From the NCBI RefSeq assembly GCF_037031225.1, contig NZ_JAYEZN010000001.1, positions 1,984,001-2,048,000 of the forward strand: DNA of 64,000 bases, read 5' to 3'. A model generated the notes under the pieces. The model was not told the DNA's origin. It made no database searches and was given only the letters and a program-made list of their open reading frames with translations. Each line of letters opens with the position of its first letter. Position 1 is the stretch's first letter. The position numbers and the translations under genes were made by a program. This stretch comes from Halorientalis sp. LT38 (GTDB lineage: Archaea; Halobacteriota; Halobacteria; Halobacteriales; Haloarculaceae). Positions 1 to 64,000 of the stretch are shown in pieces.

Positions 1-22
1 GCAGACGAGCGCGGAGGTGGGC

Positions 23-1546
23 TCAGGCATCGTCCTCGGTGGTGATGTCCGCGGAGAGGCCCTGCGCCATCTGGATGTCTTTGGAGTTGTTCAGCGTCCA
101 CGCGGTGCGGTCGGTGACGGCCTCGATGATCTCGCGGGCAGAGGGGTAGCCGTTGCCGGACTTCTTGACGCCGCCGAAGGGCAACTGGACCTCGGCACCG
201 ATACAGGGGAGGTTGCCGTACGCCAGGCCGAGTTCGGCGTGGTCGCGGTAGTAGTTGATCTGACGGTAATCCTCCGAGACGATGGCGCCCGCCAGTCCGT
301 AGGCGGTGTCGTTCTGGATCTCGACCGCCCGCTCGATGTCGCCCTCGTACTCCAGCAGGGCGACGTGGGGGCCGAACACCTCCTCGCTGGTACAACGGAG
401 GTCCTCGTCGGGGTCGGCCTCGTAGACGAACGGGCCCGCCCAGTGGCCCTCGGCGTGGCCTTCGGGGATCTCCTCGGCGTCGAGTTCCGTCCGGTCGACG
501 AGGACGTTGACGCCCTCCTCGCGGGCGATATCGGCGTACTCGGTGACTTTCTCCCGGTGACCGGCCTCGATGAGCGGACCCATGAACGTCGTTTCGTCGA
601 GCGGGTCGCCGACGGCGACCGAACTCGCGGCCGCGACGAACCGGTCTCTGAACTCCTCGTACACGTCGGTGTGGACGATCAGGCGCTCGCTGGAGACGCA
701 GCGCTGGCCGGTCGTCTTGAACGAGGACATCACCGCCGCGTGGACGGCGATGTCGAGGTCGGCCTCGTCGGTGACGACGATGGCGTTTTTCCCGCCCATC
801 TCACAGGCGACGCGCTTGCCGGACTCGCCGGCGAGGTCGGTGGCGATGCTGTGCCCGACCTCCGCGGAGCCGGTGAAAAGCACCGTGGCCACGTCGTCGG
901 ACTCGACGATGGCGTTGCCGGCGTCGCCGAAGCCCTGCACCATGTTGAACACGCCCGGCGGGATGCCGGCGTCGTCGAACATCTCCGCGATGATCTGGGC
1001 GCACCACGGCGTCTGCTCGGCGGGCTTGAACACGACGGTGTTGCCCTCCACCAGCGCGACGGCCATGTGCCAGTAGGGGATCGCGATGGGGAAGTTCCAC
1101 GGCGTGATACACCCCGTGACGCCGCGGGGTTTCCGGCGCATGTAGGCGTCCTTGGCGGCGATCTCGGAGGGAACGACGTCGCCTTTCGGGTGGCGAGCGT
1201 CGCCGGCGGCCCACTCGACCATGTGTGCGGCCTCGACGACGTCGGCTCGCCCCTCGCTGATCTCTTTCCCGCACTCCCTGGTGACGATCTCCCCGAGTTC
1301 GCCCGTGCGATCACGGAGTTCGTGGTAGACGTCCCACAGGAACTCCGCGCGGTCGATGCGGGAGAGTACCCGCCACTCCTCGTACGCGGCGTCGGCGGCG
1401 TCGACTGCGCTGTCGACGTCCGCCGGCGTGCCGCGTCGGAACTCGCCGAGCCGCTCGCCGGTCGCGGGATTCTCGCTGGTAAAGGTGTCAGTTCCCTTTC
1501 CTGTTACCCACTCGCCGTCGATGTAGTGCTGGTACGTCTCTGTCAT
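23..1546 (-). CDS. Aldehyde dehydrogenase, probable 1-pyrroline-5-carboxylate dehydrogenase
   Basis: NAD(P)-dependent aldehyde dehydrogenase superfamily, 507 residues, the usual full length. Visible landmarks are PWNFP (about residue 149), the cofactor loop FTGSAEVG (224-231), the general-base Glu249 in CEMGGKN and the catalytic Cys283 in GQRCVSSERL. The start at 1546 (MTETYQHYIDGEW) matches the family N-terminus; the longer open frame upstream would run through the operator palindromes. A proline dehydrogenase gene lies 0.9 kb away with an HTH-10 regulator between them, so oxidation of pyrroline-5-carboxylate/glutamate semialdehyde to glutamate is the likely role. The superfamily assignment is firm; the substrate is inferred from context, and succinate-semialdehyde or another aldehyde remains possible. 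Confidence 0.9.
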   Translation of the reverse strand: MTETYQHYIDGEWVTGKGTDTFTSENPATGERLGEFRRGTPADVDSAVDAADAAYEEWRVLSRIDRAEFLWDVYHELRDRTGELGEIVTRECGKEISEGRADVVEAAHMVEWAAGDARHPKGDVVPSEIAAKDAYMRRKPRGVTGCITPWNFPIAIPYWHMAVALVEGNTVVFKPAEQTPWCAQIIAEMFDDAGIPPGVFNMVQGFGDAGNAIVESDDVATVLFTGSAEVGHSIATDLAGESGKRVACEMGGKNAIVVTDEADLDIAVHAAVMSSFKTTGQRCVSSERLIVHTDVYEEFRDRFVAAASSVAVGDPLDETTFMGPLIEAGHREKVTEYADIAREEGVNVLVDRTELDAEEIPEGHAEGHWAGPFVYEADPDEDLRCTSEEVFGPHVALLEYEGDIERAVEIQNDTAYGLAGAIVSEDYRQINYYRDHAELGLAYGNLPCIGAEVQLPFGGVKKSGNGYPSAREIIEAVTDRTAWTLNNSKDIQMAQGLSADITTEDDA

Positions 1547-1583
1547 TGCACTCACTTCCACACTACCGCATGAGGTTCCCCGT

Positions 1584-1597
1584 CCGACCATGGTCGG
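1584..1597. promoter_or_regulatory. Operator-like palindrome, copy 1
   Basis: Perfect 14-bp palindrome CCGACCATGGTCGG in the divergent intergenic region, 38 bp upstream of the aldehyde dehydrogenase start. An identical 14-mer lies 64 bp away (start to start), about six helical turns, which puts both on the same DNA face. Probable binding site for the adjacent HTH-10 regulator (inference). Confidence 0.6.
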
Positions 1598-1647
1598 TTC
1601 GCGGGAAACCCGCCGCAGTCTGTCGGTCTCGCCCGCTATTTCCCCAC

Positions 1648-1661
1648 CCGACCATGGTCGG
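1648..1661. promoter_or_regulatory. Operator-like palindrome, copy 2
   Basis: Second perfect copy of CCGACCATGGTCGG, extended by one matching base each side to CCCGACCATGGTCGGG (1647-1662). It sits 53 bp upstream of the regulator start at 1715. A half-site CCCGACCA occurs at 3307-3314, just upstream of the TATA-like sequence of the proline dehydrogenase gene, which would tie all three genes to one regulator (inference). Confidence 0.6.
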
Positions 1662-1714
1662 GCGGGGGTTTGTGACGTCGACACATACATACACGCATAG
1701 GCTAGTACAGACTC

Positions 1715-2437
1715 ATGGCTGCTATCGACCAGAGATCAACCACACGGCTGACACTCGACCTGTGGCACCCGAACTGCTGGGCGATCGAGGCCACGGAGCG
1801 AACGGCGGGGGGCGTCCTGGCACACGCGATCTACAACTCGCCACGGACGGGTGGCGACGCGCCGACCTCGGTACAGGGACTGTTCACGGCGTACGGCGAC
1901 GACGAGGGCGAGGTCGAAGCCCTCCTCGAGACGATCCGCGACTCCGATCACGCGGGCGAACTCTCGGAGTTACAGGAGCGGTTCGGCCGCGAGCGCAACG
2001 CGCCGGGGAACGTCGTCCGGGAGTTTTTCGTCGAGTACGACCCCGACGACATGATGTGCCCGACGCTGCTCGAGTACGGGTTCGTCCACAGCGCACCGGT
2101 TCGGATCGAAGACGGATCCGAGACGTGGCAGGTCTGTTTCGTCGACGACCGGTCGGAGATCGACGGGTCACTGGAGAAGGTGCGTGAAGCGTCGGGTGCC
2201 GAGGTCAGCGTCGACTCGATCACCACCGGATCCCGGGACGGACCGACCCCGCGTGACCAGCGACTCGACACGCTCACACCCGCACAGCGGCAGGCTTTCG
2301 AACACGCCCGTGATGCCGGCTACTACCAGTGGCCCCGGGAGGCGTCGACCCGTGAGCTAGCCGACGACCTGGGCGTCTCGAAGACGACCCTCCTCGAACA
2401 CCTCCGGAAGGCCGAGGCCAAACTCCTGAACCCCTGA
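1715..2437 (+). CDS. HTH-10 (Bat-type) transcriptional regulator, probable proline catabolism regulator
   Basis: 240 residues. The C-terminal 55 residues form the HTH-10 domain typical of haloarchaeal bacterioopsin-activator-like regulators: LTPAQRQAFEHARDAGYY, then STRELADDLGVSKTTLLEHL. The N-terminal two thirds is the sensor-like beta-rich region usual for the family. Divergent from the aldehyde dehydrogenase gene and convergent with proline dehydrogenase, whose stop lies 5 bp past this stop. That position between the two proline-catabolic genes, with twin palindromes upstream, suggests a local regulator of proline use. Family assignment is firm; the ligand is inferred. Confidence 0.85.
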   Translation: MAAIDQRSTTRLTLDLWHPNCWAIEATERTAGGVLAHAIYNSPRTGGDAPTSVQGLFTAYGDDEGEVEALLETIRDSDHAGELSELQERFGRERNAPGNVVREFFVEYDPDDMMCPTLLEYGFVHSAPVRIEDGSETWQVCFVDDRSEIDGSLEKVREASGAEVSVDSITTGSRDGPTPRDQRLDTLTPAQRQAFEHARDAGYYQWPREASTRELADDLGVSKTTLLEHLRKAEAKLLNP

Positions 2438-2442
2438 CAGGC

Positions 2443-3270
2443 TCACCGACCGACGATGGCGCGCAGCGCGAACAGAGCGTTCTGCTTGCGTTCACGGATA
2501 CGCCGGTAGAAATAAGAGAACCACTTGCTCCCGTAGGGGATGTACTGGTAGACCTCGTACTCCTCGGCGAGGTCGAACTGGGCGCGCTCGCGGACGCCCG
2601 TGAGCATCTGTATCTCGAACGGCGTCCCGTGGTCGGCATGGAGGTCCTGGGCCAGCTCGATCATCGCCGGGTCGTGACTGCCCACGGCGATGCCGTCCTC
2701 GAAGTGCTCGAACATGTAGGTCAGATACTCGCGGTAGGCCTCGTCGACGCGGGCTTTCTCCCTGTAGGCGATCTCGGCGGGTTCGTCGTAGGCCCCTTTC
2801 ACCAGCCGGACCTTCCCCGGGAGGTCGGCGAGTCGTTCGAGGTCCTCGCCCGTTCGTTTGAGGTTCGCCTGGACGCAGACGCCGACGTTCCCGTCCGTCT
2901 CGCGGGCGTGGCGCTCGAAGGCGTCGAGTGTCACGTCGGTCGTCGTGTGGTCTTCCATGTCGATCCAGACGAAACAGTCGGCGGCCGCGACGATCCGCGC
3001 CAGGTTCTCCTCGAAGGCCGCGTCGCCGACCCCCAGCCCGATCTGGCTCGGTTTGACCGAGAGACAGGCGTCGGTCTCGCGCTCGGCCAGTGCGTTCGCG
3101 AGGTCGACGTACGCGTCGGCGTCGGCGTCCGCGTTCTCGCGTTCCTCGTAGTGTTCGCCGAGCAGGTTCAGGATGCCGTGGACGCCACGGGCGTTCAGGT
3201 CGTCGACGTGATCAATCGCCGCCGCGGCCGTCTCGCCCGCCACGAAATTACTGGCGATCGGGGGAATCAT
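2443..3270 (-). CDS. Proline dehydrogenase
   Basis: FAD-dependent oxidation of L-proline to pyrroline-5-carboxylate. The 275-residue monofunctional protein has the TIM-barrel signatures of the family: SVKPSQIGLG, VWIDMEDHTTTD, CVQANLKRT, VRLVKGAYDEP, and the C-terminal YIPYGSKWFSYFYRRIRERK helix carrying the conserved paired arginines. The start at 3270 (MIPPIASNFVAG) fits the family; a longer frame to 3411 would overrun the TATA-like GATATAGG region. Works with the aldehyde dehydrogenase at the left edge to convert proline to glutamate. Confidence 0.93.
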   Translation of the reverse strand: MIPPIASNFVAGETAAAAIDHVDDLNARGVHGILNLLGEHYEERENADADADAYVDLANALAERETDACLSVKPSQIGLGVGDAAFEENLARIVAAADCFVWIDMEDHTTTDVTLDAFERHARETDGNVGVCVQANLKRTGEDLERLADLPGKVRLVKGAYDEPAEIAYREKARVDEAYREYLTYMFEHFEDGIAVGSHDPAMIELAQDLHADHGTPFEIQMLTGVRERAQFDLAEEYEVYQYIPYGSKWFSYFYRRIRERKQNALFALRAIVGR

Positions 3271-3331
3271 ACGTCCCCGGAGGCGCCAGACGCACCTATA
3301 TCGAGACCCGACCAAATAGTTCTGTCTCCGC

Positions 3332-3793
3332 GTGTCAGAAAGGAAGAAACACAGCGAGGGCGGCGTCTCGGAGATGAACGGGTCGGGGGCCGACGCCTGG
3401 CTGTTCGTCACCTACCAGGCCGAGTACGCCACGATGGTCAACGAGATGTTCTCGAGCGGCTACGAGTCGCAGTTCTACGGGCCGACCGCGTGTGCGGCCT
3501 ACGCCTTCGACTGCGTGATCAACGCGGCGCTGTCCATCCAGGCGGCCGAGGAGTTCACCGGCGCGGCGCTGGGCGACGTCGTCCGCGACGTGACCCGACA
3601 CGAGGGCCAGCAGGTGACCACCTTCGAGGCGGCCAACGAGATCCTCGCCGACGGCGGCGGTCCGTCGGACGTGGACTACCAGGGCGTCAGCGGCCCGATC
3701 GACTTCGACGAGAACGGCGATCCGGTCGGGTTCCTGCCGATTCTGGAGGGACAGGATCACAGCTACGAGGGCATCGGCTTCATCGAGTCCTGA
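3332..3793 (+). pseudogene. Remnant of branched-chain amino-acid ABC substrate-binding protein
   Basis: The 153-residue frame resembles only the C-terminal third of haloarchaeal LivJ-type binding proteins. ADAWLFVTYQAEYATMV and FSSGYESQFYG are followed directly by AYAFDCVINAALSIQ, a segment that in intact homologues lies many residues further on; the end VSGPIDFDENGDPVGFLPI is typical. There is no signal peptide or N-terminal lobe, so the gene appears 5'-truncated with an internal deletion. It reads open, so a short product cannot be excluded. GTG at 3332 or ATG at 3374 could start it. Homology is from memory of the family, not a search. Confidence 0.6.
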
Positions 3794-3801
3794 GCCCAGC
3801 G

Positions 3802-3888
3802 ATGGTACTCGACCTCGTCGCGAGCGGACTCGTCTTCAGCAGTAACATCGTCCTCGGCAGCATCGGGCTCGTCGCGTCGGACCGCTGA
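3802..3888 (+). pseudogene. Remnant N-terminus of LivH-type permease
   Basis: A 28-codon open frame starting 9 bp after the binding-protein remnant. Its residues LVASGLVFSSNIVLGSIGL resemble the first membrane helix of LivH-type branched-chain amino-acid permeases, then a stop follows. Gene order (binding protein, then permease) matches an intact liv operon, supporting the idea that this stretch is one operon deleted from both ends. Confidence 0.4.
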
Positions 3889-3960
3889 TACCCGCGGTCC
3901 CCGTCCGCGACCGCCTCGCTCCGATATCGGTATCAATCGTGGTAACGGCGGCGAACGCTG

Positions 3961-6900
3961 ATGTACATCGAGTGCCAGGTTCGGACAATGACGGTGTCGG
4001 ACCCGATCGCGCGCGACCGACTCCCCGAGACGGTCGTCTACTACGACGACGACTTTCCGGCCGCGCCGGCCGAGCTGCGGCGGGGGATCGAGGACGCGTC
4101 GTCGCTGTCCCTCGCCGCGTTCGAGTCGCTTTCGGGTCGCGGCGAGTCCGCCGGGTCCGACGAGGCGCACCTGACGCTCGTGTTCACCGAGCGGGTGCCG
4201 GCTGACGCGGCCGCGCTGACTGCCGGGCGGGCCATCTGGGTCACGACCGAGGCGGCCGTCGTGACCGCGGGGCTGGACGCCGGCGCGACCGACGTGTTCC
4301 ACTGGTCGCCGGCCGACGGCTGGGACGTGCTGGCAGCGAAGCTCGGCCACCGGCTGGACGGGGTCGGGGGCCCGAGCGCCACCGACGACCACGCCGTCCC
4401 CGACCGGGCGCTCCAGCGGATCAGCGACGGGGTGCTGGCACTGGACGACCGATTCCGGATCACCTACCTGAACGACGCGATGGCGGCACTACTCCGGGAC
4501 GCCGACGGTGACGTCCTTGGGGACAGGCTCTGGGACCGCCTCCCGCCGGCGGTGACGGAGGACCTGCGACCGGCCCTCGAACGCGCGATGGACGCGGGAG
4601 AGACCGTCACCACGGAGTTCCAGGCGCCGGCGACGGCGCAGTGGTTCGAGGTGACGGCCTACCCCTCGGCGGCGGGGCTGTCGCTGTACGGCCGGGAGAT
4701 CACCGAGCGCAAACAGCGCGAGATCCAGCAGGCCCGGTACGAGCACCTCGTCGAGACCGTCGGGGACGCGGTCTACCTCCTCGACGCCGAGGGCCGGTTC
4801 ACCTACGTCAACGACGCGCTCTGTGCGATGACGGGCTACGACCGCGACGACCTCCTCGGGTCGTCCGTCCACATCATCAAGGACGACGGGACAGTCGCGG
4901 AAGCCGAGGACGCGCTGCGTGACCTGCTCCGGGAACAGGCCGACAGCGACGGGATGCCGATCGCCAAACTGGACGTGGAACTCGTCACGGCCGACGACGG
5001 GACCGTCCCCGCCACGGACCGGATGACGCTGCGCCCGCTCTCCGAAGACGGCGAGTTCACGGGGACGGTCGGTACGCTCCGGGACGTGAGCCGACAGCGC
5101 CGCCGCCATGACGTCCTCTCGGGCATCCTCGCGGCGACCCAGGACATGATGGCCGCCACGACGACCGACGAGGTCGCGCGGCAGGTGGTCGACACCGTCG
5201 TCGACGTCTTCGGGTTCGACCTGGTCGCCGTCCACGAACACGACGCCGAGACCGACCGTCTGGTTCCCGTGGCCACGTCCGACGGCGGCGACGAAACCTC
5301 GACCGAGCGGCCGGCCTACGCCCTCGAAGAGGGGCCGGTCGGAACCGCCTACACCGAGGACCGCCTCGTCGTGCAGGAGGCCCGCTCCGGGCTGGACGAC
5401 TGGGACCGCGGCGGCGTCGAGGTCGGCGGCTACTGCCCGATCGGCGATACCCGCACGCTCAGTTTCGGCACGCGTGACGAGGCGGGGTTCACCGACGACG
5501 ACGAACGGCTGATCGAGTTGCTCGCCGAGACCGCCGCCGCGGCCTTCGAGGGGGTCACTCGCGAGGAGGAGCGCCGGCGCTACGAGGCCGTCATCGAGGC
5601 CGCCGAGGACAAGCTGTTCACGCTCGACGACGACGGCCGCATCACGCTCGCGACGGAGCAGTTCGCCGAGAGCGTCGGCGCGGACCGCGAGGCGCTTGCC
5701 GGCCGGGAGATCGGCGAGTTCCTCGCCGACACCGAGGCGGCCGCCGCCGTCGCGGACCTCGAGACCGCCGCGGACGTCGAGACCGATCTGCGAACCCGGG
5801 ACGGCGAGGCCGTCCCCAGCCGGATCCGGACCGCCCGCTTCTCCAGTCCGTACGGGGACGGCGTCGTCGGGACGGTCCGGGACCTCTCGGCGCTGCGGTC
5901 GGCCCAGCAGGCGGCCTCGCGCAACCGCCAGCGGTTCACCGAGCTGTTCGAGACGCTCTCCGACCCCGTCGCCGACGTCGAGTACGGCCCCGACGGCGCG
6001 GTCGTCAGCCGGGCGAACGCCGCCTTCGCCGCCCTGTGTGACGAGCGGGACCGCTCCCTCGTCGACCGGCCGCTGGCGGCGGTGCGCCAGGCGCTGCCGG
6101 AGTCCATCGCGGCCGCCCTCGACCCCGTCACGTCGCCCGGCGCGAGCGTCGAGACGGCGGTGAGCACGCAGACGGGCGCCGAGCGCAAGCGGTTCGTCCT
6201 GAAGACGGTGCCCTACGAGAGCACGGACGGTCAGCGGGCCTTCGTCGTCCTCACGGACGTGACGGACCTCGCCCAGCGCGAGACCCACCTGCAGGTGCTC
6301 CACCGCCTGCTCCGGCACAACCTCCGCAACGAGACGACGGTCATCCAGGGGTACGCGGAGGCGATCGTCCAGCGGGAGACGAACGCGGAGATCGGGGACT
6401 TCGCCCGCCAGATCTTCGAGGCGAGTTCGTCGCTCGTCGAGGCCGCCGACACCGCACGGACGATCCAGCGCGTCCTCGAGATGGACGCCGAGGACGTCGA
6501 ATCGGTCCCGGTCGAGCGTGCGGCCGAGCAGATCGACGCCGACGTCCTCGCGGATTACCCCGAGGCCGACGCGACGCTCGCGAACGAGGCGACGGGGACC
6601 GTGTCGTTCAGCCACCACCTGCTGGTCGGCATCGCGGAACTCGTCGACAACGCCGTCGAGCACAGCTCGACGAGCAGTCGGACGGGGTCCGACGACGCTA
6701 TCGAACACGTGGGCGGTGACGCTCCCAGCGTCGCCGTCGAACTCGCCGACGCGCCGGACTCGAACGCCGTGTGTCTCCGCGTCAGTGACGACGGCCCCGG
6801 GATGCCCGAGTCGGAGTGGGAAGTCGTGGCTGGCGAGCAGGAGATCACGCAGCTCCAGCACACCCAGGGGCTGGGCCTGTGGCTCGTCCGGTGGGTCGTC

Positions 6901-6978
6901 GACAAACACAGCGGCGATCTCGCGCTGGAACGGAGCGGCGAGGACGGGACGACCGTCGCGATCAGGCTCCCCCGCTGA
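3961..6978 (+). CDS. Multi-PAS/GAF sensor histidine kinase
   Basis: 1005-residue cytosolic sensor kinase; no membrane segments are visible. Order: a degenerate receiver-like N-terminus (to about 145), PAS (150-250), PAS (260-375), GAF (385-535), PAS (540-650), PAS (655-775), then the kinase core. The phosphoacceptor is probably His786 in LRHNLRNE, a haloarchaeal variant of HisKA. ATP-binding boxes follow: ELVDNAVEHS, SDDGPGMPE and GLGLWLV. An alternative start is Met10 at 3988. No response-regulator gene is adjacent, so the partner is unknown. It ends 5 bp before the convergent gene to its right. Confidence 0.9.
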   Translation: MYIECQVRTMTVSDPIARDRLPETVVYYDDDFPAAPAELRRGIEDASSLSLAAFESLSGRGESAGSDEAHLTLVFTERVPADAAALTAGRAIWVTTEAAVVTAGLDAGATDVFHWSPADGWDVLAAKLGHRLDGVGGPSATDDHAVPDRALQRISDGVLALDDRFRITYLNDAMAALLRDADGDVLGDRLWDRLPPAVTEDLRPALERAMDAGETVTTEFQAPATAQWFEVTAYPSAAGLSLYGREITERKQREIQQARYEHLVETVGDAVYLLDAEGRFTYVNDALCAMTGYDRDDLLGSSVHIIKDDGTVAEAEDALRDLLREQADSDGMPIAKLDVELVTADDGTVPATDRMTLRPLSEDGEFTGTVGTLRDVSRQRRRHDVLSGILAATQDMMAATTTDEVARQVVDTVVDVFGFDLVAVHEHDAETDRLVPVATSDGGDETSTERPAYALEEGPVGTAYTEDRLVVQEARSGLDDWDRGGVEVGGYCPIGDTRTLSFGTRDEAGFTDDDERLIELLAETAAAAFEGVTREEERRRYEAVIEAAEDKLFTLDDDGRITLATEQFAESVGADREALAGREIGEFLADTEAAAAVADLETAADVETDLRTRDGEAVPSRIRTARFSSPYGDGVVGTVRDLSALRSAQQAASRNRQRFTELFETLSDPVADVEYGPDGAVVSRANAAFAALCDERDRSLVDRPLAAVRQALPESIAAALDPVTSPGASVETAVSTQTGAERKRFVLKTVPYESTDGQRAFVVLTDVTDLAQRETHLQVLHRLLRHNLRNETTVIQGYAEAIVQRETNAEIGDFARQIFEASSSLVEAADTARTIQRVLEMDAEDVESVPVERAAEQIDADVLADYPEADATLANEATGTVSFSHHLLVGIAELVDNAVEHSSTSSRTGSDDAIEHVGGDAPSVAVELADAPDSNAVCLRVSDDGPGMPESEWEVVAGEQEITQLQHTQGLGLWLVRWVVDKHSGDLALERSGEDGTTVAIRLPR

Positions 6979-6982
6979 GAAC

Positions 6983-8242
6983 CTAGGTCGAGCGGAACCG
7001 GTCGAGCGGTTGCCGGAGCGCCCACTCGTCGGTTCCTGGATCGAGGTTCGAGGGCTCGGTGCCGGTCTCGGTCACGATGCCGGCGTGATACAGCATCGTC
7101 TTGAGCTGAAAGACCGTCGGGGAGTGGTAGACGTCGCCGTCGTCGAGCGCCGCGGACCGTAGCTCACCCTCCCCCGTCAGGACCCGCTGGCGTACGTCGT
7201 CGGTCCCCCGAACGAATAGCTCGATCGTGAAGGTCGGCTGGGTCCCGTGGCAGTACTCGACCAGCTGGACGAGCGAGGGAGAGGGCTCGCCGTCGTCGAC
7301 CAGCCGCTGGAGCCGGTCGACCAGGAACTTCGTCGCCGGGTATCGGTAGACCACCCGGCGGGTCAGCTGTCCCCACCGCGGCGCGAGGTCGCAGAACCGC
7401 TTGCGGGAGCGCTTCCAGTCCCGGAAGGCGTCGAGGGCGGCGTTGACCGACCCGTACTCCCCGAGTGCGAACCGGACGACCTCCTCGCCGAGTGGCGTCA
7501 GCCGCGGACCCGCGGGCCGGTCGTCGATCAGGTCGAGAAACGCGGCGCCGGTCCGGGCCGCATCGGTCGCGCCGACCACGCGTTCGGCGAGCAGCGTCTC
7601 GGTATCCCTACCGTGGACGAGCGCCAGCGGGTAGGCGAGGTAGTTCTTCGGGTGGTTCAGGCCGAAGTTGCGGTCCGCGACGCCCTGGGCGCTGGCCTGG
7701 AACCGGATAGCGTCGGCCTCGCCGGACTGTCGGGTGCCGACGACGCGGGGTCGAACCGCGGGCGTGACCGAACCGCTCTCGGCGACGGCGAGGACGCCCA
7801 CGTTCAGCTCCCGGGCGAGCGTCGTCGCCGACGGCGGGATCGACTCGGCGGGCGCGGCGACGAACGCGACGTTGGCCTCGTGGAGCCGGTCGTAGGCCTG
7901 GACGATCCCGCGCTCGACCGCGGCCGTGCCGGTTCCGCGTTCGGTCTCACCTTTGGCCTCCACGACGGCCAGCGGCGGCTGGTCACCGACCCGGTCGACG
8001 GCCAGCAGGTCGTTCTCGAGGTCGGGAACGCCCACGAGATCGGGGTACCCCGAGCCGACGCGGACGTGGTTGAACGGCGCCAGCTGATCCTGCACGTCGG
8101 CGTCGATGGGGCGGTCGTCGATCCAGCGCTCCTGGGCGAACTGGGTGTCGGCGACGGCGTAGGTTTCGTCCCCCTCGTCGGGGAACAGCCGCGCTTTGGC
8201 GTGGGCGAGGACGTGCGGTTCCGTCAGCGCGGCTGTCGCCAT
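6983..8242 (-). CDS. Uncharacterised protein with PD-(D/E)XK-like nuclease motif
   Basis: 419 residues, not recognised as a named family. Residues 66-97 hold a plausible PD-(D/E)XK core: GYPDLVG with Asp68, then a short variable stretch, then LAVVEAKGE with Glu95 and Lys97. This arrangement occurs in restriction-type and recombination nucleases. The C-terminal half is helical and charged (FRDWKRSRKRFCDLAPRWGQL) and could bind nucleic acid or a partner. Composition matches the surrounding chromosome, and there is no methyltransferase or helicase next to it, so it looks like a resident haloarchaeal gene rather than a recent arrival. Confidence 0.7.
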   Translation of the reverse strand: MATAALTEPHVLAHAKARLFPDEGDETYAVADTQFAQERWIDDRPIDADVQDQLAPFNHVRVGSGYPDLVGVPDLENDLLAVDRVGDQPPLAVVEAKGETERGTGTAAVERGIVQAYDRLHEANVAFVAAPAESIPPSATTLARELNVGVLAVAESGSVTPAVRPRVVGTRQSGEADAIRFQASAQGVADRNFGLNHPKNYLAYPLALVHGRDTETLLAERVVGATDAARTGAAFLDLIDDRPAGPRLTPLGEEVVRFALGEYGSVNAALDAFRDWKRSRKRFCDLAPRWGQLTRRVVYRYPATKFLVDRLQRLVDDGEPSPSLVQLVEYCHGTQPTFTIELFVRGTDDVRQRVLTGEGELRSAALDDGDVYHSPTVFQLKTMLYHAGIVTETGTEPSNLDPGTDEWALRQPLDRFRST

Positions 8243-8305
8243 GACTGTGCATGGCGTGGCCGGGTCTTGAAAACTGCGACGAGAACGGCGGTGTGACCGT
8301 CGTCC

Positions 8306-8470
8306 TCAGGAGAGGTCCGGGACGATGGGTGCGTCGAGTTCCGCGAGTACCAGGCGGTCGTTCGAGGCCTTTGTCGTGCGTCCGCCGTCGGTGTGGACGC
8401 GTCGCGTCGGCATCTCCGGAACCAATGGGGCTGGTCGACCGTCGGGGTCTGTCGATTGTCGCTCTCGCAT
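8306..8470 (-). CDS. Possible small protein (54 aa)
   Basis: Short frame beginning MRERQSTD and ending IVPDLS. In favour: an upstream TATA-like TTTATTA (8521-8527 on the reverse strand) and an inverted repeat ACGGAC-N5-GTCCGT (8481-8497) 11 bp upstream, near the expected transcription start. Against: no recognisable domain and no obvious family. The rest of the 394-bp gap 8243-8636 shows nothing else coding. Confidence 0.3.
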   Translation of the reverse strand: MRERQSTDPDGRPAPLVPEMPTRRVHTDGGRTTKASNDRLVLAELDAPIVPDLS

Positions 8471-8480
8471 AGTGGTACTC

Positions 8481-8497
8481 ACGGACTCGTGGTCCGT
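8481..8497. promoter_or_regulatory. Inverted repeat, possible repressor site
   Basis: Perfect 6+5+6 inverted repeat ACGGAC/GTCCGT between a TATA-like element at 8521-8527 and the candidate start of the small reverse-strand gene. It would overlap the transcription start, a position typical for repression. No second copy was seen nearby. Confidence 0.35.
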
Positions 8498-8636
8498 ACA
8501 CCATCGGTCTACGGCCAGGATAATAAACGTCATGGTCTTTCATTACGTTAGTGAGTCACTACCACGGTCGGCGTTTCACCTCCGCTGGTCGGCCCCGAGC
8601 GCAGTGGTTATGCCCCTCGCAGTCCTCCCGTCGGTG

Positions 8637-9359
8637 ATGACAGACTGGCCCGAGGTGGACCTGCAGGACGCCGAGGCGGTCGCCGAGCGACGTGACGAGG
8701 TGCAGGCGGCGGTGCGGGATCACGCGGGGCAGATCGCCTACGCGCTGGCCCGGCTCCAGGGCGGCGACTACGGCCAGCGGCGGTTCGACACCGAGCGGGG
8801 TGAGTGGACGGTCAAGTACGAGGCCGGCGACGTCGAGTACCTCCGCTACGATCCCGGATCCGGTAGCGAGGTGTACGTCGTCTCGACGAAACAGCCGCCC
8901 GAGACCGGGCCGCTCGCGACCGCGCTCGAAGACTACGCGGCGTTCGTCGCCGCCTTCGAGGAGTACGTCGCCAGCCTGGACGGCGTCCTCGCGGACGCGC
9001 CCACGGAGTTCCCCGCGCCCGCGTCGGTCGACGGCGTCGTCGCCGAGCGCGACCGCATCGTCAACGCGATCCGGGACACCAGTGACGCCATCGCCCGCGC
9101 CCTCCGGCGCTACGAGGGCGGTGACTACGGCACCTTCACCGCGCGCGTCGACGGCACCCGCTGGGAGCTGAAGTGGGACGAGGACGGCACCTCGTACCTC
9201 CGGGTCGGCGGCGAGGGCGGCGTCTACCTCCTCTCACAGTACGAACCGCCAGCCGCCCCCGACCTGCGGGAACTCGCCCCCGAGTTCGCCGGCTTCGTCG
9301 AGGCGTACAACGACCACGTCGACGACCTCGAATCGGACCTGGCGACCGTGCAACTATAG
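8637..9359 (+). CDS. Conserved haloarchaeal-type protein with tandem duplicated domain
   Basis: 240 residues made of two copies of one domain of about 95 residues. Copy 1 carries RRDEVQAAVRDHAGQIAYAL, RLQGGDYGQRRF, WTVKYEAGDVEYLRY and VYVVSTKQPP. Copy 2 carries ERDRIVNAIRDTSDAIARAL, RYEGGDYGTFTA, WELKWDEDGTSYLRV and VYLLSQYEPP. Helix-then-beta-sheet order is the same in both. Start at 8637 (MTDWPEVDL) is preferred because the upstream extension is low-quality sequence across the intergenic region. Function unknown; no membrane segment or catalytic motif seen. Confidence 0.75.
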   Translation: MTDWPEVDLQDAEAVAERRDEVQAAVRDHAGQIAYALARLQGGDYGQRRFDTERGEWTVKYEAGDVEYLRYDPGSGSEVYVVSTKQPPETGPLATALEDYAAFVAAFEEYVASLDGVLADAPTEFPAPASVDGVVAERDRIVNAIRDTSDAIARALRRYEGGDYGTFTARVDGTRWELKWDEDGTSYLRVGGEGGVYLLSQYEPPAAPDLRELAPEFAGFVEAYNDHVDDLESDLATVQL

Positions 9360-9450
9360 GCCGAGGGTCCACGCAGCCCCGCAGCGACTCGATTTCCGGA
9401 AACTGAGAACTGTCCGTCGCTTGAATGCCGTCCGGACCCATCGTCGAGAC

Positions 9451-10248
9451 ATGAACCCGCTCCAGCAGTCGGTGTCCGACCCCGCCGCGACGGTCGCCGT
9501 CGCGCGGGCTCTCAGCTACCTGACCGTCGCGGTCGCCGCGGGGTGCCTGCTGTGGTATCTCAGACGCTACGCCCACCAGGTCCTCGCCGCCCCCTACCGG
9601 ACGCGGTGGCGCTACCTCGCCGTGGGCGTCGGCGCCGTCGCCATCTACGGCCTCGCCGGACTGGCCGAGACCGCCGGCGTCGCGCCGGCCGCCGCCTTCC
9701 GCCGCGGCGCGACGGTCTTTGCCTTCCTGTTCGCCGCCGTCGGCGTGCGCGCCGTCCACCGCTCCGTCGACGGCGCCCCGCTCCTGCCCGACGGGACGCT
9801 CCAGTGGCTCGGCCCCGCCGTCGTCGCCGCATTCGTCGCCACCTGGTGGCTCCTCTACCTGATCGCGGCCGCGCCGGCGCTCGCCGCGCTCGAAGTCGGC
9901 GGCCTGGTGCTCGCCACCGCCTACACGCTGTACCACGCCGTCGGCACCGTCCGGGCACAGGAAGGGACGAGCATCGCGGCCTTCACCCGCCAGTTCACCC
10001 CCGCACTGCTCGCGCTGGCCGTCGTCGCCGTCGCCGACCACGCCGCCGTGCTCTCGCTGCCCACCGCAGCCGTCGGCGACGGCGTCGCCCTCGTCGGGAC
10101 GGTACTCACGGGCGCCTTCCTGTTCACCACCGCCGTCGCCATCAGACAGCAGGGCGGCGAGGTCCAGCGCATCTACGACCCCACCACCTGGAGTCGCGAC
10201 CGACCCGAAGACCGCCGCCGCGGGGCCGACGACCCCGGCGCCGACTGA
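9451..10248 (+). CDS. Uncharacterised multi-pass membrane protein
   Basis: 265 residues with about seven hydrophobic segments, for example SYLTVAVAAGCLLWYL, YLAVGVGAVAIYGLAGLA, AVVAAFVATWWLLYLI and ALLALAVVAVADHAAVL. It ends in a charged tail (RDRPEDRRRGADD) expected in the cytoplasm. The layout is like 7TM sensor modules of haloarchaeal signal proteins, but no kinase or other output domain follows. A TTG start at 9421 is possible; ATG at 9451 is preferred. Function unknown. Confidence 0.7.
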   Translation: MNPLQQSVSDPAATVAVARALSYLTVAVAAGCLLWYLRRYAHQVLAAPYRTRWRYLAVGVGAVAIYGLAGLAETAGVAPAAAFRRGATVFAFLFAAVGVRAVHRSVDGAPLLPDGTLQWLGPAVVAAFVATWWLLYLIAAAPALAALEVGGLVLATAYTLYHAVGTVRAQEGTSIAAFTRQFTPALLALAVVAVADHAAVLSLPTAAVGDGVALVGTVLTGAFLFTTAVAIRQQGGEVQRIYDPTTWSRDRPEDRRRGADDPGAD

Positions 10249-10551
10249 GGGACTAGTTCACACAAACGACAGTTTGAGTCATCGACAGGTCCGTTATCCC
10301 CCCGTCCGACGGCAGCCGTGGGCAGGTGTCATTTCACACCACCGCGCCTGTCCTTGCTGCCACCAGCCCGTCCCCGGACTCTCATGGAGGTTTTCCGGGG
10401 ACGGCCACTGTTTCGACGACGAGGCGACTCTCCGGTGGACGGATCGCCCCGCAGTCGCCGCTGAGCGGAGTTCGGCGGTGAGTTACGGCAGGATAGTCCA
10501 TCCTGGCGGTAAATGTCAGAATTTCTAATCTTTGGGCTTGCTTGTCGCCCG
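10249..10551. other. Intergenic region holding the island's left boundary
   Basis: About 300 bp. The only firm element is the 13-bp direct repeat at 10494-10506 that matches the 3' end of tRNA-Gln. A forward frame with a Cys-rich start (CPCCHQPV) exists at 10274-10528 from a TTG codon. It has no recognisable family and is left uncalled. Composition changes from chromosomal GC-rich to AT-richer just after the repeat. Confidence 0.5.
10494..10506. repeat. Island attachment-type repeat, distal copy
   Basis: TAGTCCATCCTGG, identical over 13 bp to the tRNA-Gln 3' end (acceptor and start of the T arm, reverse strand) at 14380-14392. Identity stops abruptly on both sides. Confidence 0.7.
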
Positions 10552-11112
10552 TTACGGGTGTCCGTCTGAGTCGGCCGCGTACGCCTCTCCGAACTCCGAG
10601 AAGTGCCTCACAAGGGTCTCCAAGGTGTCCTCGATTTCTTCAGCCGAACTGACGTGGTCATAGAAGGCGATGTTGGAATCGTATGGGTTTTCTGATGTTT
10701 CCACCGACCAATCGCCGGCACGAGTCTGTTCAACGACCCGGTCATCACTGGCCGACTGGGCACCCTTTACCTTGTATCCGAACGCCCGGAGCGCCCCGTC
10801 GACATCGGTTCGGTTGTACTCTGTGGGTGGCATCCAGTAAAGGTGGACGTTCAGCCGTTGGTTGCTATCCGGGGCTCGAGGCCCTTTCATTGCGTGGTTG
10901 ATTCGGTGAGTAGCAAGTCCACTACTCGGGCTTTGGTTGGTCCTCACACTAAGCCCAGTACTCGAATCGAACAGGCCGGGCTGTTCGTCGACCATTCGCT
11001 GATCGAACTCGTGCAGTATTGCTTCGATCTCGTTCTCGAATTGCTTGATTAGTCGAAGCGCTTTCAGATAGCGATCGCTCTGGAGGCCCTTTGTGAGGAA
11101 TTCCTCACTCAT
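10552..11112 (-). CDS. Uncharacterised partner of predicted nuclease (186 aa)
   Basis: Second gene of a two-gene unit; its ATG lies inside the end of the upstream nuclease gene with an 8-bp overlap (ATGAGTGA), so translation is probably coupled. The first 45 residues are an amphipathic helical stretch (YLKALRLIKQFENEIEAILHE) suited to a coiled coil. The rest is mixed and ends in an acidic helix (SAEEIEDTLETLVRHFSEFG). No enzymatic motif was recognised. It could be an immunity factor, a specificity subunit or a structural partner of the nuclease (inference). Confidence 0.7.
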   Translation of the reverse strand: MSEEFLTKGLQSDRYLKALRLIKQFENEIEAILHEFDQRMVDEQPGLFDSSTGLSVRTNQSPSSGLATHRINHAMKGPRAPDSNQRLNVHLYWMPPTEYNRTDVDGALRAFGYKVKGAQSASDDRVVEQTRAGDWSVETSENPYDSNIAFYDHVSSAEEIEDTLETLVRHFSEFGEAYAADSDGHP

Positions 11113-12229
11113 AATCCATCCTCTCGCGCAGATATGTTAGTTGTTCTCCCAGGATTCTCGAAAGCGTGATTGGTTGAATCGTCTCGACAACGTTCGCTGG
11201 CTTAGCCATTCGATCGATCGTCGGATGTGGCTGAAACTTCATGAGTTGTTGCTCCGCGGCCGCACAGAAAAGGTATGCATTGGCCGCCCAATGGTCGTCA
11301 ACCGCTTCACCTTGGCGTAGGAGCGTTCGAATCGCTGTGGTCACGTCCTGCCAATACATTACGGAGACTGGACCGGCCGTTTCCCACTCAATTTGCAGTC
11401 CTTCTTTAGGATGGCGCCTGACTAATGGATCGACCTTTGACCGGAGACGGTCAATATTTTTCTTTGGTAGGAGGAGCGTATGAGTCCACTCCTGATCGGG
11501 GTAGTCGCGTTCGGTGAGCCGCGTCGTCTCCGCAGTCTTCCTGTAGTGGGTGTCGTCAAGTTTTACTTCGATTGAGAAACCACGATCAGGATAAAGAATT
11601 AGTATATCTGGTCGTCGAGAGCCTCCCTCCTCCTTCAAGAGCCGGTCCTCACGGATGACTTCATCTGGAACTAGACCCACGTCTTTATCAAAGAGTTCAG
11701 AGACTAACGCTGCGGACTGTCGCAACAGTCGCGCCAGCCAGTCCGACCATCCTTCTTCGTTGTTCGGCAAGAGCGGTCCCATGTCTTGGGTCAGCGCCGA
11801 CGCCAGCGGATCCGTTTCGAAGGGCGACTTCGAGCGCTTCCACCTCTCGTTGGATTGGTCCAACAGGTCGGCTACCTCGACGGCGGTCTTATAGCCAGTC
11901 TCGCTGTAGAGTTCCCACCACGGGTCAAGCATATGCCACCAGCCAGTCAGCCCATTTGTGACGAGTGTCCGCGTTGAGGCGACGCTGCGGGCGGGGTGCG
12001 ACGAGTCTGCATACGCCTGCCACCACGAATCGAGGTCTTCCCAGCAGTCAGCCAACCGCGCTACGTGGAGGGGTTGTGCCGAATCATGGCTTTGGGTGAT
12101 TGGCTGAGTCTGCGTGTGTGTCGACCACCACAGATCAAGCGCTTCCCAATCGTTCGGTTCGACCTCTACACGCACGCCTGATCTGGCGAAGGCGACCGAT
12201 AAAGTCGTTGGGGGGGAATCCACGGCCAC
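11105..12229 (-). CDS. Predicted PD-(D/E)XK nuclease with N-terminal tryptophan repeats
   Basis: 374 residues in two parts. Residues 20-110 contain three copies of a motif W-x2-LD-x-WW with exact 35-residue spacing (W28/WW34-35, W63/WW69-70, W98/WW104-105). Residues 135-260 hold a nuclease core: Asp208 in RRPDILIL and Glu221/Lys223 in FSIEVKLDD, the PD-(D/E)XK pattern, preceded by a helix EGWSDWLARLLRQ. The start is GTG at 12229, with a second GTG two codons on. The IS element begins 75 bp upstream and probably sits in or beside its promoter. Anti-phage or anti-plasmid defence is a reasonable guess; no family name is recognised. Confidence 0.75.
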   Translation of the reverse strand: MAVDSPPTTLSVAFARSGVRVEVEPNDWEALDLWWSTHTQTQPITQSHDSAQPLHVARLADCWEDLDSWWQAYADSSHPARSVASTRTLVTNGLTGWWHMLDPWWELYSETGYKTAVEVADLLDQSNERWKRSKSPFETDPLASALTQDMGPLLPNNEEGWSDWLARLLRQSAALVSELFDKDVGLVPDEVIREDRLLKEEGGSRRPDILILYPDRGFSIEVKLDDTHYRKTAETTRLTERDYPDQEWTHTLLLPKKNIDRLRSKVDPLVRRHPKEGLQIEWETAGPVSVMYWQDVTTAIRTLLRQGEAVDDHWAANAYLFCAAAEQQLMKFQPHPTIDRMAKPANVVETIQPITLSRILGEQLTYLRERMDYE

Positions 12230-12295
12230 TTGTTACGAGCGTCAGGAACCCCCTATTGCCGCCACTCCAACCGCCTCAGCATGGGTGATATTGTA

Positions 12296-12303
12296 AGGGC
12301 CAA
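12296..12303. repeat. IS target-site duplication, left
   Basis: AGGGCCAA immediately left of the element; the same 8-mer follows the right end at 13839-13846. Confidence 0.8.
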
Positions 12304-12439
12304 GGCTCTGTTGAAATCCTCAGTCACAGACAGGTTGTTGAGGCCGTGCTGAATACAGAGCGCGTATCTCGCATAGCCGTGTGGAATGTACGGCGAAGCC
12401 TGCGATACTGATTCATATTAGCGCTGCATTGAGACGTAC

Positions 12440-12874
12440 ATGGACGAAATAATAACAGACATCGAGATAGACGGCTCGCCAGAGGCTGTGTGGGCTGTCT
12501 TGACTGATTTTGAGGCGTATCCCGAATGGAATCCAGCGATGGAGATAGATGGAGATGCGGTCGAGGGCGACCGACTGGAGGTGACGATGGATTACGAGAA
12601 TATGAGAAAAATGACGTTCAACCCGAGGGTTCTCGTGGCGGACAGACCGACCGAGCTTCGGTGGCAAGGTCGACTGTTTGTCTCCGGACTCTACGACGGC
12701 GAGCATCGATTCGAACTCACTTCGCTTGACGACGGTGAGCGGACGCGACTGACACAGGCTGAAACCTTTCGCGGGGTATTGGTGGGATTTATCAACCGTC
12801 GAATCGGCGACGATGTCGAGGCAGGATTCAATCAAGTGAACGAGGCCTTGAAGCGACGCGTGGAAAACAGCTAA
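12440..12874 (+). CDS. SRPBCC-domain protein, passenger inside the IS
   Basis: 144 residues with the START/SRPBCC helix-grip pattern: an opening strand EIITDIEIDGSPEAVWAVLT, FEAYPEWNPAM, RPTELRWQGRL, HRFELTSLDDGERTRLTQ and a C-terminal amphipathic helix. Such proteins bind hydrophobic ligands in a central cavity; no ligand can be predicted. It is tail-to-tail with the transposase gene, 52 bp between stops, and lies wholly within the terminal repeats of the IS. The start codon is 136 bp from the left IS end. Confidence 0.85.
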   Translation: MDEIITDIEIDGSPEAVWAVLTDFEAYPEWNPAMEIDGDAVEGDRLEVTMDYENMRKMTFNPRVLVADRPTELRWQGRLFVSGLYDGEHRFELTSLDDGERTRLTQAETFRGVLVGFINRRIGDDVEAGFNQVNEALKRRVENS

Positions 12875-12926
12875 TTTCGTTGCCGGATATGCTGCATACA
12901 CCTCTATATTCAGCAGTCGATTCCTC

Positions 12927-13784
12927 TCAGAATTCCGGATATTCGCACTCATCGTCTGAAATAGCCAGCCCTCGTTCCACATTGTGAACGACACACTTGA
13001 TGAGGAGTTCACGGAACTGCTTCCACCAGAGACGTGACCGCACAAAAGCTCCGAACTTCTGTTTGATCACCGCGTTGACTGTCTCGTTCATGTTTCGACG
13101 ATGGTAGAGGTCGCTGTCCAGCCGTGCATTCCACGCTTTGTGGAGTGAGGTGAACTCACGATGCTTAATAAGTGGTCGAATACCGTGGTCACGGGCGAGC
13201 TGCCGTAGCTTCTGGTCGTCGTATCCCTTGTCACCGGTCAAGACCGCGATAGACTGGACGTTCCGTTTCACTACTTGTGGCGCAATCTGCGTGTCGTGCT
13301 TCCGCGTTGTCGTCACGTGCACATCGAGAATTGCGTTGGTCGCTGTATCGACCAACAGCGTTGTTTTCAAGTGCTGGATGGTGAGGTTTGTTCGTTTCGT
13401 GTAGTGAGTTGAGGCATGCGCCCGCTCAAACCCGGAGGCATCGATACCGGTGACACCGTTCAGCGGCAAGTCCGCAAGCGAAACGTTCAGCAGAACCCGC
13501 CAGACGGCCATCTCCAAGCGGTCGAACGCCTTGCAGAGTGTCGAGGGTGCGGGAATCGAATCGAGACCGAGGGCGTCACAAATGCGGGGCATCTCGATAA
13601 GTTCATCAACGAGGTCGCGGTACGTGGTCGTCTTCTTCACCTTGAGACAGAGAAGAACGACGTGCTGGCGGAGCGTGAACCGCTTCCGAGAATAGCGTGT
13701 CGAAAACCGTGTAACAGCACGGCGAGCCAGCACCATAGCTCGTTCAACGAACCGGAGAAGTCGTGACTTCGGCAGGGAATCCAT
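12927..13784 (-). CDS. IS5-family transposase
   Basis: 285 residues, full length and uninterrupted. The DDE triad is visible: Asp115 in GIDASGFER, Asp185 in LTGDKGYDD and Glu234 in NMNETVNAVIKQKFG, with the YHRRNMNE spacing typical of haloarchaeal IS5 elements. The intact frame and matching target duplication suggest recent insertion and possible activity. The upstream gap of 54 bp to the right terminal repeat is normal for the family. Confidence 0.93.
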   Translation of the reverse strand: MDSLPKSRLLRFVERAMVLARRAVTRFSTRYSRKRFTLRQHVVLLCLKVKKTTTYRDLVDELIEMPRICDALGLDSIPAPSTLCKAFDRLEMAVWRVLLNVSLADLPLNGVTGIDASGFERAHASTHYTKRTNLTIQHLKTTLLVDTATNAILDVHVTTTRKHDTQIAPQVVKRNVQSIAVLTGDKGYDDQKLRQLARDHGIRPLIKHREFTSLHKAWNARLDSDLYHRRNMNETVNAVIKQKFGAFVRSRLWWKQFRELLIKCVVHNVERGLAISDDECEYPEF

Positions 13785-13838
13785 CCTGTCTCAGACTACT
13801 CGTCCATCATGTTTGCCCGCAAGGGTTTCAACAAGGCC

Positions 13839-13846
13839 AGGGCCAA
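13839..13846. repeat. IS target-site duplication, right
   Basis: AGGGCCAA directly after the right terminal repeat, identical to 12296-12303. Confidence 0.8.
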
Positions 13847-13877
13847 CTATTTGTGATTTGGAAATGCGTGTTATGGT

Positions 13878-14258
13878 ATGGCAATACAGAGTCTGCTCGA
13901 AAAGATACGGACGCAAGAAGCAGAGCTCTCGGATGAAGAGAAACTATGGATGATCTGTAGCGAGATATTCCCCCCGCTCACCGACGATAAAAATGGCTCA
14001 AGATATCGACTGTCTGTGGCAAACAGATTTATTCAACTTGAAGGATCGCCGGTTAAGCGGGATGACGATGGCGACGTGTACCGAACCGAAAATGAGAGCC
14101 GCTTGGATAGAGCACTAACACAGACTGCCGACGCTTACGATAGAAGCGAAGCTACGATTCGATCATTGTGCATCCATGATGTCTATAATGGAGAAAGTCA
14201 AACCGAACAGTTTCTAGAAGATTTACTGAAGGTTGAAGAGAAGTATAAAATGCTATAA
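13878..14258 (+). CDS. Uncharacterised island protein (126 aa)
   Basis: Not recognised. The N-terminal 25 residues are helical and charged (LLEKIRTQEAELSDEEKLW) and the C-terminus is a lysine/glutamate helix (FLEDLLKVEEKYKML), unusual for a haloarchaeal chromosome and consistent with foreign origin. AT-richer than neighbours. If the IS is removed, its start lies about 105 bp from the divergent start of the nuclease operon, so the two would share one promoter region. It could be a regulator or accessory of that unit (inference). Confidence 0.6.
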   Translation: MAIQSLLEKIRTQEAELSDEEKLWMICSEIFPPLTDDKNGSRYRLSVANRFIQLEGSPVKRDDDGDVYRTENESRLDRALTQTADAYDRSEATIRSLCIHDVYNGESQTEQFLEDLLKVEEKYKML

Positions 14259-14379
14259 TACTGAATTAGTACGGGTTTCTGTCCGTGGATATCCGCAGTA
14301 CCACCAAGAGACGTCCAAGATTTAGTATACGGACTCAGGCGGCAAAGGCAGTGCTATAGGATTAGAACGCCCGGAGAAG

Positions 14380-14392
14380 TAGTCCATCCTGG
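14380..14392. repeat. Island attachment-type repeat within tRNA-Gln 3' end
   Basis: TAGTCCATCCTGG, the tRNA-proximal copy of the 13-bp direct repeat; the distal copy is at 10494-10506. Confidence 0.7.
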
Positions 14393-14452
14393 ATTCGAAC
14401 CAGGGTCGAAGCCCCCAGAAGGCTTCAGGATTGGCCACTACCCCAATGGACT
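14380..14452 (-). tRNA. tRNA-Gln (CUG)
   Basis: Folds as a complete cloverleaf on the reverse strand. The acceptor stem AGTCCAT/ATGGACT has discriminator A at 14380. The anticodon stem AAGCC/GGCTT encloses the loop TTCTGGG, giving anticodon CUG. The T arm CCTGG-TTCGAAT-CCAGG is canonical. No intron, and CCA is not encoded. Its 3' end carries the island attachment repeat (14380-14392). Confidence 0.93.
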
Positions 14453-14590
14453 GTGATTCTGGATAACCCGTTTGTCCTTATGAGTGTTGCGGACTCCGTC
14501 GGCGGGTTTCCGGCGCGCGGACGCGGTGTGTGCCCGGTTCACGTCACAAACCCAACCCACAAGGCGACTGACCACGAGGCAATATTACAG

Positions 14591-15229
14591 ATGAATCTGG
14601 ACACGTACCTGGTGACGGCCGAGTCGCTCTCGGCGGGGCGCTCGACGGTCGAGATCGTAGAGGCGGCCATCGACGGCGGGATCGACGTCGTGCAGTTGCG
14701 CGAGAAGGAGGCGACCGCGCGGGCGCGCTACGACCTCGGACGGCGGCTCCGCGACCTGACAGCCGAGGCCGACGTCCTGCTGATCGTCAACGACCGCATC
14801 GACATCGCGGCGGCGATCGACGCCGACGGCGTCCACCTCGGGGACGACGACCTGCCCGTGTCCGTCGCCCGCGAGCAACTCGGCGACGACGCGATCGTGG
14901 GCCGGTCGGTCTCCACCGTCGAGGCGGCCCGCGAGGCCGAGCAGGCGGGCGCTGACTACCTCGGCGTCGGCGCCGTGTTCGCGACCGACTCGAAGGACAC
15001 CGACCCGGAGCAATCGGAGATCGGGCTCGAACGGATCGAAGCGATCGACGCGGCGGTCGATATTCCCTTCGTGGGCATCGGCGGCGTGGCGGCGGCGAAC
15101 GCGGCGGACGTGGTCCGTGCCGGTGCGGACGGCGTCGCGGTGATCTCGGCGATCACGGCGGCCGACGATCCGGCGGCGGCGACCCACGAACTGAACGACG
15201 CGGTCGCTGCCGGACGGGTGGAAGCATGA
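14591..15229 (+). CDS. thiE: Thiamine phosphate synthase
   Basis: Couples hydroxymethylpyrimidine diphosphate with hydroxyethylthiazole phosphate to form thiamine monophosphate. The 212-residue TIM barrel shows VQLREKEA, LIVNDRIDIA, DGVHLGDDDL, GRSVSTVEAAREAEQAGADYLGVGAVF and PFVGIGGV, all standard for ThiE. The start at 14591 (MNLDTYLVTAE) matches family length; the open frame further upstream reaches the tRNA and is not used. Overlaps thiM by 4 bp (ATGA), so the pair is co-translated. No TPP riboswitch fold was recognised upstream. Confidence 0.95.
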   Translation: MNLDTYLVTAESLSAGRSTVEIVEAAIDGGIDVVQLREKEATARARYDLGRRLRDLTAEADVLLIVNDRIDIAAAIDADGVHLGDDDLPVSVAREQLGDDAIVGRSVSTVEAAREAEQAGADYLGVGAVFATDSKDTDPEQSEIGLERIEAIDAAVDIPFVGIGGVAAANAADVVRAGADGVAVISAITAADDPAAATHELNDAVAAGRVEA

Positions 15230-16041
15230 GCGTGGATCTGCAGGCGGCCTTCGACGCCGTCGCGGAGACGGGACCGCTCGTCAACTGCATCACCAACGAC
15301 GTGACGGTCAACGACGTGGCCAACGTCGTCCTCCACTGGGGCGGCCTCCCGGTCATGTCCGACGATCCCGGCGACGCGCCGGAGATGGTCGCCGGCGCGC
15401 AGGGCCTCCTCCTCAACATGGGCACCGTCTCCGAGGCGGGCCTCGAAACCTTCCTCGCCACCGGCGAATCGGCGATGGAACACGACGTGCCCATCGTCGT
15501 CGACCCCGTGGGCGTCGGCGCGACGTCGGTCCGGGACGAGGCGGCAGAACGGCTGGTGACCGACCTCGATCCGACGGTCATCAAGGGCAACTACGGCGAG
15601 ATCACGGCGCTGGCGGGCGAGACGGCCGACGTCCGCGGCGTCGAGTCGGTCGGTGAGTACGACGACATCGTCCCGACGGCGCAGGCGGTCGCCGAGGGCA
15701 CCGGGGCCGTCGTGATCGCCTCCGGCGTGACGGACGTGGTGGCGACCGCCGACCGCGCGTTCGAGGTCGATGTCGGCGACGCCCGCATGGGCGAGTTCGT
15801 CGGGTCGGGCTGTATGCTCGGCGCGACCGCGGCCGTCTTCGCCGGCAGCGTCGCCGACCCGCTGGACGCGAGTCTGGCCGCGACGGTCGCCTTCGGCCGC
15901 GCCGGCGAACGCGCCGCGGCGGGCGCCTACGGCGAGTTCGAGGGGCCGGCCAGCTACCGGATCGCCTTCCTCGACGCCACCGCGGGGCTCGACGCGGCCG
16001 AGGCCGCGTCCGACGCGGACCGGATCACGGAACTGGGCTGA
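15226..16041 (+). CDS. thiM: Hydroxyethylthiazole kinase
   Basis: ATP-dependent phosphorylation of the thiazole alcohol in thiamine salvage, feeding ThiE next to it. 271 residues of ribokinase-like fold with the family signatures NCITNDVTVNDVANV and PVMSDDP near the N-terminus, DPVGVGAT, IKGNYGEI, and the catalytic GSGCMLGA near residue 200. Second gene of the thiE-thiM pair with an ATGA overlap. Together they allow thiamine monophosphate formation from salvaged thiazole. Confidence 0.95.
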   Translation: MSVDLQAAFDAVAETGPLVNCITNDVTVNDVANVVLHWGGLPVMSDDPGDAPEMVAGAQGLLLNMGTVSEAGLETFLATGESAMEHDVPIVVDPVGVGATSVRDEAAERLVTDLDPTVIKGNYGEITALAGETADVRGVESVGEYDDIVPTAQAVAEGTGAVVIASGVTDVVATADRAFEVDVGDARMGEFVGSGCMLGATAAVFAGSVADPLDASLAATVAFGRAGERAAAGAYGEFEGPASYRIAFLDATAGLDAAEAASDADRITELG

Positions 16042-16057
16042 ACGACGCTTCCGATTA

Positions 16058-16112
16058 TTTCCTTCGTAGGTAATATTCTGGCACCAAAGTTTCCTTCGTA
16101 GGCAATTATTCT
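16058..16112. repeat. Two direct repeats at a convergent gene junction
   Basis: TTTCCTTCGTAGGTAATATT (from 16058) and TTTCCTTCGTAGGCAATTAT (from 16090) share the first 13 bases exactly and most of the rest, 32 bp apart. They occupy the 69-bp gap between thiM and the methyltransferase, reaching the methyltransferase stop. Possible transcript 3'-end signals; role unknown. Confidence 0.5.
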
Positions 16113-16815
16113 ACGTCTCTCCCGGTCGCGCCTCGATGGCGGTGAGCACGCCGAACAGCGCCGTCTCAGAGCGCTCGACGGACAGGTCCGCCTCGCGGAC
16201 GTGGGCCAGCGGCTCCTGGGTCAGCCGACAGCCCGATTTCTCGTAGTGGGCCGGCGCGCGCCAGTCGAGCAGTTTCGCCAGCGGTGCGGCGTCGCTCTGT
16301 CCGTGTTCGAGCAGCAGGAGGCGTCCGTCCGGGTCGCAGACGCGGGCCATCTCCCGGACGGCGGCCACGGGGTCCGGGAACGTACAGGTCGAAAAGGAAG
16401 AGACGACGGTGTCGAAGGCGTCGTCCGGGAACGCCAGTCGCTGGGCGTCCATCCGCTGGACCCGGCCGGACCGATCCAGGCGGTCGAGTTCCGCCCGGGC
16501 CTGGGCGAGCATCGCGGCGCTCAGGTCGACGCCGACGATTTCGCTGGCGTCGGTCAGATACCGGAAGTTCGGCCCGGTGCCACAGGCAACGTCGAGGACG
16601 CGGCCGCTCGCCCCCGCGAACTGCCGGCCGCGGTAGCGCCCGGCGAACAGGCGGTCCAACCACTGCCACCGCGCGACCTGCTCGGCCTTCTCGTCGTAGG
16701 TCGCTTCGATCTCGGCGACCGAGACCGCGTCGCTCCGGGACGGACGGTCCACGTCCGCGCCCCCCTGTTCGTCGTCCGGCCCCTCCGTCGGTCCGCTCGG
16801 GTCCGTCTGTGGCAT
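16111..16815 (-). CDS. Class I SAM-dependent methyltransferase
   Basis: 234 residues. Motif I VLDVACGTGPNFRYL (about residues 73-87), the acidic residue in EIVGVDLSAAML, then MDAQRLAFPDDAFDTVVSSF and MARVCDPDGRLLLLEHG give a UbiE/phospholipid-type methyltransferase. The first 35 residues are a disordered acidic extension. The substrate is not evident; relatives act on quinones, lipids or small molecules. Convergent with thiM; the two genes look unrelated. Confidence 0.85.
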   Translation of the reverse strand: MPQTDPSGPTEGPDDEQGGADVDRPSRSDAVSVAEIEATYDEKAEQVARWQWLDRLFAGRYRGRQFAGASGRVLDVACGTGPNFRYLTDASEIVGVDLSAAMLAQARAELDRLDRSGRVQRMDAQRLAFPDDAFDTVVSSFSTCTFPDPVAAVREMARVCDPDGRLLLLEHGQSDAAPLAKLLDWRAPAHYEKSGCRLTQEPLAHVREADLSVERSETALFGVLTAIEARPGET

Positions 16816-16916
16816 ACAGTCTCCCCTGGCCGTCTCTGGCCCCCGATGTCACGTAAAAGCATCGCGGGATCGGACGTTCCCCGGACTCCGTGCGAATCCG
16901 TGTTCGAGCCGGGCCG

Positions 16917-17210
16917 TCAGGTCTCCGCGCCGTCGCCCTGGGCCTCGACCTCGAAGTCGGTCAGTTCGTGGCCGTGGCGGGCGATCCGCTCGGCGACCTG
17001 GAACTTCTCCGGGCGGTCGAGGCGCTCCCAGTCCAGGTCCTCGGGCGGGGCGTCCTCGAAGCCCTCGAACGTCTCGAGGACGGCGGCGTTGACGAAGCGG
17101 GCGAACGCGTCGCAGATCTCGCAGGTGCGTGAGAGGTGCGAGACGTCGAACTCGCGAGTCACGGTGCTGTCGAGGCAATCGACACACCGGTACTGCTGTG
17201 TTCGGGTCAC
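16917..17210 (-). CDS. Small zinc-ribbon-like protein (97 aa)
   Basis: Starts with GTG (MTRTQQYRCVDC). Two cysteine pairs, CVDC (residues 9-12) and CEIC (30-33), form a likely zinc knuckle, followed by a helical acidic region (FVNAAVLETFEGF, RPEKFQVAERIARHG). The pattern is seen in many small haloarchaeal proteins of unknown role. No operon partner. Confidence 0.7.
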   Translation of the reverse strand: MTRTQQYRCVDCLDSTVTREFDVSHLSRTCEICDAFARFVNAAVLETFEGFEDAPPEDLDWERLDRPEKFQVAERIARHGHELTDFEVEAQGDGAET

Positions 17211-17310
17211 GACGGCGTTAGGAGCGCCACTCGGTAGTACCTGTGGGTTCGACCGCCAGCGCCGATTCGACCATCAATCTAATTACGGCGAGGAGTGTCA
17301 GCATTCAACT

Positions 17311-17490
17311 ATGCACGATCTCACGGGCGTCCAGCGGGACCGTCGCGCCGTGCTCGCGGGCCCCGCGGGCCCGATCGGGCCGGACGGCGACGGCGCTCGC
17401 CGCGGTCGCTCGGCAGACGGCCACGGGGCCGGCGACTGCGGGGGCGGCGTCGGGCCGGCGATCGACGGGACCACAGGCACGGGTGGGTGA
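17311..17490 (+). pseudogene. Possible remnant of PadR-like regulator
   Basis: The frame opens with MHDLTGVQRD and VLAG, resembling the first helix of haloarchaeal PadR-family regulators (MHDLTGFQRD...VLAG). It then turns into Gly/Arg/Ala-rich sequence with no PadR winged helix and stops after 59 codons. A frameshifted or eroded gene is the simplest reading. The resemblance covers only about 15 residues, so this is tentative. Confidence 0.3.
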
Positions 17491-17495
17491 TACAC

Positions 17496-17645
17496 ATGGA
17501 ATACGTACAGTCATCGAGCGGGAAGTGGCACAGGACGGACTGCCAGTACTCTCCGGCCGAGGACGAGCGCGAAGACGAGGTCGACCAGCTCCCGCTGGAC
17601 GCCGATCGGTGTCAGCACTGCATCGACTCCTTCGAGTTCGCGTGA
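17496..17645 (+). CDS. Small zinc-binding-like protein (49 aa)
   Basis: MEYVQSSSGKWHRTDC...RCQHCIDSFEF: His12 and three cysteines (C16, C40, C43) could bind one zinc. The middle is very acidic (EDEREDEVDQ), typical of a halophile. Starts 6 bp after the preceding remnant. Function unknown; called because composition and Cys/His spacing look selected. Confidence 0.55.
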   Translation: MEYVQSSSGKWHRTDCQYSPAEDEREDEVDQLPLDADRCQHCIDSFEFA

Positions 17646-17747
17646 GGGTCGTCCGGACGGCCGCACCGAGCGATCAGAGGCCGGAGTTATATTCTTTTTG
17701 TCACGTACGCCGGTCATACTGATACCCCGATCGCCCCTACGAGTGCC

Positions 17748-17984
17748 ATGGACACGTTCCACCTGTTCGTCGGGGTCCCCGGGGGACCAGAACTGCTCGT
17801 CATCCTCGGCATCGCCGTGTTGCTGTTCGGTGCCAACAAGCTCCCCGCGCTCGCGCGGTCGTCGGGGCAGGCGCTCGGCGAGTTCAAGAAAGGGCGCCAG
17901 GAGATCGAGACGGAACTCCGGGAGGCCGCCGAGGGTGAGTCGAACGCGGCCGACCCAGAGGACGCGGTGACCGAGACGGCCTGA
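17748..17984 (+). CDS. tatA: Sec-independent protein translocase TatA/E
   Basis: 78 residues. One N-terminal membrane helix (ELLVILGIAVLLFGANKLP) is followed by the amphipathic helix and hinge typical of TatA (LPALARSSGQALGEFKKGRQEIE), then an acidic tail. It forms the pore-type component that moves folded proteins across the membrane. Haloarchaea rely heavily on Tat export, and several Tat-type signal peptides occur in the gene cluster 2-7 kb downstream. A short T-run follows at 18000-18004. Confidence 0.92.
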   Translation: MDTFHLFVGVPGGPELLVILGIAVLLFGANKLPALARSSGQALGEFKKGRQEIETELREAAEGESNAADPEDAVTETA

Positions 17985-17999
17985 TCGAACCCGAGCGAT

Positions 18000-18004
18000 T
18001 TTTT
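18000..18004 (+). terminator. T-run after tatA
   Basis: Five T residues 16 bp after the tatA stop, in GC-rich context; archaeal transcription commonly ends at such runs. No strong hairpin precedes it. Confidence 0.4.
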
Positions 18005-18074
18005 CGGCCAGCAAGAACCACGAGAGCCGTCGCTGTGCTGTCTGCCAGTGTCCCGGAATCCGACGTCGGTGCGT

Positions 18075-18695
18075 TCAGTCGTCCCCGGCGAGTGCCCGCT
18101 CGCCCTCGTCGGGGGGTGTGATCGTGGTTTCCGGCGGCGCGGCGGCGGACCCGACGACTCGGCGACCGTCGCGCAGGGTGTGATATCCCCCGATGGCGGT
18201 GAACGCGAGCGCGATCAGGAGTGCGTACGCGAATCCGCCGATCCCGGCGAACGGGCGAACGCCCAGCGCCGCGATGGTGACGATGGCGGTCGTCACGCCC
18301 CCGAGCGCGAAGTAGAACTGGCTCCACGGGATGTCCTCGGCGGCCACCAGATCGAAGTAGATGTCGAACTGGTCGATCGTCTCCGTCAGCGCCACGACGC
18401 CGCGGTCGCTGTCGTAGGTCACGACGCCCAGCCGATCCATCTTCGGGAGATGGGTCTGGTGTAAGGCCGTGTACAGCCGCTTGCGCTCTTTCGGGCGGAC
18501 CTGCGACCGGTCGACGCCGTTCTCCCAGGCCGCGAGCTGTTCGGAGAGGTCGCGGATCGTCACCGGCTCGCCAACTCGTTTCAGATAGTGCAGGGCGTAC
18601 CGCCGTCGCCTGTTACTCAACGTCTCGAAGATCGTCTCCGTCGACAGAGACTCTCTGTCAGCCGCTGCTGGCTCTGCCGACCGCATTGTTGCCAT
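18075..18695 (-). CDS. Winged-helix regulator with C-terminal membrane helices
   Basis: 206 residues. An N-terminal winged-helix region of the haloarchaeal DUF7344 type (ETLSNRRRRYALHYLKR, VTIRDLSEQLAAWE, LYTALHQTHLPKMDRLGVV, TYDSDRGVVAL) is followed by two hydrophobic segments (FALGGVTTAIVTIAALGV, GGFAYALLIALAFTAIGGY) and an acidic tail. Probable membrane-tethered DNA-binding protein. The neighbouring gene at 18898 is a paralogue in the same orientation. A TATA box TTTAAATA (18728-18735) about 32 bp upstream implies a very short leader. Second Met at 18686 is possible. Confidence 0.8.
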   Translation of the reverse strand: MATMRSAEPAAADRESLSTETIFETLSNRRRRYALHYLKRVGEPVTIRDLSEQLAAWENGVDRSQVRPKERKRLYTALHQTHLPKMDRLGVVTYDSDRGVVALTETIDQFDIYFDLVAAEDIPWSQFYFALGGVTTAIVTIAALGVRPFAGIGGFAYALLIALAFTAIGGYHTLRDGRRVVGSAAAPPETTITPPDEGERALAGDD

Positions 18696-18727
18696 TGACC
18701 CACCCGACGTTCGATAGCACTTTTGAA

Positions 18728-18735
18728 TTTAAATA
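18728..18735 (-). promoter_or_regulatory. TATA box of the winged-helix gene
   Basis: TATTTAAA on the reverse strand within an AT-rich stretch (18720-18790), about 32 bp before the start codon at 18695. The remainder of the 200-bp gap to 18898 is AT-rich with no gene seen. Confidence 0.55.
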
Positions 18736-18897
18736 CTTGCTGCTTTGTCCATCTGATTCAGATATATATTTCTATATGCTCGTGTATTAATGACGATCGT
18801 GCATAGAAAACCGCTTTCCCTGTTCGTTCGGTTGTGATTATCGCCAGACATGTGATTATCTCACACAGTGGGCGCCTCTCCGCCGTGAAAATCCGGA

Positions 18898-19497
18898 TCA
18901 GCGGAGCCTGGACAGCAGCCCACGCAGGCGACCGCGCGTGCGCCCCAGGAGCTGGTAGCCGGTCGAGAGCGCGAACACTGCCAGCGTTCCGGTCGCCGGG
19001 ACCAGCGGATCGACCGCCCCGAACCCGGGGATCGCCGCGAGGGAGGCGACGACCGCGAAGAGGCCGCAGATCCCGAGCGCGCGGTAGTACTCGCCCCAGG
19101 TCACGCCGAGTGCGTTGACGGTGTCCATGTACCGGTGGAGGTGGCGGCTCTCCGGCCGCGGTCGGACGAGCTTCCTGTCGGGATCGTACTCGACGAGGCC
19201 GAACTCGTGGAGTTTCGGCAGGTGCGTCTGGTGAAGCGCGTTGTAGACGCTCTGGCGCAGGGGCCGGGGTGCGGGCGCGACGCCGGCCTCTTCGGCCGCG
19301 ATCAGCTCCGACAGCTCGCGCAGCGTCACCGCCTCGACCGGCCGGCCGGATCTGGCGCCGCCCAACGCGAACCAGCTCTCGCCCGACTCCGCCTGCCGCC
19401 GCCACAGCGCCGTCAGCGTGGCCCGGCGGCGGGCGTTGCCCAGCAGGTAGTAGACGTCCGATTCCGGGATCGACGCGTGCGAGAACATTGCGTTCAC
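18898..19497 (-). CDS. Winged-helix regulator with C-terminal membrane helices, paralogue
   Basis: 199 residues with the same layout as the gene at 18075: winged-helix region (LGNARRRATLTALWRRQ, VTLRELSELIAAEEAGV, VYNALHQTHLPKLHEFGLV, EYDPDRKLV), then two hydrophobic helices (LGICGLFAVVASLAAI, TGTLAVFALSTGYQLLG) and an Arg-rich end. NALHQTHLPKL is nearly identical to the paralogue. It is divergent from the surface-protein cluster starting at 19787, and its upstream region holds the repeated GGTACGG motifs, so it is a candidate regulator of that cluster (inference). Met4 is an alternative start. Confidence 0.8.
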   Translation of the reverse strand: MNAMFSHASIPESDVYYLLGNARRRATLTALWRRQAESGESWFALGGARSGRPVEAVTLRELSELIAAEEAGVAPAPRPLRQSVYNALHQTHLPKLHEFGLVEYDPDRKLVRPRPESRHLHRYMDTVNALGVTWGEYYRALGICGLFAVVASLAAIPGFGAVDPLVPATGTLAVFALSTGYQLLGRTRGRLRGLLSRLR

Positions 19498-19560
19498 CGA
19501 CGCGTCCGCGGATCTTACGTATAGCCAGCGTACCGAGACGACACCGGGTCGTTACAATTC

Positions 19561-19661
19561 GGTACGGCCCCCGGACGGACCGGTACGGACGCGTTATCCG
19601 ACCTGAACGGACCCATACGGTCGCCCTACGCGGTCGTTGAAAACCGGTACGGAGACCGTAC
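19561..19661. promoter_or_regulatory. Repeated GGTACGG motifs with a 15-bp palindrome
   Basis: The 289-bp gap before the surface-protein cluster contains GGTACGG (19561-19567), CCGGTACGG (19580-19588), CCATACGG (19613-19620) and the perfect inverted repeat GTACGG-AGA-CCGTAC (19647-19661). The same GTACGG-N3-CCGTAC palindrome recurs at 23932-23946. Likely operator of a shared regulator (inference). Confidence 0.6.
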
Positions 19662-19786
19662 GATCTTGCGTTTCAGGCCCTCAAACTGCGGAATTACTGC
19701 ATGAGTAAGTCCCCGACCCCCCTGGAGCAGGTAACCCGAACCGGGCCGACCCTGGGTGGGACGACCGGCGCGGGGTGGAAACCAAC

Positions 19787-20665
19787 ATGACAGACGACAA
19801 CCCGAAACTGTACGACGTGTCGCGACGGAAGATGCTGGCCGGGCTCGGCGCCATCGGCCTCGCCTCCGCGGGCGCGGGACTCGGTACCTCCGCGTACTTC
19901 AGCGACACCGAATCCTTCTCGAACAACACCCTCACCGCCGGGACCCTCGACATGAGCGTCACGGCCGACGTGGTGGCAGCCAACCAGTACTGGGTGGACC
20001 AGGGCGGCCTCGACGTCTCGGTCGTCGCCGACAGCGAAGATCCGATTCTCGGCCTCCAGGTCGACGACGTCAAGCCCGGCGACTGGGCGATCGTCTGCTT
20101 CGAGATCAGCGTCGGTGACAACCCCGGCTACGTGCAGGTCGCGACGGAGAACTTCACGGAGACCGGTGGCGCGAACCCCGAGCCCGAACAGGCCGAAGAG
20201 GGGGACGCCGACAACGACGCCGATCTGGGCACCGCCCTGCTGACCTCGGTCTGGCAGGCCTACGACGACAGCGGCGACCGGACCGGGCTCTCGACGCTCG
20301 ACCCGGTGTTCAACAACGCCAGCGATCTGCTGACGATCGACTACGCCGAACCCGACGAGGACGGCGTGGCCGGTCCCGACGCGCACTACACGAACGCGGT
20401 CGAGGCGAACGACGTCCTCTCGGGCGGGTACGTGGTCAAGGACGACAACGGCGACCCGATGATGGTCGGCAGCGACGCCGCGGGCGAAGACGAGAACGTG
20501 GCGGACACCTACGAGTTCTGCCTCCTGCTCGAACTGCCCTACGAGGTCGGCAACGAGATCCAGGGCGACGGACTGTCCTTCGACCTGGTCTTCGAGACCC
20601 AGCAGGTCCGCAACAACGACTCACCGTTCGCGAACGGGCAGACGAACACCACCTCGGGGAACTAG
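19787..20665 (+). CDS. TasA-like secreted surface protein 1 (SipW-type signal)
   Basis: 292 residues. N-terminal signal SRRKMLAGLGAIGLASAG then LGTSAYFSDTE, the SipW-dependent signal/cleavage style of TasA and camelysin relatives. The mature part begins SFSNNTLTAGTLDM, a hallmark of the family, then VDDVKPGDWAIVCFEI, and ends with PYEVGNEIQGDGLSFDL and VRNNDSPF. Such proteins assemble into extracellular fibres in bacteria, and related bundling pili are known in archaea. First of three tandem paralogues; the only one without a VWA insertion. Start ATG at 19787; an in-frame GTG at 19775 adds four residues. Confidence 0.85.
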   Translation: MTDDNPKLYDVSRRKMLAGLGAIGLASAGAGLGTSAYFSDTESFSNNTLTAGTLDMSVTADVVAANQYWVDQGGLDVSVVADSEDPILGLQVDDVKPGDWAIVCFEISVGDNPGYVQVATENFTETGGANPEPEQAEEGDADNDADLGTALLTSVWQAYDDSGDRTGLSTLDPVFNNASDLLTIDYAEPDEDGVAGPDAHYTNAVEANDVLSGGYVVKDDNGDPMMVGSDAAGEDENVADTYEFCLLLELPYEVGNEIQGDGLSFDLVFETQQVRNNDSPFANGQTNTTSGN

Positions 20666-20668
20666 ATC

Positions 20669-22096
20669 ATGAGTGACGACAACCAGCTATACGACATCAA
20701 CCGGCGGAAAGTGCTCGCGGGCCTCGGCGGCATCGGCCTCGCTTCGGCGGGGGCGGGTCTCGGCACTTCCGCCTTCTTCAGCGACACGGAAACGTTCCAG
20801 AACAACTCCCTCACCGCGGGGACGCTCGACCTGAAACTGGACTACAAGGCCACCTACGAGGGCGGCGCCGGCCGACTGGCGGCCATCCAGGAGAACTACC
20901 CGGACGCCCAGGATCTGGGCGACGGCGTCTACCTGCTCGACCAGGCGCCGAGCCCGGCCGACATGCAGGCGTGGGAGGACCTGGTCCAGGGCGAGGACTT
21001 CCAGTTCTGTTCGCCCGAGGCCGACGAGTTCCTCGTCAACGGCGACGGGATCCCGGTGTTCACTCTCGACGACGTCAAGCCCGGCGACTACGGCGAGGTC
21101 ACGATCAGCATCCACATCTGTGACAACCCGGCGTACCTTCGGCTGGGCGGCGAGATCGGCGAGAACGCGGAGAACGGCCAGAACGACCCCGAGATCGCGG
21201 CCGAAGGGGTAGACACCGACGGCATCGGCGAACTCGCAGAGGAGATCCAGGTCCGCGTCTGGTACGACGAGGACTGCGACAACGTCTACGAACCGACCGG
21301 CACCGGCGAGCAGCAGGAACTGGAAGTCGCGCTCGTGAGCGACGTCTCCGGGTCGATGGGCGGGGCGCCGCTGAACGCGCTGAAGACCGCCGCGGTCGAC
21401 TTCGTCAACAACCTCTCGTCGCCCGACGAGGCCGCCGCGATCTCGTTCAACTCGTCGGCCTCGGTCGACCAGGAGCTGACGACGACCTACGGGGACGTGA
21501 TCAACGCCATCAACAACTACACCGCGGGCGGGCAGACCTCGATCGCCGCGGGCGTCGCCGCCGGTGAGAACGAACTACTCAACGGCACGAACGCCACTCC
21601 CGGCGCGTCGAAGGTCATGATCCTGCTGAGCGACGGGAACTCGAGCAGTTCCGCGGCGATCTCGGCGGCCGACGCCGCCAAGGACGCGGGCATCCGCATC
21701 TTCACCATCGCGCTGGGCAACGCGAACACCAGCCTGCTCCAGCAGCTCGCGTCCAGCCCGGACGACGCGTTCGTCGCCCCCAACCCGTCCGACCTCGACA
21801 CGGTCTACGCCGAGATCGCACAGATCGTGCTCGCTGGCGAGCAGGTCATCGCCGAGGGGAGCATGAGCGACGTCTTCGCCCAGCTGTCCGAGGGCGTCCT
21901 GCTCGACGGGAACCGCCAGGAGGAGGGCGTCCAGCCCTACCCCGGCGTGACCACCCAGTGCATCGGCTTCGAGTGGGAACTGCCCTTCGAGGTCGGCAAC
22001 GAGGTCCAGTCCGACTCCGTCGCCTTCGACATTAGCGTCGAGGCCGAACAGAGCCGAAACAACGACGCGCCGTTCGGAGCGTCGCTGAGCGACTGA
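20669..22096 (+). CDS. TasA-like surface protein 2 with inserted VWA domain
   Basis: 475 residues. The same signal (NRRKVLAGLGGIGLASAG, LGTSAFFSDTE) and the NNSLTAGTLDL and DDVKPGDYGEV motifs as its neighbour. After VWYDEDCDNVY a von Willebrand A domain begins (residues about 218-400) with an intact MIDAS motif D225-V-S227-G-S229, TSIAAGV and LLSDGNSSS. The family C-terminus then resumes (WELPFEVGNEVQSDSVAFDI, EQSRNNDAPF). The VWA is thus inside the TasA-like fold. MIDAS domains bind divalent metal and a ligand, so an adhesive or matrix-linking role is likely. Starts 3 bp after the previous stop. Confidence 0.85.
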   Translation: MSDDNQLYDINRRKVLAGLGGIGLASAGAGLGTSAFFSDTETFQNNSLTAGTLDLKLDYKATYEGGAGRLAAIQENYPDAQDLGDGVYLLDQAPSPADMQAWEDLVQGEDFQFCSPEADEFLVNGDGIPVFTLDDVKPGDYGEVTISIHICDNPAYLRLGGEIGENAENGQNDPEIAAEGVDTDGIGELAEEIQVRVWYDEDCDNVYEPTGTGEQQELEVALVSDVSGSMGGAPLNALKTAAVDFVNNLSSPDEAAAISFNSSASVDQELTTTYGDVINAINNYTAGGQTSIAAGVAAGENELLNGTNATPGASKVMILLSDGNSSSSAAISAADAAKDAGIRIFTIALGNANTSLLQQLASSPDDAFVAPNPSDLDTVYAEIAQIVLAGEQVIAEGSMSDVFAQLSEGVLLDGNRQEEGVQPYPGVTTQCIGFEWELPFEVGNEVQSDSVAFDISVEAEQSRNNDAPFGASLSD

Positions 22097-22137
22097 GACT
22101 CCCGAACCCGGCGTTTTGCAGACACCAAACACATACC

Positions 22138-23844
22138 ATGACAGACGACAAGCAACTGTACGACCTCAGCCGACGGAAAGTGCTGGCCGGCCTCGGTGGC
22201 ATCGGCCTCGCGTCCGCCGGCGCAGGACTGGGCACCTCGGCGTTCTTCAGCGACACGGAAGCGTTCGAGAACAACCAGCTGGTGGCCGGCGAACTCGACC
22301 TGCTGGTGGACTGGCAACAGCACTACCGGATGAACGGCGAGACGACGTTCGTCAACGCACACCCCGACCACGACGGGGACGGCGAGCAGTCGATCCCGGC
22401 CGACAACGACGCGGGCCAGCTGAAATACAGCGACTTCCTCGACGAGGACGACCCCGAGGGCAACGGGCGGAACCTCCCGATGCTGGGGTGTGAGAACATT
22501 CCGCCGCTCTCGGAGGCGTCGTTCGGGACCGACCCGACGACCGGAACCGAACAGGAGTCGCTCGTCCAGCTGGGCGACGTGAAACCCGGCGACAGCGGCG
22601 AGATCACGTTCAGTCTCCACCTCTGTGACAACCCGGGGTACGTCTGGATGCAGGCCGACAACGTCACCGAGAGCGAGGGCGTGGACACCGATCCGGAACT
22701 CGCGGTAGACGAGTCCGACGGCGGCGACCTGGCCGACGCCATCGAGGCGACGCTGTGGTACGACGCCGACTGCGACAACGTCCACGACGCGGCCGAACCA
22801 GCCGACGTCATGCTGACGCTCGACTTCTCGGGGTCGATGCTGTACCGGCAGTTCGGCGGCGTCGTCGGCGAGGACGAGATCACCGTCGACGGAACCACCT
22901 ACGGCGAGACGACGAAGATCGATCTGGTGGAACTCGCGGTCCGGGAGTTCGTCGGATACCTCGACGACCAGAACGCCGACGTTCAGGTGGGCGTGGCCTA
23001 CTTCGACGGCGAGGGGAGCGACGATTCCGTGCCGCGCACGGGCGTGCTCCAGCCGCTCACGTCGAACCTCTCGACGGTCGATGCGGCGCTGACCGGCCTC
23101 CGGCAGAAACTCGCGAACGTCGTGAGCGGCGGCGCGGGCTCGACGCCCTTCGACGGGGACGGCGACCCGGACCCCGCGGCGGGCAGCGGGATCGCCACCG
23201 GGACCTACATCGGCGAGGGCGTCGACGACGCCCAGGGCGAACTGGCGACCAACGGGCGCTCGGGCGCCCGGGCGGCCAACGTCGTCCTCTCGGACGGCGA
23301 GTCGTTCAACGGGCAGGGCTCGACGCAGTTCAGTTCGCCCCAGGGCGCGGCCGCAGACGCGCGCGCCGCCTCGCCGGGGCCGGCGACCGACCTGTACACG
23401 GTCTCGGTCGGGAGTGCGAACGACGCCGTGCTCCAGTCGATGGCCGGCGCGGCCGGCAGCGCCGGCGGCGACTCGCAGTACTTCTTCGACGTGGACGACC
23501 CGACCACCATCCAGACGGTGTTCGGGGTGCTGGCGAGCCAGTTCGTCGCCGAGAAGGTCGTCATGCAGGACACGCTGGCGAACGTCCTCGCGGAACTGTC
23601 CGCCGACGACGGCATCCCGCTCGACGGGAACGTCCTGACGCTGTACGACGAACTGAACGACCCGGACACCGACGACGACCGCGATGCCTTCGAAGGCAAC
23701 GGTCTGATGTACTGCGTCGCGCTCTCGTGGGAACTGCCGTTCGAGGTCGGCAACGAGGTGCAGGGCGACACGGTGTCGTTCGACCTGGGCTTCTACACCG
23801 AACAGGAGCGCAACAACGACGGCAGCGGACCGGTGAGCGCCTGA
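22138..23844 (+). CDS. TasA-like surface protein 3 with inserted VWA domain
   Basis: 568 residues, paralogue of the preceding two. Signal SRRKVLAGLGGIGLASAG / LGTSAFFSDTE, NNQLVAGELDLLVDW, LGDVKPGDSGEITFS, LWYDADCDNV. The VWA domain runs from about residue 223 to 460 with MIDAS D229-F-S231-G-S233, VGVAYFDGEG and NVVLSDGESF; it is longer than in protein 2. The TasA-type end follows (WELPFEVGNEVQGDTVSFDL, EQERNNDG). Co-directional with a 41-bp gap upstream, probably the same transcript. Confidence 0.85.
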   Translation: MTDDKQLYDLSRRKVLAGLGGIGLASAGAGLGTSAFFSDTEAFENNQLVAGELDLLVDWQQHYRMNGETTFVNAHPDHDGDGEQSIPADNDAGQLKYSDFLDEDDPEGNGRNLPMLGCENIPPLSEASFGTDPTTGTEQESLVQLGDVKPGDSGEITFSLHLCDNPGYVWMQADNVTESEGVDTDPELAVDESDGGDLADAIEATLWYDADCDNVHDAAEPADVMLTLDFSGSMLYRQFGGVVGEDEITVDGTTYGETTKIDLVELAVREFVGYLDDQNADVQVGVAYFDGEGSDDSVPRTGVLQPLTSNLSTVDAALTGLRQKLANVVSGGAGSTPFDGDGDPDPAAGSGIATGTYIGEGVDDAQGELATNGRSGARAANVVLSDGESFNGQGSTQFSSPQGAAADARAASPGPATDLYTVSVGSANDAVLQSMAGAAGSAGGDSQYFFDVDDPTTIQTVFGVLASQFVAEKVVMQDTLANVLAELSADDGIPLDGNVLTLYDELNDPDTDDDRDAFEGNGLMYCVALSWELPFEVGNEVQGDTVSFDLGFYTEQERNNDGSGPVSA

Positions 23845-23931
23845 GCGGGTCGCGGCCGACCGTTCACGGACCGTTCACGGGGCCACCGTCTCGCGGTTTC
23901 GGAGCGAGACGCGCGGCCGGTGAGCGCGGGT

Positions 23932-23946
23932 GTACGGGCACCGTAC
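23932..23946. promoter_or_regulatory. Second copy of the GTACGG-N3-CCGTAC palindrome
   Basis: GTACGG-GCA-CCGTAC, identical in both arms and spacing to 19647-19661, located 117 bp upstream of the next start (24063) in a 218-bp gap. A related GACCGTATCGGTC follows at 23982-23994. It implies that the second half of the cluster has its own promoter under the same control. Confidence 0.6.
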
Positions 23947-24062
23947 CGGCGGTCGAGGACCGGGGGATCGGTCCGCAGGGTGACCGTATCGGTCGGCCAC
24001 GAGTCCATACCTATGCCGACAGGTAACCAGGAGAGACAGACGAACGACGCGGAGATTTCAAG

Positions 24063-24878
24063 ATGCAACTGACACGACGACAACTGCTGGGGACCATCGG
24101 CATCGGGACGCTCGGTGCCGGTGGCGTGATGAGCGGCCGCGGGGGGCCGGAGTACACGCACTACGCCTACGCGGCGACCGCGGACCTCGACGACCGGCGG
24201 GTCCGGGTCGCCTGGTACGAACGCTACGACGGCGTTTTCCAGGAGACTCACGCCGGGACCGACCCGACCGGGTTCGACGCGGCGCTGGACCCGGAGACGG
24301 CTCCGGGCTACGTCACCGAGGCGACGTACGTCACGGACGCGTCCGGGCCGGTGCTCGCCATCGGCGGCGTCATGCCGGGCGACGAGGGCGTCCTCGTCGT
24401 CGGCATCGAGGCCGTCGACGACGGTGACTTCGTCCCGGCGCCGGTCGACGTCTGGCTCCGGACCGCGATCACGGCCGACGACGAGCACGGGATCAACGGT
24501 CCCGAGGCGGCGGCCGGGGATACGACGGACGCCGACGGGGAACTCGACGACGAGCTCCGCGTCGAGGTCTGGCGGGACGGCTCCCCGCTTGGCACCTGTG
24601 ACGGTCGAAAGCAGTTCGACGAGCGGCTGGAAAGCCCACTCGTCGAACGGGCCACGCTGGCCGAGGCCTTCGGAACGGGCAGCGACGCGGGGTCGGCGAG
24701 CGGGGTTCGCGCGCTGGAGGGGCTCGACCCGGGCGCGAGCCGGTGCGTCGCGCTCGGGTGGGACTTCCCGTACGCCGACGCGACGAATCGCTCGCAGGGC
24801 GACGGCGTGACCTTCGACGTGCGGTTCGGCGCGGTGCCGACCGGCGCGGAGAGCCCGTTCGTCGCGGAGGGGCGATGA
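24063..24878 (+). CDS. Secreted TasA-related protein with Tat-type signal
   Basis: 271 residues. N-terminus TRRQLLGTIGIGTLGAGG is a twin-arginine-type signal. The body is beta-rich; the end, WDFPYADATNRSQGDGVTFDV followed by GAESPF, parallels VGNEIQGDGLSFDL...NNDSPF of the TasA-like proteins upstream, so it is a diverged member. VMPGDEGVLVV corresponds to their VKPGD segment. Overlaps the next gene by 4 bp (ATGA). Probably a minor subunit or anchor of the same assembly (inference). Confidence 0.7.
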   Translation: MQLTRRQLLGTIGIGTLGAGGVMSGRGGPEYTHYAYAATADLDDRRVRVAWYERYDGVFQETHAGTDPTGFDAALDPETAPGYVTEATYVTDASGPVLAIGGVMPGDEGVLVVGIEAVDDGDFVPAPVDVWLRTAITADDEHGINGPEAAAGDTTDADGELDDELRVEVWRDGSPLGTCDGRKQFDERLESPLVERATLAEAFGTGSDAGSASGVRALEGLDPGASRCVALGWDFPYADATNRSQGDGVTFDVRFGAVPTGAESPFVAEGR

Positions 24879-25990
24879 GCCTCAACCGGCGGCGCGTCCT
24901 CGCGTCGCTGGCCGCCTGCGGCGCCGGCGCCGTCACCGGAACCGGGACGGCTGCCGTCCTCACCGACACCGAGTCCGGCGACGCGCGGCTTCGGTCCGGC
25001 CTGATCGACCTGCTGATCGAGTACTGGGTCGTCTCCGGCCCCGGCGCGACTGGAACCGTGGACCCGTCGGCCCCCGACGGCGTCGTCGACGGGCCGCGGA
25101 TCGACGTGCCCCTCGGGACGCTGGACGGCGAGCAGCCGCGGGGAAGCACGCTCCTCCGCTTCGCGCTCCCCCAGCCCGACGAGGGAGTCAACAACCCGGC
25201 CAGTCTCTGGCTGCGGACGGACTGCCCCACGCCGGACCCGCTCGCGGCGGCCATGCAGGTCCGGTTCTCCTTCGCCACCGCGGACGGAACGGTCGAGAGC
25301 CTCCTCGCCGAGGGGTCGCTCCAGGCGGTCGCCGAGCGGTTCCGGGCGGGCGTCCGGCTCGACCCCGCCGCGGCGACCGACGACGAGGGCTGCCTCACCG
25401 ACGAGCTGTTCGTCCTCGTGGAGTACGACCTCGGACTCTTCGTCGGTACCGGCGCGACGAGCCTGCCCCTCTACGTCGCGGCGACGCAGTGTCGCAACGC
25501 CGATCCGACGGCCAACCCCTTCGGTGGCGTCGACGACGCGCCCTGTCCGCCGGTCGCGGCCTGTGACTGCTGCTGGGCCATCGGCAAGGTCGAACTCGAG
25601 GGAAGCGAGCGGTTCCGGGCCGGCCGGACCTACGAGTTCACCGAGGGGATCGTCGGCTACGGCCTGCGCGTGACCGACGTCGACGGGGATTCGGGCGTCG
25701 CGTTCGAGCTGGTCGCCACCGACGGCGGGAGCGTCCCCCCGATCTGCGAGGTCCTGGTCAAGGGCGGCCCGGGCGACGAGCGGTACGACCGCGACGAGGA
25801 GTCGTACGGGACCACGACGGACGCTCTCGAAGGGGCCAGCGACGGGCTGGTCTACGCGCCGCACAACTCGAAGAGCGGCGAGCGATACGGGATCAGTCAC
25901 GTCCTCGTTCGCGTGTGCGCCCCGGAGACCGACGACGGGGGCTGTCCCGACGATCTCGTCCAGACCGCCGCGGGCGGGAGGGGACGATGA
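24875..25990 (+). CDS. Secreted protein, TasA-related N-terminus and Cys-rich linker
   Basis: 371 residues. Signal NRRRVLASLAACGAGAVTG, then AAVLTDTESGDARLRSGLIDL, equivalent to the FSDTE...AGTLDL start of the family. A Cys cluster (PPVAACDCCWAIGKVELEG, about residue 230) leads into a separate C-terminal domain of about 130 residues with EVLVKGGPGDERYDRD, YAPHNSKSG and ISHVLVRVC, a pattern common in bacterial surface proteins. Overlaps both neighbours by 4 bp. Likely a terminal or anchoring component (inference). Confidence 0.7.
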   Translation: MSLNRRRVLASLAACGAGAVTGTGTAAVLTDTESGDARLRSGLIDLLIEYWVVSGPGATGTVDPSAPDGVVDGPRIDVPLGTLDGEQPRGSTLLRFALPQPDEGVNNPASLWLRTDCPTPDPLAAAMQVRFSFATADGTVESLLAEGSLQAVAERFRAGVRLDPAAATDDEGCLTDELFVLVEYDLGLFVGTGATSLPLYVAATQCRNADPTANPFGGVDDAPCPPVAACDCCWAIGKVELEGSERFRAGRTYEFTEGIVGYGLRVTDVDGDSGVAFELVATDGGSVPPICEVLVKGGPGDERYDRDEESYGTTTDALEGASDGLVYAPHNSKSGERYGISHVLVRVCAPETDDGGCPDDLVQTAAGGRGR

Positions 25991-26940
25991 GCGACCGAAT
26001 GGGGGCCCTGCGCGAGCGAGCCCCGTCACGGCGGAAGGTCGCGACGGTCCTCGGGACGCTGGTACTGCTGGCGGTGGTCCTGCCGTTCGTCGTCTTCGCC
26101 GTCCCGCAGACGATCGGCGCGGACCACGGGTTCGTCATCCTCTCCGGGAGCATGGAGCCGGACATCGCGCCCGGCGACGTGGTCGTCGTCGACGCCTCGC
26201 GCGACGTGGCCGTGGGGGACGTGATCACTTACGAGAAGGCGGGCGCGAGCGACGGCGACGTCCCGGTGACCCACCGCGTGATCGGGATGCAGGACGGCGA
26301 GTACGTCACGAAGGGCGACGCGAACGAGAACGCCGACTCGGCGACGGTCGCGCCCGAAAACGTCCTCGGACGGGTCGTCCTGACGATCCCGTTCATCGGC
26401 CACGTCGTCCTCTGGGCGAACACGCCGACGGGCTACGTCGGCCTCGTGCTGGTCCCACTGGTGCTCCTGCTCGGCAGCGAGCTCGTCTCCTGGGCCCGGA
26501 AAGGAGACGGAGACACCGGCGACCAAGACGCGGAGCCGGCACCCGGGGAGACGACCGAATCCACTCCGGCAGGAACAGGAGCGGAAGGCGGCGCGCGATC
26601 GACAGCGGCGGCCGGATCCCCAGAGGGACCGCCGTCGGTGTCGGTGGCCGTCGCGGACCTGAAGCTGAGCGCCCTCGCGTCGCTCGCGCTGTTCGCCTAC
26701 GCCGCCTGGAACCTCTACACCGAAGTGGCGACGGTCGGCGCTCCCTCGCCCGTCACGGTCGGCGCGCTGACCGCCGGCCTGCTCGGCCTGCTGGTCACCG
26801 GCTGGGTGACCGGACGGATCTGGTACCACGCCAGGACCGCCGACGAGCGCACCCAGGACCCGACCGACCTCGGGCGAGCCGACTGGCCGATGCCGGATCC
26901 GGGCGCCGACGCCCGGACGGACACGGAGGGTGAGCGATGA
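25987..26940 (+). CDS. SipW-type signal peptidase I
   Basis: 317 residues. An N-terminal membrane helix (VATVLGTLVLLAVVLPFVVFAV) precedes the S26 peptidase core: catalytic Ser55 in LSGSMEPDIAPGD and His96 in VTHRVIG, the ER/archaeal Ser-His type rather than bacterial Ser-Lys. VTKGDANENAD is the usual downstream box. A second membrane segment, a charged linker and two further helices extend the C-terminus beyond typical SipW. ATGA overlaps on both sides lock it to the surface-protein genes, so it is the probable dedicated processing enzyme. Confidence 0.88.
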   Translation: MSDRMGALRERAPSRRKVATVLGTLVLLAVVLPFVVFAVPQTIGADHGFVILSGSMEPDIAPGDVVVVDASRDVAVGDVITYEKAGASDGDVPVTHRVIGMQDGEYVTKGDANENADSATVAPENVLGRVVLTIPFIGHVVLWANTPTGYVGLVLVPLVLLLGSELVSWARKGDGDTGDQDAEPAPGETTESTPAGTGAEGGARSTAAAGSPEGPPSVSVAVADLKLSALASLALFAYAAWNLYTEVATVGAPSPVTVGALTAGLLGLLVTGWVTGRIWYHARTADERTQDPTDLGRADWPMPDPGADARTDTEGER

Positions 26941-27857
26941 CCCGCACGGTCGTCCTCTTCGCCGCGGCCGTCGTGATCTTCGCGGCTGCGACGGCCGGAC
27001 TCGGCGGTTCGGCCGGGCTCCTCGTCGACCGGGAGGGGTTCAACGCGACCGTCGACGCCAGCGCCGACGGCGACCGGTTCGACGTTCGCAGCGGCGACGA
27101 CCGCTCGCGACCGCCGACCCCGGACCGTGACCTGCAGTTCAGCTCGCTCGACGCGAACGGATCGGCCCCACCCGCCGAGAACGGAACGGCCCCCGCCGAC
27201 GGGAACGGAACGACCGCTGCCGGCGGAAACGAGACGGCCGACGTCCCGTCCGCGAGCGACGGCGGAGACCTCGACGAGAACGGAACCGAGTCGCCCGACC
27301 CCGGACCGGCGACGGACGAGACCGGCGGGCCGCCGGCCGACGACGCCGGTCCAGATGGGTCCGACGGCGACGACGCCGTCGATCCAGAGCCGGCACCCGA
27401 CGCGACCGACGACGGGAGTCCGGACGAGGCCGACGGTCCGAGCGAAGGCGGTGACGAAGCCGACCAGAGCGGCGAGGGAGCCGACGGCAGCGACGAGGGA
27501 CCAGACGAGAGCGACGGAGACGACGTCGACGAAGCCGGCGACGAGTCGACGGAAGCGGAGTCCGAATCGGGGACGGCCGGCTCGGACGGCACAACCGATT
27601 CGGCAGACGGAGACACGGACGGTGAGACAGGTGACGCCGACGGCGACACCGACGAGACCGACGGCGACGACGGGTCGACGGCCGACGAGTCGACCGGCGA
27701 CGACGCCTCTGGGTCGGACTCGGCGGACAGCGGTTCGAGCGGGGGCGGGGACAACGGATCGAACGGAGACGGATCGACCGACGACGCAACCGGTGGCGAC
27801 GACGGCCAGAGCGACGACGGCGCGACCACCTCGGACGCGGACGGTGGGTCGGGATGA
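26937..27857 (+). CDS. Acidic low-complexity secreted protein
   Basis: 306 residues. An N-terminal hydrophobic segment (VVLFAAAVVIFAAATAG) serves as signal or anchor. The rest is a disordered Asp/Glu/Gly/Ser/Thr-rich tract with many N-glycosylation sequons (NGS, NGT, NET) and runs such as DGDTDETDGDD. No folded domain is visible. It could be a glycosylated spacer or matrix polymer of the surface assembly. Joined to the signal peptidase gene and to the following small gene by 4-bp ATGA overlaps. Confidence 0.75.
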   Translation: MTRTVVLFAAAVVIFAAATAGLGGSAGLLVDREGFNATVDASADGDRFDVRSGDDRSRPPTPDRDLQFSSLDANGSAPPAENGTAPADGNGTTAAGGNETADVPSASDGGDLDENGTESPDPGPATDETGGPPADDAGPDGSDGDDAVDPEPAPDATDDGSPDEADGPSEGGDEADQSGEGADGSDEGPDESDGDDVDEAGDESTEAESESGTAGSDGTTDSADGDTDGETGDADGDTDETDGDDGSTADESTGDDASGSDSADSGSSGGGDNGSNGDGSTDDATGGDDGQSDDGATTSDADGGSG

Positions 27858-27994
27858 TGGGTCGGGGAGGCCGACGCCAGGGGTTCGGGGTGCCCGGTCT
27901 GGCGCCCGGGGCGCCGCGGCGAAACGCGGTCGTCCTGGCCCTCTATCTCCTGGTCCTGGCCCTCGCGTCGAAGGGTCTTCTCGGAGTGGTCTGA
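27854..27994 (+). CDS. 46-residue membrane peptide, last gene of the cluster
   Basis: Starts MMGRGGRRQGFGVPG, has an Arg-rich front and one membrane helix (NAVVLALYLLVLALASKGLLGVV) running to the C-terminus. The ATG overlaps the previous stop in the same ATGA arrangement used by the four preceding junctions, which is the main evidence that it is translated. Possible small accessory of the signal peptidase or an inner anchor (inference). Confidence 0.55.
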   Translation: MMGRGGRRQGFGVPGLAPGAPRRNAVVLALYLLVLALASKGLLGVV

Positions 27995-28027
27995 GCGGGG
28001 CTCGGAGGCGGCATTTTCGGATGTGGC

Positions 28028-29056
28028 TCACCGGCGGCGACGAATCGCACCGTCGTGGAGGGTTCGGAGACCGACGAGGCTCACGCAGGAGACGAAGGCG
28101 ACGGTCCCGAGTTTGCCGCCGGCGCCGGCCAGCGCGGGCGAGACGAGGACGAACACGACGCCGGAGAGGGCGCCGGCCAGCGCGGCGTGGCGTTCGTCGC
28201 CCAGGCGATCGGCGCTCGACATGCCGACGAACGACGCGCAGAAGGCGACCGCCGCGAGCGTCGCGCCCGTCGCAGGTGCGATCAGTGGGAACGCGACCCC
28301 GGCGACCAGTCCGACGAGCGCGGAGCCGACGACGGGCCCCAGTTCGAGGCGCAGGCTCAGGACGACGGTCGCGACGGCCCCCATCACTGCGACGGCCACG
28401 ACTGGCGGTGCCTCGGGCCACCGGATCACGGTCCCGGCGGCGTAGTCGAACCCGGTGACCGCGACGGTCGTCGCGACGCCGAAGAGCGCGAGCGTGCCGA
28501 GTTTCCCGCCGACGCCGCCGAAGGACTCCCTGGCCGCGACGAACGCCACCCCGGAGACGACCCCCGCGACCAGCACGGCTGCGGCGGTGGGAAAGACCGA
28601 CGGCGACGCCATCCCGACGAACGAGCCGCAGTAGGCCGCCACGTCCCGTTCCGAGAAGGCGAGCCCGGCGGCCAGCCCCACCGCTGCGGCGGCGACGACC
28701 GGCCCGACCCCGCCGTACACCGCCAGCCAGTACGTCACGACGGCGGCGACGGCCACGGCCGCCGCGTCGAGCGCGTCCGTCCGGTCGAAAGCGCTCCCCT
28801 CGTGCGCGCCGAATGCTCGCTCTCGCTCGGTGACCGCGGCCAGTCCGCCGACCGCGACGATCCCGGCCCACAGCGTGACCCGGCCTATCGAGAACCCAGG
28901 CCACGCGCCGACGGCGTCCGCGAGCAGCACCGCGGGCGTCGCCAACAGGGCGAGGTAGCCGGCGTACTGGACGGGCCTGTACACAGACGGGCTCACAGGT
29001 CGGCAAGTGAGTACGTTGTGGTTCGGCGTCGCCGACGCGACGGGCGGGCCACTCAC
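28028..29056 (-). CDS. Internally duplicated multi-pass membrane protein
   Basis: 342 residues, about ten hydrophobic helices in two homologous halves: CGSFVGMASPSVFP...FGGVGGKLGTLALFG, and CASFVGMSSADRL...AGAGGKLGTVAFVS. Such inverted or direct duplication is usual in transporters. Its GTG start overlaps the upstream bioN-type gene by 4 bp (GTGA); a second GTG at 28996 gives a cleaner N-terminus. Linkage to a biotin uptake operon suggests a role with cofactor transport, but the protein itself is not recognised. Confidence 0.75.
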   Translation of the reverse strand: MSGPPVASATPNHNVLTCRPVSPSVYRPVQYAGYLALLATPAVLLADAVGAWPGFSIGRVTLWAGIVAVGGLAAVTERERAFGAHEGSAFDRTDALDAAAVAVAAVVTYWLAVYGGVGPVVAAAAVGLAAGLAFSERDVAAYCGSFVGMASPSVFPTAAAVLVAGVVSGVAFVAARESFGGVGGKLGTLALFGVATTVAVTGFDYAAGTVIRWPEAPPVVAVAVMGAVATVVLSLRLELGPVVGSALVGLVAGVAFPLIAPATGATLAAVAFCASFVGMSSADRLGDERHAALAGALSGVVFVLVSPALAGAGGKLGTVAFVSCVSLVGLRTLHDGAIRRRR

Positions 29057-29757
29057 AGCAGCGCGGACGCGACCAGCGCCAGGGTGAGGAGGATGAGCGG
29101 CACGTCACGGAGCCCGAGGGTCAGCCTCGGAAGGGTCGGGTTCCAGGCGACACAGCGCGCCTGCATCGCCAGCGCGAGCGCGTCTGCGCGGCCGTCGATC
29201 CGCCGGAGGCCGGCGGTCGCCACTAGACGAATGCGCTCCGAGAGGGGACGCTCGGTCCCGAGGCGTGCCTGCACCGCCGCGCGGGCGCGTCGCAGGTCGT
29301 CGACCAGCACCGGGAGGAACCGGAAGACGACGGCCACGCCGAGGCCGAGGAAGCGACCCGGCTTGCCGGGGACGAGCCACTGGATGGCCGCCCGCGAGTC
29401 CCGCGCCGGCGTCGCGTGGACGTACGCCGCGCTCACGAGCAAGAGGAGGAAGACCCGGTAGCTCGCCAGCGCCGGGAACCGGGCATCTGCGAGCGAGAAC
29501 CACGGGGATCCGAGCGTCAGCCCCTCGAAGACAGGTGCCAGAAGCAAGATCGGGAGCGCGAACCGGAGATCGTACGCGGCCCCGATCGGGGACCGGCCCG
29601 CCGAGCCGAGCGCCGCGAGCGCGACCAGCGACAGGACCGCCAGTCCGCGCGGCGTGGTGTGGGCGAACGCGGCCACGGCGAACCCCGCCTGGAAGGCGAG
29701 TTTGGCGCGCGGGTCCAGCCCGTGCGCGATCGTGGTCCCCGGCTCGTATCTCAGCAT
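29053..29757 (-). CDS. bioN: Energy-coupling factor transmembrane protein (T component)
   Basis: 234 residues of the CbiQ/EcfT/BioN family: opening YEPGTTIAHGLDPRAKLAFQ, several membrane helices, then the cytoplasmic coupling region FLPVLVDDLRRARAAVQARLG and RRIDGRADALALAMQARC that contacts the ATPase. Overlaps the ATPase gene by 7 bp. With BioY and the ATPase it makes a biotin ECF transporter. Confidence 0.88.
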   Translation of the reverse strand: MLRYEPGTTIAHGLDPRAKLAFQAGFAVAAFAHTTPRGLAVLSLVALAALGSAGRSPIGAAYDLRFALPILLLAPVFEGLTLGSPWFSLADARFPALASYRVFLLLLVSAAYVHATPARDSRAAIQWLVPGKPGRFLGLGVAVVFRFLPVLVDDLRRARAAVQARLGTERPLSERIRLVATAGLRRIDGRADALALAMQARCVAWNPTLPRLTLGLRDVPLILLTLALVASALL

Positions 29758-30449
29758 GGCCGCACGTCGAACGATTCCAGCCGATCCCGAACGTCCTCGG
29801 GCGCGCCGTCGAGCGCGACCCGTCCATCGGCGAGGACGACGATCCGGTCGGCCAGGTCGGCGACGTCCCGGAGGTCGTGGGTGACGAGGACGATCCCCGT
29901 CCCGGTCTCGTGGAGCGCGGTGAGGCGGTCACACACCGCCCGGCGCGCGGGCAGATCGAGACTGGCGAGCGGTTCGTCGAGGACGAGATGGGACGGCTCC
30001 ATCGCGAGCGCGCCGGCGATGGCCGCCCGGGCCTGTTCGCCCCCCGAGAGCCGGTCGAGGCGCTCGTCCCCCCGACCGTCCAGCCCCACCGTCTCCAGTG
30101 CGTCGTCGACCCGGCGGTCGAGCTCGTCGTGGGAGCACCCGAGGTTCTCGGGCCCGAAGGCGACGTCCGCGCGGACGGTCGCGGCCACGAACTGGTCGCG
30201 GGGGTCCTGGAACACCATCCCGACGGCGGTCCGGGCCGCCACGAGGTCGTCGGTGACCGGTCGGCCGTCGACCAGGACCTCGCCGGCCTCGGGTTCCTCG
30301 AGGCCGTTGAACTGCCGGACCAGCGTCGTCTTGCCGGCGCCGTTCGGGCCGACCAGGAGGACGAACTCGCCGTCCCCGATGGTGAGGTCCACGCCGTTCA
30401 GTACTGTGGTCCCGCCCCGCCGTGCGACCAGGTCGCGGGTCTCGATCAT
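29751..30449 (-). CDS. bioM: Energy-coupling factor ABC ATPase
   Basis: 232 residues with Walker A GPNGAGKTT (near residue 36), Q-loop VFQDPRDQF, signature LSGGEQARAAIAGAL, Walker B HLVLDEPLASLD and the switch His in VLVTHDL. It powers ECF-type vitamin uptake. The start at 30449 (MIETRDLVARRGG) overlaps bioY by 4 bp; a longer frame upstream is only a shadow of bioY. Confidence 0.9.
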   Translation of the reverse strand: MIETRDLVARRGGTTVLNGVDLTIGDGEFVLLVGPNGAGKTTLVRQFNGLEEPEAGEVLVDGRPVTDDLVAARTAVGMVFQDPRDQFVAATVRADVAFGPENLGCSHDELDRRVDDALETVGLDGRGDERLDRLSGGEQARAAIAGALAMEPSHLVLDEPLASLDLPARRAVCDRLTALHETGTGIVLVTHDLRDVADLADRIVVLADGRVALDGAPEDVRDRLESFDVRPC

Positions 30450-31027
30450 TCGGCGACGAAGGCGTCGCTCCGGACGATCCCGACCGCGGCGGCGATCTTG
30501 AACGCCTCGGCGGGGATGAACGCCGCCGCGCCGGCCGTGAAGGCCGCGACCGGGCCCAGGCCCAGGACGAGCATCAGCCCCGCGATCCCGAGGACGTAGA
30601 CGACCGCCGTCCCGGCTATCATCGCGCCGACGAGGCGACCGAGTGAGGCGTCCTGCGGATCGCCGACCGCGATCCCGCCGTGGACGAGCAATCCGACGAG
30701 GGCGGCGGCGATCGGATACGCCCAGAGGTAGCCCGCCGTCGCGCCGACGAGCTGGCCGAGGCCCGCGGCGCCGTTGCTGAACACCGGTGCGCCGACTGCC
30801 CCGGCCGCGAGGTAGACGCCGATCGAGGTGCCGCCCCAGACCGGGCCGAGGTAGATGCCGGCGAGGAAGACGCCCAGCACCTGCAGCGTGACCGGCGCGG
30901 GCGAGAAGGGGTTCGGGAAGCTGACGTAGGCGAACGCCCCCATGAGCGCCGCGAACAGCGCGACCCGGCCGATGTTCTCGACGACCGCCGCGTCCACGAG
31001 GTCCACGTCGCCCGTGTCGGTGCTCAC
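30446..31027 (-). CDS. bioY: Biotin transporter BioY (S component)
   Basis: 193 residues, six membrane helices. Family landmarks: VSFPNPFSPAPVTLQVLGVFLAG, YLGPVWGGTSIGVYLAAGAVGAPVFSNG and AYPIAAALVGLL. BioY binds biotin and hands it to the M-N module encoded directly downstream. First gene of a four-gene operon (bioY, bioM, bioN, duplicated membrane protein) with overlaps at each junction. The 181-bp upstream gap is shared with the divergent lipoprotein gene. Confidence 0.93.
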   Translation of the reverse strand: MSTDTGDVDLVDAAVVENIGRVALFAALMGAFAYVSFPNPFSPAPVTLQVLGVFLAGIYLGPVWGGTSIGVYLAAGAVGAPVFSNGAAGLGQLVGATAGYLWAYPIAAALVGLLVHGGIAVGDPQDASLGRLVGAMIAGTAVVYVLGIAGLMLVLGLGPVAAFTAGAAAFIPAEAFKIAAAVGIVRSDAFVAE

Positions 31028-31208
31028 AGTCGACCCTCCGCGAGTATCTGCGTGCGTGCCATGGCGTCACTCTCTCCGGTCTACCAAGTTGAACACTTCG
31101 GTTGACGAAACCGGCTCGCCAGTCGCCCACGTACGTCAACGTCTCTCGATGTACCGGTCATAGCAGCGCTTACTCGCATCCCCGCCGGCCTCTCGACTAC
31201 CCCACACC

Positions 31209-32039
31209 ATGGCCGCAGAAACGCCACACGGAGCGGACGCGGGGCGGAGCGACGGTGACGCGAGCGGGCCGACGCGCAGGCGACTCCTCGGCGCGCTCGG
31301 GGCCGGCGTCGCCGCCGGCCTCGGCGGGTGCATCGGCGGTGTCGACGGTCGGCGCACGGGTGCCGACGATCGCCGCATCGAGCGCTCGTTCACCGTCGTG
31401 ACTGGTGCCGGAACGTCGGAACTTCGATACGAGATTCCGGCCGCAGCCTACGAGAGCGCCCGCGAGGCGGCCCCCGCCGTTCCGGCGGCCGTGCGGGCCG
31501 CGCGATCGGCCGCGTTCCTCGACGGGCTCGCGGAACGGCTGCAGGAACTGACCGCCTCACCCGCCGGCGCCGTCCGGGCGGCCCGGTCGCTGACCGCCCG
31601 ACTCCCCTACGTGACCGACGTCGCGTCGACCGGTGACCGGGAGTACGTCCGGCACCCGGCCGAGACCCTCGTCGACGGACGGGGCGACTGCGACGACGTG
31701 GCCGTCCTCCTGATGGCCCTGCTCTCCCGGCCGGCCTTCGGCTACCGCACCGGGCTGGTGATGCCGCGCAATCACTGCGCGACGCTCGTGGCCCGCGACG
31801 ACCTGCCGACGGAGCCGGTGCGCGACCCCCTGACGGTCTCGCCAGGGGACACCGAGTTCGTCTACGTCGAGGCCGTCCAGCGCGTTCGCGCCGGCGACTG
31901 GGCCAGGGCCTACGGTGAACGACCGGTGCTGGCCGCCTACCTGGACGGCTGGCACGTCCTCGACGGGCGGGCGCTGCTGGATTCGGTCGGGGCGGAGCTC
32001 GACCGTGCCACGATCGGGTCCCTCGGTCGCTACGTCTGA
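31209..32039 (+). CDS. Transglutaminase-like Tat lipoprotein
   Basis: 276 residues. Twin-arginine signal TRRRLLGALGAGVAAGLGGC ends in a lipobox cysteine, so it is probably a lipid-anchored exported protein. The catalytic-type region is transglutaminase-like: Cys in DGRGDCDDVAVLLMALL, His in MPRNHCATLV and a downstream Asp in LDGWHVLDGRA. Members are thiol proteases or cross-linking enzymes. Starts about 180 bp from the divergent bioY. Confidence 0.8.
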   Translation: MAAETPHGADAGRSDGDASGPTRRRLLGALGAGVAAGLGGCIGGVDGRRTGADDRRIERSFTVVTGAGTSELRYEIPAAAYESAREAAPAVPAAVRAARSAAFLDGLAERLQELTASPAGAVRAARSLTARLPYVTDVASTGDREYVRHPAETLVDGRGDCDDVAVLLMALLSRPAFGYRTGLVMPRNHCATLVARDDLPTEPVRDPLTVSPGDTEFVYVEAVQRVRAGDWARAYGERPVLAAYLDGWHVLDGRALLDSVGAELDRATIGSLGRYV

Positions 32040-32051
32040 ACCGCAGCCCCC

Positions 32052-32999
32052 ATGTCCGTCCGGATCCGAGTCCAGCGAGTGACGGCCGACCACGAGAACG
32101 CGGGCTACCGGCGGCTCTTCGACGGCGACGGGTTGACCTTCGGGACCGGCTTCCCACTCACCGACAACCGGGAGTCGCGGCCGCCCGCCGAGCGGGAACT
32201 CGAACTGGCGGCCCACGCCGAGCGCGTCGGGTTCGACGCGCTGTGGGCCCGGGACGTCCCCCTCCACTGGCCGCGGTTCGGCGACGCGGGCCAGACCTTC
32301 GACACCTGGCCGTGGCTGAGCCAGGTCGCCGCCCGCACCGACGAGGTGGCGCTGGGCACCGCGAGCGTCGTCCTCCCGCTCCGGCACCCCCTCCACGTCG
32401 CCAAGAGCGCGGCGACCCTCGACCGACTCTCCGACGGGCGGCTCGTCCTCGGCGTCGCGACCGGCGACCGCGATCCGGAGTTCGACGCCTTCGGGATCGA
32501 TCGCGACCGGCGGGGTGAGCGGTTCCGCGAAGCCATTACACTCCTTCGAACCGTCTGGCGCGAGGACTTCCCCGAGATCGAGGGCTCGTGGGGCGAACTC
32601 GACGGCGACCTCGACCTCGTCCCGAAACCGACGACCGGGACGCTCCCGCTCTTGCCGACCGGGCACGCTCGGCAGGAACTCGACTGGATCGCCGAGCACG
32701 GCGACGGCTGGTTCTTCTATCACCTGCCCCAGGACACGCTCGAATCCTATCTGGCCGACTGGCGGGAACTCGCGGGCGAGAAGCCCTACGCGATGGCGGT
32801 CCGGACGGACCTGGCCGACGATCCGACGGCGGGTCCAGAGCACGTCCACCAGGGCTATCGCGCGGGCGTCGACTGGTTCCGGGAGTACTTCCGGGAGCTG
32901 GACGAACTCGGCGTGGATCACGTCCTCGTCTCGCCGGCCGGCGAGGACCCCGAGCGTGACCTCACTCGCTTCGCCGAGGCCGTCGTCGGTCGGGTGTAA
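32052..32999 (+). CDS. LLM-class flavin-dependent oxidoreductase
   Basis: 315 residues of the luciferase-like/F420 or FMN-dependent TIM-barrel family: LAAHAERVGFDALWARDVP, ALGTASVVLPLRHPLHVAKSAAT, LSDGRLVLGVATGDRDPEF and RFREAITLLRTVWRE. Starts 12 bp after the lipoprotein gene, so probably co-transcribed, though no functional tie is obvious. Cofactor and substrate cannot be read from sequence. Confidence 0.85.
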   Translation: MSVRIRVQRVTADHENAGYRRLFDGDGLTFGTGFPLTDNRESRPPAERELELAAHAERVGFDALWARDVPLHWPRFGDAGQTFDTWPWLSQVAARTDEVALGTASVVLPLRHPLHVAKSAATLDRLSDGRLVLGVATGDRDPEFDAFGIDRDRRGERFREAITLLRTVWREDFPEIEGSWGELDGDLDLVPKPTTGTLPLLPTGHARQELDWIAEHGDGWFFYHLPQDTLESYLADWRELAGEKPYAMAVRTDLADDPTAGPEHVHQGYRAGVDWFREYFRELDELGVDHVLVSPAGEDPERDLTRFAEAVVGRV

Positions 33000-33305
33000 C
33001 TACTGCGGGGCGGGGGACTCCAGCTCGGTCACGTCGTAGACGCCGGGGAGGCTCGTCTCCTCGACGGTGGCGGTGACGATCTGGCCCTCCTCGGCGGGGC
33101 CGTCGGCGACCAGGGTGACGGGTTCGAGCGTCGACCGGGCGAGCACGAGCTTCAGCCGCTGGAACCAGGAGGGCGAGCCGCCCTTCCAGCAGACCAGCAC
33201 GTAGCGCGACTCGGCCAGCGTCTGGAGGGCCTCGTCGAGGTCGTACTCGTCCTGTTCCGACGGGGCCACGACGTGGAGCACCTCCCCGCGGAGCCGTTCG
33301 GCCAT
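33000..33305 (-). CDS. Uncharacterised small protein (101 aa)
   Basis: MAERLRGEVLHVVAPSEQDEYD opens a compact alpha/beta protein with YVLVCWKGGSPSWFQRLKLVLAR and VTLVADGPAEEGQIVTATVEE. Convergent with the LLM gene, with the stop codons abutting at 32999/33000. No recognised domain; composition and codon use look like a resident haloarchaeal gene. A longer frame to 33683 is a shadow of the divergent neighbour. Confidence 0.65.
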   Translation of the reverse strand: MAERLRGEVLHVVAPSEQDEYDLDEALQTLAESRYVLVCWKGGSPSWFQRLKLVLARSTLEPVTLVADGPAEEGQIVTATVEETSLPGVYDVTELESPAPQ

Positions 33306-33390
33306 ACCGGCGGGTCGTGCTGGACGGAAATGTGTCTTCCGTGCCTCGCTCACAGGAAACTGACTTCGGACCGGAGTGCGTAGGGGCGCT

Positions 33391-33870
33391 ATGAGCGAGG
33401 GCGACGCGGAGCTGTCGGCCGAGGCGTTCGTCGAGTACTGCGAGACGCAGGCCCGGCTGCTGCTGGGCAAGGTCGACCAGATGGAGGCAGAGATCGACGA
33501 GCTGCTCTCCGACCTCGACGCGGAGATGGCCGAGATCCGCGAGCGCCTCGACGGCCACGCCGACGCGGTCGAGGGCACCGTCACGCCGGGACCCGATGGC
33601 GGCCTCGACGTGGCGGCCATCGAGGACCTGGAGGCAGACCTCGAGGAGCGCCAGGCGGTCGCCGCCGCCGAGCAGTCCCGCATGGTCGCCTTCCAGGACC
33701 TGGCCGTCGGCTACACCGAACTGGCCGCCGACCTCCCCGACGCCGCGGACGGCCGGGCCGCCCTGAAGCGCGTCCTCGAGTTCGAGACGGAACGCGATGC
33801 CCCGGCGTACTTCCCCGACCGCCAGACCGTGCTGGAGGCCGCCGCCGAGTCGGACGACGACGATAGCTGA
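33391..33870 (+). CDS. Coiled-coil protein (159 aa)
   Basis: Acidic, almost all helical: YCETQARLLLGKVDQMEAEIDELLSDLDAEMAEIRERLD, then a Gly/Pro break, then EDLEADLEERQAVAAAEQSRMVAFQDLAVGYTELAADL. Looks like an antiparallel coiled coil. Start ATG at 33391. Ends against the convergent EamA-type gene, stop codons abutting. Function unknown; resembles conserved haloarchaeal coiled-coil proteins. Confidence 0.65.
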   Translation: MSEGDAELSAEAFVEYCETQARLLLGKVDQMEAEIDELLSDLDAEMAEIRERLDGHADAVEGTVTPGPDGGLDVAAIEDLEADLEERQAVAAAEQSRMVAFQDLAVGYTELAADLPDAADGRAALKRVLEFETERDAPAYFPDRQTVLEAAAESDDDDS

Positions 33871-34764
33871 TCAGGCGAGCAGTTCCCGGAAGGCCGCCCG
33901 CTTCAGCAGGAGGAAGCCGACGAAGATGACGGCGAACCCGACGAAGGCGAGGGGGCTGATCCGCTCGCCCAGCAACGCGACGCCGGCCAGCGCCGCGACG
34001 ACCGGCACAAGATAGCCCACGAGACTCGTCTCCGTCGCGCCGTAGATCGCGAGCAACCGGAAGTACAGGAAGAAGGCGATGGCCGTCGCGAACACCCCGA
34101 GATAGGCCACCGCAGCCAGCGAGATCCCGGCGGGGACCGTCAGCGGTTCGCCGGCCCCGACGCTGACGAGGTGGAGGACGACCCCGCCCACGAGCATCGA
34201 CCAGCCCGCGAGCGTCGTCCCGCTGATGTCGGGGCTGGCCCGCTGGACGAGGACGCCGCCGAGCGAGACGCTCACCACCTGCACGCAGATCAGCAGCTTG
34301 CCGATCAGGTCGGCCTGCAGGAGGTTCGCGGGGTCCGGCCGGATCACCAGCCCCACGCCGAGGAAGCCGACGACGATGCCGAGGGCCCCCACCGCGGAGA
34401 CGGTCTCCTCGGGGAGCAAGAGGAGCGCCCAGAGGACCGTCGCGATGGGGACCAGGCCCTGGATGATCGCGGCGACGCCGCTGGGGACCGTCTGCTGGCC
34501 CAGGAAGAGGAAGCCGTTGCCCGCGATCAGGAACAGGCCGCCGCCGACGACCGCCTCGAAGTCGGCCCTGGTCGTCGGCAGCCAGGACCGGCCGACGGCC
34601 TGGACTCCCGCAGCACCGAGCAGGAGGACGGCGGCGATGTCGTAGCGGAAGGCGGCGAACAGTACCGGCGGAAGCGTCTCCAGGCCGACGGTGATGGCGG
34701 GGAAGGAGAGTCCCCACAGCGTCGCCAGCAGCAGGAAGGGCGCGACCGCACGAATCTTCGACAC
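33871..34764 (-). CDS. EamA/DMT-family transporter
   Basis: 297 residues, ten membrane helices in two EamA repeats. First half: LLLATLWGLSFPAITVGLETLPPVLFAAFRYDIAAV, NGFLFLGQQTVPSGVAAIIQGLVPI. Second half: QVVSVSLGGVLVQRASPD, LAAVAYLGVFATAIAFFLYFRLL, ETSLVGYLVPVVAALAGV. Start is GTG at 34764 (VSKIRAVAPFLLL). Drug/metabolite exporter of unknown substrate. Confidence 0.88.
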   Translation of the reverse strand: MSKIRAVAPFLLLATLWGLSFPAITVGLETLPPVLFAAFRYDIAAVLLLGAAGVQAVGRSWLPTTRADFEAVVGGGLFLIAGNGFLFLGQQTVPSGVAAIIQGLVPIATVLWALLLLPEETVSAVGALGIVVGFLGVGLVIRPDPANLLQADLIGKLLICVQVVSVSLGGVLVQRASPDISGTTLAGWSMLVGGVVLHLVSVGAGEPLTVPAGISLAAVAYLGVFATAIAFFLYFRLLAIYGATETSLVGYLVPVVAALAGVALLGERISPLAFVGFAVIFVGFLLLKRAAFRELLA

Positions 34765-34877
34765 ACCCGGAGTAGCGTCGTGCGCGTGAAAACGCTGACC
34801 GTTCGGGCGCGCCGGCGCGCCGTTCGACGTGCTCGCGACCGAAAAGATCCAACTGCCCCGGGCCCGACCCGCCCGGC

Positions 34878-35408
34878 ATGGACCTGACGGCACTCGTCGA
34901 GGAGTACCTCGACTACTACGGCGAGACGCAGGGCGTCCTGCCCGAGCGACTGGCCGAGTTCGGCGACACCTACCGCGAGCAGGGACACCTCACCCGCGAG
35001 CAACTCTACGAGATCGCCTACGAGTCCTCGACCCGGAGCGCCTACCACGTCGAGAAAAACCCCGAGGCGCGCTGCCGGGAGGTGACCGCGAACGTGCTCG
35101 CCGTCGACGGCGACTTCTCGCAGATTCAGCTACTGACCGGCCTCTCGGGGTTCAAGGCGCCGACGGCCTCCTGCGTCCTGGCGGCGCTCGATCCCGAGCG
35201 CCACGCCGTCGTCGACACGCGCGTCTGGGCGACGCTGGACCGGCTGGACTACCTCGACGGCCGCAAGGAGTCCTTCGACGCCGCCGACTACGTGACGATG
35301 ATCGAGCCCATCCGCGAGATCGCCGCCGAGACCGGCTTCTCCGTCGTCGACGTGGGCTACGCCCTGTTCGCCTACGACGACGACGTGCGGGAGGGGACCC
35401 TGCACTGA
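34878..35408 (+). CDS. Uncharacterised protein with HhH-like core (176 aa)
   Basis: Central segment LLTGLSGFKAPTASCVLAALDPERHAVVDTRVWATLDRL resembles the helix-hairpin-helix/GPD region of DNA-glycosylase-like proteins (GF-x-APTAS... VVDTRVW), but no catalytic Lys or Fe-S cysteines are apparent. The N-terminus is a helical acidic domain (VEEYLDYYGETQGVLPERL). Similar stand-alone proteins are known in bacteria and haloarchaea without defined function. Confidence 0.6.
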   Translation: MDLTALVEEYLDYYGETQGVLPERLAEFGDTYREQGHLTREQLYEIAYESSTRSAYHVEKNPEARCREVTANVLAVDGDFSQIQLLTGLSGFKAPTASCVLAALDPERHAVVDTRVWATLDRLDYLDGRKESFDAADYVTMIEPIREIAAETGFSVVDVGYALFAYDDDVREGTLH

Positions 35409-35433
35409 GGAGAATGCGCACGGCCGAGGTCGC

Positions 35434-36816
35434 TCACACCCAATCGGTGACGGCCATCTCGATCGGTTCGTCTGGGACCATCGTCACCGCGGAGTCGACG
35501 GCGGGCGTGTCGTGGGTCGGCGACCGCAGGCGAAGCCGGACGTCGCGCACGACGCGGGCGAGGATCAACTGGGCCTCGGCGAGCGCGAACAGGCGGCCGA
35601 TGCACATCCGCTGGCCGCCGCCGAAGGGGAAGTAGCTGTAGGCCGGTCGCTCCTCGGCCGCGCCGGGCGCGAACCGCTCGGGGCGGAAGGCCAGCGGATC
35701 GGCCCACAGGTCCGGATCCCGGTGGACGACGAACTGGCTGAGCACGACCTCAGAGCCCGCCGGGATCTCGTAGCCGGAGATTTCGTCGCAGTCTTCCGCC
35801 TCTCGGGTGATGACCGGCACCGGCGGGTAGATGCGCATCGCCTCCTGCACGCACTGCTTGACGAACGACGCGTCGCCGGCGGTGCCGGCCGAAAAGCCGA
35901 CCGCGTCGGTGATCGCGTCGGCCTCGGCGACGCGCTCGTGGAGTCGCCGGTGGACCCCCGGATGATTCGCGAGCAGGTACCAGGTCCAGGTCAGCGCCGC
36001 CGCGGTCGTCTCGTGGCCGGCCAGGAGGAAGGTGACGAGTTCGTCCCGGATCTGCTCGTCGGCCATCCGTTCGCCGTCGTCGGTGCGGGCGGTGAGCAGT
36101 TTCGAGAGCAGGTCGTCGTATTCGTCGGCCTCGCCCCGCCGGGCCTCGATGAGGTCGTACACGACCGCGTCGATGTCGTCGATAGCGGCTCGCGTCCGGC
36201 GGTTGTGCGGCGTGGGAATCCACTCGGGCGCGGTCGGGACGACGCCGACCTCGCGCTGGAAGCCTCGGCGAAGAGTCTCGAGGGCCGCACGGATCGTCTC
36301 GGCGTGGGCCTCGACGTCGGCGCTGAACATCGCTTTTCCGATGATCGACAGCGTGACACGCTCCATCTCGCGCAGGAGGTCGATTGGTTCCGAGCGAGTC
36401 GCCCACCGGTCGAGCATCGCCTCGGTCTCCGTCAGGATCAGGTCGGTGAACGACCGGACGCTGCCCGACCCGAACATCGGTCGGATCAGGCGGTGCTGGC
36501 GGTGCCAGAGCTCGCCCTCGCTCGTGAGCAGGCCGTCGCCGAAGAGTTCGGACAGCTCCTCCCGATAGACCGACGCCCGCCGGTAGTTCTCGGCGTTCGT
36601 CTCGAGGACGTGCTGGACGGCGGTCGGCTCGGCGAGCAGGACGCCGGGCGTCCCGTCGGGCATCGTCAGGTCGACGATCGGCCCGTACGCCTCCCGTGCG
36701 CTGACGAGGACGCCCGTCAGGTCGTCGGTCAGCAGCCGACGGGCCTGTCCCAGCCGTTCGGCGATACTCGGACCCGGCGGCGTGCTCGCCGGGTCGGCCG
36801 GTCCCCGGTTCGCCAT
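35434..36816 (-). CDS. Cytochrome P450
   Basis: 460 residues. Landmarks: I-helix AGHETTAAALTWTWYLL, K-helix ExxR in EAMRIYPPVPVITRE, PERF motif in FRPERFAPGA, and the heme-thiolate loop YFPFGGGQRMCIGRLFALAEAQLIL. A soluble haloarchaeal P450 with no membrane anchor. Its ATG overlaps the stop of the SCP2-like gene by one base (TGATG), so the two are co-translated. The redox partner is not encoded nearby; the substrate is unknown. Confidence 0.92.
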   Translation of the reverse strand: MANRGPADPASTPPGPSIAERLGQARRLLTDDLTGVLVSAREAYGPIVDLTMPDGTPGVLLAEPTAVQHVLETNAENYRRASVYREELSELFGDGLLTSEGELWHRQHRLIRPMFGSGSVRSFTDLILTETEAMLDRWATRSEPIDLLREMERVTLSIIGKAMFSADVEAHAETIRAALETLRRGFQREVGVVPTAPEWIPTPHNRRTRAAIDDIDAVVYDLIEARRGEADEYDDLLSKLLTARTDDGERMADEQIRDELVTFLLAGHETTAAALTWTWYLLANHPGVHRRLHERVAEADAITDAVGFSAGTAGDASFVKQCVQEAMRIYPPVPVITREAEDCDEISGYEIPAGSEVVLSQFVVHRDPDLWADPLAFRPERFAPGAAEERPAYSYFPFGGGQRMCIGRLFALAEAQLILARVVRDVRLRLRSPTHDTPAVDSAVTMVPDEPIEMAVTDWV

Positions 36817-37394
36817 CAGGCCAGCGCCTCCATCTCACCGGTGACGGCTTCCATCATCTCGTCGAACTCGCGGGACCGTTCGAGCGGACCGATGACGTCG
36901 AAGCGGTTCTGGATGAACGCCAGTTGGCCGTTGAACTCGTCGTCGCCGAGCATCGCGAACAACACGTCGGTCTGTCCTTCGAAGGTGATCTCGGGATCGT
37001 CGTGGAGTGACGGGCCGCCCGAGATCGACCCGGCGTCCGGGTCCGTGACTGCGTGGAATTCGATCGGCGAGTCCGTCGCCTCCCAGTTGACGACCGTGTC
37101 GATCGTGACGGCGTCGCCGACGGCCGAGATGTTCTCGGCGACCAGTCCCATCCCGTTCCAGAGGATCCAGAGGTAGCGTTCGACCGTCTCCGTGTCCTCG
37201 GTCGCGAAGGCGGCGACGTCGTCGAGCGTCGCCATCCGCTCGGTCAGTCGCTCGAAGACCGTCGGCTGGGTGACGAGCAACTCCCCGAGCGCGTCTTCGG
37301 AGTCCACCCCGGCGATGGCCGGCCCGAGGTGCTCCCGGAACTCCTCGTCCGGCATCTCGACGACCGATTCCAGCGGCGGTGCATCGTCGCTCAT
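36816..37394 (-). CDS. SCP2 sterol-carrier-like protein
   Basis: 192 residues, beta-sheet then helices in the SCP2 style: VTIDTVVNWEATDSPIEFHAV, PSLHDDPEITFEGQTDVLFAMLGDDEFNGQLAFIQNRFDVIGPL. SCP2 domains hold lipids in a hydrophobic tunnel. It immediately precedes and overlaps a P450 gene, suggesting that it presents a hydrophobic substrate to that enzyme (inference). Family call rests on pattern, not a search. Confidence 0.65.
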   Translation of the reverse strand: MSDDAPPLESVVEMPDEEFREHLGPAIAGVDSEDALGELLVTQPTVFERLTERMATLDDVAAFATEDTETVERYLWILWNGMGLVAENISAVGDAVTIDTVVNWEATDSPIEFHAVTDPDAGSISGGPSLHDDPEITFEGQTDVLFAMLGDDEFNGQLAFIQNRFDVIGPLERSREFDEMMEAVTGEMEALA

Positions 37395-37624
37395 GGCCGG
37401 TCGCTCCCCCCGAGCGTGTCGTCGTGGTCCATGCCCTCACACTGCACTGTTCAGACGGATCAGTCCACCGCCCGGGATCAGAGGGTGCTTTTGAGCGGGG
37501 CGGGAAAAGCGACCTCTGTACCGACGCGCAAGGCTTTGCCCCGGACCAGTGGAAGAGGTGTGGTACCAATGGACGGAAGGCCGCCGGTCGTCGCGTCGGC
37601 CGTGCCGTCCGGACGAGGACCACC

Positions 37625-38803
37625 ATGAAATTCGGGATCTTCTACGAACACCAGTTGCCGCGGCCCTGGACGGACGGGGACGAACAGCGCCTCTACGACG
37701 AGGCCCTGGCGCAGATCGAACTCGCCGACGAACTGGGCTACGACTACGTCTGGGAGGTCGAACACCACTTCCTCGAGGAGTACTCTCACTCCTCGGCCCC
37801 GGAGGTGTTCCTGGCGGCGGCCGCCCAGCGCACCGAACAGATTCGGCTCGGTCACGGGATCAAGCTGTTGCCGCCGAACTACAACCACCCGGCGCGTGTC
37901 GCCGAACAGGTCGCCACCCTGGATCTGGTCTCGGACGGGCGCGTCGAGTTCGGGACCGGCGAGTCCTCCTCGAACATGGAACTGGAGGGGTTCGGCATCG
38001 ACCGCGGCGAGAAAGAGGCCATGTGGGCGGAGAGCCTCGGCGAAGTGACCGACATGCTGACCATGGAGCCGTACCCGGGCCACGAGGGCGAGCACTTCGA
38101 GATGCCGCCGCGGAACGTCGTCCCCAAGCCCGTCCAGGACCCCCACCCGCCGCTCTGGGTCGCCTGTTCCGGCCGGTCGACCATCGAGCAGGCCGCCCGC
38201 CTCGGCCTGGGCGTGCTGAGTTTCGACTTCGCGACACCCGAGAAGGCCGGCGAGTGGGCCGACCTCTACTACGAGACGTTCAAGGAAGAGTGTACCCCGA
38301 TCGGCCACAGCGTCAACCCGAACTTCGCCATCGTCACGGGCTTCTCCTGCCACGAGGACGAGGCCGTCGCCCGCGAGCGCGGCGCGGAGGGGTTCGCCTT
38401 CTTCCAGTACGCGCTGGCGCACTACTACGGCGCGGGCGATCACCGCCCCGGCGAGACGAACGTCTGGGAGCAGTTCCAGGAGATCGGGGCCGAGGCCATC
38501 CTCGAAGGGCAGGAGGGCGACGGCGCCATCGGCACGCCCGCCCAGATCCGCGACCACCTCCGGGCCCTCGAGGACGCCGCCGTCGATCAGGTCATCTTCG
38601 TCCAGGAGGGCGGCGACAACCGCCACGAGCACATCTGTGACTCCCTGGAACTGTTCGCCGACGAGGTGATGGACGAGTTCCACGAGCGCGACGCCGAGCA
38701 CGTCGCCGAGAAGGAGGCCGAACTGGAGCCGTACGTCGAGGCGGCCTTCGAGCGCCGCGAGGAACGCGACCCGCTCGAAGACCCGCCGGCCGTCGAGTCC
38801 TGA
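37625..38803 (+). CDS. LLM-class flavin-dependent monooxygenase
   Basis: 392 residues, close to bacterial luciferase-type alkanal/alkane monooxygenases: MKFGIFYEHQLPRPW, YDYVWEVEHHFLEEYSHSSAPEVFLAAAA, RLGHGIKLLPPNYNHPARVAEQVATLDLVSDGRVEFG and the C-terminal IGTPAQIRDHLRALEDAAVDQVIF. The tail is acidic and helical. Start at 37625 (MKFGIF) is the family start; the frame upstream through 37379 is intergenic. Divergent from the SCP2/P450 pair, 230 bp apart. Confidence 0.9.
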   Translation: MKFGIFYEHQLPRPWTDGDEQRLYDEALAQIELADELGYDYVWEVEHHFLEEYSHSSAPEVFLAAAAQRTEQIRLGHGIKLLPPNYNHPARVAEQVATLDLVSDGRVEFGTGESSSNMELEGFGIDRGEKEAMWAESLGEVTDMLTMEPYPGHEGEHFEMPPRNVVPKPVQDPHPPLWVACSGRSTIEQAARLGLGVLSFDFATPEKAGEWADLYYETFKEECTPIGHSVNPNFAIVTGFSCHEDEAVARERGAEGFAFFQYALAHYYGAGDHRPGETNVWEQFQEIGAEAILEGQEGDGAIGTPAQIRDHLRALEDAAVDQVIFVQEGGDNRHEHICDSLELFADEVMDEFHERDAEHVAEKEAELEPYVEAAFERREERDPLEDPPAVES

Positions 38804-38902
38804 GCAGGCGGCGGCTGATGTGCGGACTCCCTCGTCGACGGCCCGGGGACCTGTCAGCAATCGGCGGGCGAGGTTCTTCCCCGTGGGACGGGACTATGTG
38901 GT

Positions 38903-39316
38903 ATGAGGCGATCGGCGTCCGAGGGACCGACGGGGTCGGGGCCCGCGGCGTGGCTGCAGGGGCTGTGGGCGTACTACCGCGAGTACACGCACACGGCGAT
39001 CCACACGGCCTCGGCCGCGGCGCTCACCGCGTTCGGACTGCTCGTCTTCGTCGACCCGCTGTTCGTGCTCCTGGCGATCGCCTCGTACGTCTGCCCCCCG
39101 ATCGTCCTCTACGTTCTCGACGCCGAGGTGGGCAAACCCGACGGCGAGTCGGCGGACGCCGAGCACGCCGAGGTCGCCCGTGACCGAAGAGAGGGCGCTC
39201 CACGGGAAACGGAGGGCGGCGTGAAATCGGCTGACGATACCGATTCCGACACCGGCGACTCCGATTCCGACAGCGATTCAGACGACGGTGACACCGACAG
39301 CGACAGCGATAGCTGA
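38903..39316 (+). CDS. Small membrane protein with Ser-Asp repeat tail (137 aa)
   Basis: Two hydrophobic segments (TAIHTASAAALTAFGLLVFVDPLFVLLAIASYV, PPIVLYVL) followed by an acidic disordered tail ending in a Ser/Asp repeat (DSDSDSDSDDGDTDSDSDS). The coding DNA at 39198-39217 reads CTCCACGGGAAACGGAGGGC, which resembles the ORB element of the origin. Function unknown. Confidence 0.6.
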   Translation: MRRSASEGPTGSGPAAWLQGLWAYYREYTHTAIHTASAAALTAFGLLVFVDPLFVLLAIASYVCPPIVLYVLDAEVGKPDGESADAEHAEVARDRREGAPRETEGGVKSADDTDSDTGDSDSDSDSDDGDTDSDSDS

Positions 39317-39353
39317 TCGGTCGGTCGCAGAGAGGAATCCCCGCCCCGCCGGC

Positions 39354-39695
39354 TCAGGCCGACAGCGTCGCTTCGAGTTCGCCCCGTTCGTGGAGCTGTT
39401 CGAGGATGTCGCTGCCGCCGACGAACTCCCCGTCGACGAACGCCTGCGGGACCGTTTCGCGGCCGCTGTGTCGTTCCAGGGCCTCGCGGTGGGCCTCGGT
39501 CGCCTCGAGCACGTTGACCGTCGCCACGTCGTCGCGGTGCTGCTGGATCAGGTTCAGCGCCTTCCGGGAGTAGCCACACTGGGGCATCAGTTCTGTCCCC
39601 TTCATGAACAGCGCGACGTCCGCCTCCTCGATGGTCTCGTCGACGCGCTCGCGGACCTCCTCGGCCGACAGGTCGGGTTCCGGATCGAAGCTCAT
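39354..39695 (-). CDS. Monothiol glutaredoxin-like protein
   Basis: 113 residues of thioredoxin fold: VALFMKGTELMPQCGYSRKAL with a CxxS active site (Cys40), then ETVPQAFVDGEFVGGSDILEQL (cis-Pro and GG-D glutathione/ligand loop). CGYS and the insertion before it resemble monothiol Grx4-type proteins, which bind or transfer Fe-S clusters. Start at Met 39695. A BolA gene lies 62 bp upstream in the same direction; Grx-BolA complexes are an established Fe-S pair. Confidence 0.9.
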   Translation of the reverse strand: MSFDPEPDLSAEEVRERVDETIEEADVALFMKGTELMPQCGYSRKALNLIQQHRDDVATVNVLEATEAHREALERHSGRETVPQAFVDGEFVGGSDILEQLHERGELEATLSA

Positions 39696-39757
39696 GAGAG
39701 CTAGCATGACGGCGACGAGTAAATGGATTGTGCTAGCCGGTCGCAGTCATCCGGGAC

Positions 39758-40003
39758 TCAGTCCTCGTATTCCGCGGGCGTGTAGGTCTCCAGTTCGATG
39801 GCGTGGATGTCTCGCGTCAGATGGTCACCCAGCGCGTCGTGGACTAGCTGGTGCTGGTCGACGAGGGTCTTGCCCTCGAAGGCAGGTGAGACGACGGTGA
39901 GGGCGTAGTGCTTGTCGTCGTCGGGATCGCGAGGCGTCGTGACCTCGGCGGTTGCGTCGGGCAGTTCCGATTCGACGAGGTCGGCGACGGCGGCTTCGTC
40001 CAT
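39758..40003 (-). CDS. BolA family protein
   Basis: 81 residues: an opening helix VADLVESELPDATAEV, HYALTVVSPAFEGKTLVDQHQLVHDALGDHL and IHAIELETYTPAEY, the full BolA fold with the conserved EGKTLVDQH-type loop and C-terminal His that joins Grx in cluster binding. Start at 40003 gives normal BolA length. First gene of a bolA-grx pair. Divergent from the DoxX-like gene, 81 bp apart. Confidence 0.9.
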   Translation of the reverse strand: MDEAAVADLVESELPDATAEVTTPRDPDDDKHYALTVVSPAFEGKTLVDQHQLVHDALGDHLTRDIHAIELETYTPAEYED

Positions 40004-40084
40004 GGTCGAGGGAAGGACCGCCGCGGGGAAAACCGCTTCGTCCGAAGTACCGTGATTTTCCGTCTCCGGTCCCAAGTCCGGGGT

Positions 40085-40504
40085 ATGTCGTCCGCCGTCA
40101 TCGACCGCCTGCGAGAGCGACTGGCCGAGGGACTCCCGCCGGCGGCGACGCTGGCCCGGGGAGGACTCGGGGCGATGCTCGTCGCCGCCGGCGTCCACAA
40201 GCTCCTCGCGCCGGAGGCGTGGGCGGTCTACGTCGTGGACTGGCTCGCGCCGTGGCTCGTCGTCTCGCCGCGGCTGTTCATGTTGCTCAACGGCCCGCCC
40301 GAGATCGCTGTGGGACTGGGCCTGCTGACCGACCGGTTCGTCGCAGTCGGCGCGGCCATCGCCGCCGTCTCGCTGACGGTCACGACGGCCTACCTCGCAG
40401 TCGTCGCGCTGACCCGCGGCGGCCTGTTCGCCGACGTGATGATCCGGGACATCGCGCTCACCGGACTGGCGTGGGCGGTGCTCGCGGATGCAGTGCGGAC
40501 CTGA
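40085..40504 (+). CDS. DoxX-like membrane protein
   Basis: 139 residues with four membrane helices: LARGGLGAMLVAAGVHKLL, VVSPRLFMLLNGPPEIAVGLGLL, FVAVGAAIAAVSLTVTTAYLAV and DIALTGLAWAVL. The R-x2-LG-x-M-x3-G-x-HK and LNGPPEIAVGLGLL patterns are those of DoxX/DoxD-type proteins, often linked to redox metabolism. Start at 40085. Confidence 0.75.
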   Translation: MSSAVIDRLRERLAEGLPPAATLARGGLGAMLVAAGVHKLLAPEAWAVYVVDWLAPWLVVSPRLFMLLNGPPEIAVGLGLLTDRFVAVGAAIAAVSLTVTTAYLAVVALTRGGLFADVMIRDIALTGLAWAVLADAVRT

Positions 40505-40570
40505 AACAGGGGTGGGAGCGAAAGGAGTGGAAGCGTGAGGGGAAGGGGGAGAAACGGGACGGGCGAGCGA

Positions 40571-41224
40571 TCAGTACCCGAACTGCTCGCGGATCAGCAC
40601 GACCGTCGTGCGGCCCTCCTCGAGTTCCTGTCGGAAGATGAGCTGCTTGGCGATGGCGCTCTCGACGCCGTAGGCCTCCTGTGCGCGTTCGTTCTCCAGT
40701 GGGTAGGCGACCGATTCCAGCCGGTCGAGCGCGGCGTCGAGGTCCTCGACGATCTTGTTGGTCCCGGTGACGATGGCGACGTTCGCGGCGGCGAAGGGGT
40801 AGGCGCCGATGCGGCTGCCCGAGCGGTCCGCCGCGACGAGTTCGCCCGTCTTCGCGACGGCGTTGATGCCGCCGAGGAAGTAGTCGGCGGTCTGGGCTTC
40901 CCGGCGGGCGGTCTGCCGTTCGGCGTCGTCGTCGATGCCCCAGATCTCGTTGGGCAGGGCCTCCCACTCGTGGTCGCCCTCGGTCAGGTACTCGTCGAAC
41001 CCGATCTCCTCGAGCGTCGTCGAGTGGCCGTTCATCACCGACGCGCCCTCGGGGATGTGGGACTGCAGCGTCTCCAGTGCCGCCGCGGCCGAGTCGACGA
41101 CGACGACCTCGAACCCGTTGGCTTCCAGGTTCTCGACCGCCTCGGCGACGGTCTCCTCGTCCGGTACCTGATCGAGCGAATCGTCGATCTCCGCGTCGTC
41201 CGCGTAGTCTGCTTTCTGGGACAT
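40571..41224 (-). CDS. LUD-domain protein (LutC/YkgG-like)
   Basis: 217 residues. VAEAVENLEANGFEVVVVDSAAAALETLQ, IPEGASVMNGHSTTLEEIGF, RREAQTADYFLGGINAVAKTGELVAADRSGSRIGAYPFAAANVAIVTGTNKIVEDLDAAL give the LUD (DUF162) fold of lactate-utilisation protein C. It stands alone, without lutA/lutB neighbours, so a role in lactate oxidation is uncertain. The N-terminal 25 residues are an acidic extension. Confidence 0.88.
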   Translation of the reverse strand: MSQKADYADDAEIDDSLDQVPDEETVAEAVENLEANGFEVVVVDSAAAALETLQSHIPEGASVMNGHSTTLEEIGFDEYLTEGDHEWEALPNEIWGIDDDAERQTARREAQTADYFLGGINAVAKTGELVAADRSGSRIGAYPFAAANVAIVTGTNKIVEDLDAALDRLESVAYPLENERAQEAYGVESAIAKQLIFRQELEEGRTTVVLIREQFGY

Positions 41225-41316
41225 GTGGTCTCGACCGGTACTACCCTCGCCAGGGGGATAAAGAATCGCGGACGGCGGTGTTAGCGGGTGACACCGGTGT
41301 TACCGGGCACCTCGGC

Positions 41317-41838
41317 TCAGTCGTTGCGACGCGGATCGGGGCCACTCGACCCGGGCGGTGTGCCGGTGACCCAGTTTTCCTCGTCGAGGGCGATGCGCGA
41401 GATGACGGCGGCGACCTCCCGGGCGCTCTCCTCGCGGTCGAAGAAGGAGACGTTGCCCAGCGAGTCGCCGACGGTCTTGCTCACCTCCGTGGTCGGGCGG
41501 TCCGCGTCGCCGACGATCTCCTCGACGGCGCGGGTGAGGCGTTCGTCCAGTTCCCGCCGGGCCGGCGCGGCGAGTTGAAAGCCCGCCGGGAGCAGGTCGT
41601 AGGTGACGGCGTAGCCCTCCTCGTATCGTTCGACGCCGAAGAACGGTTCGGCGCTCTCCTGTGCCCGCTCGTACTGCTCGTCTCGGGTGTCCAGGTCCGG
41701 GTACAACGGGACCTCCGACGGCGCGTATCCTGCTGCCACGAACGGGAGTTGGGGGTCGAGCGTGATGTACTTTGTCCGGCAGCCGGGGGGTAAGCCAGCG
41801 TTACGTGCATGGGACTGGCAGGGCACGCCGTTCCACAC
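41317..41838 (-). CDS. Uncharacterised protein (up to 173 aa)
   Basis: Core from about residue 25: YITLDPQLPFVAAGYAPSEVPLYPDLDTRDEQYERAQ, then YAVTYDLLPAGFQLAAPARRELDERLTRAVEEIV and a helical acidic end. No family recognised. The true start is uncertain: the first 20 residues look non-conserved, and GTG at 41739 is an alternative, giving about 140 residues. Confidence 0.55.
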   Translation of the reverse strand: MWNGVPCQSHARNAGLPPGCRTKYITLDPQLPFVAAGYAPSEVPLYPDLDTRDEQYERAQESAEPFFGVERYEEGYAVTYDLLPAGFQLAAPARRELDERLTRAVEEIVGDADRPTTEVSKTVGDSLGNVSFFDREESAREVAAVISRIALDEENWVTGTPPGSSGPDPRRND

Positions 41839-41887
41839 CGCTTTCCGCCCGGGCGCACGCCGCGCGAGCGCGGATGGGGGACATTAC

Positions 41888-41905
41888 CACAACTCCGAAG
41901 TTGTG
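41888..41905. promoter_or_regulatory. Inverted repeat upstream of a leaderless promoter
   Basis: CACAACT-CCGA-AGTTGTG, perfect 7-bp arms, ending 11 bp before the TATA-like TAGTATAT at 41917-41924. The start codon at 41950 falls at the expected transcription start, so the transcript is probably leaderless. The position suits an activator site. Confidence 0.5.
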
Positions 41906-41949
41906 AACGATAGGCCTAGTATATCCCCTCAGATGTCGTATGTTCCCGT

Positions 41950-42423
41950 ATGGCACAAAAGGCCGAAACTGTGGTAGGACGGCGAGTCGGATACGGACAC
42001 CGCCCTGCGTGGGTGTCCGGGATGGGCGCTGGTCTGGCCGGCGGGGCGGTGATGGGCGTGTTGTTCTCGGTCCTGATGACGCCGGTGATCGAGATGGCGA
42101 TCCCCGCGCTCGTGGGACTGAGCGGCGGCGTGGCCGGATGGGTCGTCCACATGTCGATCAGCGCCGTCTTCGGCGTCGTCTTCGCCGCGCTCGTGACGCT
42201 GACGCCGCTGTCCGAGTTCGCCGACCAGCCACTCGCGCTGCTCGGCCTCGGCCTCGCCTACGGTGCCGTCCTCTGGATCGTCGCCGCGGGGATCGTCATG
42301 CCCGTCTGGTTGAGCGCCGTCGGGTTCCCGATGGCACCGCCGGTCCCGAACCTGAGCCCGCTGAGCCTCGGCACGCATCTGGTGTTCGGCGCCGTCGTCG
42401 GCCTGCTCTACCCCTACATCTAG
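41950..42423 (+). CDS. Membrane protein (157 aa)
   Basis: Four membrane helices: GMGAGLAGGAVMGVLFSVLM, IPALVGLSGGVAGWVVHMSISAVFGVVFAALV, LLGLGLAYGAVLWIVAAGIVMPVWL and LGTHLVFGAVVGLLYPYI. The G-x-GAGLAGGAVMG start and the repeated HM-S-S-x-VFG / HLVFGAVVG segments suggest an internal two-fold repeat. Conserved haloarchaeal-type protein of unknown function. Probably controlled from the inverted repeat just upstream. Confidence 0.75.
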   Translation: MAQKAETVVGRRVGYGHRPAWVSGMGAGLAGGAVMGVLFSVLMTPVIEMAIPALVGLSGGVAGWVVHMSISAVFGVVFAALVTLTPLSEFADQPLALLGLGLAYGAVLWIVAAGIVMPVWLSAVGFPMAPPVPNLSPLSLGTHLVFGAVVGLLYPYI

Positions 42424-42495
42424 CGGGGGCGAGCGGCCGTGAGTGAGTCGGCGGGGATCGACACCTCCTTTATCGCGACCCGTAGAGAACGCACC

Positions 42496-43074
42496 ATGTA
42501 CGTCGGTAGATTCGTCGTGATCGCGCCCGACCGCGCCGCGTATCGCGTCTCCTCGCGCTCGTTCCCGAACCGCCGGATCGTCGCCCGCGAGGGCGGAACC
42601 ACGCTCACCGTCGGGCCGACCGACGACGCGCCCGAGACGGATAACCCCTACATCTCCTACAACTGCGTCCGCCAGGTCGACGGCGCGGCAGTCGTCGGCA
42701 ACGGCAGCCACGTCGACCCGATCACCGAGAAGCTGAGTATTGGATACCCCGCCCGGGACGCGCTGGCCGAGTCGCTGCTCGCGCTGGACTACGAGAAAGA
42801 CGACTACGACACGCCCCGGATCGCCGGCGTGCTCGGCGCCGACGGCGAGAGCTACGTCGGGACCGTCCGCAAGGACGCCCTGCTGGTCGAGCAGGTGGAC
42901 GAACCCACCCTCGTCGCGACCTACGAGGAGGACAGTCCGACGCCGTTCGACCTCGGCAGTGAGGACGCCGCCGGCATCGCGAGCGAGGTGTACGACCACG
43001 AGTTCGAACACGCCGTCTGCGCCGCGAGCGTCGTCCGGACCGACGACGGCTTCGAGACCGCGTTCGAGAACTGA
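42496..43074 (+). CDS. purO: Archaeal IMP cyclohydrolase
   Basis: Closes the purine ring in the last step of IMP synthesis; this is the archaeal enzyme unrelated to bacterial PurH. 192 residues: [51 protein letters not shown] and the C-terminal [15 protein letters not shown], all PurO signatures. Start at 42496 matches the family; the frame upstream is intergenic. Confidence 0.93.
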
Positions 43075-43083
43075 GCCGCCCCT

Positions 43084-44097
43084 TCAGCGCTCCGCCGCTT
43101 CGAGTTCCGTCCAGTGCTCCGAGACGACCGTGAGGACGGCCTTTAGCCCGCCGAGCACGACGGGACCGAAAAAGAGGCCCATGATGCCGAAGGCGTACGC
43201 ACCGCCGAGGACGCCGACCAGGATCACCGCCGGGTTGAGCCGGGCGTACCGGTCGACGGCGAGCGGGCGGAGGTAGTCGTCGGTGAGCCCGACCACGACG
43301 ACGCTGTAGACGAACAGCGCCAGCGCCGGGACGGGTCGCTCCACGAGGAGGAGATAGACCACGGCCCCGCCCCAGACGGGGATGGCGCCGATCAGCGGGA
43401 CCATCGCGAGCACGACCATCACCGCGGTCCAGAACGCCGCGTTGGGGACGCCGGTGGCGAAGAGTCCGAGGCCGGCGACGACCCCCTGCACCAGCGCGAC
43501 GAAGACGTGCCCGAACAGGACGGCCCAGGTCATGGCGACGAGTTCCGACTCGAGATCCCGCCGGATCGGCTCGGGCAAGGGGACGGTCCGGTGGAGCCAG
43601 TCGACGAACGCCGCGCCGTCCTTCAGCAGGTAGTAGACGACGAATAGCGCCAGCGCGACCCCGATGACGAACGTGGTGATCGTCCCCAGGGCCTCGGTCG
43701 ACCGCGAGAACAGCGCCCGCGCGACGTCCTGTCCCGAGGCGCCGATGGCGCCCGCGAGGTCGACCTCTCGTCCGGTCACCGACGCGATGCGAGCCTCCAG
43801 TTCCGTCAACGGGACCGCCCCGGCGTCGAACCCCCCGAAGATCCGGCGGGCGTCGTCCGCGACCGTCGCGAAGATCAGCGCGAACGGCGCCAGGAAGCCG
43901 ACGACGGCCAGGACGGTCAGCGCGAAGGCGGCCACCGCCGACGGGACGACCGTTTCCAGTCGCCGATGGAGCGGGAAGAGGACGAACGCGACGAGTACGG
44001 CACCGAGGAGGTACTGGATGAACGGCAGCGCGATGAGCAGGGAGAGAAACCCCAGTACGGCGACCAGTCCGAGGAGCGAGCCTTTGCTGCGGTTCAC
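43084..44097 (-). CDS. AI-2E family transporter
   Basis: 337 residues, about eight membrane helices of the AI-2E/PerM family: an N-terminal pair (LLGLVAVLGFLSLLIALPFIQYLLGAVLVAFVLFPLHRRLE), VYYLLKDGAAFVDWLHRTVPLP, ALVQGVVAGLGLFATGVPNAAFWTAVM and VILVGVLGGAYAFGIMGLFFGPVVLG. Members move diverse small solutes or cations; several halophile relatives are linked to Na+/H+ antiport. Convergent with purO. Confidence 0.9.
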   Translation of the reverse strand: MNRSKGSLLGLVAVLGFLSLLIALPFIQYLLGAVLVAFVLFPLHRRLETVVPSAVAAFALTVLAVVGFLAPFALIFATVADDARRIFGGFDAGAVPLTELEARIASVTGREVDLAGAIGASGQDVARALFSRSTEALGTITTFVIGVALALFVVYYLLKDGAAFVDWLHRTVPLPEPIRRDLESELVAMTWAVLFGHVFVALVQGVVAGLGLFATGVPNAAFWTAVMVVLAMVPLIGAIPVWGGAVVYLLLVERPVPALALFVYSVVVVGLTDDYLRPLAVDRYARLNPAVILVGVLGGAYAFGIMGLFFGPVVLGGLKAVLTVVSEHWTELEAAER

Positions 44098-44185
44098 GCC
44101 CCCGTTTCAACGTTCGGGGGCTTAATACCTCGACGGCCGCGCCCGGCGGCCAGCACTTAACCCGCTCCGGTGACTCCGGTCCCGT

Positions 44186-44845
44186 ATGCGACTCGCCGTC
44201 GTCTCCGACATTCACGCGAATCTCGTGGCGTTCGAGGCGGTGCTCGACGATATGCCGGCCGTCGACGGCTACCTCTGTGCGGGTGACGTGGTCGGCTACG
44301 GCCCCTGGCCCGCCGAGTGCGTCGAGCGCGTGCGCGACCTCGGCGCCCCGACGATCATGGGCAACCACGACCGCGCGGTCGCCACCGAGACCGGCTTCGG
44401 GTTCAACAGCATGGCCGATGCCGGCGTCCGCTACGCCAGCGAGCACCTTTCTGCCGGCCAGGTCGAGTGGCTCCGCGGCCTCCCCAACGACCGGATCGAA
44501 CACGACGGCCGCGTCAAGATCGTCCACGGCCACCCCGACGACCCCGACCGCTACACCTACCCCGGCCTCTTCTCGCCCGACATGCTCGACGAGGAGGACG
44601 TCCTGATCATGGGCCACACGCACGTCCAGGCCCACGAGACCTACGACGAGGGGATCCTGCTGAACCCCGGCAGCGTCGGCCAGCCCCGCGATCAGGACCC
44701 CCGCGCGGCCTACTCGATCCTCGACCTCGATTCGATGACCGTCGAGGAGCACCGCGTCGAGTACGACATCGAGCGCGTGATCGACGCCGTCCGGGACGCG
44801 GACCTGCCCGCGAAGATCGGCAAACGGCTCCGGAACGGGCGGTAG
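44186..44845 (+). CDS. Metallophosphoesterase (YfcE/MJ0936-like)
   Basis: 219 residues with all metal-binding motifs of the calcineurin-like fold: SDIHANL (8-14), GDVVGYGP, GNHDRAV, VHGHPDDP and MGHTHVQA. Close to small stand-alone phosphodiesterases. LNPGSVGQPRD is the usual late motif. Substrate unknown. Confidence 0.9.
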   Translation: MRLAVVSDIHANLVAFEAVLDDMPAVDGYLCAGDVVGYGPWPAECVERVRDLGAPTIMGNHDRAVATETGFGFNSMADAGVRYASEHLSAGQVEWLRGLPNDRIEHDGRVKIVHGHPDDPDRYTYPGLFSPDMLDEEDVLIMGHTHVQAHETYDEGILLNPGSVGQPRDQDPRAAYSILDLDSMTVEEHRVEYDIERVIDAVRDADLPAKIGKRLRNGR

Positions 44846-44857
44846 CCAGTCGCCGCG

Positions 44858-46549
44858 TCAGGACCGGAATCGGGCCAAGACGAGAGAACAGATCACCGCC
44901 AGGGCGGCGAGCGGGGCGGCGACGCCGAAGCCTGCGCCGTCACCAGTCGTGGTCCTCGCCGCTGCGGGTGAATCCTCGGTTCCAGCGTCCGTCGACGGGC
45001 CCGTGGTCTCGGGCGCGGCCGTCTCGTCCGTGGTCGATACCCTCGTTTCGGTCTCCGGTGACTCCGCCTGCTCGGTCGGAGACGTGGGCTGGTCGACGGT
45101 CCGGTCCGGCGTCGCGGTCGAGGGGGTTGACGGCGGGGCGGTCGACGCGTTCGCGTCGCTGAACCTGACCGGCTGTCGGTCGATCTCGTCGTGGATCGTG
45201 AGGTTCGCTTCGAACTCCTGCCCGCTCCACCTGACGGTCCCGTTATCCAACACCAGCCGGTCGGTCCGCAGACCGACGTACAGCGTCCTGTTGAGGTAGT
45301 CGCGTGCGACGACCAGCCCGTCGTTGCGGTAGGTGTCCCGGAGCTCGATCCGGGCACCGGAATCTCCGGCGATCCCGAACCTCACCGGATTTCCGGGGAC
45401 GGTGGACAGTTCCCGGTCGGCGGCGACGTCGAGGAACGCCTTCGCGTATCGGTCCGACCCGTCGTACCGGGTCGCCGCGGCTTCGAGCGGCCCGAACAGG
45501 CTGGAACTCTCGATCTCGTAGACCAGCGCCGATCCGTTCGCCACGGAGTCGTCGTCCGCGAGCGTGTCGTTGCCGATGGCTCGTCGGAGGTCACCCGCTG
45601 TGGCGTTCTCGAGCGTGTCGGACTGGCCCGTCCAGGACTCGAAGTCCGCGACGGCAGTCTCCGTGACAGACAGCGAGTGGGTGTCGAGCGTGTGGTCGTT
45701 CTTGCGGACCGCGACGTCGTACTCGCCGGCCGGGAGCGGGTCGTCGCCACCCGGTGCGTCGTCGAGCGTGATCTCGGTGAGCGAATCGACAGGCTCACCG
45801 ACGGTCAACCCTTCGCGGGTCCAGTAGGTGCTCCCGTGACCGTCATTCGGGGCGTTGCGGCCCACCAGGTGGGTGTTCACCACGAGGGTGACGAGTCCGT
45901 CGTCGTTCACGTCCTCGACGTCGACGGAGAGCGACAGGTCCTCGCCCGTGAGGCGGACGCGTGCCTCGTCAATCTCATGCAGTTGGATTGGAACGTCGAC
46001 GACGCCGGATCGTGCGGTCTCGTCCGACCCCCCACGCAAGATCAGCGCGTCGATGCAATCGGATTCGAGAACAGTCACGACGTCGTCCGCGGTCGCACCA
46101 CCACCGGTCTCGAACCTGATCTCGTGATCGTCCGTGGGGATGTATGCGTCCGAGAAATTCGCCGTGATGGTCGCGTTTCGGTCGCGGACTCGCATCCGGA
46201 CGCCGTCGTCCGTGCGAGTGAGGTTCGTGATCGCGGGGTCGTCAGTATTGAGTTCGTCGTCGAACACGGTGAACAGGTGATCGGCGTCTAGATCGGCAGC
46301 CGTGACCGTCACGTCGAAGGGCGCCCGGTTCGCCGTCAGTGTGAGCGGGTTGATCCCCGCTTCCGGAGGACACCCGTCGACCCCTTCATGTTCGAAGATC
46401 GCGTCCAGTTCGGTCGCGTTCGATGCATCACCGTCGTCGTTGCCCGCACCGGTATGTGCCGCGGCCGGTGCTGTAGCAACGACCGTCACGCTCGCCAGCG
46501 CGAGCGCACAGAGGGTCAGGGCGACTACGTGCTGTCGTGTCGTACTCAT
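44858..46549 (-). CDS. Secreted surface protein with PGF-CTERM-type anchor
   Basis: 563 residues. Sec signal VALTLCALALASVTVVATAPAAAH; several beta domains (VTVTAADLDADHLFTVFDDE, DEARVRLTGEDLSLSVDVEDVN, ELRDTYRNDGLVVARDYLNRTLYVGLR); a Thr/Pro/Glu-rich linker suited to glycosylation; and a C-terminal GAGFGVAAPLAALAVICSLV-LARFR, the PGF-CTERM sorting layout used by archaeosortase A. It resembles haloarchaeal BGTF-type surface proteins. Start 46549 gives the signal peptide at the N-terminus; the longer frame does not. Confidence 0.82.
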   Translation of the reverse strand: MSTTRQHVVALTLCALALASVTVVATAPAAAHTGAGNDDGDASNATELDAIFEHEGVDGCPPEAGINPLTLTANRAPFDVTVTAADLDADHLFTVFDDELNTDDPAITNLTRTDDGVRMRVRDRNATITANFSDAYIPTDDHEIRFETGGGATADDVVTVLESDCIDALILRGGSDETARSGVVDVPIQLHEIDEARVRLTGEDLSLSVDVEDVNDDGLVTLVVNTHLVGRNAPNDGHGSTYWTREGLTVGEPVDSLTEITLDDAPGGDDPLPAGEYDVAVRKNDHTLDTHSLSVTETAVADFESWTGQSDTLENATAGDLRRAIGNDTLADDDSVANGSALVYEIESSSLFGPLEAAATRYDGSDRYAKAFLDVAADRELSTVPGNPVRFGIAGDSGARIELRDTYRNDGLVVARDYLNRTLYVGLRTDRLVLDNGTVRWSGQEFEANLTIHDEIDRQPVRFSDANASTAPPSTPSTATPDRTVDQPTSPTEQAESPETETRVSTTDETAAPETTGPSTDAGTEDSPAAARTTTGDGAGFGVAAPLAALAVICSLVLARFRS

Positions 46550-46667
46550 GTCTCTCACCCACCCGGAGGGCGTTTCGTTCAGGGTGGTCGGTCGAGAAAC
46601 TATCCAGGCGGTACGAATGTCTTTTGGTGTCAATCCGACTGACAGAACGAGTGAAACGATCCGACGC

Positions 46668-47858
46668 TCAGTTGTCGAAGACGGTCTGGATGTGGCCCAG
46701 CGCCTCCTCGCCGTTCTCCCAGTCGACGAAGACGGCAACGGAGGTCGCGCTCGTGATCACGTCGTGGACGTTGATGCGCTCGTCGGCCAGCGGCGCGACG
46801 ATCTGATTGACGATGCCGGGTTCGGTCTGGAGTTCGCCGCCGGTGACACGGATGACCGCGTAGGGGTCGTCGACGGTGACCGAGGAGAGCGTGCTGGAGT
46901 CGACGACCTCGTCGTGCAGCAGGGTCTCCGCTTCTTCGGCGTGTTCCTCGTCGATGTAGAAGGTGATCGAATCCATCCCCGAGGAGACCGCGTCCACGTT
47001 GATGCCGGCGTCCGCGAGCGCCGTCGACAGCGTCGCGAGGATGCCGGGTTCGTTGCGGACCGCGCGACCGGCGACGGTGAGACAGGCCAGGCGGTCCTCT
47101 TGCATGTCGATGAGGTTCTCGAACTGCCCCTCGATGGAGGTGCCGCCGGTCATGATGTCGCCGTGCTGGTAGTGGACGACGCGGACGCTCATGCCCTCCT
47201 TCTTGTAGGTCAGCGCGCTCGGGGCGACGACCTCCGCGCCGCGGAAGGAGAGGTTTCGGAGCTCGTCGACGGTGATCTCCCCGACGTTGCGCGCGCCCTC
47301 GACGACGCGGGGGTCGCCGGTCATGACGCCCTCGACGTCGGTCACGATGACGACCTCGTCTGCGTCCATGTACTTCCCGAGCATGACGGCGGTGGTGTCC
47401 GAGCCGCCGCGCCCGAGCGTGGTCACGTTGCCGGCGTGATCCTGCGCGAGGAAGCCGGTGATGACGGGGACGACGTCGTCGTTGTGCATCTGCTCGGCCA
47501 GGACCTTCGCGCGCCGGGTCGTCTCGGCGACGTCGACCTCGCCGTGTTCGTCCGTGATGACCGGCCAGTCGTCGCTCCCGGGTTCGAGGAAGACGGCGTT
47601 GACCCCGCGGGCCGACAGCGCGCCCTTCAGCATCCGGACGGAGGTGCGCTCGCCCATGCTGACGATTTCTGCCCTGTCCGCCTCGTCGGCCTCGTACTGG
47701 ATCTCGTCGAGCAGAAAGTCCGTCGTCGACCCCATCGCGCTGGCGACCACGGCCACCTCGTTGCCCTCCTCGACGGCCGCGGCGATGGAATCGGCGGCCC
47801 GGTTGACCCGGTCGCCGTTCCCCAGACTCGTCCCGCCGAACTTCGCGACTACGCGCAT
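46668..47858 (-). CDS. lysC: Aspartate kinase
   Basis: Phosphorylates aspartate, the first step toward threonine, methionine and, in many organisms, lysine. 396 residues: MRVVAKFGGTSLGN, VVASAMGSTTDFL, TLGRGGSDTTAVMLGKYM, IVTDVEGVMTGDPRVV, then two ACT domains (ACLTVAGRAVRNEPGILATL and YAVIRVTGGELQTEPGIVNQI) for feedback control. Start 47858 matches the family; the long frame upstream is a shadow of the divergent acetyltransferase. Confidence 0.93.
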   Translation of the reverse strand: MRVVAKFGGTSLGNGDRVNRAADSIAAAVEEGNEVAVVASAMGSTTDFLLDEIQYEADEADRAEIVSMGERTSVRMLKGALSARGVNAVFLEPGSDDWPVITDEHGEVDVAETTRRAKVLAEQMHNDDVVPVITGFLAQDHAGNVTTLGRGGSDTTAVMLGKYMDADEVVIVTDVEGVMTGDPRVVEGARNVGEITVDELRNLSFRGAEVVAPSALTYKKEGMSVRVVHYQHGDIMTGGTSIEGQFENLIDMQEDRLACLTVAGRAVRNEPGILATLSTALADAGINVDAVSSGMDSITFYIDEEHAEEAETLLHDEVVDSSTLSSVTVDDPYAVIRVTGGELQTEPGIVNQIVAPLADERINVHDVITSATSVAVFVDWENGEEALGHIQTVFDN

Positions 47859-48011
47859 GCGATCACCGTCGGGTGTGTGTATGCGTCGCTCATGTGCTGG
47901 CGTTGACCAGCCCCCGGGATAACTGTGTTCATTGGTGCCGGCGGCCGCTATCGGCGGGTTCACGGCGCCGTCCGGAGCAACTATTTTCCCCCGAGAGCCC
48001 CACCTGCGACC

Positions 48012-48395
48012 ATGGACCTCCGTGACGCCGTGGAGGCTGACGCCGGCCGACTCGCCGAGTTGACCGGCGCGCCCACCGACGTGACCCGCAACCTCGTCCA
48101 CGACCGGACGGTCCGGGTCGCCGAACGCGACGACGACGTCGTCGGGTTCGTCAGCTACGACGCCCGCACCGACACCGTCCACGTCACGCAACTCGAGGGC
48201 GAACCCGCCGTCTGTGACCGCCTGCTCGAAGAACCCGTCCGCTTCGCCCGACGCGAGGGCATGGCCGTCGAGTTGATCGTCCCGGAACCCGACGAGATCG
48301 CGCGGACCGCCGCCGCCGACGCAGGCTTCGAGGAGGTCGGCCCCGGACCCGTCTTCGAGGGGACGGCGACCGTGAAGTTCCGGCTGGAGGACTGA
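48012..48395 (+). CDS. GNAT-type N-acetyltransferase-like protein
   Basis: 127 residues. MDLRDAVEADAGRLAELTG, VGFVSYDARTDTVHVTQLEG, CDRLLEEPVRFARREGMAVELIV and AAADAGFEEVGPGPVFEG follow the GNAT order (splayed strand, then the acetyl-CoA helix). The Q/RxxGxG/A loop is not classical here, so acetyl-CoA binding is not certain. Convergent with polD1, stop codons abutting. Confidence 0.75.
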   Translation: MDLRDAVEADAGRLAELTGAPTDVTRNLVHDRTVRVAERDDDVVGFVSYDARTDTVHVTQLEGEPAVCDRLLEEPVRFARREGMAVELIVPEPDEIARTAAADAGFEEVGPGPVFEGTATVKFRLED

Positions 48396-50030
48396 TCAGG
48401 CGAACTTCCGGATCGTCAGGTCGAGCGTGTCCAGGTCGACGATGGGCGCCATCGCACAGTCCGGGTCGATGTTGACGCTCTCCTGGAAGGCGGTCTGGGC
48501 CTGCCAGCAGCCGGAGTTGATCGTCAGGACGTTGTGGTACTTGCCGTAGCCGAACTTGTGGACGTGGCCGGCGTGGAACACGTCCGGCACCTCGTCGATG
48601 ACGAGGTGGTCTTTGGCCTCCGGGGCCAGCCGTGTGTGACCGCCGTACTGCGGGGCGACGTGGCGTTTCTTCAGGAGCTGGTACATCGCCTTGTGCGGCT
48701 CGTCGTAGGTGGCCGTCTCGTCGGGCGTCTCGGCGATCACCTCGTCGAGCGAGACGCCGTGGTACATGAGGACGGAGACGCCCTCGACGTCGACCGTCGA
48801 GGGGTTCGAGGTGATCCGGCAGTCGTGGGCCGACATGATCTCCCGCAGTTCCTCGTCGAAGGCAGGCTGGGGTTCGGCCAGCCGGACGGCGTCGTGGTTG
48901 CCGGGGATCATGACGACCTCCATGTCGCCCGGCACCTCCTTCAGGTACTCCGAGAACTCGCGGTACTGGTCGTAGATGTCGACGACGTCGAGTTCCTCGT
49001 CCTGGTCGGGGTAGACGCCGACGCCCTCGACCATGTCGCCGGCCAAAAGCAGGTACTCGACGCGGTCGGCCTCCTCGGTGTGGAGCCACTCGGTGAACCG
49101 CGACCAGGCCTCGGCCATGAACTCCTGGCTGCCGACGTGCACGTCGCTGATGAGGGCCGCGCTCACCTCCCGGTCGGCCGTCGAGGGCTTGTAAGTGCGT
49201 GGGATCTCCGGGAAGTGGATCGAATCGACGAAGAGGATGCCGTCGCCATCGGAGTTGTCGTCCGACAGCGTGCCCTCGACGGCTATCACCTCGTCGAACA
49301 GCAACTCGCCGACCAGGTCGGCGATGTCCCGGTCTTTCATCACCAGACAGGGATAGACCCCGTTGGTGTCTTCGAGTTCGATCAGCCAGTGGCCGCTGGC
49401 GGTCGAGCGGATGTCCGAGACCATGCCGACGATGGCGGCCTCGCTCCCGCCGGCCATCGAGGAGAGGGCGTCGGTCGGTCGGTGGTTGATCCGGCCGCGC
49501 AACTGGCGGCTGAGTCGCTCGTAGCGGTCCCGGAACACGTCCACGAAGTCGCCGTACTCGCCCGTCCCCGTCGACTGGCCGGTCATGTCACCCCGGATCT
49601 CGACTGACTGCAGCGAGGTGTCGATGGACCGCTCACCGGTCGAGCCGGCACTCCGAGCGCCGCCCGCACCGGGAGGTTCGGCGACCGTCGACCCCCCCGT
49701 TTCGGGTGGAACGTCGGTCGCGGATTCCGGTGACGTGGCCGCCGCGGTTCCAGTCGAAACAGAGGGGTCTGGATCGGTCGGCCCGTCGGCGGCATCGGTC
49801 GCAGCGGCATCGGCGCTAGCGTGTTTGGATCGTCCGCTATCGGCGTCGAGCGCGGATTTGACGTGTTCGACGGAGAGCTTGATCGCGTCGTCGGGCGCGG
49901 TTTCGAGTGCCCGTTCCATCGTCCCGACTGGATCCGCTGCGTTCGCCAGGAGGGTGACCGCTTCGCGGTCTGCGTTGTACCCGCGCGAAGCGAGGGCGCT
50001 GACGATGCGAGCGGACGTCTCCTGAGGCAC
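48396..50030 (-). CDS. polD1: DNA polymerase D small subunit (DP1)
   Basis: 544 residues. An N-terminal helical domain (RIVSALASRGYNADREAVTLL), a long acidic linker (residues about 65-150), an OB fold (AIVGMVSDIRSTASGHWLIELED) and a phosphoesterase domain with ALISDVHVGSQEF, LLLAGDMVEGVG, VVMIPGNHDAVRL, LMYHGVSLDEV and FHAGHVHKFGYGKY, where metal ligands are retained; this gives the 3'-5' proofreading nuclease. The linker DNA contains two ORB-like sequences (49693-49711 and 49748-49767). Part of the replication gene neighbourhood of oriC. Confidence 0.95.
   Translation of the reverse strand: MPQETSARIVSALASRGYNADREAVTLLANAADPVGTMERALETAPDDAIKLSVEHVKSALDADSGRSKHASADAAATDAADGPTDPDPSVSTGTAAATSPESATDVPPETGGSTVAEPPGAGGARSAGSTGERSIDTSLQSVEIRGDMTGQSTGTGEYGDFVDVFRDRYERLSRQLRGRINHRPTDALSSMAGGSEAAIVGMVSDIRSTASGHWLIELEDTNGVYPCLVMKDRDIADLVGELLFDEVIAVEGTLSDDNSDGDGILFVDSIHFPEIPRTYKPSTADREVSAALISDVHVGSQEFMAEAWSRFTEWLHTEEADRVEYLLLAGDMVEGVGVYPDQDEELDVVDIYDQYREFSEYLKEVPGDMEVVMIPGNHDAVRLAEPQPAFDEELREIMSAHDCRITSNPSTVDVEGVSVLMYHGVSLDEVIAETPDETATYDEPHKAMYQLLKKRHVAPQYGGHTRLAPEAKDHLVIDEVPDVFHAGHVHKFGYGKYHNVLTINSGCWQAQTAFQESVNIDPDCAMAPIVDLDTLDLTIRKFA
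49693..49711 (-). promoter_or_regulatory. ORB-like sequence inside polD1
   Basis: Reverse strand TTCCACCCGAAACGGGGGG, 17 of 20 positions like the origin ORB consensus YTCCASYYGAAACRRAGGGG, within the low-complexity linker of polD1. Confidence 0.4.
49748..49767 (+). promoter_or_regulatory. ORB-like sequence inside polD1, full consensus match
   Basis: TTCCAGTCGAAACAGAGGGG agrees with YTCCASYYGAAACRRAGGGG at every position, in the polD1 linker 2.7 kb from the origin. It is as good a match as those in oriC itself. Confidence 0.55.
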
Positions 50031-50140
50031 GAATTTACAGTGCGACCGACGTATCTAAAGCGTGTCGAAGGGGTGAGCTGCCCGCAACCACCGGCGGGCA
50101 GGCAGAAAGTTGAAGCGACCGGTGGCACAAATCGGTAGCA

Positions 50141-50830
50141 ATGACCGAGCCACGCGGCGACGACGGTCGGCGGGGGCCGAATCCCCCCGAAGACGACGAG
50201 CGAGGGGGGTCCTTTCTCGACGACTTCGCTACGAGCGTTCTGGCGGTCGTCGGCATCGGCGTCCTGCTGTTCGCCGTCAGCGGCGTCTGGCCGCCGATGG
50301 TCGCCATCGAGAGCGGCAGCATGGAGCCGAACATCGGGACGGGTGACCTGGTCTTCGTCATGGACGAGGAGCGCTTCCCCAGCGACAGGGCTGTGGGGCA
50401 GACGAACGTCGCGACGGTCTACAGCAGCAACGACTCGGACTTCCGGAAGTTCAACAAGCCGGGCGACGTGATCATCTACGAGCCGAACGGCAACGACCGC
50501 GCCACGCCCGTGATCCACCGGGCGATATTCCAGGTCGAGGATGGAGAGAACTGGTACGACAGGGCCGACCCGGCCCACCTCCCGGACGACGTGAACTCGT
50601 GTGACGACCTGGAGTACTGTCCCGCGAACTACACCGGGTTCATCACCCGCGGCGACAACGAGGGGACGAACAAACACTACGACCAGGTGCAGGGCGTCTC
50701 CAAGCCCGTCAAGGCCGACTGGGTGATCGGCACCGCCGAGTTCCGGATGCCCGGCCTCGGCTGGCTCCGCCTGAACTTCGCCGCGTTGCCCTCGACCGGG
50801 ACCGTCGACGCCGCCGAGATCGCGGCCTGA
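50141..50830 (+). CDS. Signal peptidase I (Sec11-type)
   Basis: 229 residues. Membrane helix ATSVLAVVGIGVLLFAVSGVW, catalytic Ser60 in ESGSMEPNIGTGD and His126 in PVIHRAIF, then FITRGDNEGTNKHYDQ. Ser-His type of archaea/ER. It lacks the extra C-terminal helices of the SipW-type enzyme at 25987 and has an insertion (VYSSNDSDFRKFNKPGDVIIYEPNG). Probably the housekeeping signal peptidase. Divergent from polD1, convergent with orc1. Confidence 0.9.
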   Translation: MTEPRGDDGRRGPNPPEDDERGGSFLDDFATSVLAVVGIGVLLFAVSGVWPPMVAIESGSMEPNIGTGDLVFVMDEERFPSDRAVGQTNVATVYSSNDSDFRKFNKPGDVIIYEPNGNDRATPVIHRAIFQVEDGENWYDRADPAHLPDDVNSCDDLEYCPANYTGFITRGDNEGTNKHYDQVQGVSKPVKADWVIGTAEFRMPGLGWLRLNFAALPSTGTVDAAEIAA

Positions 50831-50855
50831 GGGAGTACCGAGTCGACTACGGTTC

Positions 50856-52493
50856 TCAGTTGTCGAACCGCGCCTGCACGAACGGCTGGACTTCCTCGAT
50901 GTCGCCGAGTCGCGAGTCGCTCAGCAGGACCGCCTCGGTCTCGTCGATGGGGACCGAGAGGCTGATCTCCTTGGTCCGGCCGTAGCGGCCCTTCGAGACG
51001 ACGACGGCGTTGACGATGCCCAGCATGTCGAGTTCGGAGATGAGGTCGGTGACGCGGCGCTGGGTCAACACGTCGGCGTCGATCTCGCCGCAGAGGCGCT
51101 TGTAGATGTTGTACACCTCGCCGGTGTTGACGTTGTGGACGCCGTTCTTTTCCAGGAGGATGATCGCGAAGAGGACGAGTTTCGACTGCGTCGGGAGCGT
51201 GCGGACCACCTCCACGACCCGATCGAGTTCGATCTTCTCCTGGGCCCGCCGGACGTGGTCTTCTTCGACGCGTTCGGTCTGGCCGCGCTCGGCTAGTTCG
51301 CCCGCCGTCCGGAGGAGGTCGAGGGCGCGCCGGGCGTCCCCGTGTTCCTGGGCGGCGAATGCCGCACAGAGCGGGATCACGTCGTCGGAGAGCGCACCGG
51401 CCTCGAAGGCGTCGTCCGCGCGGTGCTGGAGGATGTCCCGCAACTGGTTTGCGTCGTACGGCGGGAAGACGATCTCCTCCTCGCCGAGACTCGATTTCAC
51501 GCGGGGGTCGAGGAAGTCGGTGAACTTCAGGTCGTTCGAGATCCCCATGATCGACACCCGGGAGTTGTCGAGTTCGGAGTTCATCCGCGAGAGGTTGTAG
51601 AGGGTGTCGTCGCCCGACTTCTCGACGAGTTTGTCGATCTCGTCGAGCATGATGACGACCACGCGCTCGTGGTAGTCGACCGCCTCGAAGAAACTGTTGT
51701 AGACGCGGTCGGTCGGCCACCCGGTCATGGGGACCTCCTCGAATTCGTCCCGATCGTTCTCCAGCGAGTCGATCCGGGCGTCGAGGTCCTCGAGGGAGTC
51801 GATTCCACCCTTGCCCGCGCCTGCGGACACCTCCATTTCGGGTGCAGCCGCCTTTGCAGAATCGAGCACGGAGGGATCCTCTGTCGCCCGTTCGCGGAGG
51901 GTCTCCAGTTCGGCGAGACGGTCGTCGATCACGTCGCGGTTGTTCCCGATGAACTTGTTCGCGAGCTGGGCCAGCACGCGGTACTGGGTGTCGGTCACCT
52001 CGCAGTTGATGTACTGGACCTCGCAGGGGACCTCGTACTTCTGGGAGGTCGTCTCGAGTTCCTCGCTGACGAACTTCGCACTGGCGGTCTTGCCCGTCCC
52101 CGTCTTCCCGTAGATGAGGATGTTCGAGGGCGTGTCCCCGCGCAGCGCGGAGACGAGGATCGTCGCCATGTTGTTGATCTGTTCCTGCCGGTGGGGCAGC
52201 TCCCGCGGCGTGTACGAGGGGCGCAACACTTCCTTGTTCTCGAAGATGGGTTCGCCACTCAGCAGGTCGTCGAACAGCCCGCGCGAGGCCTCGTCGAGAT
52301 CGTCCTCGTCCTCCACGTCGTCCAGCACGACGTCGTCGAGCGAGGAGTCGGAATCGGTCGTCGCGTCGACGGTCAGGTCGCCCGCGGTGGCGTCGACGTC
52401 GTCGACCTGAATCTCCTCTCCGGCCCCTGCGGAGCCGTCTGATTCGCCCGCACCCGTGTCCGGTCCGTCGGATTCTTGCCCGCTATCTGTCAT
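50856..52493 (-). CDS. orc1: Orc1/Cdc6 origin-binding initiator
   Basis: 545 residues, long for the family because of an acidic N-terminal extension (1-75) and an acidic/Gly-rich insertion (EMEVSAGAGKGGIDSLEDLDARIDSL is split across a loop). AAA+ core: Walker A GKTGTGKT (129-136), Walker B VVVIMLDEIDKL, sensor 1 VSIMGISND; C-terminal winged helix (VLTQRRVTDLISELDMLGIV). It binds ORB elements and loads MCM. The start at 52493 lies 7 bp from an ORB (52501-52520), implying autoregulation. The adjacent oriC makes this the likely main-origin Orc1. Confidence 0.95.
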   Translation of the reverse strand: MTDSGQESDGPDTGAGESDGSAGAGEEIQVDDVDATAGDLTVDATTDSDSSLDDVVLDDVEDEDDLDEASRGLFDDLLSGEPIFENKEVLRPSYTPRELPHRQEQINNMATILVSALRGDTPSNILIYGKTGTGKTASAKFVSEELETTSQKYEVPCEVQYINCEVTDTQYRVLAQLANKFIGNNRDVIDDRLAELETLRERATEDPSVLDSAKAAAPEMEVSAGAGKGGIDSLEDLDARIDSLENDRDEFEEVPMTGWPTDRVYNSFFEAVDYHERVVVIMLDEIDKLVEKSGDDTLYNLSRMNSELDNSRVSIMGISNDLKFTDFLDPRVKSSLGEEEIVFPPYDANQLRDILQHRADDAFEAGALSDDVIPLCAAFAAQEHGDARRALDLLRTAGELAERGQTERVEEDHVRRAQEKIELDRVVEVVRTLPTQSKLVLFAIILLEKNGVHNVNTGEVYNIYKRLCGEIDADVLTQRRVTDLISELDMLGIVNAVVVSKGRYGRTKEISLSVPIDETEAVLLSDSRLGDIEEVQPFVQARFDN

Positions 52494-52500
52494 GAACGTA

Positions 52501-52520
52501 CCCCTCTGTTTCAGGTGGAG
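52501..52520 (-). promoter_or_regulatory. ORB element at the orc1 promoter
   Basis: Reverse strand CTCCACCTGAAACAGAGGGG, ending 7 bp before the orc1 start codon. Full match to the local consensus; binding here could both mark the origin and repress orc1. Confidence 0.8.
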
Positions 52521-52766
52521 AGACACACCTCGCGCCCCAGATACAGCCCGAGACCGGCCGAAGCACGGTCAGACGTGGAAATCGGGTCTGGTCGGGACGT
52601 CCAGTTGAACCACAAGAACCCGTGGTTGACGTCCTATTAAATATTTCGATCGTTGAGGGGTCCGTCTCCCACAGTATGACTCTATTGCGCTCGGTATCAG
52701 CACGGATAGGCCCGGACGCGTCCGGTCGCAGGATCCGGGTCCCAGCGGTTTCGAGCCCGAAACGGA

Positions 52767-52782
52767 CCATTTCGGGTGGAAC
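52767..52782 (-). promoter_or_regulatory. Partial ORB (no G-tract)
   Basis: Reverse strand GTTCCACCCGAAATGG keeps the TTCCACCCGAAA half but lacks the GGGG tail. Confidence 0.4.
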
Positions 52783-53026
52783 GGCCAGTTGCGCCGGCCG
52801 AGCGTCGATCGGATCGGAGCGCGGAGACTCGGAGCCCGGCGCGGTCGATGGCGGAGCCCCTCCTGGAAGCGACGGGTGACGATCAGCGAGCGATGGGTGG
52901 CGCCGATCGGACGTTCGGGACTGGTCCGCCGGTGAGCAGGAAGATCGGACCGAGCGTCCCCCGGCCAGGACACTCGATCCGCGACGGTCGAGGGAACCTG
53001 TCGACTGGTGGGAGGGAACCCCCCCA

Positions 53027-53046
53027 CCCCTTCGTTTCGGGTGGAG
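53027..53046 (-). promoter_or_regulatory. ORB element, left of unwinding region
   Basis: Reverse strand CTCCACCCGAAACGAAGGGG, continued by a long G-run (TGGGGGGG) as in extended haloarchaeal ORBs. Inverted relative to the ORB at 53314. Confidence 0.85.
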
Positions 53047-53078
53047 TGGAAAGAAGTGGGGTGGGGGGACCCCCCGTT

Positions 53079-53182
53079 CTAGAGAGGGCAAGAGTTAAGA
53101 CACCACACCATAAACCAAATCCGCACTAGGTCGTAGAACCCTTTCTTCTAGTGGAACTAGTAGGTTGCTAGTGGGTTGCTAG
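53079..53182. repeat. CTAG cluster in the origin
   Basis: CTAG at 53079, 53126, 53148, 53157, 53168 and 53179: six in 104 bp, the last four spaced 9, 11 and 11 bp. About seventeen others were found by eye in the remaining 64 kb. Located between the inverted ORBs, in the AT-richer stretch. Confidence 0.75.
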
Positions 53183-53313
53183 TCGTTGTCCAGCCCATCG
53201 CTCGTGAAATCACCGAGACGGTCGCGGACCATCTCCAGACACCCTCTCCCGCTGGATCACACCGCTTCCCGAGCGGCTCGACCGCTCGAACCCCGGCCCA
53301 CCCCGTCGGCACG

Positions 53314-53333
53314 TTCCACCTGAAACGAAGGGG
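53314..53333 (+). promoter_or_regulatory. ORB element, right of unwinding region
   Basis: TTCCACCTGAAACGAAGGGG followed by TGGGGGG, the strongest ORB in the window and the mirror partner of 53027-53046. Confidence 0.88.
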
Positions 53334-53645
53334 TGGGGGGCTCCCGTCCGTGTGACCGATTCTCCCAGCTGCCTTCCTCGCCCGCCAGCGGATTCGGCGT
53401 TCCGTCGACGTGGCTCGGCGATTCCCGATCGCTCCGGTCCCGTCGCGCCGGTCCGTTCGAGTTCGTGACAGGTGCCGTCCCGAATTCGGTCCCGTCCGCC
53501 GGTTGCCGTCCCTCGTACGCTCTGTCCCGGCTCCGCGAACGACTTCTCGTGTCGGTTGAAATATGTTTGTCTGACGTATACTTAAGTTAATTCGGTCGGG
53601 AAGTACCCGCAGACACGCTCTCACGGTGAGAGCTGGAGGCCCAGG

Positions 53646-54275
53646 ATGGGACTGATCACGGACATCCGAGACAGTATTTCGTCGTTGTTCTCGGCGCAGG
53701 ACCCGAAGCGAATCGGTATCTACGGTCCACCAAACGCCGGGAAGACGACGCTGGCGAACCGCATCGCACGCGACTGGACAGGTGACGCTATCGGCCCGGA
53801 GAGTCACATTCCACACGAGACGCGTCGCGCACGCAGGAAAGAGAACGTCGAGATCGAGCGCAACGGCAAGTCGGTCACCATCGACGTCGTGGACACGCCC
53901 GGCGTGACGACCAAGGTCGACTACACCGAGTTCCTCGAACACGACATGGAGAAAGACGACGCCGTGCGTCGCTCCCGCGAGGCCACCGAAGGCGTCGCCG
54001 AGGCCATGCACTGGCTCCGCGAGGACGTCGACGGCGTCCTCTACGTGCTCGACTCGACCGAAGACCCGTTCACGCAGGTGAACACGATGCTCGTCGGCAT
54101 CATCGAGAGTCAGGACCTCCCCGTCCTGATCCTCGCGAACAAGACCGACCTCGAGGACTCGAACGTCCGCCGCATCGAGAACGCCTTCCCCCAGCACGAG
54201 ACGCTGCCCCTCTCGGCGCTGGAGGGCGACAACATGGACGAGGTCTACGACAAGATCGCGGAGTACTTCGGGTGA
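53646..54275 (+). CDS. arvA: Origin-associated small GTPase (OapA/ArvA)
   Basis: 209 residues. Era-like GTPase: P-loop GPPNAGKTT (about 27-35), switch region HIPHETRRARRKENVEI, G3 DVVDTPG, G4 NKTD and G5 SALEG. In haloarchaea the gene next to orc1 at this position encodes the small GTPase called OapA and, from vesicle studies, ArvA, which drives extracellular vesicle formation. Followed by arvB and arvC, 6 bp and then a 1-bp overlap, as one operon. Orthology is from gene order and sequence pattern. Confidence 0.88.
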   Translation: MGLITDIRDSISSLFSAQDPKRIGIYGPPNAGKTTLANRIARDWTGDAIGPESHIPHETRRARRKENVEIERNGKSVTIDVVDTPGVTTKVDYTEFLEHDMEKDDAVRRSREATEGVAEAMHWLREDVDGVLYVLDSTEDPFTQVNTMLVGIIESQDLPVLILANKTDLEDSNVRRIENAFPQHETLPLSALEGDNMDEVYDKIAEYFG

Positions 54276-54281
54276 CCACGG

Positions 54282-54674
54282 ATGCCTGAAGTCAAAAAAG
54301 CCGACGACGGCGGCGACGGCGTGCAGATCGACCTCATCAGCGGCGAGCGCATGGAGAACATGACCTCCATGGAGAAGATCCGGATGATCCTCGACGGGGT
54401 CCACGAGGGCAACATCGTCATCCTCGAGGAGGGACTCTCCCCCGACGAGGAGTCCCGGCTCATCGAGGTCACGATGACCGAGATCAGCCCCGACGAGTTC
54501 AACGGGATCGAGATCGAGACCTACCCCAAGTCCGGCAGCACGGACTCGGGGCTGCTCAACCGGCTGATGGGCAAAGAGGAGACGAAGAAGCTGACGGTGA
54601 TCGGGCCGGCGAACCAGATCGAGACGCTGCACAAAGACGAGACGCTGATCAGCGCCCTGGTCTCACGGAAATAA
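54282..54674 (+). CDS. arvB: OapB/ArvB family protein (DUF2073)
   Basis: 130 residues: VQIDLISGERMENMTSMEKIRMILDGVHEGNIVILEEGLSPDEESRLIEVTM and GLLNRLMGKEETKKLTVIGPANQIETLHKDETLISALVSRK, the DUF2073 pattern. Second gene of the orc1-adjacent arvABC/oapABC operon. Partner of the GTPase in vesicle formation; also described as origin-associated because of position. Overlaps arvC by one base. Confidence 0.88.
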   Translation: MPEVKKADDGGDGVQIDLISGERMENMTSMEKIRMILDGVHEGNIVILEEGLSPDEESRLIEVTMTEISPDEFNGIEIETYPKSGSTDSGLLNRLMGKEETKKLTVIGPANQIETLHKDETLISALVSRK

Positions 54675-55360
54675 TGCCCCACCAGTGTACGGATTGTGGC
54701 CAGGTGTTCGACGACGGCTCCAAGGAGATGCTGTCGGGCTGTCCCGACTGCGGCGGGAACAAGTTCCAGTTCCACCCCTCGACGGAGGCGGTGCCCGACG
54801 AGCCCGAGCCGTCGGCCGAACCCCCGGACCCGCCCGCGCCCGACTCCACGGTGGCCCGCACCGTCGGGAGCGCGGCCCAGACGGTTCGTGACCTGGTCGG
54901 GGGCTCGGGCGACACCCCAACCGCGGGCGCGCCCGCCGAGGACGCTCCGGACCCGGTGCCCAGCGAGTCGATCCCGACCGAACCGGCCCCGGAGCCGACG
55001 CCCACCGAGGACGCGGCCCAGGCCGACGCCCGCAGCGAGGTGGTCAGTCCCGACGAGATCCCGTCGGGCGCCGACGCCGGAGAAATCGAGCACCGCGACG
55101 CCGACGCCACGGGCTCCGCTCCGGCGCCCGAGACCGTCACCGAGGGCGACGGCCGCGTCGCCGCCGAGCCCAGCGAGGACCGCCCGGACCTGAGCGAACT
55201 CCGCGAGGAGCTCAACGACCAGTTCGAGAGCATCAAGGTCCTGAGCCCGGGCCAGTACGAACTGAACCTGATGGAGCTGTACGACCGCGAGGAGTACATC
55301 ATCGCCCTCCAGGAGGACGGGCGGTACACGATCCAGGTGCCCGAGAACTGGCACGACTGA
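54674..55360 (+). CDS. arvC: OapC/ArvC family zinc-ribbon protein
   Basis: 228 residues. An N-terminal zinc ribbon (CTDCGQVF ... CPDCGGNKFQF, Cys at 5, 8, 23, 26) leads into a Pro/Glu/Ala-rich disordered linker and a conserved C-terminal domain (RPDLSELREELNDQFESIKVLSPGQYELNLMELYDREEYIIAL). Third gene of the arv/oap operon. The linker is of the same acidic low-complexity type as in polD1, hef and the 58.9-kb gene but carries no ORB match. Confidence 0.88.
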   Translation: MPHQCTDCGQVFDDGSKEMLSGCPDCGGNKFQFHPSTEAVPDEPEPSAEPPDPPAPDSTVARTVGSAAQTVRDLVGGSGDTPTAGAPAEDAPDPVPSESIPTEPAPEPTPTEDAAQADARSEVVSPDEIPSGADAGEIEHRDADATGSAPAPETVTEGDGRVAAEPSEDRPDLSELREELNDQFESIKVLSPGQYELNLMELYDREEYIIALQEDGRYTIQVPENWHD

Positions 55361-55431
55361 ACAGCGACCGCTCGACCCGGGCCTCCCGCGACCTCACGAC
55401 GCCGAACTTCTCTCGATCGCTGACATAATCG

Positions 55432-55440
55432 TTATACAAA
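55432..55440 (+). promoter_or_regulatory. TATA box of the 57-residue gene
   Basis: TTATACAAA, 28 bp before the small-gene start at 55468, so the transcript would be leaderless or nearly so. Confidence 0.5.
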
Positions 55441-55467
55441 TCGCCGAGTATCCATACCTCTGTGACC

Positions 55468-55641
55468 ATGGGACACCGAAACCGCTCACACATCGACGAG
55501 TGGGCCGCGCTCGTGGGCGAGGACGTCGGCGACCGCACGCGCTCGGACCGGGAGACGGAGCGCGCCGCTCCGCGCGGGGAGCCCGACCTGCAGGAGCGAC
55601 GGTACGGCGACGAGCGGCGCCGCAATCGCGGCGACCGCTGA
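55468..55641 (+). CDS. Small charged protein (57 aa)
   Basis: MGHRNRSHIDEWAALVGEDVGDRT followed by an Arg/Glu-rich disordered half ending RRRNRGDR. An unusually basic end for a halophile, suggesting nucleic-acid contact. Supported by a well-placed TATA box at 55432-55440 and by being a clean short frame between arvC and mdh. No family recognised. Confidence 0.5.
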   Translation: MGHRNRSHIDEWAALVGEDVGDRTRSDRETERAAPRGEPDLQERRYGDERRRNRGDR

Positions 55642-55659
55642 GCGGCGACGACGGGTCGG

Positions 55660-55665
55660 AAAAAA
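55660..55665 (-). terminator. T-run after mdh
   Basis: Six T residues on the reverse strand, 28 bp past the malate dehydrogenase stop codon, in GC-rich surroundings. Confidence 0.45.
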
Positions 55666-55692
55666 CGGGTTCGATTTCGCGTGGAGCGCCGC

Positions 55693-56607
55693 TCAGGAGA
55701 TCTTCTCGTACTGCTCGGAGAGCTTGTCGGCGGCCTCGTCGAGCAGGTCGGTCTCGCCGTCGGTGAGGTCCCAGTCGACGACTTCCTCGACGCCGTTGGC
55801 GCCGAGCTTGACGGGGACGCCCAGGCCGACGTCCTCGTAGCCGTACTCGCCGTCGAGTTTCATCGAGGCCGGCAGCACCTCGCCGGTGTCGTTGACGATG
55901 GCCTCGACCATGTGGGCGACGCCCGTGGCGGGGCCCCACTCGGTCGCGCCCTTGCGCTCGATGACGTCCATGGCGCTCTCCTGGAGCTCTTCGAGGATCT
56001 GCTCGCGCTCGTCCGCGGAGAACTCGGGGTCGGTGCCGTTGACGCGCACCTTCGAGAACACGGGGACCTGTGCGTCGCCGTGCTCGCCGAGGATGGTGGC
56101 CTCGACGTTCTGGACCGGTTCGTCGAAGCGCTCGGAGAGGACGTAGCGGAAGCGCGCGGAGTCGAGGCGGCCGCCGAAGCCGATGACCTTGTGGCGGTCG
56201 CGGTCGCCGACCTCGTACTGGTGGCGGTTGAGGAGGTCCACGGGGTTCGAGGTGGTGATCGAGACGAAGTCGTCTGTGTGCTCTTCGAGCTGGCCGATGA
56301 TGTCGCCCATGATCGGGGCGTTGTCGTCAGCCAGATCGATCCGGGTCTGGCCCGGCTGGCGCGGTAGCCCCGCGGTGATGACGACCACGTCGGAGCCGGC
56401 GGAGTCCTCGTAGGTCCCCTGCCGGATCGTCGTGTTGGAGTCGTAGGCGACGCCGTGATTGGTGTCCGCTGCCTGCCCGATCGTGACGTCCTCCTGGTCC
56501 GGGATGTCGACGTAGACGAGTTCGTCCGCGATGTCGCGCAGGGCGATGTTGTACCCCGCAGCGGCACCGACGGTACCCGCCGCGCCCACTATGGTAACCT
56601 TCGTCAT
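55693..56607 (-). CDS. mdh: Malate dehydrogenase
   Basis: NAD-dependent interconversion of malate and oxaloacetate in the citrate cycle. 304 residues of the LDH-like tetrameric MalDH group typical of halophiles: [31 protein letters not shown] (substrate-specificity Arg), [22 protein letters not shown], and catalytic His in [14 protein letters not shown]. Very acidic surface. Preceded by a 460-bp gap. Confidence 0.95.
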
Positions 56608-57067
56608 ATCGCATGATGCTCCCGGCCCCGGAGAATTAAACTCTTCTTTTTGCTCCCGTCAGCGACGGTCTGCAGTGCCCGAGCCAGGCCCTCGATTTCC
56701 GAGGCTGCCCGCCGGTGTCCGTCGGCGTCCACTCCCGCGACCTACCGCCCCTCGTTTCGTCTCGAGACGGTGACGGTTCCGGACCGATCACTCGGCCGCA
56801 AGATCTCGAATTAGAAACTCGGACGAACGGTCACTCCCCCGAACTGGGAGCGGATAGATCGATAAAACCGGTGTACTGGGCTTGCAGACGTGACCCGATC
56901 CGATCCGTCTCGACACTCGACGGCTCTCCGCTCGCCGCTCACTGGACTCAGGTGTGATAACTGGGAGTCACATTTAACCGCCTGCTGACCGGAGGAGTAC
57001 CACCGTACCCGTCGCCAGCGCGGCGTCGCACCGGCCGGCCCCGTCCCGAGGTGGCGGGAACCGTACC
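56608..57067. other. Intergenic region between mdh and a histidine kinase
   Basis: 460 bp; divergent promoters expected. CTCTTCTTTTTGC (about 56640) is upstream of mdh. A weak ORB-like CCCCTCGTTTCG occurs near 56748 but lacks one base of the core. No convincing gene or RNA was seen. Confidence 0.5.
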
Positions 57068-58804
57068 ATGTCCTGGACGCTCTCGCTCTATACGATCTGC
57101 GGGTTCGTCGCCGCCACGGTGACCGCCGGGACTCTCTGGTTCGTCCGCGACGCCCGTTCCGAGCCCCACTGGCCGGCGTTCGTCGGCCTCCTGGTCGCGG
57201 CCTCGGGCTGGGCGCTCGCGTACGCGATCCAGCTCGGGCACGCGACGGCCCCCGCCCAGATGGACTGGCTCCGGATCGCGATCTGTTTCGCCGGCCCCGT
57301 CCCGACCCTCTGGTTCCTGTTTTCGGTCCGCTACGTGGGCGCGGATCGCTGGCTGACGCGTCGCCGCGTGGCGTTGCTCGCCCTGGAACCGATCCTCTTC
57401 TGTACACTCGTGCTCACGAACGCCCGCCACTCCATCATGTGGACGGCGACTGGCTTGACCGAGACCGGCTGGGGGCCGGTCCTCTCCATCTCGCTCGGCC
57501 CCGGCTACGTCGTCCTCGTCGGGTACGCCTACGTGATCGTCTCCGTCGGAATCGTGATCCTGTTCCGCGAGTTCGTCCGGTCGTCGACGCTCTACCGACG
57601 CCAGATCGGGCTGTTGATCCTCGGCGGGTTACCGTCGATGTTGACCCACGTCCTGTTCACCCTCCGTGCGGGACCGATTCCGGACCTCGATCTGACCCCA
57701 TTCGCCCTGTCGATCACGGCCGTCTTCTTCGGGCTCACGATCTTCCACTACGACCTGGTGGACCGCTCGCCCGTGGCCCGGGAACAGGCCTTCCAGCGCA
57801 TGGGCGACGGGCTGATAGTCGCCGACGCCGACGGCGTGATCGTCGAGGTCAACGACGTCGCCAGACGGGTGTTCGACTCGTCGCCGACCGAGGGACGCCA
57901 GGTCGACGTCGTCTTCGGGGACGGCGACCTCGACGGTCTCGACGGACGGACCCTGACGGCGACCATCGGCGGCACCGAGCGGTCCTACGACTGCCACGTC
58001 ACCCCTTTCTACGATCACCACGACCGCCTCACCGGTCGCGGGGTCGTCCTCCGGGACGTCACGGACCGCCGGGCCTACGAGCAGCGCCTGGAGGTGGCCA
58101 ACCGCGTGCTCCGGCACAACCTCCGTAACGACATGACCGTGATCCTCGGCCGGGCGGACGAACTGGAATCGTCCGTCGACGACGGCCAGCGGGAGGCCGT
58201 TCACGTCATCCAGGACACCGTCGAGGACATCATGGCTGTCAGCGAGAAGGCCCGCGAGATGATCCAGCACACCAGGTTCGCCGAGGTCGACCGCGAGTCC
58301 GTCGACGTGGTCACGGTCGCCGAGCGGGCGCTCGCGACCTTCAGAACTGCGCACCCGACCGTCGCCTGGCGATTCGCCGCGCCGGAGTCCGCACACGCGT
58401 TCGCGGCCAGCGAAGAGGCACTCGCGACCGCCGTCGAGAACCTGCTCGAGAACGCCGTCGAGCACAACGACGCCGACCGACCCGAGGTCACCGTGACCGT
58501 CGCGGCCGCGGGCGATGCGGTACGCCTCAGCGTGGCCGACAACGGCTCGGGCATCCCGGACCTCGAGCAGGACGTGTTCGTCTCCGGCACCGAGACGCAG
58601 TTGAAACACAGCCAGGGGCTCGGGCTGTGGCTCGTCTACTGGAGCGTCTCCGCCTCCGGTGGCGAGGTGTCCATCCACACCGACGACGGCTCCGGCTCCC
58701 GGGTCACGATCACCCTTCCCGCCACCGACGATGCCGAGCCGGCCACCAACTCTCCGCCTGCGGACAGCGAGACGCGGCACTCGTCCCGGACGGCCACGCG
58801 GTGA
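57068..58804 (+). CDS. Membrane sensor histidine kinase (7TM-PAS-HK)
   Basis: 578 residues. Seven N-terminal membrane helices (for example LYTICGFVAATVTAGTLWFV and GPVPTLWFLFSVRYVG) form a 7TM histidine-kinase N-domain; a PAS domain follows (about 240-340: RMGDGLIVADADGVIVEVND). Phosphoacceptor probably His350 in VLRHNLRNDMT; ATP boxes ENLLENAVEH, ADNGSGIPD and GLGLWLVYW. The C-terminal tail is disordered. No response regulator is adjacent. Confidence 0.9.
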   Translation: MSWTLSLYTICGFVAATVTAGTLWFVRDARSEPHWPAFVGLLVAASGWALAYAIQLGHATAPAQMDWLRIAICFAGPVPTLWFLFSVRYVGADRWLTRRRVALLALEPILFCTLVLTNARHSIMWTATGLTETGWGPVLSISLGPGYVVLVGYAYVIVSVGIVILFREFVRSSTLYRRQIGLLILGGLPSMLTHVLFTLRAGPIPDLDLTPFALSITAVFFGLTIFHYDLVDRSPVAREQAFQRMGDGLIVADADGVIVEVNDVARRVFDSSPTEGRQVDVVFGDGDLDGLDGRTLTATIGGTERSYDCHVTPFYDHHDRLTGRGVVLRDVTDRRAYEQRLEVANRVLRHNLRNDMTVILGRADELESSVDDGQREAVHVIQDTVEDIMAVSEKAREMIQHTRFAEVDRESVDVVTVAERALATFRTAHPTVAWRFAAPESAHAFAASEEALATAVENLLENAVEHNDADRPEVTVTVAAAGDAVRLSVADNGSGIPDLEQDVFVSGTETQLKHSQGLGLWLVYWSVSASGGEVSIHTDDGSGSRVTITLPATDDAEPATNSPPADSETRHSSRTATR

Positions 58805-58879
58805 GTCGCCCTCTGGGTCACGCCGGGACGCCGTGGGAACCCCGCAAGTCATTTTCCGCCAGCCCGTCTACACCGGGAC

Positions 58880-59581
58880 ATGAGCGACTTCGACAAGGAA
58901 GCCGAACGCGAGAAGTTACGCGAGAAGTACGCGGACGACCAGCAGGACCGCGAGTCGACCGAGCGGATGAGCGACCTCCTCCTGAAAGGGGCGACGATGA
59001 CGAACGCCCACTGCGGCACATGCGGCGACCCCATCTTCCGCCACGAGGGCCAGGAGTTCTGCCCGACCTGCCAGGAGGTCCTCACCGAGGCCGACGACGC
59101 AGCGGACGTCCCGGCGGACGGCGAGGAGACGGCCGACCGCGCCGACGCCCCCACGGCGGACCCCGCCAACGCGGCGACTGCCGACTCGGAGGCTGCGACC
59201 AACGGTACGGCGTCGGCAGCGGGCGACGAGACGGCGAACGTCCGATCCCAGGGCCACGCCACTGGCACTCCTTCCGGTGGAGCAGGGCCAGCCGACGACC
59301 CGACCGCCACACCCGAATCCGAGCCGGTCGCTCCAGTCGAAACGGAGGGGGTCGGGAACGCGACGCCCCCGGCCGCGGAGCGCGGAGCGCCCCGAACGAC
59401 GGGCGCTGCAGTGGAAACGGGGGGCGATCTCGCAAGTGCGCGGGCCCGACTCACCGCGACGATCGACCGGCTGACGGCCCTGGCCGCCGACAGCGACGAC
59501 CTCGAACGAACGCGGGCCTACCTCGGGGCCGTCGAGGAGGCCGCCGACGCGCTCGCGGCGGTCAACCGCGCGGACCGCTGA
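58880..59581 (+). CDS. Sjogren/scleroderma autoantigen 1 (UPF0148) family zinc protein
   Basis: 233 residues. N-terminal helix DFDKEAEREKLREKYADDQ, MSDLLLKGATMTNAHCGTCGDPIFRHEGQEFCPTC gives the family zinc ribbon (Cys at 45, 48, 61, 64 approx.). A long acidic linker follows and a C-terminal helical hairpin (ARARLTATIDRLTALAADSDDLERTRAYLGAVEEAADAL). The linker DNA encodes VETEG through a perfect ORB consensus (59331-59350). Stops 1 bp from the convergent hef stop. Confidence 0.85.
   Translation: MSDFDKEAEREKLREKYADDQQDRESTERMSDLLLKGATMTNAHCGTCGDPIFRHEGQEFCPTCQEVLTEADDAADVPADGEETADRADAPTADPANAATADSEAATNGTASAAGDETANVRSQGHATGTPSGGAGPADDPTATPESEPVAPVETEGVGNATPPAAERGAPRTTGAAVETGGDLASARARLTATIDRLTALAADSDDLERTRAYLGAVEEAADALAAVNRADR
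59331..59350 (+). promoter_or_regulatory. ORB-like sequence inside coding DNA, full consensus match
   Basis: CTCCAGTCGAAACGGAGGGG, followed by GTCGGG, in the linker of the autoantigen-family gene, 6 kb from the origin core. A weaker one, CTGCAGTGGAAACGGGGGG, is at 59406-59424. Confidence 0.55.
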
Positions 59582-59582
59582 C

Positions 59583-62150
59583 CTAGCCCGAGTAGTCGCT
59601 CCCGACGACCTCGCGGATCCGTTCTGCGGTCACTGCCCCGACGCCCTCGACCTCAGTGAGGTCGTCCTCGTTGGCGGTCATGACGCCCTCGACGCTCCCG
59701 AAGTGTTCGAGGAGCGATCGCGCGGTGACGGGGCCGACCTCCGCGATCGACGCCACCACGTACTCCTGCTGTTCGGCGACCGTCTTCGACTGTTTCTCGC
59801 CGTGGACGCTCACCTCGCGGTCCGCCTGCTCCTGTTCGCGCGTCGCGATCACCTCGAGCAGGTCCGCGGTGTCGTCCTCGTCCTCGGTCCGGAGGACGCT
59901 CGCGCCGAAGTCCACTGCGAGCGAGGACAGCGCCCCCCGGATCGCGTTCGGGTGGACGTTGCGCTCGCCGTAGAGGTCCGCGCCCTCGACGATCACGACC
60001 GGCCGGGCGTAGTGGCGGCCGGCGTCGCCCACCTGCTCGAACATCGACCGGTCCCCGCCCGTCAGGGTGTCGAGGAAGTCCGCGACGGACTTGCGTTCGA
60101 TCACCACCCGGTCCGAGAGGACGTAATCGCCCACCGCGAGCGTCTCCAGGCGCGTCTCGATCCCGTCACGGGTCGAGAGGTCCCGGGCGATCGACGAGTC
60201 CAGTTCCCGCTGGTCGGCGACGATCTCGATCGTCTCCCCGTCCGGCGCGGCGGTGGCGACGACGCCCTCCGTCTCACCCGAATCGTCACCGGACGCCTCG
60301 TCGTCGGACACGTCATCGCCCCCGAGCCCCTCTGTTTCCTCTCCAGTAACTGGTACGTCGTCGGACTCTCCCGACCCCTCCGTTTCGCCTCCGCTCGCCG
60401 ACGCGTCCGACCCGTCGGTCGCGAACGCCGAGAGTCCGGACTGTCCCGACGACTGCGCCGCTGTGGTCGATTCGACGTACGCGGAGTTCCCGCCGGCGCT
60501 CCCGGCGGACCCCTCCGTTTCGCCTCCAGTGTCGGACCTGTCGGATCCGTCGGATCCGGCGTCGGCGTAGTCGTCGATGGTGGCCTCCTCGATCAGTTCG
60601 GACTCGATCTCGCCGGCGACCGACTTCAGGTCGCGCAACTCCCGTTCCATGCGCTTCTCGTCGTTGCGGGACTTCCAGAAGTACGCCTCGTCGCGGGTGT
60701 CCTCGGCCAGGAGGACGACCACGTTCCCCTCCGTCTGTCGCCCCGTCCGGCCCTTCCGCTGGATCGACCGGATCGCTGTGGGAACGGGCTCGTAGAACAG
60801 GACGAGGTCGACCTCCGGGACGTCAAGGCCCTCCTCGGCGACGGAGGTCGAGACCAGCACCTCGAACTCGCCGGCGCGGAAGGCGTCCAGCGTCTCCTGT
60901 TGCTGGGTCTGGGTCATCCCGTCGCTGCCCTCGGTGTCCGATTGCCCGACGAACTTCCGGGTCTCGAAGTGCTCGCCGAGGAAGTCGGTGAGGGTCTCGG
61001 CGGTGTCGCGGGACTCCGTGAAGACGATGACTCGCTCGCCGCCGTCGAGGCCGAGCGTCTGGGCCAGCAGGATCCGGGTCTGCCGGAACTTCGGGTGGAG
61101 GTCGTCGTAGTCCTCGGCGCGGCGCATCGCTTCTCTTACTTTGGGATCGGAGATCAGCCGCTGGTCGGCCTTCGAGGCGCCCGAGGCGCGGGCGGCCTGT
61201 TTCAACCGCTCGAAGTACCGCCGGAGGGATTCGACGGCCTGGGTCTCCACGTAGTTGACGGCGGTGTTGAGCTTCCGGATCTCGGCGTGGAGGCTCATCC
61301 CCTCGTAGCCCTCCGACTGGTCGTTGTCCATCAGCTCCCGGAGCTGTCCCTGGATGCGGACGAGTTCCTTCTCCGAGAGGTCGGGACTGGTCTTGTTCGT
61401 CACCCCGAGTTGCTTGAGCTTCTCCAGTCGATCGGAGATGACATCGTTCAGGCCGTCCCGGATCTCGAGGATCTCCTCGGGCAACTCGACGCGCTCCCAG
61501 GTCACGTCGGTGTCGTGGGTGTACTCGGCCACGTCGGCGTCGTCCTCGGTCATCACCTCGACCTCGCGGAGGCCGAGGTTCTCACAGACCTGGAGGATGG
61601 CCTCCTCGTCGCCGCCGGGGGAGGCGCTCATCCCCGTCACCAGCGGGTCGGTCGCGTCCTCGTGGTAGCGCTCGGCGATGTAGTTGTAGGCGTAGTCGCC
61701 GCTGGCGCGGTGACACTCGTCGAAGGTCAGGTGAGTCACGTCGGCGAGGGAGATGCGGTTACCCACCAGATCGTTCTCGACGACCTGCGGGGTGGCGACG
61801 ACGATCCGGGCGTCGTCCCAGAGGGCGGCCCGGTCGTCCGGGCTGACCTCGCCGGTGAAGACGACGATCTCGTCGTCCGGAATCTGCAGGGCCTCGCGGT
61901 AGAACTCGGCGTGCTGGGTCACGAGGGGCTTGGTCGGTGCGAGAAAGAGGGCCTTCCCGCCGTCCTCGTGCAAGCGCTCGGCGGTCGTCAGCAGGGAGAC
62001 GGCCGTCTTCCCCAGCCCCGTCGGGAGACAGATCAGCGTGTGATCGTCGAGGGCGGCGTCGGCGAGCGTGACCTGGTACTGCCGGTCTTCGAGCAGCCCC
62101 TCGGTCACCAGCGGGTGGTCGACGTGTCCGACCTCGTCGGTCGCTGCCAT
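59583..62150 (-). CDS. hef: Hef helicase/nuclease (FANCM/XPF-like)
   Basis: 855 residues acting on stalled or branched replication forks. N-terminal SF2 helicase: Walker A PTGLGKT (43-49), DECH (144-147), SVAEEGLDVPEVDLVLFYEPV and the arginine finger QRKGRTGR. A disordered acidic linker (about 520-645) separates it from the ERCC4 nuclease with ERK in VVIERKSVADFL (685-687) and a C-terminal HhH pair (VGPVTARSLLEHFGSV, EGVGAVTAERIREVV). The linker DNA carries three ORB-core sequences encoding ETEG. Confidence 0.95.
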   Translation of the reverse strand: MAATDEVGHVDHPLVTEGLLEDRQYQVTLADAALDDHTLICLPTGLGKTAVSLLTTAERLHEDGGKALFLAPTKPLVTQHAEFYREALQIPDDEIVVFTGEVSPDDRAALWDDARIVVATPQVVENDLVGNRISLADVTHLTFDECHRASGDYAYNYIAERYHEDATDPLVTGMSASPGGDEEAILQVCENLGLREVEVMTEDDADVAEYTHDTDVTWERVELPEEILEIRDGLNDVISDRLEKLKQLGVTNKTSPDLSEKELVRIQGQLRELMDNDQSEGYEGMSLHAEIRKLNTAVNYVETQAVESLRRYFERLKQAARASGASKADQRLISDPKVREAMRRAEDYDDLHPKFRQTRILLAQTLGLDGGERVIVFTESRDTAETLTDFLGEHFETRKFVGQSDTEGSDGMTQTQQQETLDAFRAGEFEVLVSTSVAEEGLDVPEVDLVLFYEPVPTAIRSIQRKGRTGRQTEGNVVVLLAEDTRDEAYFWKSRNDEKRMERELRDLKSVAGEIESELIEEATIDDYADAGSDGSDRSDTGGETEGSAGSAGGNSAYVESTTAAQSSGQSGLSAFATDGSDASASGGETEGSGESDDVPVTGEETEGLGGDDVSDDEASGDDSGETEGVVATAAPDGETIEIVADQRELDSSIARDLSTRDGIETRLETLAVGDYVLSDRVVIERKSVADFLDTLTGGDRSMFEQVGDAGRHYARPVVIVEGADLYGERNVHPNAIRGALSSLAVDFGASVLRTEDEDDTADLLEVIATREQEQADREVSVHGEKQSKTVAEQQEYVVASIAEVGPVTARSLLEHFGSVEGVMTANEDDLTEVEGVGAVTAERIREVVGSDYSG
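60327..60530 (-). promoter_or_regulatory. Three ORB-core sequences in the hef linker
   Basis: Reverse-strand cores GAAACAGAGGGG (60327-60338), GAAACGGAGGGG (60375-60386) and GAAACGGAGGGG (60510-60521). All three read ETEG in frame, preceded by GGC or GAG rather than the TCCASYY half, so they are half-matches only. Confidence 0.4.
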
Positions 62151-62213
62151 TGCTGACGGATATCCGCTACCACCGGTTAAGCGTTCGCGTCCCGGGGTGA
62201 AAGTGAAGCCCCG

Positions 62214-62966
62214 TCAGTCCTCGGCCACGGACCGGGGCGCGCCGAGCACCTCGTGGGACTCCACCACCGTCTCGGTCAGCCAGGCCTCCGCACGGCGGAG
62301 GCGGTACCGCAGCGTCGACTTCGCCAGACCGAGGCGGTCGGCCACCTCGCCGAGGTCGGCGACCCGCGGCGTCTCGTAGTACCCCAGGTCGACCGCGGCC
62401 TCGAGCGCTTCGCGCTGCTCGTGGGGCAGATCCGCCAGCGTCGTCGTCGTGCCCCACGTCGAGGGCGTCCCGACCTGCCCGAGCGAGAGCGAGATTCCGT
62501 CCGGCAGTCCGTCTCGGAGGTCGTCGAACAGGTCCCCGATCGGGGGGTCCCCCGGGACCAGGACGCGCCACTCGTAGACGTTCCCCCGGCGCCGCGCGTC
62601 GAACGCCAGGCCGTCGCCGAAGGCCCGGCCGGCGTGGAACGGGACCGAGTGACAGTAGCTACCGCCGCCCGAGTAGCCGTAGATCACGCGACTCTCCGGC
62701 CCCTCCCGTACGACCTCGTACTCGGCCGTGATCGTACACTCCTCGTGATCGCCCAGACACTCGTTGCAGACCGCGCCGCTGGTGTAGACGGCCTCCACCG
62801 CGTCCAGCGCCTCGGCGGGGCCGACGAACCGATCGACGCGCCAGATGCCCGCGCTCGAAGCGGTGATGTGCAGCGCTCGACCGAGCAGGTCCGGGTGGTC
62901 GATGAACACGTCGGCGACGGCGTCCGCGCCGGACTCGAAGGTCGCCGTCAGAACGTATTCGCGCAT
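62214..62966 (-). CDS. HTH-10 (Bat-type) transcriptional regulator
   Basis: 250 residues. C-terminal HTH-10 domain: LPHEQREALEAAVDLGYYETPRVADLGEVADRLGLAKSTLRYRLRRAE. The N-terminal domain has several Cys/His (VCNECLGDHEECTIT), possibly a metal or redox sensor. Divergent from the thioesterase gene. Target genes unknown. Confidence 0.85.
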   Translation of the reverse strand: MREYVLTATFESGADAVADVFIDHPDLLGRALHITASSAGIWRVDRFVGPAEALDAVEAVYTSGAVCNECLGDHEECTITAEYEVVREGPESRVIYGYSGGGSYCHSVPFHAGRAFGDGLAFDARRRGNVYEWRVLVPGDPPIGDLFDDLRDGLPDGISLSLGQVGTPSTWGTTTTLADLPHEQREALEAAVDLGYYETPRVADLGEVADRLGLAKSTLRYRLRRAEAWLTETVVESHEVLGAPRSVAED

Positions 62967-63080
62967 ACGTAATCATCGGAGCCGTGAATCTATAGCTCTG
63001 GCGGCTGCACTGACGGAATTCACTCCCGATTGTACATACGCGAACGAAGTTTTAGCACCCCCCGGTTCGAACCCGGACGC

Positions 63081-63683
63081 ATGGCAGAGACCGAGACGGT
63101 CGAGACGACGGTCGGCCTGCCGGCCGACGTGTACGAGCGACTGGGCGGTGACGACGAGACAGTCACAGCGACGCTGGAGACGCTGGCGGCCGACCACGCC
63201 GACCTCCAGCGGTCCATCGCGCAGTTCACCGACGAGGGCGGCGAGCCGCCGAAGGGCGAGGGGCAGGCCGCGACCATCGCAGCGCTCGCGGAGTTCGGGC
63301 CGCCCATCGGGCAACTGCTGGGCTTCGAACTCGAAGACGTCGAACCGGGGCGAGCGGTCATCGCCCTGCAGCCGGGCCCGGAACACGCGAATCCGATGGG
63401 GACGCTCCACGGCGGCGTGCTCTGTGACCTTGGCGACGCGGCGATGGGCTACGCCTACGGCAGCACGCTCGCTACAGAGGAGTCCTTCACGACCCTCGAA
63501 CTCGACGTGAAGTTCCTGCGCCCGGTGTGGGACCAGCGCCTGACCGCCACCGCCGAGGTCGTCCACGACGGCAGTACGGTCGGGCTGGTCGAGTGCGACG
63601 TGACCGGCCCCGACGGCGAACTGGTCGCCCGCCTCGAGAGCGTCTGCATGACTCTCCGGGACGAGGCAGCCGACGGCCGCTAG
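63081..63683 (+). CDS. PaaI-type hotdog thioesterase with N-terminal extension
   Basis: 200 residues. The hotdog core starts about residue 75: IGQLLGFELEDVEPGRAVIAL, NPMGTLHGGVLCDLGDAAMGYAYGS (catalytic region) and TTLELDVKFLRPVWDQRL. The first 65 residues are an additional helical, acidic segment (VGLPADVYERLGGDDETVTATLETLAADH) resembling a small ribbon-helix or capping domain, not usual in stand-alone PaaI proteins. Hydrolyses an acyl-CoA; substrate unknown. Start 63081. Confidence 0.88.
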   Translation: MAETETVETTVGLPADVYERLGGDDETVTATLETLAADHADLQRSIAQFTDEGGEPPKGEGQAATIAALAEFGPPIGQLLGFELEDVEPGRAVIALQPGPEHANPMGTLHGGVLCDLGDAAMGYAYGSTLATEESFTTLELDVKFLRPVWDQRLTATAEVVHDGSTVGLVECDVTGPDGELVARLESVCMTLRDEAADGR

Positions 63684-63707
63684 CTGGACGCGCCAGCGTC
63701 GGCCGGT

Positions 63708-64000
63708 TCAGACGAGCGGCGCGAGCGCGACGCCAAGCGCCATCGCCCCGCCGGCGAGGAAGGGGATCGTGAGGTTGTCGTCGACGACGTAGCCGGCGAT
63801 TACGGGCTTGACGCCGTCGGCGACCGTGGCGGCCAGGCCGCCCAGGACTGCGGCAACGGGCGCGACGAAGGGCCACGCCAGCGCCGTACAGACCACGAAC
63901 ATGACGACGAGCACGCGCGGGCGCTTGACCGCCCTGAGTTCGTCGGCGCTGAGCAAGCCGCTGATCGGGTCCGCGAGCGTCAGCATCAAGATCGCGGGGA
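63708..64000 (-). CDS. Membrane protein, partial at window edge (dolichol-kinase-like)
   Basis: The frame is open to the right edge (codons continue past 63989), so the start is outside the window. Visible C-terminal part: LADPISGLLSADELRAVKRPRVLVVMFVVCTALAWPFVAPVAAVLGGLAATVADGVKP and DDNLTIPFLAGGAMALG. The pattern ATVADGVKP...DDNLTIP resembles the end of dolichol-kinase/phosphatidate-cytidylyltransferase-type enzymes. Assignment is tentative because only about 95 residues are seen. Confidence 0.55.
   Translation of the reverse strand, partial: PAILMLTLADPISGLLSADELRAVKRPRVLVVMFVVCTALAWPFVAPVAAVLGGLAATVADGVKPVIAGYVVDDNLTIPFLAGGAMALGVALAPLV

What the first reader, a model, noticed from the sequence alone, without database searches (positions are those of the whole stretch)
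10494..14392. Integrase-less mini-island at tRNA-Gln carrying a candidate defence unit
A 13-bp exact repeat of the tRNA 3' end bounds 3.9 kb of AT-richer DNA. Its core cargo is a predicted PD-(D/E)XK nuclease translationally coupled to an unrecognised partner, plus a small divergent gene. With no integrase it may be mobilised in trans, like a satellite. Small tRNA-bounded cargo islands are frequent homes of defence systems.
Basis: partly seen in the sequence, partly recalled or inferred. Interest (0 to 1): 0.75.

Follow-up and report, generated by a model that had tools for sequence, protein, structure and literature searches.

The report
tRNA-Gln island with two-gene nuclease module
A small piece of foreign DNA inserted at a glutamine-tRNA gene of a salt-loving archaeon carries a pair of always-linked genes, a predicted DNA-cutting enzyme and an unknown partner, that recurs across salt-loving archaea, often near known antiviral genes, and is probably an undescribed defence system.

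Summary
A 13-bp copy of the tRNA-Gln(CTG) 3' end bounds 3.9 kb of AT-richer DNA that four congeneric genomes lack. The same boundary, including a conserved 26-bp inner arm, occurs at tRNA-Gln in two other haloarchaea carrying the same gene pair. One is a 1.9-kb island with only the pair; the other is 19 kb with a tyrosine integrase and a complete type I restriction-modification system. So this is an integrase-less relative of a real integrative element.

The core cargo is two genes overlapping by 8 bp. A (11105-12175) is a PD-(D/E)XK nuclease preceded by three 35-residue W-rich repeats. B (10552-11112) has no recognisable family or fold. The pair was found only in Halobacteria, in 27 of 392 genomes of the order. 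B follows A with a 4- or 8-bp overlap in all 23 intact pairs examined, under purifying selection, in otherwise unconserved neighbourhoods that often hold defence genes.

A defence role is likely but rests on context. No activity is shown, and mobilisation in trans is untested: no homologue of the related integrase was found in this genome.

The parts
10494..10506 (.). Distal attachment remnant: 13 bp identical to the 3' end of the tRNA-Gln gene
   Evidence: exact match; expected 0.0004 per 64 kb; equivalents at L194:10077 (G058) and L090:8680 (G376)
10507..10532 (.). Inner arm of the element end, conserved in the three tRNA-Gln islands (CGGT....TTTCTAATCTT)
   Evidence: 18-21 of 28 bases identical pairwise; each pair reaches that score at only 1 of 15,300-18,973 positions
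10552..11112 (-). Gene B, 186 aa, unknown partner; overlaps the end of A by 8 bp
   Evidence: ORF; B after A with 4 or 8 bp overlap in 23 of 23 intact pairs; no Pfam, NCBIfam, PADLOC or PHROGs family at E<0.01; AF2 pLDDT 74.5
11105..12175 (-). Gene A, 356 aa (GTG start inferred from homologues; frame open to 12232), repeat domain plus PD-(D/E)XK nuclease
   Evidence: family alignment; model; fold matches
11861..12175 (-). Repeat domain of A: three 35-residue units with W..LD.WW at residues 10, 45 and 80
   Evidence: homologues carry 1 to about 5 units
11246..11770 (-). PD-(D/E)XK core of A (residues 136-310); invariant E140, R187, D190, E203, K205
   Evidence: invariant columns; pLDDT about 80 over most of the core except a loop at 178-186; R.BspD6I small subunit Z 8.8
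12298..13844 (.). IS5-family insertion sequence with a passenger gene, inserted upstream of A; imperfect 23-bp terminal repeats at 12298-12320 and 13822-13844
12440..12874 (+). SRPBCC-domain (Polyketide_cyc2) passenger gene of the IS
   Evidence: PF10604 E 4.8e-16; other copies of this IS carry other genes at this place
12927..13784 (-). IS5-family transposase
   Evidence: NF033579 E 4.6e-64, above cut-off
13878..14258 (+). Small opposite-strand gene, 126 aa, unknown; not associated with A-B elsewhere
   Evidence: 73% identical homologue in G066, none near A-B
14380..14392 (.). tRNA-proximal attachment core (3' end of the tRNA gene)
14379..14452 (-). tRNA-Gln(CTG), the integration target
   Evidence: ARAGORN; orthologous tRNA without the island in G002, G003, G005, G007

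Best explanation
The island is an integrase-less member of a haloarchaeal integrative-element family that inserts at the 3' end of tRNA-Gln(CTG) through a 13-bp core (shown by sequence comparison). Its main cargo is a two-gene module, A-B, most likely an antiviral or anti-plasmid system. A is a PD-(D/E)XK DNA nuclease (superfamily well supported, cutting inferred). Its 35-residue W-rich repeats, variable in number and faster evolving, probably recognise the target or a partner (inferred). B is made in step with A by translational coupling (inferred from the overlap) and probably controls or targets the nuclease (inferred). On infection A would cut invading DNA or, failing that, the host's own (inferred).
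For: Island: empty sites in four congeners; three islands with the same core and arm; their A proteins form one supported clade (96/98) although the hosts belong to three genera in two families; the G058 island has a phage-type integrase, PF00589. Nuclease: invariant E140/R187/D190/E203/K205 in 24 homologues; PD-(D/E)XK matches. Unit: B beside A in all intact pairs, and only A and B recur in most loci. Function retained: dN/dS about 0.05-0.3. Context: next to a complete type I R-M system, a type IIG-like methylase, DrmE and HEC-05, a PsyrT/DpdF helicase, and type I-B cas genes on Halorubrum lacusprofundi pHLAC01. Patchy: 27 of 392 genomes. Decayed copies occur.
Against: No activity data. Enrichment of defence genes near the pair is suggestive only: at least 4 of 19 loci against 1 of 19 matched control loci with strong PADLOC matches, not significant alone. 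Several loci have no known defence neighbour. No PADLOC model matches A or B. The model of A outside the core is poor and B has no convincing fold match.
Confidence: 0.6

Rival explanations
1. A-B is a toxin-antitoxin-like stabilisation module: A is a toxic nuclease restrained by B, and it keeps the island or plasmid in the population. Antiviral protection would be at most a by-product.
For: Two coupled genes, on islands and megaplasmids; the minimal G376 island holds only A and B; decayed copies exist.
Against: The order A then B is unusual for an antitoxin (general knowledge); A is large with a variable repeat domain, unlike typical toxins; the best matches of its core are restriction-type and defence nucleases.
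Confidence: 0.2
2. A-B is a restriction-type nuclease accessory to neighbouring R-M or other defence systems (for example cutting modified or unmodified DNA), not a stand-alone system.
For: Closest fold match is a restriction subunit, R.BspD6I; neighbours include type I R-M and a type IIG-like methylase.
Against: No methyltransferase is a constant neighbour; only A and B recur, and the window island and the G376 island carry none.
Confidence: 0.12
3. A-B serves the element itself: the nuclease helps excision, integration or replication of the tRNA-Gln element, replacing the integrase.
For: The pair is the whole content of the smallest island; the three tRNA-Gln copies form a clade.
Against: About nine tenths of A-B loci are not at tRNA-Gln; the G058 island with the pair also has a normal tyrosine integrase; PD-(D/E)XK enzymes are not known for tRNA-site-specific integration (general knowledge).
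Confidence: 0.05
4. The 13-bp repeat is chance and the region is simply a decayed, horizontally acquired stretch next to a tRNA.
For: 13 bp is short; 240 bp outside the left repeat are also foreign to the congeners.
Against: Chance expectation 0.0004, and the same core plus arm recurs in two other genomes.
Confidence: 0.02

Closest known systems
tRNA-targeted archaeal integrative elements (for example SNJ2-type haloarchaeal elements; reviewed in PMC8371274)
   Same: [quoted passage not shown] a relative (G058) carries a tyrosine integrase
   Different: The window copy and the 1.9-kb G376 copy have no integrase; most of the 3.9 kb is A-B plus a later IS
PD-(D/E)XK restriction and defence nucleases (R.BspD6I subunits Z about 8-9; Hna, EcoT38I, Shedu, Cap4, LmuA at Z about 5-7)
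   Same: Catalytic core and invariant acidic/lysine residues
   Different: No sequence family match; fused to 35-residue W..LD.WW repeats in 1 to about 5 copies; constant partner B of unknown fold; most fold scores are middling
Two-gene nuclease defence systems (for example Hachiman, HerA-DUF4297)
   Same: A nuclease with an obligate neighbour, patchy distribution, defence neighbourhoods
   Different: B shows no helicase or ATPase match; neither protein matches a PADLOC model
pHLAC01 defence-rich plasmid of Halorubrum lacusprofundi (PMC10544981)
   Same: Carries an A-B pair (HLAC_RS16240/16245) close to type I-B cas genes
   Different: Short form of A with one repeat; annotated as hypothetical proteins; its contribution to virus resistance has not been tested as far as found here

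Membership tests
tRNA-bounded integrative island | tRNA 3' end duplicated at the far end | tested here: met
   13 bp exact
tRNA-bounded integrative island | related genomes have the same flanks without the insert | tested here: met
   G002, G003, G005, G007; 240 bp beside the left repeat also differ
self-mobile integrative element | encodes its own tyrosine integrase | tested here: not met
   none in the window island; no homologue of the G058 integrase in the host genome at E<=0.001; the G058 relative has one
PD-(D/E)XK nuclease superfamily | conserved D...(E/D)xK motif in a beta-sheet core | tested here: met
   D190, E203, K205 invariant; strands 191-194 and 198-204 in the model
PD-(D/E)XK nuclease superfamily | fold similarity to solved members | tested here: met
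   Foldseek E 5e-4, Z 8.8 with 2p14
PD-(D/E)XK nuclease superfamily | metal-dependent DNA cleavage | not testable with these tools
   needs biochemistry
antiviral defence system | member of a known system model | tested here: not met
   no PADLOC model at E<=1
antiviral defence system | association with defence genes | tested here: inconclusive
   clear at several loci, but counts against control not significant alone
antiviral defence system | protects cells from viruses or plasmids | not testable with these tools
   needs infection assays
type II toxin-antitoxin system | one gene toxic alone, neutralised by the other | not testable with these tools
   needs expression tests

The most novel reading that the evidence does not exclude
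A-B is an undescribed archaeal immune system in which a variable array of 35-residue tryptophan repeats sets what a PD-(D/E)XK nuclease recognises, with B, a protein of new fold, as its obligate controller. One lineage spreads on a tRNA-Gln element that can shrink to 1.9 kb.
Probability: 0.25. Interest if true: 0.8.

Novelty: new variant of a known kind. Interest (0 to 1): 0.57.

Why it matters
A 2026 survey (PMC12988326) notes that archaeal defence is poorly characterised and that nearly a third of archaeal genomes show no system beyond CRISPR-Cas and R-M. A two-gene nuclease module in about 7% of the sampled genomes of one haloarchaeal order, unrecognised by the four family libraries used here, would fill part of that gap. 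It can be tested directly: one copy sits on H. lacusprofundi pHLAC01, which is missing from the virus-sensitive laboratory strain ACAM34_UNSW. The three tRNA-Gln islands also give a size series (19, 3.9 and 1.9 kb) for how integrase-less cargo islands arise.

Tried and rejected
Pfam, NCBIfam, PHROGs and PADLOC scans of A and B gave nothing significant. Profile searches of PDB sequences gave only chance matches. No relatives in viral contigs or in the phage collection, so no sign of a viral origin. A phylum-level sample gave no homologue outside the order. The fold search of B gave no match at E<0.001. Membership of the 126-aa gene in the unit was rejected. The SRPBCC gene as island cargo was rejected because it belongs to the IS. 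A source for the 240-bp stretch 10255-10493 was sought and not found. For the models only the window and four search for related loci sequences were used, to keep to the stated input rule; this limits their quality. No 13-bp repeat was found in the 19-kb piece first fetched for G058; it lay in the next piece.

Full report
Observation. The window comes from a haloarchaeal chromosome; its genome shares a genus with G001, which is Halorientalis marina GDY88. tRNA-Gln(CTG) is at 14379-14452, minus strand. The last 13 bp of the gene, TAGTCCATCCTGG as read on the plus strand, recur exactly at 10494-10506 and nowhere else in the window; a Markov model expects 0.0004 such matches in 64 kb. The enclosed DNA is about 55% GC against about 70% outside.

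Empty site. In four congeners (G002, G003, G005, G007) the gene on the left (9421-10248) and tRNA-Gln with thiE on the right lie in the same order with about 470-590 bp between the left gene and the tRNA, against about 4.2 kb in the window. The insertion is therefore real. About 240 bp left of the left repeat (10255-10493) also fail to match: the congeners have another conserved stretch there. The replaced segment may be slightly larger than the repeat suggests, or a second event occurred next to it.

The same boundary elsewhere. Two other genomes carry A-B directly downstream of tRNA-Gln(CTG): G058, and G376, whose contig matches the record of Halobacteriales archaeon QS_1_69_70. Each has a displaced copy of its own tRNA 3' end at the far side: TAGTCCCGGGAAG at L194:10077 in G058, and TAGTCCCCGGGAAG (one extra C) at L090:8680 in G376. 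In all three the inner side continues CGGT, then TTTCTAATCTT or a close variant. Over 28 bp the arms share 18-21 bases pairwise, a score reached at only one position in each locus of 15-19 kb. The islands are 3.9 kb (window), about 1.9 kb (G376, only A and B) and about 19.3 kb (G058). The G058 island carries a tyrosine integrase (PF00589, L194:12989-14248), a DUF4268 protein, a NucS_C-domain protein and, next to A-B, a complete type I R-M system. Orthologous tRNA-Gln genes without A-B exist in G016, G044 and G070. In a maximum-likelihood tree of 32 A proteins the three tRNA-Gln copies form one clade (support 96/98; 0 of 500 label shuffles as clustered). This fits one element lineage that keeps its target while changing host. 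No homologue of the G058 integrase was found in the window genome or in G376 (82% complete) at E<=0.001, so the window copy looks stranded; mobilisation in trans is possible but unsupported.

Inside the island. Four features: B, A, an insertion sequence, and a small opposite-strand gene. The insertion (about 12298-13844, imperfect 23-bp terminal repeats) has an IS5-family transposase and an SRPBCC gene between its left end and the transposase. Related copies in other haloarchaea keep similar ends and the transposase but carry other genes there: GrpB, a TrmO-domain protein, a PHO4 transporter, a CAAX-type endopeptidase. The SRPBCC gene is thus a passenger of the IS, not island cargo. The 126-aa gene has a 73% identical homologue in G066 away from any A-B pair.

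The pair. A profile of A finds 27 of 392 genomes of the order and 30 of 391 in a class-level sample; all ten hits in a phylum-level sample are in the same order. B lies immediately after A in every intact pair examined, overlapping by 8 bp (13 loci) or 4 bp (10 loci). Of all neighbours, only A and B are shared by most loci. Copies with frameshifts, truncations or fragments occur (L043, L105, L106, L107, L108). dN/dS is about 0.05-0.3, and B changes less than A in the same genome pair (dN 0.014 against 0.096 in L093/L091).

Protein A. E140, R187, D190, E203 and K205 are invariant in 24 homologues. AlphaFold2 from five sequences gives a confident core only at about 136-310 (pLDDT mostly about 80), with the order helix, three strands, helix, strand; the rest is poor. 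Foldseek and VIA-align rank R.BspD6I subunits first (E 5e-4; Z 8.8) and then many PD-(D/E)XK nucleases, among them Hna, EcoT38I, FokI, Shedu and Cap4. Most of those Z scores are middling, but the motif and the consistency of the list make the superfamily assignment firm. The N-terminus holds W..LD.WW units 35 residues apart: three in the window, two in G376, one in the short forms, about five in L094. The repeat region is less conserved than the nuclease in all nine pairs compared. That fits a recognition domain but does not prove it.

Protein B. 186 aa; model pLDDT 74.5 with a long first helix and a mixed sheet. No fold match at E<0.001 and no family. With a five-sequence model, absence of a match is weak evidence of novelty.

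Context. Strong defence neighbours: type I R-M (L084); an N-6 methylase with Eco57I domain in H. marina GDY88; a PsyrT/DpdF-like helicase (L091); DrmE (L089) and HEC-05 (L095); and, around the H. lacusprofundi copy, a type I-B cas operon, a site-specific integrase and a DUF499 protein followed by a DNA methyltransferase. A matched control (same genomes, regions about 90 kb or more away) gave one match with E below 1e-60. With 19 loci a side this is suggestive, not significant. pHLAC01, which carries the H. lacusprofundi copy, is missing from the virus-sensitive strain ACAM34_UNSW; the authors assume that CRISPR explains the resistance of the type strain but note other systems (PMC10544981).

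Verdict. The island is real and one of a family. The pair is a good candidate for an undescribed haloarchaeal defence module of the PD-(D/E)XK kind. Shown: the island, the recurring boundary, the constant pairing, the nuclease superfamily, purifying selection. Inferred: DNA cutting, recognition by the repeats, control by B, antiviral role.

Noticed in passing
window 12298-13844; L168-L174, L181: An IS5-family element of haloarchaea that carries different passenger genes (SRPBCC, GrpB, TrmO-domain, PHO4, CAAX-type endopeptidase) between its left end and its transposase.
   Followed up: partly
window 14379-14452; L038 (G005) 4239-4417: The window and G005 share a variant tRNA-Gln with changes on both sides of the acceptor stem. 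In G005 the ancestral 3' end (AGTCCCCACAGGATTCGAACC) lies about 85 bp downstream of the gene, as if an element had replaced the gene and then been lost.
   Followed up: partly
window 10255-10493: Unique sequence where four congeners have another conserved stretch, possibly with a small zinc-ribbon gene; source unknown.
   Followed up: partly
window 19775-26940: Three tandem paralogues sharing a leader of the type SRRKxLAGLGxIGLASAGAGLGTSAxFSDTE, followed by what may be a signal peptidase; resembles a SipW-dependent surface protein cluster.
   Followed up: no
L096:10770-14727 and L097:11546-15332: Two A-B loci share a two-gene neighbour: an AAA ATPase (about 830-890 aa) with a 430-aa protein.
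   Followed up: no
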